Shown here one piece after another: positions 1-38,949 of a stretch of 38,949 nucleotides of DNA. How positions within the stretch are numbered: position 1 is the first letter of the stretch; each line of letters opens with the position of its first letter. The position numbers and the translations under genes were made by a program. Source of the DNA: Lachnospiraceae bacterium (GTDB taxonomy: Bacteria; Bacillota; Clostridia; Lachnospirales; Lachnospiraceae); the NCBI GenBank assembly GCA_017469935.1, contig JAFUFL010000058.1:1-38949 (forward strand), read 5' to 3'. The notes under the pieces are model-generated. The model was not told where the DNA came from. It worked only from the letters and a program-made list of their open reading frames with translations, and did no database searches.

Positions 1-360
1 AGTCAGCGGCCACATGTGCGACCGGATGATGTTTTTCTCCTTGTCGGTGAGGTGAAAATCCTTGTCCGCCTTCTCCATCGCGATCCGGGGATGAGAAGTT
101 CCGTGCTGAAAAGGAGTCAATCCCTCTTTCTTGATATCATACTGATAATAGTCGTGCAGCATCGCGCCGCGCGCCAGCTCTCTCTCGTCAATATCCCAGC
201 CTAATTTCTCAGCCAGCTCAAAGCTCCTCTTCGCCACAGCGATGCAGTGCGCGAGCGTATTGCTGCCGTGATGCTGCGGAAAGACGCAGAGCTTTATGAT
301 CCTGGGATCCTCCAGGAGCTTGTTCAGCTCCTCTGTAAACACTTTTTTGTCATTTGTCAA
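1..360 (-). CDS. HD-domain phosphohydrolase, 3' end outside the window
   Basis: About 120 residues are visible and the frame is still open at the window edge. A QHHG motif is followed by AHC, then GWD and MLHDYYQYD, and later SHMWPLT. That order of metal-binding His and HD residues is typical of HD-superfamily hydrolases of the type seen in clostridia, which act on nucleotide-like or phosphate-ester substrates. I chose a TTG start at 360, which gives a good GAGAGG ribosome site about 10 nt upstream; nearby ATG codons are in other frames and close quickly. It starts 8 nt after the antiporter stop, so the two are probably cotranscribed. Substrate unknown. The family call is fairly sure, the start codon less so. 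Confidence 0.75.
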   Translation of the reverse strand, partial: MTNDKKVFTEELNKLLEDPRIIKLCVFPQHHGSNTLAHCIAVAKRSFELAEKLGWDIDERELARGAMLHDYYQYDIKKEGLTPFQHGTSHPRIAMEKADKDFHLTDKEKNIIRSHMWPLT

Positions 361-368
361 CGTGCCAT

Positions 369-1682
369 TTACCTCTCTCTCTGAATGGAGGCAACCACAA
401 ATACAGTCAGGACAAACGGATAGATCAGGAACGGGATCAGCGAAACACTTGTCAGCTTCGCGATATTTGCCGCCACCAGCAGCTGTGCTCCGTAGGGTAT
501 GATCCCCTGCGTGATGCAGGAGCAGGTATCCAGCAGGGAAGCCGTCTGTTTGGGATCCACGCCGTATTCTTTCGTTATATCTCTGGCTATGGGCGCCGCA
601 ATAACGATAGCAACCGTGTTATTTGCCGTCGCAATGTCCATAAACGCTGTCAAAAAAGCGATTCCGTACATTCCGCCCCTCTTGCTGTCCGCTTTCTTCC
701 GGATAAACTCGAGGATCGCTTCAAATCCTCCGTTCTCCTTCATAAGCGCCGCAATGGAAGCCACCAGGATCGTGACGATCATGGTCTCGAACATACCGCT
801 GATGCCGCTGCCCATGGAAGACAGAGCTGTCGAATAGGCAAGTGATCCGGTCAGGATCCCGACTACCACAAAGAGCAGAATACCGACGATCAGCACCAGA
901 AAAACATTGATACCGAGTATGGACATGCCCAGAACAATAAAGTAGGGAATAGCCTGCAGAATATTAAATTCAAAGGTTCCGACCGACACGCCGCCGCTCA
1001 TGAAAGCATAGATCACAAGAATGATCAGTGTGATCAGCGCCGCCGGAAGTGCTACCCTAATATTTGTACGGAATTTATCCTTCATTTCCACGCCCTGCGT
1101 CTTCGTCGCGGCGATCGTGGTATCCGAAATAAAAGAAAGATTGTCTCCGAACATGGCTCCGCCCACAACAATTCCCACGCACAGAGGGAGCGAGAGCCCG
1201 CCGTTGTTGGCGACGGCGCACGCGATCGGCGCCAGCACGGAAATAGTTCCGACGCTCGTTCCCATGGCCATGGAGATCAGGCACGCGATCACAAACAGAC
1301 CGGGAACGGCAAACTTGCCCGGTATAATATTCAGAAGCATATTCGCCGTACTCGAGGCGCCGCCCGCCTCGGAGGCGATCCCGCTGAACGCGCCGGCCAT
1401 CAGGAAGATGAACAGCATGATCACAATATTATCGTCGCCGATTCCCTGGGCACAAATATGGATCTTCTCGTCAAAAGTCAGACTCTTGTTCTGCAGAAAG
1501 GCCGCGATCAGCGCGATCGAAAAGGCCAGTACGACAGACACGACATAAAAGCCCATCTGCCCTTCCGTCGGTCTTATATACTCGAAAAAGATTCCGTTTC
1601 CCAAATATACTACCAAAAACAGAAGTATGGGAAGCAGCGCTTTGGGATTGGCTTTCGGCGCAGGTTTTTCAGGCTGGTTCAT
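369..1682 (-). CDS. NhaC-family Na+/H+ antiporter-like transporter
   Basis: The protein has 437 residues and is almost entirely hydrophobic, with roughly ten to twelve membrane segments. Segments such as MGTSVGTISVLAPIA, GGAMFGDNLSFISDTTIAA and the late CSCITQGIIPYGAQ are characteristic of the NhaC antiporter superfamily, which exchanges protons for sodium or for charged metabolites across the cytoplasmic membrane. The start is supported by AAGGAG about 7 nt upstream of ATG. The length is near the usual 430-460 residues. It is followed at 8 nt by the HD-domain gene. The actual substrate cannot be read from the sequence; members include Na+/H+, malate/lactate and arginine/ornithine-type exchangers. 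Confidence 0.85.
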   Translation of the reverse strand: MNQPEKPAPKANPKALLPILLFLVVYLGNGIFFEYIRPTEGQMGFYVVSVVLAFSIALIAAFLQNKSLTFDEKIHICAQGIGDDNIVIMLFIFLMAGAFSGIASEAGGASSTANMLLNIIPGKFAVPGLFVIACLISMAMGTSVGTISVLAPIACAVANNGGLSLPLCVGIVVGGAMFGDNLSFISDTTIAATKTQGVEMKDKFRTNIRVALPAALITLIILVIYAFMSGGVSVGTFEFNILQAIPYFIVLGMSILGINVFLVLIVGILLFVVVGILTGSLAYSTALSSMGSGISGMFETMIVTILVASIAALMKENGGFEAILEFIRKKADSKRGGMYGIAFLTAFMDIATANNTVAIVIAAPIARDITKEYGVDPKQTASLLDTCSCITQGIIPYGAQLLVAANIAKLTSVSLIPFLIYPFVLTVFVVASIQRER

Positions 1683-1735
1683 GATGTTCTCCTTAGTGAT
1701 GTGTAAATGCGAATCTGTTACTGCAACAAGAATAA

Positions 1736-1766
1736 ATTATATCATAATTTGGATAAAAAAGCGCAA
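1736..1766 (-). promoter_or_regulatory. probable promoter of the antiporter-HD operon
   Basis: On the minus strand a perfect TATAAT occupies 1736-1741, about 55 nt upstream of the antiporter start, in a very AT-rich patch. The best -35 candidate (TTGCGC, 1761-1766) is weak and slightly far, at 19 nt spacing. The -10 box is seen; the -35 box is inference. Confidence 0.45.
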
Positions 1767-1857
1767 AAACTATGGGCCGTAAAGCACAAGCATTCATCAG
1801 CTCATTTCTTCACAGCCCATTTACAAGTCTTGTTTATGTACAACCCTTCCGGAAGCT

Positions 1858-2463
1858 TTACTTCTTCAAATTCGCCAGCATCTCCAAAAGCGCTCCCATC
1901 CCCTCACTGTCCTTCCCGGAACCCGCGCTGTTCCCGGTCTTTCCCGACAAAAGCGAGTTAAGAAGCTCTGACGCCCCCGAACCACTCGAATTGCCCGAGC
2001 TTCCCGAACTTCCCGAAGCAGATCCTTTGGCTGCCATCAGCGCAGCGAGCAGCTCAACCACACTCGCATCTCCTTCAAGAAGATTGATCACCGCACTCTT
2101 TGTGGTCGAATCAGCCTTGCGGTACAGCTGCACAAGCTTTTTCTCCGTCGCGGTCAAAGTCAGCACATTAGGAGTCTTGGAGGAAGTCTTTTTGGCAGAA
2201 GATGTCTTCTTCGCAGAAGCGGCCGTTTTCCCAGAGGCGGCGGTCTTTCCCTCTCCCGTCGCCGCGTCCAGCAGTGATTTCTGCGTCACTCCCAGAACCT
2301 TTGCCATCTTCTTGATCACGTCCTGTACCGGTTCTTTTTCTCCGCGCTCTACTTTGCCGACATCGGAGGCTGTGAGCCCTTCCACTTGCTCCGCTAAAGC
2401 AGCTTGCGTCAATCCCTTGGCCGTGCGTGCTTCTTTGATCAAATTCCCAAGTTTCTTAGACAT
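1858..2463 (-). CDS. XRE-family helix-turn-helix regulator with Ala/Ser/Gly-rich tail
   Basis: The open frame extends upstream, but the start at 2463 has GGGAGGT just ahead of ATG and gives 201 residues beginning MSKKLGNLIKEARTAKGLTQ, a textbook Cro/CI-type HTH (residues about 4-60, with QAALAEQVEGL and SDVGKVERGE). After the HTH come an Ala/Ser/Lys-rich linker (about 75-105), a short predicted-helical block around LTATEKKLVQLYRKAD and NLLEGDASVVELLAALM, and a Gly/Ser-rich segment ending in MGALLEMLANLKK. The helical block may be a dimerisation or sensing part. It is a DNA-binding regulator of unknown target. It lies alone between the antiporter and an esterase remnant. A -10-like TATAAT occurs in the AT-rich upstream patch near 2558-2563. 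Confidence 0.82.
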   Translation of the reverse strand: MSKKLGNLIKEARTAKGLTQAALAEQVEGLTASDVGKVERGEKEPVQDVIKKMAKVLGVTQKSLLDAATGEGKTAASGKTAASAKKTSSAKKTSSKTPNVLTLTATEKKLVQLYRKADSTTKSAVINLLEGDASVVELLAALMAAKGSASGSSGSSGNSSGSGASELLNSLLSGKTGNSAGSGKDSEGMGALLEMLANLKK

Positions 2464-2631
2464 ACTTACCTCCCTTCGGTTAAGGCTCGCAAATCGGAAC
2501 GCTGTTTTTTGCCCACATATGCCAAAACAGCATAAAAATATATTCTTTATAAGTATTATACTTTCAAATGGAGCCAAAGTAGAATACTTTTTGGAAAAAC
2601 AGTCAAACATCCGAGGCCCACGATATTTTGA

Positions 2632-3348
2632 CAATCAAGACAATACTGCAACGTTCTCCTGCCCGCGGGCTATGACGAGTCCAAGGAATACCCTGTCCTC
2701 TACATGTTCCACGGCTTCGGCGGCCGCTACGACTCCCACGTCCATGAGGAGTCCATCCTGCAGACCCTCTACGGCAACATGCTCAGCGAAGGCCTCGCCG
2801 TTCCCATGATCATCGTCGGCGCCGACATGTACACCGACAAACTGGAAGGCAAAGACGACCTCTCCGACGCCGAACTGCGCCCCCGCTATGACAAGGGCGT
2901 CGACGACCTGGCCCTCGTGCTCATGCCCTTCATCGAGTCCCGCTACTCCGTGAAGGTCGGCCGGCGCTACGCCGCGGTCTCCGGCGTGTCCCAGGGAGGG
3001 ACGGAGGCCCTCGCATCCGGCTTCAAATGGCAGTCCAAAATAGCATTCATCGGAAGTTTTGCCCCTTCAACGGGAGTCATCCCCACAAACTTCTATCCCG
3101 GATCCTTCTGGAGTACGCCGATCCTTGACGACCTGACCATCGAGTCGCAGGAGACCCTGCCCCTCTACATCTACCTTTCCGTCGGCACCGAGGATCCCTG
3201 GTGCATCAAGTCGACCCTCTATTATGGGCAGGTCATGGATGAAAAAGGCATTCCCAACCAAACCGACCTGGTGGAAGGCTACGACCACGGAAACGAGATG
3301 TGGGAGCTCGGCCACTACAACTTCCTGCAGAAGATCTTCCTGAACTGA
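2632..3348 (+). pseudogene. 5'-truncated alpha/beta-hydrolase (esterase D/feruloyl-esterase type)
   Basis: The reading frame is closed by TGA at 2629-2631 and opens directly into a homologous interior: CNVLLPAGYD, then VLYMFHGFGG, GVSQGG (nucleophile Ser), GTEDPW (probable acid) and ELGHYNF (probable His). The triad and C-terminus are therefore intact, but the signal peptide and first strands of a normal esterase are missing. No ATG with a ribosome site precedes the homology; an internal ATG at 2704 would remove part of the fold. The 5' junction falls in the AT-rich promoter region of the divergent XRE gene, which suggests a deletion or recombination scar. The coding part is rich in C-ending codons. 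A short active protein from 2704 is possible but unlikely. Confidence 0.65.
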
Positions 3349-3444
3349 CAAATCTTCTGCGTCAGTTCCGGATTGCCCGGCACACGCACCCTTTCCAGAT
3401 TTGCAGGAGGCGTGACACTCAATGATTCCCGGATTGACATGCCC

Positions 3445-4053
3445 TCACGACATCTCAAAGATCAGGATCCTCTCTCGCCTGTCATACTCCTCATAGAGGC
3501 CCGTGCAGTCAATCTCATCCACGAACTGCAGCCCGTCTTCTGTCATGAGAGCTGACACTTCCCCGTCAAAGGGATAGTAAAAGAACAGATACATCTGCCT
3601 CGGGTTCTCATAGTAGGATTCTCTGATCCTGGCGATCACGACCCTCAGGACCTCGTCCGCAAACGGATTAAAAAAATAGAAACAGTCCTCGTCACTGACC
3701 TGATACTTCCGGGCGTCCGCACAGACAAAGCGGATGCCCTTTTTATATTTTGACGGAATTCTGGCCGCTTCAAGATTTCTCAGAGCACCTTCATACAGCT
3801 CTGCGTCAAATTCGATCCCCGTCGCCCGGCATCCCGTCCTTGCGCTGAGAAAAAGCACCGTCCGGCCCAGCCCGCACCCGTAGTCGAGCACGTGACTGTC
3901 CGCAGTTACGTAACCGCTCTCCGCCAGCACCTGCAGGACCCGATAATCCGTCGGCTCGTAAGGATTGCACGACGGTACGACGAAATGATCGATCTTTCCG
4001 CTCGTCCTGATATTCAGTTTCTTTTCCCACCATTGTTCTGAGGTGATGCTCAT
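3445..4053 (-). CDS. class I SAM-dependent methyltransferase
   Basis: The 202-residue protein begins at an ATG preceded by AGGAGA at about 7 nt; the longer upstream frame runs through an inverted-repeat element and is not used. Motif I is clear at residues about 55-64 (VLDYGCGLGR), followed by the acidic GIEFDAELYEGAL that contacts the SAM ribose. FYFFNPFADEV lies at the motif IV/post-IV position, where class I enzymes carry substrate-side residues. Substrate unknown; the small size and FNPF favour a small-molecule or protein target. It stands alone, with a truncated esterase downstream and repeat elements upstream. Confidence 0.8.
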   Translation of the reverse strand: MSITSEQWWEKKLNIRTSGKIDHFVVPSCNPYEPTDYRVLQVLAESGYVTADSHVLDYGCGLGRTVLFLSARTGCRATGIEFDAELYEGALRNLEAARIPSKYKKGIRFVCADARKYQVSDEDCFYFFNPFADEVLRVVIARIRESYYENPRQMYLFFYYPFDGEVSALMTEDGLQFVDEIDCTGLYEEYDRRERILIFEMS

Positions 4054-4082
4054 TAGCGGTCTCCTGTCATTTTTCTGTATAT

Positions 4083-4247
4083 GGTAATTATTCAGCACCC
4101 CGGAAAAAAGATCAAAATAAGGGCCGGGGAGCTCGCTCACCGGAACGTTTTTGATCTTTTTCCGGGGCGGACAAGGCGCGGAGCGCCTCTGGACGCCCAC
4201 AGTCCCGAATGCGCAGCATTTGGGACTTGTGGTGCTGAATAGTTACT
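4083..4247. mobile_element. MITE-like inverted-repeat element
   Basis: The ends are inverted repeats of 16 nt (4083-4098 against 4232-4247, 14 of 16 matching, core TATTCAGCAC). A 6-nt direct repeat GTATAT flanks both sides (4077-4082 and 4248-4253), as a target duplication would. Inside are a long imperfect stem (4098-4117 with 4148-4167), a GC-rich hairpin near 4175, and another at 4203-4225. No gene is encoded. Seen: repeats and stems. Inference: a non-autonomous transposable element. The flanking repeat is partly self-complementary, so its value as evidence is limited. Confidence 0.5.
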
Positions 4248-4265
4248 GTATATGTACTTTTTATT

Positions 4266-4383
4266 CCCTTCTTCGGTGGATATTCCACTGAAGAAGGGCC
4301 CGGAAAAGGGTACTATCATTCCCTTCGGGGTATATAGGCCTGTTTCTGTCCCCTTCTTCGGTGGAATATCCACCGAAGAAGGG
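4266..4383. repeat. paired-palindrome intergenic element, copy A
   Basis: Two 33-nt palindromes (4266-4298 and 4351-4383), each reading CCCTTCTTCGGTGG at one end and its complement at the other, are separated by exactly 52 nt. A second element of identical length and layout lies at 18775-18892; the two spacers match at about 40 of 52 positions, including GGTACTAT, TATATAGG and CTGTTTCTGTC. A/T-rich tracts flank both outer ends. It sits between the methyltransferase and the carbohydrate-binding protein gene. No coding potential is evident. Confidence 0.85.
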
Positions 4384-4504
4384 TTTCAAAAAAGCACTAT
4401 GACTTTATTTTTACCCATTGCGCCAAAATTTCCCCTGCAGCACCTTCAAGTCAGATTTCCCGTCTCGCAGCTCTTCTCACGCTCCGGTCCCCAAAAATAC
4501 GCAA

Positions 4505-4537
4505 ATCAGAAATCCGGCAACCCGCCGGATTTCTGAT
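4505..4537. terminator. perfect 14-bp hairpin, possible terminator
   Basis: ATCAGAAATCCGGC and its exact complement enclose a 5-nt loop. It lies about 135 nt beyond the stop of the carbohydrate-binding protein gene, reading on the minus strand, with only a weak T-rich run after it (TTTGCGTATTTTT). Smaller hairpins occur at about 4607-4622 (GGCTCGC/GCGAGCC) and about 4633-4650. The rest of 4384-4671 shows nothing else recognisable. Confidence 0.45.
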
Positions 4538-4671
4538 GAAATGAGGGAAAGGCCGAACCAGAGATCCTCACTGTTTGAGTCTCTGTGCCGTACCATCAAT
4601 ATTTGAGGCTCGCGGAGCGAGCCGCTACGCCGCACGCATCATTTTATGCGTTGGTGGACTTCCCACCCGAG

Positions 4672-7011
4672 TTAATGCTTCTTATACAAGAGAACCACCG
4701 CGACGGCTGCCGCAAGAAGAGCTGCGCTCCCTCCGATGACCGCCCCGGACTTGGCATCCACAGGCTGCGCTGTAACCGTATCCTGTGCGGCCGCATCTTC
4801 TTCCGCCTGAGTCTGCTCCTGCTGCCCTGGCTGTCCCTGATTCTGCTGATTCTGCTGATCCTGCATCGAGGGCCCGCCGGTCATGCCGCCCTGGCTCATA
4901 TCCGGCGGCATCTGATCGCCGCCTTCGCCGGTCTCACCGCTCTGACTCATCTCCGGCGGCGCCTGACCGCCGCCTTCGCCGGTCATTCCGCCCTGACCCA
5001 TCTCCGGCGGCGTCTGCCCGCCGCCTTCACCGGTCATGCCGCCCGGCCTGCCATGCCCGTTTTCCGCCTCCGAAGCGGTTTCGGAATCCGTACTTCCATT
5101 CGAAGAATCTCCGCGCCGATTTCCCTGCCGGTCGCCCCTGTTCTTCATTCCGCCCCAGTTCATGTTCCCGTCGTACATGCTGCTCTGCGCATCGCCGTAA
5201 GAAGCCGACACCTCGCTGAGCGTGATCTCTTCCGCATTTTCACCGATCACAACCGTGTAGGTGCCGCCCACTTCCATATCCGGGCAGCTGACCAGCGCCG
5301 ATGAGAAGCTGCAAGGCACGTCCCAGGACAGCAATACTTTGCCGTCTGCATCTTCAATCGCCAGCGTCGTCCCGGCTTCCGTCGTCGTGCTGGTGTTGTA
5401 GAGGATCGATGCCTGTGTGGAACTTGAGTCAAAAGCTTCCGCCATGGCAGACGCTCCGCATGCGATGATGGTTCCGCCGCTGATCTCTGCGACGCCGCCG
5501 CTCTCGCTGGCATAGTCCACAGCGCTGTTGCTTCCCGTGCCGACAAGGCTGACGTATACAGTGCCTCCACTAATCAAAATATCGCCATTGGAATCAAGTC
5601 CGTCGGCATCCGTGCCGGTCTCATTGATGATCTTGATCGTCCCGCCGCTGATCTTGATATACGTCTCGGAATCCGCCGCATCAGTACTTGTCTGTGTACC
5701 GTCCTGCCCGGTGCTCGTGTCCGAAGGCATCTGCCCGGCGCCCGTAGATCCCATATCAGGCGGTGTCGGCATCTCGCCATTGCCCGTCGTTCCCATATCG
5801 GGCGGCGTCGGCATCTCGCCATCACCAGTGGATCCCATATCGGGCGGCGTCGGCATCTCGCCATCACCAGTGGATCCCATATCGGGCGGCGTCGGCATCT
5901 CGCCTTCGCCCGTCGCCCCCATGCCGGAGCCGCCGCCGGGACCGCCGCCCATGCCGCCGCCGGGACCTCCGCCCATGCCGCCGAACATGTCGCCGGACCC
6001 GCCATTGGCATTAAATCCGTCATCCTGCGGATAAATCGTGACATCACCGCCGGAGACATCAATCGTCAGGGCCTCAATGCCTTCATAGCATTCCTTGACC
6101 AGGAGCGTTCCGCCCGAAATAGTTACACCGCCATCAGAGTGAATGCCGTCGTCGCCCGCAATGATCGTGACGTCGCCGCCCGCCATCGTGAGATCGCCGG
6201 TCGTGTGGATGGCGTCGTCCGCCGCCGTAATATCCAGCGTGCCGGACTCCAGGTAAAAATAGCCGTTTTCAACATCGTTGGAAGTGACCAGACCGTCATC
6301 GCCCGCATCCGCTTTGATGGAAGCCTCTTTGATGCGAAGACTGTCATTGGCATGGATGGCGTCCGCGGCCGCCGTCACCGTGATCGTACCGCCTGTGATG
6401 ACCAGGTCATCGTTGGCGGCAATTCCGTGCATGTACTGCGCGTTTACCGCAAGGCTCCCGCTTCCGTTGATCGTCAGATCATCGTGGGCAAAAACAGCGC
6501 CGTCCGTCCCGTCATTAAGAGCGGTCTCGTTGTAGGAAGAGCCGCTGGTGATGCTGTTTTGGCTGCCTTCTGCCAGCGTCAGGAACACCTTGTCCGCCTG
6601 GTCGACCCGAATGCACGCGTCGTCGCTGCAGTTAATCTCCACACCGTTAAGAAGAATGAAGACCTTGGAAGAATCGTAGGCGTCCACGGAGATATAGCCG
6701 TCTGTCAGCGTTCCGGACACTTCATAGTATCCCGCGTTTGAGATCACCACATTTCCGTCCACCGTATAAGCACCGCTGCCGGAGATCGAAGCTCCGTCCC
6801 CGGTCAGCGTGATCACTGTGGCCCCGGTCACGTCCCAGCTTCCGTCCTGGTCGTTCGCAGTAAAGTATACCGAGTCGGAATTCTGCTCCGCGTCTTCGTC
6901 CACGATCTTTGTGATTCCAAGCGACTCCCCGTTCATGAACAGGGCCGTTAAGACAAGGCTCCCGGCGACGATGGCAACGCAGATTCTGTCGAGATTTTTA
7001 TGCGTTGACAT
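4672..7011 (-). CDS. secreted Cthe_2159-type carbohydrate-binding surface protein
   Basis: The 779-residue protein starts with an N-terminal membrane/signal segment (about 8-28). Residues about 45-340 form repeated short beta turns (GDVTIIAGDDGIHSDGGVTISGG, DDAIHTTGDLTMAGGD) that match the Cthe_2159 right-handed beta-helix family (PF14262), known to bind acidic polysaccharide or cellulose in a calcium-dependent way. A proline/glycine/methionine-rich region with 14-residue repeats (about 360-420) is followed by a second beta-helix portion (about 450-540) and 19-residue MTGEGGGQ repeats. It ends in a hydrophobic segment plus YKKH, resembling a membrane anchor; no LPxTG is present. A GGGAGGT ribosome site precedes the start, 20 nt after the DUF4956 gene. 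This trio with VTC and DUF4956 recurs in Firmicutes. Confidence 0.82.
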   Translation of the reverse strand: MSTHKNLDRICVAIVAGSLVLTALFMNGESLGITKIVDEDAEQNSDSVYFTANDQDGSWDVTGATVITLTGDGASISGSGAYTVDGNVVISNAGYYEVSGTLTDGYISVDAYDSSKVFILLNGVEINCSDDACIRVDQADKVFLTLAEGSQNSITSGSSYNETALNDGTDGAVFAHDDLTINGSGSLAVNAQYMHGIAANDDLVITGGTITVTAAADAIHANDSLRIKEASIKADAGDDGLVTSNDVENGYFYLESGTLDITAADDAIHTTGDLTMAGGDVTIIAGDDGIHSDGGVTISGGTLLVKECYEGIEALTIDVSGGDVTIYPQDDGFNANGGSGDMFGGMGGGPGGGMGGGPGGGSGMGATGEGEMPTPPDMGSTGDGEMPTPPDMGSTGDGEMPTPPDMGTTGNGEMPTPPDMGSTGAGQMPSDTSTGQDGTQTSTDAADSETYIKISGGTIKIINETGTDADGLDSNGDILISGGTVYVSLVGTGSNSAVDYASESGGVAEISGGTIIACGASAMAEAFDSSSTQASILYNTSTTTEAGTTLAIEDADGKVLLSWDVPCSFSSALVSCPDMEVGGTYTVVIGENAEEITLSEVSASYGDAQSSMYDGNMNWGGMKNRGDRQGNRRGDSSNGSTDSETASEAENGHGRPGGMTGEGGGQTPPEMGQGGMTGEGGGQAPPEMSQSGETGEGGDQMPPDMSQGGMTGGPSMQDQQNQQNQGQPGQQEQTQAEEDAAAQDTVTAQPVDAKSGAVIGGSAALLAAAVAVVLLYKKH
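4870..5040 (-). repeat. in-gene tandem repeat, 57-bp unit, about three copies
   Basis: Three copies of a 19-residue unit built on MTGEGGGQ-PPEM are encoded here near the C-terminus of the carbohydrate-binding protein. The copies differ by several substitutions, so this is a diverged in-frame repeat, probably a flexible wall-spanning stalk. Confidence 0.8.
5751..5925 (-). repeat. in-gene tandem repeat, 42-bp unit, about four copies
   Basis: Copies of a 14-residue unit (GSTGDGEMPTPPDM) are encoded in tandem; the two middle copies are identical over the full unit. High nucleotide identity suggests recent expansion and possible length variation between strains. Confidence 0.85.
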
Positions 7012-7031
7012 TGTTCGTACCTCCCGAAAAA

Positions 7032-7703
7032 TCAGCCCATGTAGTCGCCGTTGTAGCTTACCAGAACAGCGCTGTTGACGCCTTCGATCTCGGAAAGTTC
7101 ATTGACAAAGTCCGTGTTGTCGTCCTTGAGCCTGATCTCGAGGTTGAGTTCGACGCCGCCTTTGCGGGCTGTTTTGCTCTTGACGCTGTACTTGTTGACC
7201 TTATCCTTGAGGAAGGCCATGGCTCTCTCTTCGCTCGCGTGATCATTGCAGTCCAGGACCACGATGTAAGGGTTTGTGTTTTCTTTGCGGTTGGCAAAAA
7301 AGAGAATGATCAGGCCGATCATAACACTGCCGAACACGGCCAGCGGGATCATTCCGGCCGCCAGCACAATGCCGGCTGCGATGGACCAGAACAGGAACGC
7401 GATATCCAGGGGCTCCTTGATCGCCGTTCGGAATCGGACGATGGACAGCGCACCGACCATACCGAGCGACAGCACTACGTTGCTGGTCACTGCCAGGATG
7501 ACGAGCGTCGTGATCATTGTGAGCGCCACCAGCGTCACTCCGAAGGAGGAGGAGTACATGACGCCTGCGTAGGTCTTTTTATAGATCAGATAGATGAACA
7601 CGCCCAGGCCAAAAGCCAGAAGCAGCGCGAGCACCATATCAAACATGCTTACTGCCGTGATGTTGGTAAGAAAACTTGATTTGAAAATATCCTGAAAATT
7701 CAT
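7032..7703 (-). CDS. DUF4956 membrane protein
   Basis: The 223-residue protein has about four membrane segments in its first 140 residues. The conserved block GMVGALSIVRFRTAIKEP is the hallmark of DUF4956 (PF16316), a family found next to VTC and CotH or Cthe_2159 proteins. The last 80 residues are soluble and look like a small alpha/beta regulatory domain (NPYIVVLDC...GVELNLEIRL...). A GAGGGA site precedes the start. The position between a polyphosphate polymerase and a surface protein suggests a role in membrane-linked polyphosphate or surface-polymer assembly, but no biochemical function is established to my knowledge. Confidence 0.85.
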   Translation of the reverse strand: MNFQDIFKSSFLTNITAVSMFDMVLALLLAFGLGVFIYLIYKKTYAGVMYSSSFGVTLVALTMITTLVILAVTSNVVLSLGMVGALSIVRFRTAIKEPLDIAFLFWSIAAGIVLAAGMIPLAVFGSVMIGLIILFFANRKENTNPYIVVLDCNDHASEERAMAFLKDKVNKYSVKSKTARKGGVELNLEIRLKDDNTDFVNELSEIEGVNSAVLVSYNGDYMG

Positions 7704-7809
7704 TTTTTGTCCCTCATTTCTTAAACTTCTTTTTTGATTTTTATTTGTTTATCTATATTTAAATCGGTTTGATCCGACTGTGATCATGAATCTTAATCCG
7801 ACGTAATCT

Positions 7810-8532
7810 TCAATCGTAAATCCTGCACTGCGCGTATTTGGAGAAGGCGCAGACCCTTCTGCCGGGCGTCTGAACCGCGTCCCTGATGATCGACGGCAGG
7901 TAGGCGTCCCACTTCACCTCCAGGATGATCCCCGCGTCTCCCGCCGGCACCGTCACGCAGTCGGGATTCAGGAAGTCCGTGCACCCAAGGCCCGTCCTTA
8001 TGTCGTAATCGAAGGTCACCCTGACGTTCCCGGGCCCGTAAATAAAGGGCTCCCTGGTGTAGTCGACGATGGTCATGGGCTTCATCCCCTGGTACCGCAT
8101 CTTGCAGTACAGCTCCTGGATCAGCGAATGGGGCGAATGCAGCATCCAGTCGATGTCGCCGTCCACGATCTTCTGCGCTTCTTCCATGGTCAGGGGCGCG
8201 GAATATTTTGTCCCGAGACCGTTCAGCTTGCTCTTCTTCTCCAGGTGGATCACCGCTGACGGATCGCCGTTGTAGTAGCGGATCCGGAACTTCTCTCTGC
8301 GGTTAACGCCGTCGACTTTCTCTCGCAGCGCCTTGTCATTTAAATTGTCAAAATACAGACTTCTTATCAGATACTTCCCGTCCACCGCGTGCGGATCCTG
8401 CTTTGCGACCGCTCTCAGCCTCTGCCTGATGGCGATCAGGTCCGACCGGCTGATCTCATGCTTCCACTCGTGGCGGTAGTGTATTTCTTTTTTGTCTCTC
8501 ACTGCTGCCGTACCGTTTTCCATCTGTATCAT
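7810..8532 (-). CDS. VTC-domain polyphosphate polymerase
   Basis: About 240 residues match the VTC catalytic tunnel domain (PF09359), which makes polyphosphate from ATP. Visible tunnel residues include YRHEWKHEI, the RxR in EKFRIRYYNGD, IHLEKKSK, VDYTREPF, RVTFDYDIR and the metal-side EVKWDAYLP. The domain stands alone, without an SPX domain, as usual in bacteria. The start is ambiguous: ATG at 8532, a GTG at 8535, or ATG at 8523; GAGG and AGGA lie close upstream. It is first in the run VTC, DUF4956, carbohydrate-binding protein; the 106-nt gap to DUF4956 holds no clear terminator. Confidence 0.85.
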   Translation of the reverse strand: MIQMENGTAAVRDKKEIHYRHEWKHEISRSDLIAIRQRLRAVAKQDPHAVDGKYLIRSLYFDNLNDKALREKVDGVNRREKFRIRYYNGDPSAVIHLEKKSKLNGLGTKYSAPLTMEEAQKIVDGDIDWMLHSPHSLIQELYCKMRYQGMKPMTIVDYTREPFIYGPGNVRVTFDYDIRTGLGCTDFLNPDCVTVPAGDAGIILEVKWDAYLPSIIRDAVQTPGRRVCAFSKYAQCRIYD

Positions 8533-8571
8533 CACCTCGCTTTCCTTTAACTGGGTCCATTATTCCATGCG

Positions 8572-8591
8572 AAACTTAGACAAAACTTAGA
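8572..8591 (-). promoter_or_regulatory. 11-bp-spaced direct repeat upstream of VTC
   Basis: The 9-mer AAACTTAGA occurs at 8572-8580 and again at 8583-8591, exactly 11 bp apart, about 40-60 nt ahead of the VTC start and after the upstream gene's terminator. Direct repeats with one-turn spacing are typical of OmpR/PhoB-type response regulator sites. Regulator unknown. Confidence 0.4.
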
Positions 8592-8606
8592 AATAAAATA
8601 AGTTTG

Positions 8607-8637
8607 AAAAAAAGTCAGGGGATTTTTCCCCTGACTC
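8607..8637 (-). terminator. rho-independent terminator of the AAA/CYTH gene
   Basis: On the minus strand the stem GTCAGGGG/CCCCTGAC (8628-8635 with 8614-8621) is followed by a run of seven T (8613-8607). It lies about 25 nt after the gene's stop and separates it from the VTC operon. Confidence 0.9.
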
Positions 8638-8660
8638 ACTGAAAATCATTCCGCGCGTCC

Positions 8661-9755
8661 TCACTCCGGCTTATGCTTTGCCAGATAGGAGTTCTTGTAC
8701 TCCGGCAGCTTTGTCACTTCTTTGATGATCTTGATCTCCTCGGGGAAAGTAACCTTGTCGTTTATATCCCGCAGTTCGATCTCCATGATCGCCTTGTCGT
8801 TCCAGAACGGATAGACATCTATTTTAAAATACTGATTATTGTAAGTGAGGCAATACCTGTCCTTGCGGATCTGTCCCAGAGAAGTGTCGGCATTCATGAG
8901 AAGGTTCAGGTACTCATCCTTGGTAATCCTTCTTTCTATCTCGATGCGCTTGTAATCGCTCACCCGGCGCTTGGTCGTCTGGTAATAAATATAGTGACCG
9001 CTGCTTCCCCGCTGGCGCACCCGGATCTCCTCGTTGTCATCGACCTTGAGATACGTCTGGATGATCTCCACTTTCTCGCAGTGAGGCAGCGATTCGAGCC
9101 ACTTGAGGTCCGGATACTCGACGAGGAAGTTCCTCTCGATCTCCAGAGGCTCCGGCTCGCCCAAGAAGGACGCGATCTCCGCGATCAGCCTCTTCATCTT
9201 ATCCGTGAAATCCATGGAGTTGTCGATCACCCTCAGGTGCGGGTGTCCCGTCCAGGCCGCGATGAACTTGTCATCCATCGTTGCTGCCTCTTCGATCCCC
9301 TCCGTTCTGGCCTTATTGTTTGCCAAAGTATAGAACTCCTCCGCTCCTTTGGCCGCCGTGACGAGATGGAAAATGGCGTCGTAACTGTCCCGCAGTTCCA
9401 CTTCATTGACATTGACGGAGCGAAGAACCTCTTCAAACGTTTCGTCGTCCATATAGACTTTATTGTCCAGCGCGCCTCTGTCGCAGACGATCAGGACCTT
9501 GTCCTTCTTCATCACGCGCGCAGCCTGCTCAAAGACCTTCTCCTTCTCCAGCTGCAGGCGCATCTGGCAGAACTGGTAATCCGCATTGGTCTTGCAGGTC
9601 CAAGGCGCCACGCCGCCGTTGATCAGTTCCGTCGCCGTCTCCGGCACGATCAGGACGACATAGCCTTTTTCTGTAAAACTGTTCATGATCCAGCTCAGCG
9701 CCGTGGTCTTGCCGGCGCAGGGACCTCCGGTTATCACTATTTTGGTAACGTCCAT
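8661..9755 (-). CDS. AAA/P-loop kinase-like and CYTH (TTM) fusion protein
   Basis: The 364-residue protein has two parts. Residues 1-195 are a P-loop NTPase (Walker A GGPCAGKTT at 10-18, VPETATEL, LIVCDRGALDNKVYM) of the AAA_28/nucleoside-kinase-like type. From about residue 203 a CYTH-like triphosphate tunnel domain follows: LEIERNFLVEYP, RVRQRG, YQTTKRRV, RIEIERRI, FKIDVYPF, AIMEIELRD. The same order occurs in animal TTD14-like proteins and in many clostridial proteins. The first CYTH motif has Asn where Lys is common (EIERN). A strong AAGGAG site precedes the start. It probably binds or hydrolyses nucleotide or polyphosphate ligands. It ends with its own terminator before the VTC operon, which encodes another tunnel-fold enzyme. 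Confidence 0.85.
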   Translation of the reverse strand: MDVTKIVITGGPCAGKTTALSWIMNSFTEKGYVVLIVPETATELINGGVAPWTCKTNADYQFCQMRLQLEKEKVFEQAARVMKKDKVLIVCDRGALDNKVYMDDETFEEVLRSVNVNEVELRDSYDAIFHLVTAAKGAEEFYTLANNKARTEGIEEAATMDDKFIAAWTGHPHLRVIDNSMDFTDKMKRLIAEIASFLGEPEPLEIERNFLVEYPDLKWLESLPHCEKVEIIQTYLKVDDNEEIRVRQRGSSGHYIYYQTTKRRVSDYKRIEIERRITKDEYLNLLMNADTSLGQIRKDRYCLTYNNQYFKIDVYPFWNDKAIMEIELRDINDKVTFPEEIKIIKEVTKLPEYKNSYLAKHKPE

Positions 9756-9879
9756 TTTTCTTCTCCTTATTGCAGTTCAAGATCCGCAAAGCGAGCCGCT
9801 GTGCCCGCTGCAGGTGTCACCATAATTAATATAACAGAAAACGCAATCGTGCGGCGCCCTTTAAAACAATTTTACAAAA

Positions 9880-10165
9880 TTACCTGATAAACTGAATATG
9901 TCAATATGACTGTTAAGGCTCACAGTGCGAGCTGCCCGGAAGACGGCAGTTTCCTATTCGCATGTGTGCATCATCAGACGTTGCCTAAGAAAAGGATAAA
10001 CAAATGAAAGCTGTAGTTATCACCCTCGATGACCGATTGTGAGGCTCTATAAACAATAAAGGAGTTGTTTTCTGCTATGGCTGCCTCATCGGCGGAAAAC
10101 ACAATTCAGGATAACAATGTCCCTGAGCAAACACGCAAAATCCGGCCATTCGGCCGGATTTTTGT
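9880..10165 (+). ncRNA. possible structured plus-strand transcript (unassigned)
   Basis: This lies in a 437-bp gene-free stretch. In order there are a -35/-10-like AT-rich patch (9872-9900), a layered hairpin at about 9922-9966 (CACA/TGTG, TGCGA/TCGCA, CTGCC/GGCAG), and a 12-codon ORF with its own AAAGGA site (10004-10042). These are followed by a roughly 14-bp bulged hairpin (10062-10106) and a terminator at 10139-10165. No downstream plus-strand gene exists, so a riboswitch would have nothing to control. I could not match it to tmRNA, SRP RNA, RNase P or a riboswitch class by eye. The 9756-9870 part shows nothing clear. Confidence 0.3.
10139..10165. terminator. bidirectional rho-independent terminator
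   Basis: AATCCGGCC and GGCCGGATT enclose a 4-nt loop, with a T run on the plus side and an A run (T on minus) on the other. It lies about 30 nt beyond the stop of the GH3 gene and also closes any plus-strand transcript from the preceding region. Confidence 0.88.
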
Positions 10166-10192
10166 ATTTATATTATCGCTATTTTCACAATT

Positions 10193-12799
10193 TCACTCTG
10201 CCGATTCCATGATAAATGCAAAGTCTCTGAGTTTCGCATCCTTATCGCCTTGAATTGCCGTATCGTTCCATTTCCCTTTGTGCGCTGTCCATTCTGAATA
10301 CTGTACATCCTTATTGGTAAAGCGGATGCACTTCTCTTTTCCTCCGTAATTGTCCGGCTGACCGTCGTCCCAATTTGTATAGCTGAATTCCGTTCCGTCG
10401 GACCAGTGCCATACTCCTTCCCGGTTCAGGCTGCCTCCGATCCAAATATTGGGGCGGGAACTCTTTTCGGCAAGTTTCTCAAGGAATGCCTGTTCCTCCT
10501 CCGTTCCGGCAGAAGCCAGATGACCGCCATGCTCTATGCAATACTTTTCCGCAGCGCTCCAGCCCATACCTTCTTCGATGAGCGTATAGGTGTGACCCTG
10601 AAATGTTTCAGTCAGTCCCTCCGTCTCCTGATTCTCCTGTTCCGGTTCCGCCGCGTCCTGCTCTGCTTCTTCCTTCGCGGTCTCCTTGTTCTCATCTGCC
10701 TGTTCGTTTCCGCCGGCGGCACCGCTTTCGGCCATGTTCTCACTTTCGCCGCCAGCACCGCTTTCACCGGCGCTCTCGTTTTCGCCGCCAGCATCACTTT
10801 CGCCGCCAGCTCCGGCCTCACCGCTCAGCCCATATCCTGCCGGGAACAGGCACTGCTCCGTCCCGATCTGCTCGACCGACGCATACCAGGGCATGGGAAG
10901 CTTTCCCGTAAACTCCGCCTGTCCCATCAGCACATTTGCCACGCCTTTTCCTTCGCTGCCGGGCAGATAGCACATCACGGCCGCATCCCACTGATCCAGG
11001 CAGTCACTTATGATCACCTGGCGGCCCGCCACGATACAGCCGACCGTGGGAATGCCGTGCTCCCTGCGCAGGTTCTCCGCCTCCTGAATGGCACTGCTGT
11101 TCTCCGGCAGCGCCAGCGCTCCGGTAAGACTGATGTCCGCGCTGTCCCCGTTCCACTCCGCGTAGGGCCGCTCGCCGACAAAGACAAGCGTCACATCCGC
11201 GCTCTGTGCCTGCGACGGATCCGTGATCAAAGTGATATTTTGCTCTTTGGCAGTTTGCCGCAGTCCTTCCAGGATGGTCGTCGCCCCTTCGATCGGCCTT
11301 GTCGCCCCGTTCCAGCTCTCCGTCCACCCGCCGCACTGGGCGTTCATGTTGTCAAGGGCCGGACCGGTCACATACACACGGCTCCCGCTCCTGAGCGGCA
11401 GCGCGGCGCCCTCATCTTTGAGAAGGACCAGGGACTCCTCCACCGCTCTCTCGGCGAGCGCCCGGTACTCATCCGAGCCGCACGCACTCTGCTTCGTCGT
11501 GACTGCCTCCTGAAAAGGGTCGTCCATTACGCCGGTCTCTATTTTGAACTGCAGGATGTGCCGCACCGCGTCATTGATGCGCTCCTCGGAGATCGTCCCG
11601 CTGTTCACGGCCTGCATCACGGCGTCGTAAGTCTCCCTGTACATATTGGGCTCCATCAGCATATCGACGCCGGCGTTTATGGCGTTTGCCATCTGCTCGC
11701 TGAAACTGCTGCCGCTTATGTTGTGAATCGACTCCCAGTCGCTCACGATCATCCCGTCAAACCCGAGCTCTTCGCGAAGGATCGAAATGTACTTGCCGTT
11801 CTCGTGCATTTTGACGCCGCCCACGCTTCCGTGGCTGAGCATGATCGTCGGTACGCCCGCGTCGATCAGCTTACGGTAAACGTCCAGCAGCGCGTCGGTC
11901 TCCTCCTCCGTCAGGCTGGCGTCGCCGCGGTCGATCAGATAACCGTTTTCTCCGGTTCCCCACTCCTCAGATCCGTCGGCAAAAAAGTGCTTGCCGCAGG
12001 CCGCAATCCCGCCGTCTTTGAGTCCTTTGACATAGGCCGAGCCGAGCTCTCCCACGATCTCCGGATCGGACGAATAGCTCTCGTAGGTTCTGCCCCATCT
12101 CGGATCTGTGCTGACCGCCACGCAGGGGGCAAAATTCCACAACATTCCGGTCATCTTCGCCTCGTCCGCTGTGGCCGCTCCGATCTCATACATAAGGTCC
12201 GCATCATTTGCGGCGCCAAGCCCTATATTGTGAGGGTAGATCACGGCACCCTTGCAATAGTTGACCCCATGCACGTCATCCTGCCCGTAGATAAACGGAA
12301 TTCCGGCTTCCGATTCCAGTGCGGCCTTCTGGTACTCCAGGACCAGATCCTTCCACTCCGAGCTGCTCAGATAAGTGCCGTCATCTTTGCTGAGGATCGA
12401 CCCGAAATCATAGGACTTCATCCCGCTGAGATCCGTCATGTAAATGGCGGGCTGGATCATCTGCCAGACCTTCTGCTCCAGCGTCATCCGCGCCAGGATC
12501 TCATCCGCGGACTTGCCGCTGAACCAATAGGCTCCTGCCGCGTCCGCTCCCTTGCCGCCCGGGGCGCCCGATGCCTTCTCCTGCGCCTGCGCGCTATCTT
12601 CATTTCCCTCCGGGAGCTGCTGCCCGGCGGAAGCCTCATTTCCCTCCGGGAGCTTCTGCTCGGCGGAAGCCTCCTCTCTGACCGGTTCCCCAGCCGCCTC
12701 ACCGGACTGTCCGCATCCGATTGTGCCAAAGACCAATACGGCAGCCAGGATTAATGCCGCCTTTATACGCAGCTGTTTCTTTATATGCTGTTTCTTCAT
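10193..12799 (-). CDS. secreted GH3 glycosidase with C-terminal C-type lectin domain
   Basis: The 868-residue predicted lipoprotein has a basic N-terminus, hydrophobic segment and GTIGC (Cys29). After an acidic repeat-containing linker, residues about 96-430 form a GH3 catalytic barrel: YGQDDVHG, DPRWGRTYES, ACGKHFFADG, and VSDWES with Asp354 as the predicted nucleophile. Residues about 445-660 form the GH3 second domain (ESLVLLKDEGAALPL...FPAGYGLSG). After a Gly/Glu/Ser-rich linker (660-725), residues 728-868 form a C-type lectin fold: GGHLAS, WIGGS, WHWSDG, WDDGQPDN, GKWND. Both calcium/sugar motifs, QPD and WND, are present. AAAGGA precedes the start. It is probably an exo-acting beta-glycosidase tethered outside the cell. 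Confidence 0.85.
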   Translation of the reverse strand: MKKQHIKKQLRIKAALILAAVLVFGTIGCGQSGEAAGEPVREEASAEQKLPEGNEASAGQQLPEGNEDSAQAQEKASGAPGGKGADAAGAYWFSGKSADEILARMTLEQKVWQMIQPAIYMTDLSGMKSYDFGSILSKDDGTYLSSSEWKDLVLEYQKAALESEAGIPFIYGQDDVHGVNYCKGAVIYPHNIGLGAANDADLMYEIGAATADEAKMTGMLWNFAPCVAVSTDPRWGRTYESYSSDPEIVGELGSAYVKGLKDGGIAACGKHFFADGSEEWGTGENGYLIDRGDASLTEEETDALLDVYRKLIDAGVPTIMLSHGSVGGVKMHENGKYISILREELGFDGMIVSDWESIHNISGSSFSEQMANAINAGVDMLMEPNMYRETYDAVMQAVNSGTISEERINDAVRHILQFKIETGVMDDPFQEAVTTKQSACGSDEYRALAERAVEESLVLLKDEGAALPLRSGSRVYVTGPALDNMNAQCGGWTESWNGATRPIEGATTILEGLRQTAKEQNITLITDPSQAQSADVTLVFVGERPYAEWNGDSADISLTGALALPENSSAIQEAENLRREHGIPTVGCIVAGRQVIISDCLDQWDAAVMCYLPGSEGKGVANVLMGQAEFTGKLPMPWYASVEQIGTEQCLFPAGYGLSGEAGAGGESDAGGENESAGESGAGGESENMAESGAAGGNEQADENKETAKEEAEQDAAEPEQENQETEGLTETFQGHTYTLIEEGMGWSAAEKYCIEHGGHLASAGTEEEQAFLEKLAEKSSRPNIWIGGSLNREGVWHWSDGTEFSYTNWDDGQPDNYGGKEKCIRFTNKDVQYSEWTAHKGKWNDTAIQGDKDAKLRDFAFIMESAE

Positions 12800-12840
12800 A
12801 TGTTAATCCTTTCTGATTTCCGGGTTGCCTTTCTTCCTGT

Positions 12841-12913
12841 ATTATACAACGGCCTACCCCGGAGGTCTAATATTCCACGGCCTGCCCCGGAGGTCTAATA
12901 CACCCCAGAGGTC
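12841..12913 (-). promoter_or_regulatory. GH3 gene promoter with repeated operator-like boxes
   Basis: On the minus strand TATAAT lies at 12841-12846 and TTAGAC at 12865-12870, with 18-nt spacing. The -35 region is part of a 28-nt tandem repeat (12849-12876 and 12877-12904) containing GACCTCCGGGG; a third partial box, GACCTCTGGGG, lies at 12903-12913. Repeated boxes overlapping the -35 suggest a repressor or activator site for sugar control. Confidence 0.55.
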
Positions 12914-12935
12914 ACTTTCCGGAAATCCGTTTTAA

Positions 12936-12961
12936 CTTTTTTCGAAAAATTTCGAAAAAAG
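12936..12961. promoter_or_regulatory. perfect 12-bp palindrome before the ABC operon
   Basis: CTTTTTTCGAAA and TTTCGAAAAAAG are separated by AA, about 75 nt upstream of the ABC ATPase start. It could be an operator. A TATAAT-like box near 12994-12999 may be the operon -10 element, without a good -35. Confidence 0.45.
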
Positions 12962-13035
12962 GCCCCGACCACAACAAGATTGAAAAACGCGCTCTATATA
13001 ATCATAAAATCATGAAGGACAAAGGAGGCACACAA

Positions 13036-13812
13036 ATGATCGTTGACATCAATGAAAAGTATTACGGCAGCCGGCTCGCACTGAGCAATATCCATCTGGT
13101 TTTCAACAGAGGGGAGTCCACTCTGATCATCGGCACATCAGGCGCCGGCAAGAGCACTCTGATCAAATCGATCATCGGCAAAACCAAATACCAGGGATTC
13201 ATAAGAGATTACAGGCCGGAAGACATCGGCTATATCCCTCAGTTTCCCGCGCTCAACGTCATGGAGAACTCGCAGGACGCTCTGTACTGGTCCGCACTCT
13301 TTTCGTCAAAATACAGATCGCGCAAAATCTGCCGGCAAATGGCCGGGTACTACATCGACATGATGGGCCTGTCCGGCGAGAAGGACCACCAGATCAAATC
13401 ACTGTCCGGCGGTCAGAAACAGCGCGTATCGATCGCAAAAGAACTGATCCGAATGAAAGGAATACTGATCGCCGACGAAATTGACACCGGCCTTGACGCG
13501 GGCGTCTCCCGGGGACTGATCGGTACCCTTATAAAGATCACTCGCGCAGAGAACAAGACGACCGTCATCATTTCTCACAATCTCTCAAACATTGAGATGT
13601 ATGACCGCGTTGTGGTTCTGGTCCGGGATTCCGGCAAAACCGGTCGGATCGCCTACTCCGGCAGGCCGCAGAATATGAAACGGTTCTTCGATACCGACGA
13701 TTACGTCGATATTTTGGTCAAACTCAATTCCGTCGAAGAAAACGGACTGGGCCAGGCAGATTATTACATCGGCAAATACGAAGCATTCAGAAAGGCTGGT
13801 CAGATTTTATGA
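13036..13812 (+). CDS. ABC transporter ATPase, ABCG-like
   Basis: The frame opens at 13012, but the ATG at 13036 has AAAGGAGG at 8 nt and gives 258 residues. Walker A is GTSGAGKST (33-41), the signature is LSGGQKQR, Walker B is GILIADEIDTGLD and the H-loop is IISHN. The C-terminal part (GRIAYSGRPQNMKRFFDTDDY) resembles the tail seen in ABCG/White-type ATPases. The next gene overlaps by 4 nt (ATGA) and encodes the membrane partner, so the two form a transporter split over two chains. Substrate unknown. Confidence 0.9.
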   Translation: MIVDINEKYYGSRLALSNIHLVFNRGESTLIIGTSGAGKSTLIKSIIGKTKYQGFIRDYRPEDIGYIPQFPALNVMENSQDALYWSALFSSKYRSRKICRQMAGYYIDMMGLSGEKDHQIKSLSGGQKQRVSIAKELIRMKGILIADEIDTGLDAGVSRGLIGTLIKITRAENKTTVIISHNLSNIEMYDRVVVLVRDSGKTGRIAYSGRPQNMKRFFDTDDYVDILVKLNSVEENGLGQADYYIGKYEAFRKAGQIL

Positions 13813-14591
13813 AATATATCTTCGATTACATCGCCAGGTGGTTTTCCACAAATGTCCGAATACTGCTTTTTAATACGGGAATCGCCGCATTCATACTCTC
13901 GCTCACATGCTTTGCGGTAAAGAACGGCGTTTTCGAAGAATTCGGCGCGACCAAGGCGTGTATCTTCTCCGTGCTCATGTGCAACATCTGGTCCGGGATC
14001 TTTAACTCGGTCGGACTCTTCTGCTCGGAGCGCGACTACATACTCGATGACCTCACCAAATTTCTTCCCGTCCGCACCTACGTGATGGGAAACGTGATCA
14101 TCCAGCTTCTTCAGTGCCTGCTCGAAGCAGTTATGTCGGCGTGCATCTTCAAACTCTTTTTTGCATACGACAAGACCGGCGTCGTGTTCGGCAACAGCAC
14201 TTTTGACTATCTTTTGACCTTCTTTCTGGTCCTTTTGAGCGCCGATATGCTGGGACTTCTGGTGGGCATGATGATCACGGGCATCAATTCCATCATGTCG
14301 GCGATTCCGATCCTTTTAGTGGCGCAGCTTCTCTTCAGCGGCTGCCTGTTTGAGCTCAACGACGTGCTGGACAAAATAGCATATATCACCACTGCAAAGT
14401 GGGGCTTTTACGCTCTCGGATCCATCGCGGACCTGAACGGCTTCCTGCCGCCCGGGGCGGGAAGCGCCATTTTCAGCCATGAAGCAGATTACGTACTTTA
14501 CTGTTGGAGATATCTTGGTCTTCTGTCGCTTCTCTTCATCCTTCTTTCCGGAATGGTTCTCTACTTCCGGATCAACAGAATGGAAGGCTGA
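13809..14591 (+). CDS. ABC-2 type permease, ABCG-like
   Basis: The 260-residue protein has about six membrane segments. The block CSERDYILDDLTKFLPVRTYVMGN lies after the second segment, where ABCG membrane domains carry the RE..YRD..Y...K element. The start codon overlaps the ATPase stop, indicating translational coupling. Together they probably form an exporter or membrane-lipid mover. The surface protein gene begins 70 nt later and may be cotranscribed and handled by, or functionally linked to, this transporter; that link is inference from position only. Confidence 0.85.
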   Translation: MKYIFDYIARWFSTNVRILLFNTGIAAFILSLTCFAVKNGVFEEFGATKACIFSVLMCNIWSGIFNSVGLFCSERDYILDDLTKFLPVRTYVMGNVIIQLLQCLLEAVMSACIFKLFFAYDKTGVVFGNSTFDYLLTFFLVLLSADMLGLLVGMMITGINSIMSAIPILLVAQLLFSGCLFELNDVLDKIAYITTAKWGFYALGSIADLNGFLPPGAGSAIFSHEADYVLYCWRYLGLLSLLFILLSGMVLYFRINRMEG

Positions 14592-14661
14592 CAAATTCAA
14601 GAGGTACACAATCCGACAGAAAACCTGAACCCGTTAGAAACCCTGAAGGAGGAAATCAAAA

Positions 14662-16416
14662 ATGAGAAAAATGAACAACCCGGTACTTTGTCTGATCTGT
14701 ATTGCCTTTATCCTTGTGATCGGAACCTTCTTCATCCTTAATGATTTCACCTGGAAGGACAACAGTGAGACTGAAACGGCCGAGGCGGCCGACACTTCCG
14801 AGAGCGCGACGGAGGCAAACACCGCCATGCCCACAGGCACGGCTTCCGGCATGCCCGCCGGCACAGCTTCCGGTATGCCCGCCGGCACAGCTTCCGGTGT
14901 GCCCGCCGGCACAGCTTCCGGTGTGCCCGCCGGCACAGCTTCCGGTAGGCCCGCCGGGACGTCCTACGGTACGCCCGCCGGCACAGCTTCCGGCACACCC
15001 GCCGGCACTGCTTCCGGCACGCCCGCCGGCACTGCTTCCGGCACGCCCGCCGGCACATCGAACGGAACATACGGCCGCACGTATACAAGTACGAGCACAA
15101 GCAATTACGATAACAGAAACACGAATCTTTATTCCCGTAACAGCAATGATGTTCCTGCTTCAAACACCGCCGGGCAGCCTGATCCTGCAAGCCGCGTACC
15201 GGCCAAGGATGTGAACAGAACTTCCACAAGCAGTACATCTCCTTCCGGCAATGGCGACCCCAAGCCGGAAAAAACATCCCCTGCCGGCAACGGCGACACC
15301 GAGACAGAAAAAACATCCCCTGCCGGCAACGGCGACACCGAGCCGGAAAAAACATCTCCCGCCGGCAGCGGCGACACCGAGACGGAAAAAACATCTCCTG
15401 CCTCAGACGAGGGCGAAAAGGAAGATTCATCAAAATCGGCGCCGGCCGATCCCGACAAAGAAGCCACGGATACTGAAGCCACGGATACTGAAACCACCGA
15501 CGCTGACGACTCTGACGAGGAAAAACCTGCCTCCAAGAAATTCTTCCTCTTTTCCATTTTCAGGGCTCCCGAGAAAAAAGAGGACACGAAAGAGATCGAG
15601 CAGGATTCCGATACCGATGAAACCGAACAGGATTCCGATACCGATGAAACCAAGAAGGATTCTGACACGGACGTAACCGAGCAGAATTCCGGCACCGAGC
15701 AGACCGAGCAGGATTCCGACACTGAGCAGTACGAGCAGTACGAGCAGTATTCTGACACGGAAGAGACCGAGCAGTATTCCGACACCGAGCAGAACGAGCA
15801 GTATTCCGACACTGAGCAGTACGAGCAGTATTCCGATACCGATGAGGCCGAGCAGTATTCCGATACCGATGAGGCCGAGCAGTATTTTGACACGGGTGCA
15901 GCCGAACAGTATCCCGAGGAAAGCGAGTACGAAGAGGAGCCGCAGCAGGCGCAAAGCATGACTTCCCAGGACGTCCTGTACACTCTGGACCGGTCGGTGG
16001 TCAATGGAAACGGTTCCTATATGCCCTATTATGAAGCTGACGGCGTTCCCGGAGTGATCACTGCCGACGGCTATGAGCACACGAACTGCTTCAGCCTCGC
16101 GGCGGGGGCCGGTGAGAATTTCGCCATTGGCAATGCCCGGTTCGTCGTATTTGATGTCAGCAGCCTTAACAGCTATCGCTATATGAATCTCTCCATCTGC
16201 GGCGAAGACGGCTCAAATGGTGCGATGAGCGTAGAAATCTACGTTGACTCAGATCTGGACGGCACACCGGATTACAATTACTATTTTGACTCCTGCTCTT
16301 CCGAGCAGACTGCAACTGTCAACATCGAAGGCGCCCAGTATGTCAGTATCCTGGTCAACAACATGTCCGATACGGATAACAGGATGGTCTTCTATAATCT
16401 TGAAGTCATGAATTAA
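14662..16416 (+). CDS. repeat-rich surface protein with NPCBM-like C-terminal domain
   Basis: The 584-residue protein has a single N-terminal membrane segment (about 7-27). Three repeat blocks follow: PAGTASG heptads (about 55-135), 13-residue TSPAGNGDTE-EK units (about 193-250) and acidic 9-10-residue EQDSDTDET/EQYSDTEQ units (about 312-420). A short basic-hydrophobic patch (KKFFLFSIFRAPEKK) separates blocks two and three. The last 145 residues contain a compact beta domain (GNGSYMPYYEADGVPG...CFSLAAGAG...YVSILVNNMSDT) resembling the NPCBM carbohydrate-binding fold. GGAGG precedes the start; a terminator follows. It is probably a cell-surface anchored binding protein with a long stalk. Confidence 0.7.
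   Translation: MRKMNNPVLCLICIAFILVIGTFFILNDFTWKDNSETETAEAADTSESATEANTAMPTGTASGMPAGTASGMPAGTASGVPAGTASGVPAGTASGRPAGTSYGTPAGTASGTPAGTASGTPAGTASGTPAGTSNGTYGRTYTSTSTSNYDNRNTNLYSRNSNDVPASNTAGQPDPASRVPAKDVNRTSTSSTSPSGNGDPKPEKTSPAGNGDTETEKTSPAGNGDTEPEKTSPAGSGDTETEKTSPASDEGEKEDSSKSAPADPDKEATDTEATDTETTDADDSDEEKPASKKFFLFSIFRAPEKKEDTKEIEQDSDTDETEQDSDTDETKKDSDTDVTEQNSGTEQTEQDSDTEQYEQYEQYSDTEETEQYSDTEQNEQYSDTEQYEQYSDTDEAEQYSDTDEAEQYFDTGAAEQYPEESEYEEEPQQAQSMTSQDVLYTLDRSVVNGNGSYMPYYEADGVPGVITADGYEHTNCFSLAAGAGENFAIGNARFVVFDVSSLNSYRYMNLSICGEDGSNGAMSVEIYVDSDLDGTPDYNYYFDSCSSEQTATVNIEGAQYVSILVNNMSDTDNRMVFYNLEVMN
14825..15060 (+). repeat. 21-bp in-gene tandem repeat (PAGTASG), about eleven units
   Basis: Units of the form CCCGCCGGCACAGCTTCCGG run head to tail; several neighbouring copies differ by one or two bases only. 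The unit length keeps frame, so copy-number changes would alter stalk length without frameshift. Confidence 0.9.
15240..15405 (+). repeat. 39-bp in-gene tandem repeat, four units
   Basis: Four units encode TSPAGNGDTE(T/P)EK, with near identity at nucleotide level between units two to four. They are part of the surface protein stalk. Confidence 0.85.
15600..15912 (+). repeat. 27-33-bp acidic in-gene repeats
   Basis: Repeats encode EQDSDTDET and EQYSDTEQ variants, about ten copies with mixed spacing. They give a highly negative, probably extended segment rich in tyrosine in its second half. Confidence 0.8.
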
Positions 16417-16438
16417 CGGCAGAATCTTTACATTAAAG

Positions 16439-16484
16439 AAAGCAGCCTCCATCGGTCAACTCGTGGCCGTGGAGGCTGCTTTTC
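16439..16484. terminator. terminator between convergent genes
   Basis: AAAGCAGCCTCCA (16439-16451) pairs with TGGAGGCTGCTTT (16470-16482) around an 18-nt loop, followed by T residues. It lies 22 nt after the surface protein stop and about 50 nt beyond the nitroreductase stop on the other strand, so it can serve both. Confidence 0.88.
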
Positions 16485-16532
16485 AAAGCTGTTTTCAAGA
16501 CAGCAATATTTTTCTTGCCAAAATCTCTTGTC

Positions 16533-17195
16533 TCATCTGCACTTATGCCCGGACGCCGCCTCAAAATTATACTTGACGATTCCCAGGTCTATCATGGCCA
16601 AAGGACCGCGTCCGGCTTTGATCACCGGCGTGTCGCCTTCCAGTGAGATCACAAATTTCTGCTGGTTCACGGCAGTGGGCGCCATCATGGCCGCCTTTAC
16701 GCCATTCTTGAACCAGATCGGCATATCTGCTTCCGCCACGGTGCAGAGCTTCGCCAGTGGTTTGGATTTGTGTTTGGTCCCCTGCGTTTCGCCGTAGCCG
16801 ATCGCGATCACGCACACAATCTTCTCCCCCGCTTCCCGGTCCGCCTTGCACTTGCCCCGGGAATAAGTTCCGGCCACCCAGCAGGTGTTGAGGCCCATCA
16901 TCTGCGCCGCGAGGACGATTTTCTGGCCGTAATATCCGGCCTTCTCGTCAAGATTTTCCAGCGATTGGGGCCCGACGATTGCAATATAATTGTTTGCGTT
17001 CCTGAAGCTTCCGTAATGGGCCAAAAAAGAGTTAAAGCACTCAGGATCATCCGTGATCAGCTGCATGTGAAGGCCGCTCTCCGCGTTGCACGCATCGATC
17101 AGCTTATTAAGTTCTGCCACGGTTTCTTCGGGGATCGGAACATTTGTGTACTGCCTGACGCTGTGACGTGATTTGATTGCTTCTCTGATATCCAT
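16533..17195 (-). CDS. nitroreductase-family protein
   Basis: The start at 17195 has TGGAGG about 7 nt upstream and gives 220 residues. The N-terminus IREAIKSRHSVRQYTNVPIP carries the RHSVR FMN-phosphate contact typical of the nitroreductase superfamily. Further family-like blocks are YGQKIVLAAQMMGLNTCWVAGTYSRG and MAPTAVNQQKFVI. The short form with this last motif fits the TM-nitroreductase subgroup. It should be a flavin-dependent reductase of unknown substrate. The gene is divergent from aspartate kinase. Confidence 0.85.
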   Translation of the reverse strand: MDIREAIKSRHSVRQYTNVPIPEETVAELNKLIDACNAESGLHMQLITDDPECFNSFLAHYGSFRNANNYIAIVGPQSLENLDEKAGYYGQKIVLAAQMMGLNTCWVAGTYSRGKCKADREAGEKIVCVIAIGYGETQGTKHKSKPLAKLCTVAEADMPIWFKNGVKAAMMAPTAVNQQKFVISLEGDTPVIKAGRGPLAMIDLGIVKYNFEAASGHKCR

Positions 17196-17312
17196 TTTGA
17201 TACCTCCATTTGCCAAAAGAAAGGGCTCCGCGGGAGTAAAACAGACAGGCGAAAAAAAAGAGCCCGCGATATTTCACGATTAATTATACAACAATGCGTG
17301 CGCCAATCATGC

Positions 17313-17374
17313 TATAATTTGCAGGAATACGTGAAAATCGACCTCCGGGGTCGGTTCACAGTACAGTCGGAGGA
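17313..17374 (+). promoter_or_regulatory. aspartate kinase promoter and short leader hairpin
   Basis: A TATAAT at 17313-17318 is followed by a leader of about 60 nt. Within it CGACC/GGTCG form a hairpin (17339-17353). CCTCCG at 17342-17347, partly in this stem, is exactly complementary to the ribosome site CGGAGG at 17368-17373. Two exclusive foldings are therefore possible, one hiding the ribosome site. A lysine riboswitch would not fit in this short leader. Confidence 0.45.
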
Positions 17375-17380
17375 ATCATT

Positions 17381-18715
17381 ATGAGCAAGCGCATTGTAGT
17401 CGCCAAATTCGGGGGAACATCCGTTGCGGACGCCGCCCAGTTTCGCAAGATCAGGGAAATCGTAGAGTCCAATCCGGAGCGAAGATTTATTGTCGTCTCG
17501 GCGCCGGGCAAGCGTTATCCCGACGACATAAAAGTGACTGATCTCCTTCTCACCTGCTATGAGAAGGCTGTCGCCGGGCAATCTTTTGCCGCGGAATTTG
17601 AGCAGATCCGCCAGCGCTTTCGCGCGATCATCGACGGTCTGAAGATGGATTTCCCTCTCGAGAGCGAGCTCGAAATCCTCCGGAATTCTCTCCTGACAGA
17701 GCCCATGAAGGATTACACTGCCAGCAGAGGCGAATATCTCACCGCCCGAATTATGTCAAAATATCTCGGCTTCACATTCGTCGACCCGGCCTGGTGCGTC
17801 TGCTTTGATCAGGACGGACAGCTGAACGCGCCCATGACCTCCCGGACCATGCGCGCCTCTCTCCTTCCTCTGAACCGCGCCGTCATCGCAGGATTCTACG
17901 GCGCCGATATGATCGGCACCATCCGCACCTTCGAGAGAGGCGGCTCCGATATCACCGGAAGCCTGGCCGCCTGCGCCGTCAGCGCAGATCTCTATGAAAA
18001 CTGGACGGATGTATCCGGTCTGTATGCGGCAGACCCCAGGATCGTCGAAAATCCGGAGACTGTCTCCTACATGAGTTACAGGGAACTTCGCACCCTCTCC
18101 TATATGGGCGCTTCCGTTCTCCACTCCGACGCCGTTCTCTCCGCTTCCGAGCTGGAGATCCCGATCAACATCCGCAATACCAATAAACCCGAAGATCCGG
18201 GCACCATAATCGTTCGCCATCTTCCCAAAGGCGTCACCAAGAATCCCGTGACCGGCGTCTCCGGCAGAAAGGGAATGTCCCTGATCCAGATTGAAAAAGT
18301 CATGGTCAGCGACGGTTCCGGCTTCAGCGCCCTGATGCTCGATATCCTCAAGGAGAGAGCGCTCCCCTTCGAATACTGCCTGACAGGCATCGATTCGATC
18401 ACGCTCGTCATCCGCACGGAACTTCTCGCCCCCTGCAAGGAGGACCTTTTTGACGAAATCCGGGAAACCCTGAATCCTGACTTCATCAGCCTGCGCGACA
18501 ACCTCTCGCTGATCGCCGTTACGGGCGAAAAAGCCACGGAATCCAGCGACGCAAACGTGCGGGTTCTCGAAAAGCTCACCGAGGAAGGGATCGAGATCAG
18601 CACGATCAACCAGGGGGCCGGCAAGCTCAACCTGCTGATCGGCGTCCCCGAAGACCGCTATGAAGATGCCATCAAGGCCATCTATGCCTTCCGGCAGAGC
18701 CATCAGGCGAGCTGA
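17381..18715 (+). CDS. lysC: aspartate kinase
   Basis: The 444-residue protein begins KRIVVAKFGGTSVADAAQF, the signature of aspartokinases, which phosphorylate aspartate at the entry to lysine, threonine and methionine synthesis. Other conserved blocks are SAPGKR, SRGEYLTARIMSKYLG, TFERGGSDITGS, WTDVSGLYAADPR and SYREL. Two ACT domains occupy about 300-440, with the second containing TGEKATESSDANVRVLEKL and STINQGAGKLNLL. The ribosome site is CGGAGG at 7 nt. It is transcribed alone and ends 60 nt before the paired-palindrome element. The isozyme class cannot be told from sequence alone, so the symbol is generic. Confidence 0.9.
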   Translation: MSKRIVVAKFGGTSVADAAQFRKIREIVESNPERRFIVVSAPGKRYPDDIKVTDLLLTCYEKAVAGQSFAAEFEQIRQRFRAIIDGLKMDFPLESELEILRNSLLTEPMKDYTASRGEYLTARIMSKYLGFTFVDPAWCVCFDQDGQLNAPMTSRTMRASLLPLNRAVIAGFYGADMIGTIRTFERGGSDITGSLAACAVSADLYENWTDVSGLYAADPRIVENPETVSYMSYRELRTLSYMGASVLHSDAVLSASELEIPINIRNTNKPEDPGTIIVRHLPKGVTKNPVTGVSGRKGMSLIQIEKVMVSDGSGFSALMLDILKERALPFEYCLTGIDSITLVIRTELLAPCKEDLFDEIRETLNPDFISLRDNLSLIAVTGEKATESSDANVRVLEKLTEEGIEISTINQGAGKLNLLIGVPEDRYEDAIKAIYAFRQSHQAS

Positions 18716-18756
18716 TTCTGATATTGATATTGATCCTGATGCTGATTCTGATTTGC
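18712..18756 (+). repeat. TGAT-rich hexamer tract at the aspartate kinase stop
   Basis: The stop codon TGA is the first element of about seven consecutive 6-nt units of the form TGATNN. In the +1 frame they read Asp-Xaa repeats (DSDIDIDPDADSDL). Such tracts can shift a C-terminus by slippage; here the annotated stop removes it. Confidence 0.7.
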
Positions 18757-18774
18757 CAATACCCTTTTTTAAAA

Positions 18775-18892
18775 CCCTTCTTCGGTGGAATATCCGCCGA
18801 AGAAGGGCTTGGAAAATGGTACTATGACCGCCTAAGAGATATATAGGTCTGTTTCTGTCCCCTTCTTCGGTGGAATATCCACCGAAGAAGGG
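18775..18892. repeat. paired-palindrome intergenic element, copy B
   Basis: Two 33-nt palindromes (18775-18807 and 18860-18892) are separated by 52 nt, the same layout and total length as copy A at 4266-4383. The second palindrome is identical to that of copy A; the first differs at a few positions. It lies between two convergent genes. Outer A/T-rich flanks (near 18763 and 18893) are also roughly inverted relative to one another. Confidence 0.85.
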
Positions 18893-18970
18893 TTTTTAAA
18901 AGGCATATACACTTTTCAAACGAGGCTGCCCCTGCAGAACCCGGCCTGGCTTCGCCCAATAATGCGCAGG

Positions 18971-19040
18971 TTCCCCCGACAGTCCGGGTGTTCCCTCGAC
19001 AGTCCGGGTGTTCCCTCGACAGTCCGGGTGTTCCCCCGCC
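18971..19040. repeat. 20-bp tandem repeat, 3.5 copies
   Basis: Units at 18971-18990, 18991-19010 and 19011-19030 read TTCCC(C/T)CGACAGTCCGGGTG, followed by a partial copy. They abut the 3' end of the nitrilase-like gene. No coding role is seen. The remaining part of 18893-18970 shows nothing recognisable. Confidence 0.9.
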
Positions 19041-19048
19041 AACCGCTC

Positions 19049-19840
19049 TCATCCCCCCAGCGGAATCTGCCGCCGCACCCTTTCCACTCTTTCCGGGTCG
19101 ATCTGCGCGGACAATATTCCCTCTTCCGCCCCCAGTTCGCACACAACGCTCCCCCAGGGATCGGTCAAAATACTGTGCCCATAGGCCACATAAGAAGCCC
19201 TCTCATCTCTGGCCGGCGAACAGCCGAGTACATAGATCTGCTGGTCCAATGCCCGGCTCCTGAACAGCGTCTCCCAGTGAGCGGGGCCGGTTGTCATGTT
19301 GAAAGCCGCCGGGATGAAGACTATTTTGGCTCCTGCCTTTCGCATCTCGATGAACAGGTCCGGAAACCGGATGTCAAAACAGATGCAGACCCCCATCTTT
19401 CCGAACTCCGTATCAAACACCGTGATCTGTGTGCCGGGAGACAGAACGTCAGACTCTTTGAAATACTGGCCGCCCTGCACATCGATATCAAACAAATGGA
19501 TCTTCCGATGTCTGCCGATCAGCTTTCCACCTCGGTCGAAAATATAGGAAGTATTGTAAATCTTTCCTTCCTCTAGCTCGGGGATCGATCCGCCAATCAC
19601 ATAAGCCTTTCTTTCCCACGCCAGATTCGCCAGAAACCGGTATGTCTCCCCCTCTCCACTCTCAGCAAACTGAGGAAAACACTTGTTGTCATAAGGACAG
19701 GTAAAGATCTCCGGAAGCACAACAAAGTCCGGATCGGGTCCCCTGTATGAGTCCAGCATTGCCTTTACGGCGTCTCTGTTTTGGCCGGGGTCGGAATAAG
19801 TCTTTTTCTGCAGAGCAATGACTCTAAATATCTTACTCAT
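19049..19840 (-). CDS. nitrilase-superfamily amidohydrolase, Nit2/omega-amidase-like
   Basis: The 263-residue protein has the full nitrilase triad: Glu44 in VVLPEIF, Lys113 in GRHRKIHLFDI and Cys154 in CICFDIRFP. The sequence HLFDIDVQGGQYFKESDVLSPG is close to Nit2-type omega-amidases, which hydrolyse alpha-ketoglutaramate and alpha-ketosuccinamate. A GGGAGAG site precedes the ATG. The C-terminus runs to the 20-bp tandem repeats. The omega-amidase role is a family-level prediction; other carbon-nitrogen hydrolases remain possible. Confidence 0.87.
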   Translation of the reverse strand: MSKIFRVIALQKKTYSDPGQNRDAVKAMLDSYRGPDPDFVVLPEIFTCPYDNKCFPQFAESGEGETYRFLANLAWERKAYVIGGSIPELEEGKIYNTSYIFDRGGKLIGRHRKIHLFDIDVQGGQYFKESDVLSPGTQITVFDTEFGKMGVCICFDIRFPDLFIEMRKAGAKIVFIPAAFNMTTGPAHWETLFRSRALDQQIYVLGCSPARDERASYVAYGHSILTDPWGSVVCELGAEEGILSAQIDPERVERVRRQIPLGG

Positions 19841-19891
19841 TGGTCTCTCCCTTCGTGCAGCGCTCCGTTTATATTACCATACCTCTGAGAC

Positions 19892-19926
19892 AAAAAAACG
19901 GCCGCTGTGTGATCACACAGCGGCCG
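19892..19926 (-). terminator. strong rho-independent terminator
   Basis: On the minus strand CGGCCGCTGTGTG and its complement form a 13-bp stem with a very short loop, followed by seven T (19898-19892). It follows the lipoprotein gene by 28 nt. Confidence 0.93.
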
Positions 19927-19954
19927 CGGCCGTTATTTTGGAACAGTTGCGATA

Positions 19955-20992
19955 TTACTTTCCGGCAAGAGCGTGATACCACTCGTTCATGATGGCGCTC
20001 GCCTTGGAAGTTCCGTCCTCAAATGTCACCTTGTAGAAATACTCCTGCTGCTCGCTTCCTTCTGCGCCGATGACCTGACGAATGATATTCTCGCTTCCCT
20101 CAGCCAGGAAGAAATCATAGCGGACATTGTCCTCGGGGAAATTCAGAACGACATACTCGCCGTCGGGAACTTCGTTTTCAGCCAGATTGACGGACTCATA
20201 TGTGGCGCCGTTCGTCATCTTCTCATAGAAAGCGATGGGATCAACATCCTTGGGTTCCATCGGTCCGAACTCCGTTGTGCTGATCGTGTACTTGGCATTC
20301 TCATCAAATGCCGCTTTTCCCAGAGCCGCTTCAACGGAAGTTCCGTTGTAGTATACCTTTGTGAGGCCGTTGTCTGCCGCAAAGTTCTCGCGGACATCGT
20401 TTGCCCATGCGCAGGCTGCTTCCCACTCTGCCTGGTCCTTCTGCATCTCCTCGGGCGTAGCGCGCTCATAGCGGACGTCTGTGGGATGATGGTAGATCAG
20501 GTAGGTTCCGTCTTCCGCTTTCGCAATCGGATCCTCGCCGGGATAATCACTTGCCAGCATCTTCCGTGTGCTGTCTACATCTCTCTCCGTGATCGCGAAG
20601 AGCCAGCCCGCACTCATATTCTCATTAGCGGTTCCCTTGGCCGCCTCGACGGACTTGGTCTCGTAGCAGTCGAAAATGACGCCGTCCTCGCTCACTTCGG
20701 GCGTTTCCACCGTGATCTTGTCTGCCAGCTCCGCGGGAACTGTGATCTTATAGCCCTTGTTCTCATAGACCTTGGCTTCCGCCGGCTGCGTAGCCGTCTC
20801 CTCGGTCTTCTCTCCCTCGGTCTTCTCTTCCTCGGTCTTCTCTTCCTTAGTCTCTTCGACTGCGGTCTGCGCGGCACCTGCCGCCTCGTCGCCTTTATCC
20901 TGGGCACCTGCGGCACCGCAAGCCGCCATGGAGACGATCAGTACCGGTACAAGCACGCCCATCTTAACTAAATCTGCTATTCTTCTTTTCAC
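19955..20992 (-). CDS. predicted lipoprotein of unknown function
   Basis: The 345-residue protein starts with GTG, supported by GGAGG 8 nt upstream. The signal peptide ends in SMAAC (Cys25). A Lys/Glu/Thr-rich linker (about 45-72) with EEKTE repeats follows. The rest is an alpha/beta globular region beginning VYENKGYKITVPAELADKI, a pattern seen in many Firmicute lipoproteins that resemble PsbP/MOG1-like folds, though I cannot confirm that. Two similar segments (YKITVPAEL and YTISTTEFGP) hint at an internal duplication. It has its own promoter (TTGTAA at 21094-21099, TATTAT at 21072-21077) and terminator. Confidence 0.75.
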   Translation of the reverse strand: MKRRIADLVKMGVLVPVLIVSMAACGAAGAQDKGDEAAGAAQTAVEETKEEKTEEEKTEGEKTEETATQPAEAKVYENKGYKITVPAELADKITVETPEVSEDGVIFDCYETKSVEAAKGTANENMSAGWLFAITERDVDSTRKMLASDYPGEDPIAKAEDGTYLIYHHPTDVRYERATPEEMQKDQAEWEAACAWANDVRENFAADNGLTKVYYNGTSVEAALGKAAFDENAKYTISTTEFGPMEPKDVDPIAFYEKMTNGATYESVNLAENEVPDGEYVVLNFPEDNVRYDFFLAEGSENIIRQVIGAEGSEQQEYFYKVTFEDGTSKASAIMNEWYHALAGK

Positions 20993-21071
20993 TTTTCAAT
21001 CCTCCTGATTGTTTGAACTCAATACGTTCGGTCATGTGAGAGTCCTCACAGCGCCTGTCTGATGGACTCAT

Positions 21072-21099
21072 ATAATAATATACGATAACTGACTTACAA
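21072..21099 (-). promoter_or_regulatory. probable promoter of the lipoprotein gene
   Basis: Minus-strand TTGTAA and TATTAT are separated by 16 nt, about 80 nt upstream of the GTG start. Just upstream, at 21130-21166, short 9-10-nt repeats of GGAATAAGC and GGAATACCC run past the stop of the previous gene. Confidence 0.5.
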
Positions 21100-21160
21100 T
21101 CCACGAAATATTTTTCGCGGCTGCTCCACCGGGTATTCCGGGTATTCCGGCTTATTCCGC

Positions 21161-22903
21161 TTATTCCAATGTCAAAACATAGTTGCTGCTTCCTTCCGCC
21201 GCTTCAATGCAGATCATCGCATGGGAGCCGGGTTTCGTGCCATGGATCGTAAGGCTGTCGCCATTTACAAAATAAGAATCCGTATACAGGTTTTCCCCAA
21301 GGTCATTATATACCTTCAGCGCCACGGCACTGTCTCCGGTCAATCCGGAAATCGTCAGCGTCACGTCCCCGGTCCTCGATGATGTAAAGGAATAAGTATT
21401 TGACTGGTCCGCGACTTCAATGCTGTCCTTGATCGTGTCCCCTTCTGTGATCTCCACGATGTCCTTGGGCTGGTATACGGAGAGTATGTAGGTTCCGAGC
21501 CCTTCCGACTGCGCTACATAGACCTTGTAGGTCTCGCCGGCCTTAAGACCCGCAAATGTTCTGCCTGTATTTGATCTGTTGTACGTGCCGAAGGTTCCGA
21601 TATTTTGGCCGAGTTTGTCATACATACTGATCTCAAAGCTGTCGTCGGTGTTGACCTCCGTCATCTCGATCCTGCAGTTTCCGTCCGCCCGCGCGGCAAA
21701 GGTATAGCAGTTGCGCTGGTACGCAAACTCGCTGCGGTCCTTTACATGCACATACTCTTCCATATCGACCGCTGTTTTCTGCCTGCCGACCAGCAGATCG
21801 TAAGAACCGATCTCTTCGCTCTGGCTCACCGCAAGAGTGTATGTTTCCCCCTCTGTCAGTTCGGCCCAGATGCCTCTGCCGGTATACGCGTATGAATTGG
21901 AAGTGACCCTGGCTCCGAGCCTGTCATACAGCACCATGCCGATCCGCATGTCCGCCATCATTTCGCTCGGGAAGAAAGAGTACATACCTGTTTCTCCGGC
22001 AGTGATCGTATAGACATTCTCCTGGTTCTTGTAATCCATTCTGTCGGACAGGACAGTGATGTCCGACAGATCCGTGACCGGTTTGGGCATACCGACGCGG
22101 ACCACAAATTCGCTCAGGCCTTCCGACTGGATCACGTGGATCGAATATTTCTCACCCGGTCCGGCTGTTTTAAACACAACGCCGCTGCCGTTTCTGCCCC
22201 AGCCTAAACCGCCTTTCCGCTCTCCCTTCCCATCGTAGATCTGTATTTCGGCGCCTTCATCGCTCCTCATCTCCGCTATATATACATATACATTCCCCGG
22301 GTTGGGCACGGTCACGTCAAAACGGACTTCCTGCCCTCTCTCGGTAAAATGCACAGGAAACTCCTTGATCTCAGCGGCCGCTATGCTCTCTGTCTTCTGC
22401 GGAATCGGATCGATCTCCGGGACTTCCGCGTCATAAGGCGGGACTTCGATCACTCTGCCTTCTGATGAAGCCTCCTGCGTATCCTGACCATTCTCTGTCC
22501 CTGTCTCCGAATCCGCATCCTGCACAACCTCCTCGCCGGTTTCGTTTCCGCCACCGCTTCCCGATAAGGCGCCGATCACTGCCCCGCAGGCCTTGAAGAT
22601 CAGACCCAGTGCGATAATGACGGCAGCTGCGGCAGCCGCACGGGGCAGTATCCTCCTGATCTTAATCCTGAGCTGCTCCCCATAGTCTTCTCTCGAAGAC
22701 AGATCCTGCTCCTTCTTCCCCGTGTTATCGATTCGGATATTGTAATTGATCACATTGTTCTGCTCGATGGACCGCACGATCAGGAGTTTGGTTTTACAAA
22801 AAGGGCATGTCGCGACCTCCTTGTCCGGATCAAGGTCCAGCTGTCCGCCGCACTGCGGGCACTTCAGAATAATCATTTTGGAACTGTCTGATTTTTCCGC
22901 CAT
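21161..22903 (-). CDS. zinc-ribbon, single-TM protein with PPC-like beta-sandwich repeats
   Basis: ATG at 22903 with AGGAGA 8 nt upstream gives 580 residues. Cys15, 18, 33 and 36 (CPQCGG...CPFCK) form a cytoplasmic zinc ribbon. A membrane helix spans about 88-112, then an acidic linker. From about 200 to the end come four copies of a beta-sandwich unit with recurring endings such as ETYTLAVSQSEEIGSYDLLV, ETYKVYVAQSEGLGTYILSV and KYSIHVIQSEGLSEFVVRV. The unit resembles pre-peptidase C-terminal (PPC) domains. The protein starts 10 nt after the clostripain-LRR gene, so both are one operon. It probably senses or binds outside the cell while the ribbon faces inside. Confidence 0.75.
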   Translation of the reverse strand: MAEKSDSSKMIILKCPQCGGQLDLDPDKEVATCPFCKTKLLIVRSIEQNNVINYNIRIDNTGKKEQDLSSREDYGEQLRIKIRRILPRAAAAAAVIIALGLIFKACGAVIGALSGSGGGNETGEEVVQDADSETGTENGQDTQEASSEGRVIEVPPYDAEVPEIDPIPQKTESIAAAEIKEFPVHFTERGQEVRFDVTVPNPGNVYVYIAEMRSDEGAEIQIYDGKGERKGGLGWGRNGSGVVFKTAGPGEKYSIHVIQSEGLSEFVVRVGMPKPVTDLSDITVLSDRMDYKNQENVYTITAGETGMYSFFPSEMMADMRIGMVLYDRLGARVTSNSYAYTGRGIWAELTEGETYTLAVSQSEEIGSYDLLVGRQKTAVDMEEYVHVKDRSEFAYQRNCYTFAARADGNCRIEMTEVNTDDSFEISMYDKLGQNIGTFGTYNRSNTGRTFAGLKAGETYKVYVAQSEGLGTYILSVYQPKDIVEITEGDTIKDSIEVADQSNTYSFTSSRTGDVTLTISGLTGDSAVALKVYNDLGENLYTDSYFVNGDSLTIHGTKPGSHAMICIEAAEGSSNYVLTLE

Positions 22904-22913
22904 TAGATATCTC

Positions 22914-25900
22914 CTATCTCGCTTTCCAAGGAGTCCCCTCCGCATCGAGTGACTTCTGCGCCTCCGTCCCTTCATAGCAATGGATCACATATTTGTACTC
23001 GCCGGTATCATAGTCCTTCTCGTCGATCGAGCCGATGTCCAGAATGGAAGCAGGGAGATAGATGTCTTTGATCCGGTCGCATTCCTCTAAAGCATCGTAT
23101 TGGATATAAAATGTCCCTTCAGGTACGTACAGATCCCCCTCCATACCGGTGGGAACGGCGGCCAGCGTCGAGCCGTCCTTACTCATGAGCAAGCCGTCTG
23201 TGACCGTGAAGTTCTCATTGTCCTCGTCGACCTCATATTGGTCAAAGACTGCTCCGCTGATCGAGTTCTTATTGAACTTCAGCTTGGACGGGATCCTGAT
23301 CACATCCTGTGTGAAGAGAGGCTCACCGTAGTCCGTACCGAATGCGGCATATCCCATGGTTTCCAGCTTTTCAGGCAGCTCGATCCTTCCGAAGTTCTCT
23401 GTAAGCGTGAAGGCGGAGTCTCCGATCGATACCACCGAAGAGGGAAGGCTGACGTCTGCCAGAGGCGCGCTGTCGAATGCGTACTTTCCGATCTCCTTAA
23501 GCCCCTTGTTGAACACGACCGTTGTCAGGCCATAGCAGCCGTCGAATGCATGATCCCCTATTGTGCGCAGCGACTTAGGGAACGTCACCTTGCCCAGATT
23601 ACTGTTAAAATAGACCGCACTGTTCCCGATTCTCTCTGTTTTGGCAGGAACTTCATATTCCTTGTCCTTTTTACCGACGGGATATCCGATCAGAGTTTCT
23701 CCGGATGCGTCAAAAATAACCCCGTCTATACTCCGGTAATTCTCGTTCTTCTCATCCACTTCATACGCCTCACACTGTGAGAAGTCATTCAGGAATGTCA
23801 CGTCAATCTTCTCTACGGACGCCGGTATGATCAGCTTGCTGCTCCAGCAGTAAGAGAACGAGAATTCGTCGCTCCGAAGCCCCGTGACCGGAAGGTCCCT
23901 GAACGTATCGGGGATCGTGAGCACGCCTTTGTTGTACGTTTCGCAGTCCCAGAGCTCCGCGCGGTCCTTGAAGACATGGAAGGTCATTGTAATCGGATCC
24001 GCCCCGTCCGCTCCCGGCATCTCTTCTGTAACTGTCTCATAGACCATATAGTCCGGATCCGTCACGTCGTCATGTTCGATCTCGAACTGTTCGGCATATT
24101 TTTCCGCTGCCGACCCTCCCGAACAGTGCAGTGTGATACCGTCGTACAGATATATGTAGCCTCCGTTCCCGTCATCTTCCAAGTCGTAGGGAAAGACTTC
24201 TGTGCCGAATCGGAATACACTGTCCGGGATCACAAAGTCCGTGACTTCGCTGCAGTTTTCAAGCGAATGGTCCTCCAGCGCCGTGATTCCCTCCGGTATG
24301 ACCATGATCGGTTTCATTCCCCGGGGCAGCTCTATGATCGTATCCTTGGCCTTGTTGGTGATAAATCCTCCGGACGAGGCAAAATAGGGATTGCTCTCAT
24401 CCACTTCAAAAGCCGCTATGTTCATCATATTAAAGGCGTCGGTGCCGATGTATCTGACATTCGGGCCGATCCGGACCTTATCGATGACCGGATTCTCCGT
24501 CGAATGTGTGAACAGGTCATAGAAGCCGAACGCCCTGATGCCGATCGACTCGACGCTGTCCGGAAGATTAAAGGAAGAGAGCTTATCACACTCGAAGAAG
24601 GTCATGTTTTCGAAAGTCTTAATTGTATCCGGAAATACGACCTTTTCGATCGCGGACTCCGCGAAGGCGCCGTAACCGATCACTTCCGTGCCTTTTTCCA
24701 CTTTGTACTCGCCGCCTTTGGCGCCCGGGTACTGGATCAATGTTTTGCCGTCGCCGCTGTAGAGGACGCCGTCTACCGTCTTATAATTGGTATTTTTATC
24801 GCTGATCGTGATCTCCGCGAGATTATCGCACCCGTTGAAGGGAATAGACCCGATCTTCACAAGGCTCTCGGGGAGCCGCACAGAGGTAATGTTCTTTACG
24901 TCGCTGAAGGCGCCTCTCTGGATCTCTTCTACGCTGTCCGGGATCTCGAGCTCTGTGATGGCTGTACCGCTGAGCGCCTCAATCCCGATTGTCTTAAGGC
25001 CGTCGGGGAAAACGATTTTCTGCAGCGTGTTGACGGACAGCGCGTATCTCCCGATCTCCGTCACTTTTTTGCCCCCGACCTCTGCCGGGATCGTAAGCTC
25101 TTCGTCCTCTCCGCTGTAGCCGGTGATCACAGCTTCTTCTCCGGAGACATCCGCGTAGAGCGTCCCCTTTTCCGTCGGAATCTGTTCATAATTCCGGCTG
25201 TGGTCCAGATTCAGCTCAATATAATCCGAGCCGTGCACATTTGAGTTGATATCCTTGACCAAGACTTGACAGATAAAATCGTGGTCAAATTCCGACGCCG
25301 GTTTCATCTGGATCCGAAAGCCGTTTTCCAGGCACAGTGGGTACATCTCATACCCGGTGGTCTTCCAGTCAAAGTAAGGCAGCATATGCCCCTCGCTGTC
25401 GCGCTGGGGCGAATAGGAGATGCTTCCGGCGTTGATAAGAGTCTCATAGTTGGAGACATCGACAGAGGCCTTTCCGCCTGTCCACGCGCTCCCGGAACCG
25501 GATGTGATGTCGAGGACGCTCGCTTCCCTCTCTCCGGTGATATTCCTGGCAGTGATCACGACTTCCTCATCCTTATCCCGGTCGACGTCCATAAATTCAT
25601 GTCCCGGAGTGAGGAAGCAGCTGAGCGTCTTATAGATGCATTCCTCTCCGTTTTTCTGCGCCTGTATACATGTAAGAGGCGCCGGCGCTTCTTCCATATC
25701 CGTAGCGGCATGAAGCAGCATGGGGTCGGACGGAATATGCAGGACATTGTTCTCATCCGGCTCGATCACGACATTGGCCGTTGTGATCGCGAAATCGCCA
25801 AATCCGTTCCTCTGCAGTACCGTGTAAAAGGCGCTGGAAGAATTTCTCACCTGTTCTTCCGTCAGCTGCACGGTAAGTTCCTCGCCGCTGCGCTCGATCG

Positions 25901-27374
25901 GGGCAATCGTCCAGTCCGTATTCGTGCTCTCATTCCAGGAATCCATGTACGCATTGACAAATTGCGTGTAGCTCTCAGAGAGAGCGCTCTCTTCGGAATA
26001 CAGTTCTTTCGAGATGCCGTAGAGCTCCTGGTTGTCGCCGGGAAGATAGATGGACATGCCGGAGGCGCCGCTGACGTTGGACGTGTACTCGACCAGCATC
26101 CCGTCCAGCGCCTCGTGGACCGCCTGGCACTCCTGCGGATACATCTCTTCCAGGTTCCCCGCCAGGTCTCGGAGGTCCAGCATATCGTACGCGTCATTTT
26201 TGCTGCTTGCCGCGCTGAGTCCGAACGCCTTGGTTCTGGCTCTCGCTTTATTGATCTCCGGGTAGTTTCCTTCCTCAATTCCCTTCTTCATGGCTCCGAA
26301 GAGGACGCCCGCACTTTCGATCAGTTCGTCTGTCTTGCTCAGGTCCATGGCGGCCAGCGTCACATCCGGGTTGAAGAATTCCGACTTATTGGCTTCATAA
26401 TAGCTTCCGTACGTCTTCACGATCGAACTGACGATGGCCCGCGCGTCATCCGTGCTGTTGAGCGTGCCCAGGAAACTGTAATCCCAGCCGCGGCCGGACT
26501 CCAGCTCCTCCGATCCGACCAGATACTGCGCGTAATCCTTCCACAGGTTGGCCGTCTCTATGCTGCCCATCAGGCACGCGTCGAATCCGACCCAGTCCAG
26601 CTTCCTGCCGTTCGTGAATATGGTCTGGTCCATGGCACCGCGAAGTTCATCGAACAAAAGACTGTCGTTGTCGTAGAGCTCGTCGCTCCCATAGCCCCAC
26701 AGAGGGCCCGCGCCGTGGTCCCACAGAACAAGTCCGTAGTGCTTGGCCGGGAAATTCGTTGTGCAGTAATTGACGAACTCGGAGAGCGTCTGCGCGGCGC
26801 CCATGTCCGCCGTCTCCGCGGTCTGCGCCTCGACTTGCAGCTCCTCTCCGTTGGCCATATTGATCACGCTGTTGCATTTATTGGAGATATCGCTGGTCCA
26901 CCTCTTGCTCCCTCCGGTGTAGACAAGCAGGTTGTTCTTGCTGTAGTCCAGCCCCGAGGCGATCATCTCGTTGATGTCGTTGGTCGCGGCGCCGTAATGG
27001 CTCTCCAGGTTCGAGCCCACGACATAGACCATGACCGTGTAATCTTTGTCCGAGAGCTTAGGCAGCTCCCGCGCCGCAAAGAGCGCGGATGCCTTCTCAT
27101 CGATATCCATTCTCTTCTTATTCTCGGCGGCTCGGCTGTAATTCGAAGTCTCCTGTCCCATGATCACCAGCTCCGGCTTCTCGCTCCCGCCTGGTTCCTC
27201 CGCCGCCGCACTCTCATCTGCCGCGCTCTCCTGCGCCGCCGCACTCTCCGCTGCCGCCTGCGTCGCCCCCGTCGCGCCGCTCTGCGCCCCTTGCGTACCG
27301 GCCGCTCCCGTCGGTCCCCCGCAGGCGCTCAGGAACATCACTAACCCGGTAAGTATTGCAATCGTCTTCTTCAT
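22914..27374 (-). CDS. clostripain-family (C11) peptidase with BspA-type LRR region, lipoprotein
   Basis: ATG at 27374 with GGAGGAG just upstream gives 1486 residues. LSAC (Cys18) is a lipobox. An Ala/Gln/Glu linker leads to a C11 cysteine peptidase domain (about 110-500): VMVYVVGSNLES, LVLWDHGAGPLWG (His220) and GFDACLMGSIE (Cys267). After an intermediate beta-rich domain (about 510-740), many LRR_5 units follow, e.g. VTEIGRYALSVNTLQKIVFP, AITELEIPDSVEEIQRGAFS and LRTIGDHAFDGCYGLTTVVF, up to the end. The second gene of the operon encodes a zinc-ribbon/TM protein. It probably works as a surface peptidase whose LRR part binds host or microbial polymer. Confidence 0.87.
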   Translation of the reverse strand: MKKTIAILTGLVMFLSACGGPTGAAGTQGAQSGATGATQAAAESAAAQESAADESAAAEEPGGSEKPELVIMGQETSNYSRAAENKKRMDIDEKASALFAARELPKLSDKDYTVMVYVVGSNLESHYGAATNDINEMIASGLDYSKNNLLVYTGGSKRWTSDISNKCNSVINMANGEELQVEAQTAETADMGAAQTLSEFVNYCTTNFPAKHYGLVLWDHGAGPLWGYGSDELYDNDSLLFDELRGAMDQTIFTNGRKLDWVGFDACLMGSIETANLWKDYAQYLVGSEELESGRGWDYSFLGTLNSTDDARAIVSSIVKTYGSYYEANKSEFFNPDVTLAAMDLSKTDELIESAGVLFGAMKKGIEEGNYPEINKARARTKAFGLSAASSKNDAYDMLDLRDLAGNLEEMYPQECQAVHEALDGMLVEYTSNVSGASGMSIYLPGDNQELYGISKELYSEESALSESYTQFVNAYMDSWNESTNTDWTIAPIERSGEELTVQLTEEQVRNSSSAFYTVLQRNGFGDFAITTANVVIEPDENNVLHIPSDPMLLHAATDMEEAPAPLTCIQAQKNGEECIYKTLSCFLTPGHEFMDVDRDKDEEVVITARNITGEREASVLDITSGSGSAWTGGKASVDVSNYETLINAGSISYSPQRDSEGHMLPYFDWKTTGYEMYPLCLENGFRIQMKPASEFDHDFICQVLVKDINSNVHGSDYIELNLDHSRNYEQIPTEKGTLYADVSGEEAVITGYSGEDEELTIPAEVGGKKVTEIGRYALSVNTLQKIVFPDGLKTIGIEALSGTAITELEIPDSVEEIQRGAFSDVKNITSVRLPESLVKIGSIPFNGCDNLAEITISDKNTNYKTVDGVLYSGDGKTLIQYPGAKGGEYKVEKGTEVIGYGAFAESAIEKVVFPDTIKTFENMTFFECDKLSSFNLPDSVESIGIRAFGFYDLFTHSTENPVIDKVRIGPNVRYIGTDAFNMMNIAAFEVDESNPYFASSGGFITNKAKDTIIELPRGMKPIMVIPEGITALEDHSLENCSEVTDFVIPDSVFRFGTEVFPYDLEDDGNGGYIYLYDGITLHCSGGSAAEKYAEQFEIEHDDVTDPDYMVYETVTEEMPGADGADPITMTFHVFKDRAELWDCETYNKGVLTIPDTFRDLPVTGLRSDEFSFSYCWSSKLIIPASVEKIDVTFLNDFSQCEAYEVDEKNENYRSIDGVIFDASGETLIGYPVGKKDKEYEVPAKTERIGNSAVYFNSNLGKVTFPKSLRTIGDHAFDGCYGLTTVVFNKGLKEIGKYAFDSAPLADVSLPSSVVSIGDSAFTLTENFGRIELPEKLETMGYAAFGTDYGEPLFTQDVIRIPSKLKFNKNSISGAVFDQYEVDEDNENFTVTDGLLMSKDGSTLAAVPTGMEGDLYVPEGTFYIQYDALEECDRIKDIYLPASILDIGSIDEKDYDTGEYKYVIHCYEGTEAQKSLDAEGTPWKAR

Positions 27375-27484
27375 GACCACTCCTCCAAAGGCACCGGCCT
27401 TCTGCGCCGATTCTGTCAAAATATCGATCACTTTAAGTATAGCATATGCGCCGGCCTCTTCTGTTACACAAATATTACAAACTA

Positions 27485-27513
27485 TTGCAAATTAGTTCAT
27501 AATAGGATAGAAT
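27485..27513 (+). promoter_or_regulatory. promoter of the DUF3048 gene
   Basis: TTGCAA (27485-27490) and TAGAAT (27508-27513) are separated by 17 nt, about 60 nt ahead of the start. The divergent clostripain gene has a TATACT-like -10 near 27432-27440 on the other strand. Confidence 0.6.
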
Positions 27514-27571
27514 AGACTATGCATTTAACTTTTCACGGAAAAGCAAATTACTAAATACTTCAGGAGGACTT

Positions 27572-28930
27572 ATGTATAAAAGAAGTCTTTGTGCTCTGAC
27601 AGCCGCATCGCTTGCCCTGTCAACGGCTTTAATGGGATGCGGAAGCGCTTCAGCGCCCGCGTCAACCCAACAGGAAGAATCAGCATCAGCAGAAACAACA
27701 GTAATGACGCAGGAAACAGACGATTCCGCCGCGGCAGCGACCACCGTCCCTGACGCCTCGACGGAAGCGATCTCCAAGCCGGAGCCCAAGCCGGAACCGG
27801 AACCCGAGCCCGAGCCCGAACTTCCCAGAAGTCCCCTGACAGGTAAGGTCATGGATGAAGAGCTTCTGCGGCAGCGCCCTCTGGCTTTTATGTACCCCAT
27901 CAACCAGCAGGCCCAGCCTCAGTACGGTCTCGACAGAGTCGACGTCTTCTATGAGATCATGGAAGAAGGCAACATGAGCCGCCAGATGGGCATCATGCAG
28001 GACTGGCAGGATCTTGAGAGGATCGGCAATGTCCGCAGTATCCGCTCCTATTTTGTCTATGAAGCGCTCGAGTGGGATCCCATCATCATCCACTTCGGCG
28101 GTCCTTCCGACTACACCGGAGAGATCCTTACCCGCGAGGACGTAGATAATATCAACGGCACGGGTCACCCTTCCATGGGTCCCGACTACGGCGCCTTCTA
28201 TCGCATCCCGCATGACGGCGTTGCCCTCGAGCACACCGCTTATACGGACGCCGAGCATATCCTCAATGCGATCGAGGAGGCCGGATTCCAGAAGGAGCAC
28301 CGCGAGGAATACTATCACGACAAGCACTTTACATTTACAAAAGACGGTGAGATCAACGACCTCTCCCAGTATCCCGACGCCGTGGACGCCACCGAAGTCG
28401 ACATGTCCGGCTCCTACCCCGTCACACATTCCGCGCTCAGCTACGATGAAGAGGATCACCTCTACTACAAGAGACTGTACGGCGAGCCCCAGTGCGACGC
28501 GGTCACCGGCGAGCAGATGGCCTTCACCAACATCTTCATCCAGCGCGCCGAGTGGGTCTACGCCAACAACGACTCCCGCGAGTGGGAAGCGGGAACGCAC
28601 GGCTATCTCTGGTTCCGCATCGAGGATCCCGGCTATGACGGATTCTACATTACGAACGGCAAGATGATCCACGTCACATGGAACAAAGCGGACGACTATG
28701 AGCCCACCCTTTTCTACGATGACAACGGCAACGAAGTCACTGTAAACCAGGGACGTTCCATGATCTTCATCATCCGCGACGACAGGGACACCTTTGAGAT
28801 CGACGGCATCGACTACTATCCCGAGGATCACAAGACCCTCACGGAAGCCGACCTGGAGGAATCCTCCGAAGGTTCGACCGCGGAAGAGGAATCCGCTCCC
28901 GCCGAAGAGCCCGAAAACGAGGAGATGTAA
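27572..28930 (+). CDS. DUF3048 (YerB-like) lipoprotein
   Basis: The 452-residue protein has a lipobox LMGC (Cys23), a Ser/Thr/Glu-rich then Pro-Glu repeat linker (about 25-85), and the DUF3048 pair of domains. Recognisable blocks are SPLTGKVMDEELLRQRPLA, GLDRVDVFYEIMEEG, RIGNVRSIRSYFV, VYANNDSREWEAGTHGYLWF, NGKMIHVTW and VNQGRSMIFII. The family is typified by B. subtilis YerB, an extracellular lipoprotein without a well-defined role. An acidic tail (PAEEPENEEM) ends the protein. AGGAGG precedes the start. It is monocistronic, followed by two hairpins. Confidence 0.88.
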   Translation: MYKRSLCALTAASLALSTALMGCGSASAPASTQQEESASAETTVMTQETDDSAAAATTVPDASTEAISKPEPKPEPEPEPEPELPRSPLTGKVMDEELLRQRPLAFMYPINQQAQPQYGLDRVDVFYEIMEEGNMSRQMGIMQDWQDLERIGNVRSIRSYFVYEALEWDPIIIHFGGPSDYTGEILTREDVDNINGTGHPSMGPDYGAFYRIPHDGVALEHTAYTDAEHILNAIEEAGFQKEHREEYYHDKHFTFTKDGEINDLSQYPDAVDATEVDMSGSYPVTHSALSYDEEDHLYYKRLYGEPQCDAVTGEQMAFTNIFIQRAEWVYANNDSREWEAGTHGYLWFRIEDPGYDGFYITNGKMIHVTWNKADDYEPTLFYDDNGNEVTVNQGRSMIFIIRDDRDTFEIDGIDYYPEDHKTLTEADLEESSEGSTAEEESAPAEEPENEEM

Positions 28931-29006
28931 ATTGCGGTTATTCACCTCCCGGTAAATTTTGGTCGCGGGGATCCGAATATCGCAAAAAAACGAAACCCTT
29001 CTGCAC

Positions 29007-29035
29007 TTAGCAGTGCCGCGTCGCGGCGCAGCTAA
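29007..29035 (+). terminator. first hairpin after the DUF3048 gene
   Basis: TTAGC and GCCGCG pair with GCTAA and CGCGGC, giving a two-step stem about 80 nt after the stop. No T run follows, so its role as terminator is uncertain. Confidence 0.4.
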
Positions 29036-29047
29036 AGGATAATACAA

Positions 29048-29080
29048 AAGGCCTTGGGACCGGTCCCAAGGCCTTATCTT
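29048..29080. terminator. terminator-like perfect palindrome between convergent genes
   Basis: AAGGCCTTGGGACC and its complement form a perfect 28-nt palindrome followed by TATCTT. It lies between the DUF3048 gene and the 3' end of the minus-strand seven-gene array. Confidence 0.65.
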
Positions 29081-29140
29081 ACTTTCCTTCCGGCAGGTCT
29101 CGCGGAGCGGGCTCCCTGCGTCCGAAGATCTTCGCCGCCA

Positions 29141-29830
29141 CTATTTTGTCGGCGTCGCCCCGTAAGAAAACTGAAGTTCCTTCGGGACATGATGCTTGTC
29201 GCCGATATACAGGAGTCTGATCTGATCCTGCTCATCGATCTCGGCACAGCTCACGCATACATTGTAGAGCTGAAAGCGCTCCATTCTCTCCGCAGGTATC
29301 CCCGAGGCGTAATTGAGAAAAGTCTGAATGGCCGTCCCATGGGAGGCGATCACAATATTTTGTCCCCTGTGCTCCCGCGCGATCCGCATGACCGCCTGCG
29401 ACATCCTGTCATAGACCTCGATCATGGATTCCCCGCCGGGGGCCCTGGCATGTCCTCTGTCTTCACTGAGAACATACATCCTGTAAAACTCGGGATAGCC
29501 CTCCTCGATCTCTTCCTTGGTCCACCCGTCGATCGCCCCGAAATCGATCTCCATTACACCGGGTTCCACCAGCACCGGAACTTCATGGTCCTGGGAAGAG
29601 AGGCAGTATTCCAGCGTTTTGGCGGCGCGCTGCAGCGGACTTGTGACCCCCAGGTCCACACGGATGTCCCTGAAATAGTTCGCCAGGCACGCTCCCTGCT
29701 TCTCTCCCACATCGTCCAGCGGGTTGTCCGTCTGCCCCTGGTAGCGCAGCTGCTGGTTCCACTCCGTTGTCCCGTGTCTCACGAGATACACTCTTGTCTT
29801 CTTCTCTCCGGCCATATCGTTTTGATTCAT
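29141..29830 (-). CDS. histidine phosphatase (phosphoglycerate mutase-like)
   Basis: The 229-residue protein carries VYLVRHGTTEWN (His19), TSPLQRAAKT, PGVMEIDFGAIDGW and IVIASHGTAIQTFL, the four signature blocks of the histidine phosphatase superfamily. A GGGAGC site precedes the start. It is the last gene of the minus-strand array that begins with the helicase, 26 nt after the transglutaminase-like gene. Members act on phospho-sugars, cobamide precursors or phosphoproteins; the substrate is not evident. Its place beside a kinase and a PP2C makes a role in phosphate-signal removal conceivable, but that is inference. Confidence 0.85.
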   Translation of the reverse strand: MNQNDMAGEKKTRVYLVRHGTTEWNQQLRYQGQTDNPLDDVGEKQGACLANYFRDIRVDLGVTSPLQRAAKTLEYCLSSQDHEVPVLVEPGVMEIDFGAIDGWTKEEIEEGYPEFYRMYVLSEDRGHARAPGGESMIEVYDRMSQAVMRIAREHRGQNIVIASHGTAIQTFLNYASGIPAERMERFQLYNVCVSCAEIDEQDQIRLLYIGDKHHVPKELQFSYGATPTK

Positions 29831-29856
29831 TTGTAGGCTCCCTGCTATCTTTTTTA

Positions 29857-30633
29857 TTAAGTGAACATATTTCCGCGCCGGGTCCCGCAGGCCGGAACAT
29901 TTCTCTTCCAGTCGTGGTCCCTTGCCGCCTCCTGATCGCTGATCAGGTAATACTTGTAGGAAATATCTCCCTTTCTGCTGAGATTGATATCCCAGGTCAT
30001 ATCCAAATGATAAGCCTTTCCGCCGATCTTCACAATATTCCAGGCGTGATTTCCGTTGTCATCCTCAAAAGCCGACTGCCCCGCCACGACGATGCAGGGG
30101 ATGTTCAGGGCGTTCAGTACAAGCTTCACGGTTTTGGATATGCCGTCACAGACGGCGCACTGCTTGGAGAAAATTCCGATCACGGAATGGGCCGAGATCA
30201 GTCTCCCCTTCTTCCGCTCGCTCAGAGCCGTGTCGTCATAATCCGTTTCCGAGGCCAGATAGTCGTGCAGCCTTCGCACCGCCTGTGCGTCCGTCATCCG
30301 GCCCAGATCCAGTTTGCGGATCAGATCGTTCACGCCCTGCTCAATCCGGCCGTTAAAGTCGCGTATGATCTCCCCGCCGAGCGTGTAGGAAGGCTCGATC
30401 AGGGTCCTCTCGCAGGCCCCGGAATACTTTACAATATGGAGCTCCCTTCCCAGATAGTAGAGATGCGGATTGTCCAGGACGAGCGCCACATAGATTTCCA
30501 TGATCCGATCCGCATCGGCGCCGCCCTCAATCTCGGCCGCCTTTCTGCCGTTTACCACGGCGTCGTGCAGCGCCTCATAGATCCGCCGGTCCCGGCGGTT
30601 CATTCTTGAATAGTAATAGCGGTCCGCGATCAC
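29857..30633 (-). CDS. transglutaminase-like cysteine protein
   Basis: The 258-residue protein starts at GTG, with GGAGG 6 nt upstream. It has the transglutaminase core triad: Cys162 in CAVCDGISKTVKLVLN, His196 in GNHAWNIV and Asp211 in HLDMTWD. This order matches bacterial transglutaminase-like proteases or crosslinkers (PF01841 type). The first 130 residues are helical and of unknown role. There is no signal peptide, so action in the cytoplasm is expected, which is less common for this fold. Neighbours are PP2C (42 nt upstream) and histidine phosphatase. Confidence 0.83.
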   Translation of the reverse strand: MIADRYYYSRMNRRDRRIYEALHDAVVNGRKAAEIEGGADADRIMEIYVALVLDNPHLYYLGRELHIVKYSGACERTLIEPSYTLGGEIIRDFNGRIEQGVNDLIRKLDLGRMTDAQAVRRLHDYLASETDYDDTALSERKKGRLISAHSVIGIFSKQCAVCDGISKTVKLVLNALNIPCIVVAGQSAFEDDNGNHAWNIVKIGGKAYHLDMTWDINLSRKGDISYKYYLISDQEAARDHDWKRNVPACGTRRGNMFT

Positions 30634-30675
30634 CCTTGTCCTCCGTTTACTCTGTTTGATACGGCCTCATTCGTT

Positions 30676-31662
30676 TCAGATACAATGTGCCCGGCGTCTG
30701 TTCCATCTGCTCGCGCTGTGCCTTGCCATCTTTCTGCGTCTTCGCATTCGTCTCCGATAGGCTTCCGGCCTGCCGGCCTCTCCGCCATCCTTGTCAAAAT
30801 AGGCCATGACCATCGTGATATCATCCCCGCAGCCCAGGGCACTTGTCTCCGAGAGCCATCCTTCCAGGCTCGACGCGACCCTGCAGAATCCGTATCGGAC
30901 CGCCGCCTCGTAGTAGGCCATACAGGTCTTCTCGTATTCCTGCTGCGTTCTGTGGCTGTTCGCCATTCCGTCTGTCGACATCATGAACATATAGGGCAGC
31001 GCGTCCGGTCCGGGAGACGGGAACACGGAAATCGCACTCTTCTTCCAGGCGTCCGTACTGCTCAGCGAGTGGGTCTCCACGCCCAGGATCTTATCGCTCT
31101 CCACCGCGTACTGGACGCCGTCCCTGCTCACCAGGACAATGTCGCCGTCCCCGATCTGGAAGGCAAAGACAAATTCCGTCGTTATGAGCAGTCCCAGAAG
31201 CGTCGTGCCGTAGAGCTTGTACACTTCTTTCGGGTCGCCGGCACCATTCAGGCCGCCAGTGTCATTCAGACCGTCAGCGTCATTTGGGCCGTCAGCGTCC
31301 GGATCCCCGACCGGCGGCTGTCTCCGCTCCTGCATGTGATCGCGCAGCACGCGCCGCTTCCACTCCCTCTCTATGGACTCCGGGATCTTCAGGTTGCCTT
31401 CCCGGCTCAGATAGGACCGCAGCATGAGGCTGTCGCCTTCGAAACTCTCCAGAATCTCCTTCATGCTGCTGCAAAACACTTCCGCCGCGATCTTCGCGCC
31501 GACGCCGCTGTGCGGGCAGCGCTCGCTCCCGTGCCCGTCGGCGGCCGCGATCACGACGGCCGAGTCCGACAGACTCTCGACCCGGCAGCTGTCCTGACAC
31601 TCCGTCCCCTTTCTGATATGAGAAGCCCCCCTGACGCTGATTCCATATAGATAACGTTTCAT
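30676..31662 (-). CDS. PP2C-type protein phosphatase
   Basis: The 328-residue protein has the PP2C metal motifs ADGHGS (Asp42), FQIGDGDIV, STDGM and GCGDDITMV. A low-complexity Asp/Gly/Asn linker (about 118-143) interrupts the domain between strands. The C-terminal 35 residues are strongly basic (RRRMRRRRK), perhaps nucleic-acid or membrane contacting. It starts 12 nt after the VWA gene and is the phosphatase member of a TerY-P-like triad. It would be expected to reverse phosphorylation by the upstream kinase. Confidence 0.88.
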   Translation of the reverse strand: MKRYLYGISVRGASHIRKGTECQDSCRVESLSDSAVVIAAADGHGSERCPHSGVGAKIAAEVFCSSMKEILESFEGDSLMLRSYLSREGNLKIPESIEREWKRRVLRDHMQERRQPPVGDPDADGPNDADGLNDTGGLNGAGDPKEVYKLYGTTLLGLLITTEFVFAFQIGDGDIVLVSRDGVQYAVESDKILGVETHSLSSTDAWKKSAISVFPSPGPDALPYMFMMSTDGMANSHRTQQEYEKTCMAYYEAAVRYGFCRVASSLEGWLSETSALGCGDDITMVMAYFDKDGGEAGRPEAYRRRMRRRRKMARHSASRWNRRRAHCI

Positions 31663-31674
31663 GGGAGTTCCTCC

Positions 31675-32442
31675 TTACCAGACATCCTCCGCCTTTACGT
31701 CTTCGGGCTTTGGAATGTTGTTGATACTCAGGTAATTCTGCGCCTGTACGGCGGGCTTTTTCTCTTTTCCTTCCTCCGCGATTTCTCCCTGTTCCTGCTT
31801 TTCCTTATTCTCATCGGTCTTGGAAGCCGGCGAAGAGACGGAACTGACCAGCGTGGACGCCCACTTAATGAGTCCCGTGAGCATAGTCGCGTTGTTTGCC
31901 TTGAAGACGAGCTCCGGGTTGCCCGTAAACTCGGTCAGCACGTCATCGTCCGCGTCCTTGCCGATGGAAATGGCGATCCTCACTGCTTTTTTGCCCCAGG
32001 GCATCTTCAGGAGCTTCTCCAGCGGTCCCTTATAGTTATCGGTGGGCATGCCGTCCGAGATCAGGACAATCACGGGAGGGAGCGCTCTCTCCGGCATGGG
32101 AGGAATGCTCAGCTGCGCTGCCAGAAGGGAGAAGGCCTTGCCCATATCGGTGAGGCCGTCCGCCTCCAGATCGTCCCAGGCGAAGTCCTCCACCGGAACC
32201 GGCTCCGGCGTGATCCAGGAGGCGCCTGTGGAAAACCGCAGCGTTCTGACATAGACCTGCGCGTTGGGGTTTTCCAGTGCCGCGCTCTTCATCTCGGGAA
32301 TTACCGACTGGATCGCGTTGTTGAGGGCACCGATCTTCTCCTTTCTCATCGAAGACGAGTTGTCCGCTACCCAGAAAAAGTACAAAGGCCTGCTGGCGAG
32401 TTCTCCGCCGGGTCTGACCAGATTGGTGGTTTTGTTTGGCAT
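31675..32442 (-). CDS. VWA-domain protein, TerY-like
   Basis: ATG at 32442 with AAGGAGG 7 nt upstream gives 255 residues. The metal-binding MIDAS is intact: Asp27-x-Ser29-x-Ser31 in VADNSSSM, Thr in GLTDMG and Asp in VLISDGMPTD. The VWA domain fills about 15-210; a Lys/Glu-rich linker and a short conserved-looking tail (NYLSINNIPKPEDVKAEDVW) follow. There is no signal peptide, so it is cytoplasmic. Small VWA proteins of this type (TerY) pair with a zinc-ribbon kinase and PP2C. The tail may be a phosphorylation or docking segment. Confidence 0.85.
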   Translation of the reverse strand: MPNKTTNLVRPGGELASRPLYFFWVADNSSSMRKEKIGALNNAIQSVIPEMKSAALENPNAQVYVRTLRFSTGASWITPEPVPVEDFAWDDLEADGLTDMGKAFSLLAAQLSIPPMPERALPPVIVLISDGMPTDNYKGPLEKLLKMPWGKKAVRIAISIGKDADDDVLTEFTGNPELVFKANNATMLTGLIKWASTLVSSVSSPASKTDENKEKQEQGEIAEEGKEKKPAVQAQNYLSINNIPKPEDVKAEDVW

Positions 32443-32453
32443 ATTCTTTCCTC

Positions 32454-32561
32454 CTTGCTTATATGTGCGGGCCTCCGCAGAGACGCCCGTTCTCATCGTG
32501 TGCTCCGGCCGCTCAAAAAGCGCCGGTCCTTATCGTATGATTCGGACGCTCAAAAGCGCCG
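32454..32561 (-). repeat. three 36-nt hairpin repeats between the kinase and VWA genes
   Basis: Three tandem 36-nt units fill most of the 132-nt gap. Units at 32526-32561 and 32490-32525 (minus strand) each carry GGCGCTTTT(T)GAGCG, a short hairpin, and end in ACGATAAGGA or ACGATGAGAA. The third (about 32454-32489) is more diverged and leads into the real AAGGAGG site of the VWA gene. The units look like copies of a ribosome-site region. Confidence 0.7.
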
Positions 32562-32574
32562 ATTTCGCCTGCGG

Positions 32575-33876
32575 TCAGCAGAATTCTCCCTTCACCGTTC
32601 CGAAGTCGATGGACGCTCCCTCCACGACCGCGCCGCTTCTGCCCGCCGAGATCGCTGTCTGCGTGCCGTCCTGCCGCAGGTAAGTCCAATTGACCTTATC
32701 GTCATTGCGGACGCCCAGAACGCGCCGGTCCCTGGGATTCTGGACGACTTCCCCGATCGCCGTCTCCATGTCGTAGTCCGAGTAGACGTGGTGCGAATAG
32801 AGCTTTCTGCCCGGCGTCAGAAGAAGCCGGTTCTTTCCGATCTTCATCAGAACGGGCGGCGCTGACTTCGTCCTGCAGTTCCAGCAGCTGTGAGGTTCAT
32901 TTCTCACTGTTTTGGCAGGGTCATAGAAGATCTCCGCCCCGCACTTCGGGCAGGCATAGATACAGCTCATCATGTTGCTGAGGACGCCCAGCCACTGGTT
33001 CTCCGTCACGCGCATATTGGGCTGCCGGATTCCCACCGTAAAGGTCTGCGTAAACAGGTCCCTGAGATCCTGCGGATAGAGATCCCAATAGATCAGGGCG
33101 TTGTCCTGGTAGCCGCGCTTAGGGCGATTGGCGGCATTGTCCGGGTCGAAAATAAAGATCGGATCCGTCCCGTACAGCATGTTCATGGCCGGCACATCGA
33201 GGCACCGGATGTCCGCCTCTCTCTTTCCGTCGAGAGGGTGATTGAGCATGAACATGTAGAAGAGCAGCACTGCCAGCGACCACTGGTCGGTGTGCCTGGA
33301 CGGCGCAGCCTTGCCCGTGACAATTTCCGGCGCCATAAATCTCTGCGTCCCGTAGACCGGCACATAGTCCGCGCCGTTGTAGATCACGTTGTCGTTGTCG
33401 CAGATCAGGACGTCCCCTGTCTCCGGGTCAAAAAACAGATTGCCAAAAGAAATGTCCCTGTAACTGTAGCCCTCATCGTGGAGCTTTTTGAAAGCCATCG
33501 TGGTCTTATAGGCGGCCTTGCACAGGACATAGAAAGTCGGGTCGGCCTTCCTCTTCATGAGGTGGATAATGCTCGTGTAGTGGTCCGGGCGAAAGTCCAT
33601 GGCATAGCCGAACAGGCTGCTTCCCTCAAGATAAAGCATATCCAGCGGCCACAGAAAAGCCTTGTCCGGGTTGCCGCGCGCGATCAGGTGCTTGAGACAC
33701 TTTTTCTGCTGCGCCGTGGCGCCGTCCGGATAATACCACTTGAGCGCATAAATCTTTCCGCCGGATTCCACCTGATACACTTCTCCCTGCGCGCCGGCGG
33801 CACAGTATTTTTTGACCGTATACCGGGCGCCGCTGTCAGAAGACAGCACCGTTCCTGCTCTGAGTCTTCCTTCCAT
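32575..33876 (-). CDS. atypical Ser/Thr protein kinase with C-terminal zinc ribbon (TerY-P-type)
   Basis: ATG at 33876 with AAGGAGAGG upstream gives 433 residues. The kinase domain spans about 18-300: glycine loop AGAQGEVYQV, Lys46 in YALKWY, catalytic loop YRDISFGN (Asp141), metal motif DND at 160-162 where DFG is usual, MAPE at 181-184 and DQWS. The HRDLKxxN consensus is altered to YRDISFGN, but Asp and Asn remain, so activity is likely. A zinc ribbon follows (Cys309, 312, 331, 334), then about 95 residues of beta-rich tail. Kinase plus zinc ribbon beside VWA and PP2C genes matches the TerY-P triad. Confidence 0.87.
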   Translation of the reverse strand: MEGRLRAGTVLSSDSGARYTVKKYCAAGAQGEVYQVESGGKIYALKWYYPDGATAQQKKCLKHLIARGNPDKAFLWPLDMLYLEGSSLFGYAMDFRPDHYTSIIHLMKRKADPTFYVLCKAAYKTTMAFKKLHDEGYSYRDISFGNLFFDPETGDVLICDNDNVIYNGADYVPVYGTQRFMAPEIVTGKAAPSRHTDQWSLAVLLFYMFMLNHPLDGKREADIRCLDVPAMNMLYGTDPIFIFDPDNAANRPKRGYQDNALIYWDLYPQDLRDLFTQTFTVGIRQPNMRVTENQWLGVLSNMMSCIYACPKCGAEIFYDPAKTVRNEPHSCWNCRTKSAPPVLMKIGKNRLLLTPGRKLYSHHVYSDYDMETAIGEVVQNPRDRRVLGVRNDDKVNWTYLRQDGTQTAISAGRSGAVVEGASIDFGTVKGEFC

Positions 33877-33887
33877 TTTTCCTCTCC

Positions 33888-35048
33888 TTATATGATTACA
33901 CTGTTCTTCTTTTTTAAGACCCGATCTCCGTAGCAGACGCACCAGACCGAGGCGGCCCACCGGGCGAGCGGCTGGCTGACGCCGAAATCGCTGACAAGCC
34001 TGCTCACAAACCTGGCCGGGAAGAGCTGCGTGAGCTCGTCGGCCTCTTCGATGGCCCGGGCGATGTCCATCTTGTAGAGACAAAGGATCAGATAGGCCTG
34101 AAGGTCATTGTCCGGCAGCAGGTCGGACATATAGGCCTTGAACCTGGCTGCGCTCTCGAGACACTGCGGATGCTCTTCGAGCATCTTCGTAAAGGCATCC
34201 TCAAACTGCCTCGCCTTGACGGTGAAATCATCTCCTCCGTCTCCGCCGGCCTCTTCCCTGAGCTCTATATCCTCAAGAAGGACGAGATCCGCGTCAAAGC
34301 TTCCCTCCTCCGCCTCTCCGGCCTGGAATCTGTCTTTCCAGGCCGAAAGCGCTTTCTGATAGCCCAATGTGAGGAGCCACCCTTCAAACTCCGGTGTGAA
34401 ATTGGCGTCGTCCTGATAGAGGCCGGCCGCCTTTTTGGAGAGCGCTTTTTTGGAAATATCCGCAAATTTCTGCAGGTAAGAGGCCAGTTCCTGTACAGTC
34501 CGGAACTGCTGCCCGTCGAACTCGAAGATTTTCTTCTCCTCCAGGACCGCCAGCATGAGCGGCAGTATGTTTCCCCGGTTGAATTTCGATTCCTTCCTGG
34601 CGTAGCACCTCTCCAGGTAGCGCACGGCCGCGACGACGCTGTCCTTTCTCCTGGAAGTCTGCACAAAATCGCCAAAAATCTGTTCCTGAATCATGAACAG
34701 GACCAGCTTTACGGTTTCTTCCTTCTGATCGGATTGCGGATCAGCCTTAATGAGCGCGCAGACATGGTCCAGGTCCCCGCAGCTTCGTCCCATCCAGTAC
34801 AGATTGGTCACGCCGGGATTTTTTACCAGCCACTTGAGAAAGAGAAGATTCCCCTTGGAGGGATCCTCATTGTATTTTTTCTCCGCCCACACGGCCGAGG
34901 CCAGGGCGCGCTTGTCAGAGCCTCCCACTTCCGCGCGGAACGCGCCTCTCACAAGGAAGTCCCTGCCCTCGCTCCAGTTGACCGCCATGGCGTTTGCCAG
35001 CGCCGCCGTCGTCGGGTAGCTGTTTTCACCAAACTTATATGCATTCAT
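33888..35048 (-). CDS. unrecognised 386-residue protein in the TerY-P-like operon
   Basis: I do not recognise the family. The N-terminus (YKFGENSYPTTAALANAMAVNWSEGRDFLVRG) looks like a small conserved module containing NW-EG and RG; the rest is predicted mostly helical, possibly a TPR- or HEAT-like scaffold. There is an acidic segment around VLLEDIELREEAGGDGGDD. The C-terminus has a cysteine-containing WAASVWCVCYGDRVL and a basic end. Its start lies 3 nt after the helicase stop and its stop 11 nt before the kinase start, so it is firmly coupled to both. It could be an adaptor between helicase and triad. Confidence 0.7.
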   Translation of the reverse strand: MNAYKFGENSYPTTAALANAMAVNWSEGRDFLVRGAFRAEVGGSDKRALASAVWAEKKYNEDPSKGNLLFLKWLVKNPGVTNLYWMGRSCGDLDHVCALIKADPQSDQKEETVKLVLFMIQEQIFGDFVQTSRRKDSVVAAVRYLERCYARKESKFNRGNILPLMLAVLEEKKIFEFDGQQFRTVQELASYLQKFADISKKALSKKAAGLYQDDANFTPEFEGWLLTLGYQKALSAWKDRFQAGEAEEGSFDADLVLLEDIELREEAGGDGGDDFTVKARQFEDAFTKMLEEHPQCLESAARFKAYMSDLLPDNDLQAYLILCLYKMDIARAIEEADELTQLFPARFVSRLVSDFGVSQPLARWAASVWCVCYGDRVLKKKNSVII

Positions 35049-35051
35049 AGA

Positions 35052-38000
35052 TCAGTCCTCTCTGATGCAGATCTTCCCGTCCGCTTCTCTGAGGATCCCC
35101 TCGTCGAGCATCTGGCTGCAGACGTCCCGCAGCCGCTCCCGGATCCTGGAACTTGTCCTTGCATACCCCAAGCTCCTTGCCGCTTCCGCGATCAGGTCCT
35201 GCGTGGACAGCCCCAGGGCCGACGTGACGATCTCACGGATCGCGTCCTTGATCTCTTCGTCGCAAATATGCTCGATCGCTCTGGGCTGCTGCCCGTCCGC
35301 GGGTACCCGTGCCCGGATCCTGAAGTGGCCGTCCGCCTGGCCGGTGAGATAGAGGAAATCTCCCCGCTCCGTGATCCGGTCGGCGAGAAGGCCGCTGACG
35401 CAGTCGTCCAGGGACCGCTTTACCAGCGCCGTCACCTTCCGGTTGCCGAAGACCGGCGCCAGTCTCTTGTAAAAGATCTCCTTGTGGATCGGCGCCTCCG
35501 CCTCCATCACGTACATGATCTTTGCCGCCAGTTTCTGGCGGATTCCGGCCCCGGGCAGATCCGGCGCCTTCATGGGATCGCTGAGCCTGTATCTCTCAAA
35601 CTCCAGCTTCTGCTCCTGCGCGGGAGCCTCTCTCTCAATGACGAGATCTTCTCCCTTTCGCATGTCGGCAGTCCTGTCCCCGCTGTCCGCCTCTTCCGGC
35701 CCGTCTTCCCCGACGGTCGGCCGATTCTTCATCGCATCCCGCAAAAAAGCGAGAAGCCTCTCCTTCTCCTGCGCCGTGTTCCGGAACCAGTTGAACGCCC
35801 ACACGTGGTGAAGCTTCCAGCCCATCTCTTTCATGACCGTCCCACGGAGGACATCTCTGTCCCTCGCTGTCCTCGCCATCGTGTAATTCTCTCCGTCGCA
35901 CTCGACGCCGGCCATATAGGTGCCCGGGGCATCCGGGTGCAGCACCGCTATATCCAGCTTGTAATCGGACTGGCCGATCTCGCGCCGGACCTCAAATCCG
36001 CTTCTGCGGATGAAATCGGCCACCACGTCCGCAAAACGGTTGTCCGTCTCTTTGTCGTCCGTCCCGTAGAGGATTCCGCTGTCATTCTGCATCGCGTAGT
36101 AGATATACTCGCGCAGGAGCCTGACGCCTTCCGCCTCCGTCCTGCTCAGGTCGATGTCCGTGGGCAGAATGGAACCGACGAGCTTGACATTATATTTTGC
36201 CCTCGTGATCGCGACATTGAGCCTGCGCTCTCCGCCCGCGGCTCCCAGAGGACCGAATCTCATATACATCTTGCCCTGGCTGTTTTTGGCGTAACAGATG
36301 CTGAACATGATTGTGTCCCTCTCGTCACCCTGCACATTTTCCAGGTTCTTGACGAAGAAAGGTTCCTCCTTGTTCTCGTCAAAAAATCCCTCGTACGCCG
36401 GATTATTCATCCGGAAGTCATTCACCGCCTCCTCGATCACGCTCTGCTGCTTCTCGGAGAAGGCTATGATTCCCAGAGATCTCTCGGGATGCTCCTTGAT
36501 GTGCTCCTCCAGAAGGCGCACACATCTCTTGGCTTCCATGACGTTGGAGCGGTCGTGGTAGCAGCCGCCGGGCACGTACACATACTCCAGTCCGCTGTCC
36601 CGCACCTTCCCCGTCCCCGGGAACGTGATCAGCCGGTTGTTATAGATCCTCTTGTTGGAAAAGGCGATCAGGGACTCGTCCTTGCTTCGGTAATGCCACA
36701 GGAGCGTGCACGCCGGCAGGCAGGCCCCCGCCTCATCCAGGATCGACTCGCTGTCGGCATCAACCAGTATCTCTTCCTCCTCATCCTTGTCGAATTCTTC
36801 GGAACTGCCCACCGCCGTAAAGAAATTCGTGGGCGGCATCTGCCGCGTGTCACCGGCGATCACCACCTGTTTTCCCCTGTAGATCGCGCCGATCGCGTCC
36901 TCGGGAAGGATCTGCGACGCCTCATCGAAGATGACCAGATCAAACCGGTACAAATCCGAATCCAAAAAATAGGAAACGGACAGCGGCGACATCATAAAGC
37001 ACGGTTTCAGCTTCATGAGCAGGGTCGGGATTGCCTTGAAGAGCTTTCTAAGCGGCATCACGCGGCTCCTCTTCTCCGACTCCTTTCTCAGAAGGGAGAT
37101 CTCGTCCATGGCACCCGTCATGCGGCCCACGCCCGCCGGTTTCTGCCCGGACAGGATCTGCGTGAGCCTTGCCCTGGCCAGAGCAAGAGCTTTTTCGTCA
37201 TTTTCCTTAAAACACGCGATCGTGTTCTCATGCAGGAGCGGCTGGAACCGCATAAGATTGGAAATTCCGTTGTCCACAAGGCACTCCATGATCCACTTGA
37301 CCAGAAATCCCTTTCTGTAGACGTTCACAATATCCCGTTCCCCCGTCTCCTCCACATATTCTATATAGTCCTCGAGGCCTTCCCTCCTGCAGGCGGCCAG
37401 AAGATCCGCGTAATCGATCCAGCTGCTGAGCTTCTCGGGATCGCTGCACGCCGTGATCCGGTCGCTGAGAACGCCCAGCGGTACGTTCTCCAGATCTTCT
37501 CCCGGGAACCAGGCGCAAAGACACCGGAAATACACGTCGCCCACGGCTGCGTCCTCGCATGCCGTCATCGCATCCGCGAAGGCGGCCTTAAACTCCCTTT
37601 CGCCGCTCCCGATCTTCTCCGCGAGAATCTGCGCCGTGCGCTCGACCATCTCGTGATCCAGATAGTCCTCGAACAGTTCAAACAGCTCTGCTGCGGTATT
37701 TTCATCGGCTGCCGAAGCGTTTTCCGAGGCCCTGGCTGCGCCACCGGCGCCGTAGCCGGTGCGATCCGCCGAAGAGTTCTCGGCAGCCTTGGCCGCGCTA
37801 CCGGCGCTGGCGCCGGCGCGATCCGCCGAAGAATTCTCGGCAGCCTTAGCCGCGCCTGCATTTTCTCCGAAAACCGAAGAACCTGCCAAAGACTCAATCC
37901 CCCTGTCAGAGATCCACTCCCGGGCTGTCGTGCCGCCGATCTTCACCTCGCTTCGCTCACCGGCATCCCTGTCCCAAAGGGCCCTCTCCGCTTCGCTCAG

Positions 38001-38949
38001 GCCGTAAAGTTTCTCATATTCCCTGCGCGCGGCGAGCTCATCGATCATGGCGCCGATCAGATTCCAGTCGGTTTCCCAGCCTCGGAAACAAGGTCCCAGA
38101 ATCTTAGCCGCATTTCTCTCGAGCTCAAAAACCCGGTTCCTCATATCCTGAAAGCTCTTCAGAGCTGTCAGGGCAGCTTCGCAGTCCGCATCGTTCAGGT
38201 CCCCTCCGAGTCCCCTGCGGGCCCCGGAGATCAGCTTCACATCATTCCTGTAATCCTGACGGAGCCACTTGAACATCGTTCTGTAATCCGTCCTGAATTT
38301 GTGCAGCAGGCGCGCCGCATCCAGATCCAGAAATTCCTCCGTCCACTCTGTCACAAGCCGCCTCTTCCACTCTTCCAGCTTCTCCTGCGACTGTCGGACC
38401 GACGCCGCGATCTTTCTGAGTTCGTCTGCCGTGCAGTCCCTCATCCAGTTCTCCGGAAGATTGTAAGGCCGGCACAGAATCTCCACAAAGCCTCTGATCT
38501 GCCGCAAAGACTCGGGACTATAGCCCAGCTTCTCCCCGTTCAGCGCGTTAAAAGAATCCACACAGTCGACGATCGCCGCCACTTCTCCCAGCGCCTTTTC
38601 CGCCTCGTCCGGCTCCTGCGGGAGCACGAATCGGCTTCCGAAGCGCTCCGCCACCAGCTTTCTCAGGGACTCAAAGAGCATCGCTTTGTGCAGCGCGCCG
38701 CACTGCTCGCGGTAGTCCTTCCAGGTGAATTGCCTGCCCGGCTCCGCGGCGATCCCCGGCTTGCCGGCTTCCGCTTTACCGGATCCCGCCAAAGTCTCCC
38801 GCGCCGCGGCCGCCAGCAGCATGACCGAATCCGCCCCGAACACGACCGTTCCCAGCTTGCTCAGCGTCTGGTCAATATAGCTTCTCAGCTCATACGTGAC
38901 GGACGTGATCGCCGTGTTCCTCCAGGGATTCTTCCTCAAATCTCCGTCA
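35052..38949 (-). CDS. large SF1 helicase with REase-like and DUF3320-like C-terminus, 5' partial
   Basis: The frame is open to the window end, so the true start lies outside; about 1298 residues are visible. They include the helicase motifs LVIFDEASQILPEDA (motif II), VVIAGDTRQMPPTNFF (III), LLWHYRSKDESLI, NVQGDERDTIMFS (V) and GGERRLNVAITRAK (VI). Walker A is absent from the visible part and must be upstream. After the helicase, SDYKLDIAVLH, AGVECDGENYTMART, RDRDVLR and WKLHHVWAFNWFRN form a Vsr/DUF559-like endonuclease fold (MTES_1575 type), followed by a DUF3320-like segment (APIHKEIFYKRLAPVFGN). An Ala-rich linker with 19-residue repeats lies at 37740-37870. It heads the visible operon. 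Confidence 0.85.
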   Translation of the reverse strand, partial: DGDLRKNPWRNTAITSVTYELRSYIDQTLSKLGTVVFGADSVMLLAAAARETLAGSGKAEAGKPGIAAEPGRQFTWKDYREQCGALHKAMLFESLRKLVAERFGSRFVLPQEPDEAEKALGEVAAIVDCVDSFNALNGEKLGYSPESLRQIRGFVEILCRPYNLPENWMRDCTADELRKIAASVRQSQEKLEEWKRRLVTEWTEEFLDLDAARLLHKFRTDYRTMFKWLRQDYRNDVKLISGARRGLGGDLNDADCEAALTALKSFQDMRNRVFELERNAAKILGPCFRGWETDWNLIGAMIDELAARREYEKLYGLSEAERALWDRDAGERSEVKIGGTTAREWISDRGIESLAGSSVFGENAGAAKAAENSSADRAGASAGSAAKAAENSSADRTGYGAGGAARASENASAADENTAAELFELFEDYLDHEMVERTAQILAEKIGSGEREFKAAFADAMTACEDAAVGDVYFRCLCAWFPGEDLENVPLGVLSDRITACSDPEKLSSWIDYADLLAACRREGLEDYIEYVEETGERDIVNVYRKGFLVKWIMECLVDNGISNLMRFQPLLHENTIACFKENDEKALALARARLTQILSGQKPAGVGRMTGAMDEISLLRKESEKRSRVMPLRKLFKAIPTLLMKLKPCFMMSPLSVSYFLDSDLYRFDLVIFDEASQILPEDAIGAIYRGKQVVIAGDTRQMPPTNFFTAVGSSEEFDKDEEEEILVDADSESILDEAGACLPACTLLWHYRSKDESLIAFSNKRIYNNRLITFPGTGKVRDSGLEYVYVPGGCYHDRSNVMEAKRCVRLLEEHIKEHPERSLGIIAFSEKQQSVIEEAVNDFRMNNPAYEGFFDENKEEPFFVKNLENVQGDERDTIMFSICYAKNSQGKMYMRFGPLGAAGGERRLNVAITRAKYNVKLVGSILPTDIDLSRTEAEGVRLLREYIYYAMQNDSGILYGTDDKETDNRFADVVADFIRRSGFEVRREIGQSDYKLDIAVLHPDAPGTYMAGVECDGENYTMARTARDRDVLRGTVMKEMGWKLHHVWAFNWFRNTAQEKERLLAFLRDAMKNRPTVGEDGPEEADSGDRTADMRKGEDLVIEREAPAQEQKLEFERYRLSDPMKAPDLPGAGIRQKLAAKIMYVMEAEAPIHKEIFYKRLAPVFGNRKVTALVKRSLDDCVSGLLADRITERGDFLYLTGQADGHFRIRARVPADGQQPRAIEHICDEEIKDAIREIVTSALGLSTQDLIAEAARSLGYARTSSRIRERLRDVCSQMLDEGILREADGKICIRED
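37741..37870 (-). repeat. 57-bp in-gene repeat in the helicase linker
   Basis: Two copies of a 57-bp unit with near identity (starts of GCGATCCGCC at 37761 and 37818), plus a diverged third, encode AAKAAENSSADR-type repeats. It is an in-frame Ala/Ser-rich flexible linker inside the insertion before helicase motif II. Confidence 0.75.

Follow-up and report, generated by a model that had tools for sequence, protein, structure and literature searches.

Gene content and layout of the locus

The window, that is the whole stretch of 38,949 nucleotides that was analysed, is a complete contig (G000:C75) of a Lachnospiraceae draft genome. Seven co-directional open reading frames are found on its minus strand, between positions 29141 and 38949 (Table 1), with gaps of 3, 11, 132, 12, 42 and 26 nt. 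An earlier note, made from the letters of the window, had described these genes and gaps, and the ORF coordinates confirmed them, with two start codons specified: ATG 33876 for KIN, which has AGGAGAGG ahead of it as ribosome binding site, and ATG 32442 for VWA.

Table 1. Features of the locus, with coordinates in the window
Feature	Position	Strand	Description
HEL	35052..38949	-	C-terminal 1298 residues of a DUF4011-type SF1 helicase; MTES_1575 (Vsr/DUF559-like) nuclease; DUF3320
PART	33888..35048	-	Adaptor-like protein; N-domain ~1-244 (core ~168-242), C-domain ~276-386
KIN	32575..33876	-	TerY-P Ser/Thr kinase, zinc ribbon, C-terminal beta-rich domain (Pfam, ribosome binding site, alignment, model)
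VWA	31675..32442	-	TerY-like von Willebrand factor A protein (Pfam; DxSxS visible in the sequence)
PP2C	30676..31662	-	Protein phosphatase (Pfam)
TG	29857..30633	-	Transglutaminase-like protein (Pfam; alignment with L116, L143 and L149)
HIS	29141..29830	-	Histidine phosphatase, branch 1 (Pfam); co-oriented, probably a passenger
Terminator-like hairpin	29048-29075	.	Strong, with 12 pairs; tail T-rich whichever strand is read; placed after HIS, the last gene

HEL is truncated, because the window is the whole contig and the gene runs off its end. The N-terminus of the protein in the same genome, approximately its first 530 residues, was found on another contig (G000:C25:7539-9089). All seven genes are present in the same order in a congener, Lachnospiraceae bacterium UBA4260 (G007, which is also our locus L116, the two stretches being identical where compared), with 83-97% protein identity. 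There, the full-length HEL protein is 1761 aa long and adds the DUF4011 domain and the first half of the motor to what is seen in the window, giving an SF1 motor together with the MTES_1575 nuclease. The earlier note had the operon start with a helicase-nuclease. The identity of the protein is borne out, and its position as first gene is doubtful: a gene for an HTH-Uma2 protein is placed upstream of HEL, at 34 nt in the congener and 68 nt in the own genome, and it goes with this exact operon in both genomes that carry the operon. Given this gene, the operon may start upstream of HEL. The congener copy of HTH-Uma2 matches the PADLOC family PDC-S03.

In Pfam searches, HEL matched AAA_11, AAA_12 and MTES_1575, with DUF3320 slightly below the cutoff. 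The kinase, VWA and PP2C triad was recognised as Pkinase (9.9e-16), VWA (2.5e-6) and PP2C_2 (6.2e-34), TG as Transglut_core (2.8e-8) and HIS as His_Phos_1 (7.9e-54). No Pfam family scored above its cutoff for PART, the sixth gene. The VWA protein matches plasmid VWA and TerY-C proteins, and PP2C adjoins VWA, 12 nt apart. Among seven aligned kinases from loci of the same kind (type B, see below), a Lys, an Asp, an Asn, a DND replacing DFG, and the zinc ribbon CPxCG...CWxC are all invariant; the Lys, the HRD-type Asp, the Asn and the DND presumably hold their usual kinase roles. Against its best-scoring places in the order, KIN is 41-60% identical across nearly the entire kinase. Its structural model (mean pLDDT 76.1, low confidence in the activation region, kinases in the Foldseek list) was used solely for the presence of the beta-rich C-terminal domain. 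By all four features tested, the cluster belongs to the TerY-P class. The absence of a visible TerD gene, reported in the earlier note for the window, extends to the whole draft genome, in which PF02342 gave 0 matches, two control genomes being positive.

Recurrence of the helicase and PART with two kinase circuits

Searches with the PART protein reached few relatives: 3 of 62 genomes in the genus (one of them weakly), 2 of 391 in the class and 5 of 398 in the phylum, the own genome being included in each count. Fourteen genomes of the order had a match to the PART N-domain, most matches being on kinases, and in 12 of these 14 no helicase was present in the fetched stretches, some of which were short contigs. 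As PART-only searches reached so few relatives, a helicase alignment was chosen for the scan. Three related helicases, selected for their PART neighbours, were aligned and run against a collection of 84,980 species, which yielded 66 loci; these are a sample, since the scan takes a pair of short peptide patterns as its seeds.

Forty-eight of the 66 loci were assessable, meaning that the helicase C-terminus was present and followed by at least 1800 bases. The gene directly after HEL contained the PART core in 44 of these 48 (43 of 47 without one duplicate, as L183 has the same sequence as L151), a ratio that holds for this clade and does not extend to DUF4011 helicases at large, because the seeds had been picked for PART neighbours. 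HEL and PART mostly overlap or lie a few bases apart, with a maximum of 301 bases, ORF starts being taken at the first possible start codon. PART was absent after HEL in L148 (an ANME-1 archaeon) and L166 (Clostridium ihumii), where the helicase frames are unbroken and the sequence continues, as well as in L153 and L165, where the helicase is split across two frames.

A tree was made with 54 helicases, those of the window and of L004 included, and three arrangements were distinguished among their loci. In type A (32 helicases), the helicase is followed by a kinase with PART fused at its C-terminus; the PART core was found in 29 of the 32, the remaining three kinases being cut by the contig end. 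An annotated example is present on the Aristaeella lactis plasmid NZ_CP069422. In type B (8 helicases: window, L116, L117, L119, L123, L124, L143 and L149), PART stands as a protein of its own, with a TerY-P triad as kinase circuit. In type C (9 helicases), PART comes without a kinase, and only its core of ~75 residues remains in three loci. The last five helicases have no PART, and include L126 and L140, where the contig ends. Over the 66 loci, proteins with FHA, NrdG-like radical SAM and Clp-type AAA domains were found together in 18, of which 14 also had PP2C. A PART domain fused to another kinase is therefore, by these counts, commoner than the combination of HEL, PART and triad, and the same PART N-domain and the same helicase family are served by two different kinase circuits.

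The earlier note had proposed to look for recurrence of the helicase, the unrecognised protein and the triad together. They recur in seven loci beyond the own genome, all Clostridia by record titles, and six of these are divergent, with 52-58% identity to the window's copy for KIN and 33-39% for PART. The eight type B helicases fall, together with three of type C, in one clade (SH-aLRT 100), and the eight type B kinases form with L072 one clade of nine (SH-aLRT 98). Both trees are quick ones, made without bootstrap. In the helicase tree, L165, L148, L136, L164 and L004 are long rows, and L154/L158 and L151/L181 are near-identical pairs; the kinase tree raised a long-branch warning in which type B rows were not named as long. 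L072 has the triad and no helicase within 20 kb, and in the type C loci placed inside the type B helicase clade (L118, L127, L146) no triad was found within 16-25 kb. A gene order that breaks among relatives would, in the earlier note, have pointed to incidental coupling. The order does change, as the triad stands before HEL in L117, L119 and L124, but adjacency is kept within one helicase clade.

For comparison, 40 TerY-P stretches of 3.6-20 kb each were gathered for 52 kinase places of the order. The triad was complete in 27 of these 40, and the helicase was present in none. Five viral contigs with TerY-P-type kinases, found with the kinase alignment, were likewise devoid of the helicase; two distant helicases, picked up on viral contigs with the helicase alignment, had no PART beside them. 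A general link between this helicase and TerY-P triads is thus not upheld by the 40 other stretches, whereas the coupling that the earlier note saw in the window, between the triad and a helicase-nuclease, holds within the eight type B loci, on the strength of the Pfam matches, the zinc ribbon, the recurrence and the shared clades. There, the association of helicase, PART and triad is solid.

The two halves of PART and the defence context

PART is the key element of the cluster, because, with either kinase circuit, the PART core comes after helicases of this family. In the 40 helicase-less TerY-P stretches of the order, neither the PART core nor the N-domain was found (0/40), and the C-domain was found in five, two of them close to threshold. 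A sixth helicase-less TerY-P locus with the C-domain, L079, came from a second search. The C-domain is present in all eight type B loci, from which its model was itself built, and in none of the 32 type A loci. In L072 it is carried by an LRR_5 protein, and the type B locus L143 also has it on a second protein, of the LRR_5 kind. The N-terminal half of PART would so appear to travel with the helicase and the C-terminal half with the triad, though the 12 genomes of the order with an N-domain match and no helicase in the fetched stretch tell against so plain a view. Since the N-domain is shared with helicase-linked kinases and the C-domain with proteins of TerY-P loci, PART looks like an adaptor between an effector and its switch. 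The AlphaFold2 model of PART has a mean pLDDT of 90.2 and gave no clear structural relative, so that what is said below on docking is drawn from domain sharing.

One type B relative is embedded among BREX genes. The genes of L143 (Lachnospiraceae bacterium C.4_2) are, in sequence, PglZ, HEL, PART, BrxL, an LRR protein with the PART C-domain, a 191-residue protein, KIN, VWA, PP2C, a TerY_C zinc-ribbon protein and TG; PglZ hence precedes HEL upstream, and BrxL comes after PART and ahead of the triad. To see whether HEL lies in defence islands, matches to PADLOC families at 1e-15 were counted, and 105 families were found around HEL against 53 in the control, a weak comparison, as the tally is by family and not by protein. 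It used 120 of 162 chosen HEL-neighbour ORFs, with at most 3 per locus and the PglZ of L143 included, and 120 of 142 control ORFs from 20 unselected contig stretches, six of them below 5 kb. The control family mad3 was matched by 5 proteins, and some of the ORFs are surely not genes. The neighbour set was made without L158, L181, L122, L180, L182, L183 and L116, which are near-duplicates, from the own genus, or helicase-less.

Published work bears on separate pieces of the cluster. TerY-P gave phage protection to PAO1 (results in PMC10889362), CoCoNuT systems are accompanied by TerY-P triads (passages of PMC11090510), and a DUF4011 gene flanks a defence hotspot of P. aeruginosa (a passage of PMC10250203). 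No link between a DUF4011 helicase and the TerY-P triad appeared in the titles, abstract openings and passages that the literature search returned. The 2026 BREX survey PMC12839542 did not figure among the results of a search combining TerY and BREX.

Proposed function, known systems and alternatives

An antiphage function of the cluster is likely, judging from its genes and their neighbours, and the reading of the earlier note, a phosphorylation-controlled DNA-acting system that is possibly antiphage, is still the best one, with recurrence, domains and the BREX-embedded relative speaking for it. In the form that we favour, if by a short head over doubt, the cluster would be a defence system in which phosphorylation switches a helicase-nuclease, with PART as adaptor between HEL and the TerY-P triad. 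That it is probably an antivirus system under phosphorylation control follows from two points: PART would tie the helicase-nuclease to the switch, and distant bacteria carry clusters of a related kind. The effector, acting on nucleic acid, would be HEL, as a DUF4011 SF1 helicase that bears a Vsr-like nuclease. The PART N-domain would dock on the helicase and the C-domain on the TerY-P triad, so keeping the helicase-nuclease beside the switch. KIN and PP2C, working against each other, would set the phosphorylation state of PART, of the helicase, or of both, and the VWA protein may scaffold or sense. An infection signal would then flip the switch, and motor and nuclease would act on invading DNA. 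We infer the docking, the direction of the switch, its substrate or target, its trigger and the antiphage effect; what the sequences themselves display is the gene content, its recurrence, the common clades, the domain sharing, the conserved catalytic residues and the BREX surroundings of one relative.

We hold with moderate confidence the broader view that types A and B are two branches of one defence family, in which one helicase-nuclease with its PART adaptor domain is plugged into two phosphorylation circuits. On the type A side, the circuit would quite probably consist of the PART-fused kinase with FHA, NrdG-like radical SAM, Clp-type AAA and PP2C proteins; on the type B side, and with as much confidence, the PART C-domain would be what fits the TerY-P triad. 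If this is true, a swap of adaptor would account for the way in which a nuclease comes under reversible control by kinase and phosphatase.

How does the cluster stand with respect to known systems? CnuH, the helicase of CoCoNuT systems, is an SF1 helicase. In CoCoNuT type II and III-A, as passages of PMC11090510 describe them, the same TerY-P triad shares an operon with the UPF1-like CnuH and nuclease components, whereas our cluster has a DUF4011 helicase with an MTES_1575 nuclease, and PART. No McrB-type GTPase and no coiled-coil nuclease/HEPN protein was found among the Pfam, PADLOC and NCBIfam matches of the seven genes. A stand-alone TerY-P antiphage system was reportedly described by Gao in 2020. 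It has the same kinase, VWA and PP2C triad (activity in results of PMC10889362), but its kinase comes with an OB-fold, by a passage of PMC11090510, while in the cluster the kinase has a zinc ribbon and the triad is partnered by helicase and PART. A zinc-ribbon, beta-rich kinase of the same kind, with PP2C and a stand-alone vWA, serves as a plug-in switch in GAP1-N2 systems (sections of PMC7159879), which differ in being GTPase-centred; the word DUF4011 is absent from that text.

The helicase itself has strong profile matches. It matches PADLOC PDC-S37 at 2.7e-254, the best stretch covering model positions 691-1543 of 1550 with the truncated protein of the window, and also Hhe (PADLOC, NCBIfam) and ProA of NCBIfam, the NCBIfam scores of this truncated copy being below cutoffs. 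For ProA (NF058533, equivalog cutoff 1500 bits), the scores were 799.5 bits with the truncated protein and 1187 with the A. lactis relative, which is full-length. In NCBIfam, Hhe is described as a DUF4011 protein. These models, to which the comparison was confined, each name one protein, whereas the cluster has a recurrent partner and a kinase circuit. In Mokosh, kinase and helicase are fused and go with a PLD nuclease, so that an SF1 helicase and a Ser/Thr kinase domain are likewise united within one system. The PADLOC hits included MkoA and MkoC, but the match of HEL to MkoC was just 5.6e-26, as against that to PDC-S37. By the features tested, the cluster is not CoCoNuT, BREX or KKP, and it is best called TerY-P-coupled defence in a new form, with a novel partner protein, PART.

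Several defence loci come with a kinase/PP2C/VWA triad. By its domain sharing, PART is a candidate physical link from such a switch to a DNA-acting effector, and would make a small set of proteins to test. The results would also suggest that the PDC-S37-type helicase, listed as a single-gene candidate, belongs in this clade to a multi-gene system, and annotation tools would gain the missing partner gene.

Alternatively, the triad could be a Ter-type sensor of metal or stress, and the helicase-nuclease could repair the cell's own DNA, with no antiphage role. TerY-P triads are tied to tellurite resistance and to a possible metal-sensing switch in passages of PMC11090510, and TerY_C-type zinc-ribbon proteins are encoded in the type B loci L119 and L143. 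We nevertheless find this unlikely, as the own genome has no TerD match, HEL resembles defence models, BREX genes are interspersed in one locus, and PART is patchily distributed in the genus.

A toxin-antitoxin of the KKP kind is a less probable candidate still. KIN would be a toxic kinase and PP2C its antitoxin, phage factors hitting PP2C would release the kinase, and the helicase would serve as substrate or else form a module of its own. KKP does work in this manner, with Ser/Thr kinases and a PP2C phosphatase whose balance controls the outcome of phage infection (passages of PMC11341870). The definition given there, however, comprises two kinases and a phosphatase, with neither helicase nor VWA. 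The cluster has one kinase gene, a VWA protein and PART, which are not KKP features, and the matching clades of helicases and kinases argue for an integral helicase.

It is very improbable that HEL, PART and the triad are an add-on working with a BREX core. Besides the interleaving of L143, a BrxL fragment lies near the TerY-P triad of L093, and the viral contigs L208 and L209 have PglZ-BrxL-TerY-P, with PglZ-BrxL beside the triad on L208. But no type B locus examined other than L143 has PglZ or BrxL relatives, and the own draft genome, 98.55% complete, gave 0 matches to PglZ or BrxL (PF08665, PF13337), control genomes being positive. As for unrelated genes co-oriented by chance, the 0/40 count in other TerY-P stretches fits such a view, yet for HEL, PART and the triad it is contradicted by the recurrence in eight loci, where the gene order is rearranged and the clades match, and by HEL and PART overlapping or lying a short way apart, and is hardly credible.

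Chance still stands for HIS, which does look incidental. Among the loci examined, this gene was found in the window and the congener G007 only, and it was rejected as a component of the system; it would be a passenger next to the proposed HEL-PART-triad system. The earlier note had counted both TG and HIS as parts, and this was kept for TG alone. An intact TG-like gene is present in 4 of the 8 type B loci (window, L116, L143, L149) and in none of the 40 other TerY-P stretches, several of them short (Fisher p 3.6e-4, with loci that are not independent, the window and L116 being congeners). Cys, His and Asp residues, which we take to be the expected catalytic triad, are kept in the four copies when aligned. 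The TG-like protein is a recurrent, optional accessory. L123, from the cultured isolate Lachnotalea glycerini DSM 28816, has a 135-residue piece of TG that lacks the region of the catalytic Cys. This same locus is close to a relaxase gene, which suggests that it is carried by a mobile element.

Recurrent kinase-PART fusion cluster and tandem relatives

A gene set recurs at L004 and at the 18 loci with FHA, NrdG-like radical SAM and Clp-type AAA genes together (e.g. L134, L144, L152 and L154). It comprises a DUF4011 helicase, a fusion of the kinase to the adaptor-like protein PART, a ∼430-aa protein, a zinc-ribbon FHA protein, an NrdG-like radical SAM protein, a Clp-type AAA protein and a PP2C. 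PADLOC and NCBIfam matches, taken on the A. lactis copies, gave no system name for the cluster as a set. In a single genome (L038), four consecutive proteins of 753-1078 aa all matched the kinase-PART query, over the kinase and part of PART.

Mobile and viral contexts

The MobA/VirD2-type relaxase found upstream of the Lachnotalea glycerini helicase suggests that this helicase locus (L123) lies on a mobile element. BREX-like genes accompany TerY-P on two contigs classed as viral, L208 (IMG/VR) and L209. In both, relatives of PglZ and BrxL are followed directly by a TerY_C-type gene, then by the TerY-P kinase; VWA and PP2C come next in L208, and the L209 contig ends within the kinase.

Flanks of the operon and other window genes

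Upstream of the operon, a phenylalanyl-tRNA synthetase beta gene was found both in the congener (L116; assigned by Pfam) and in L182 (recognised there as a relative). In L116, the stretch between the synthetase gene and the Uma2 gene holds a second gene of the transglutaminase-like type, one that carries a YARHG domain. Past the operon end, the window encodes a clostripain-like peptidase of 1505 aa that carries BspA-type LRR_5 repeats and is also present in the congener. Elsewhere in the window, a glycoside hydrolase family 3 protein carries a C-type lectin domain.

Coordinates of the features described
Feature	Stretch	Positions
Kinase-PART fusion cluster	L004	7566-21042
Four tandem kinase-PART relatives	L038	4853-16002
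MobA/VirD2-type relaxase	L123	8155-9102
BREX-like genes with TerY-P	L208	4922-13325
BREX-like genes with TerY-P	L209	
Phenylalanyl-tRNA synthetase beta and second transglutaminase-like gene	L116	2889-8021
Phenylalanyl-tRNA synthetase beta	L182	2209-4641
Clostripain-like peptidase	window	22914-27431
Glycoside hydrolase family 3 protein	window	10193-12799
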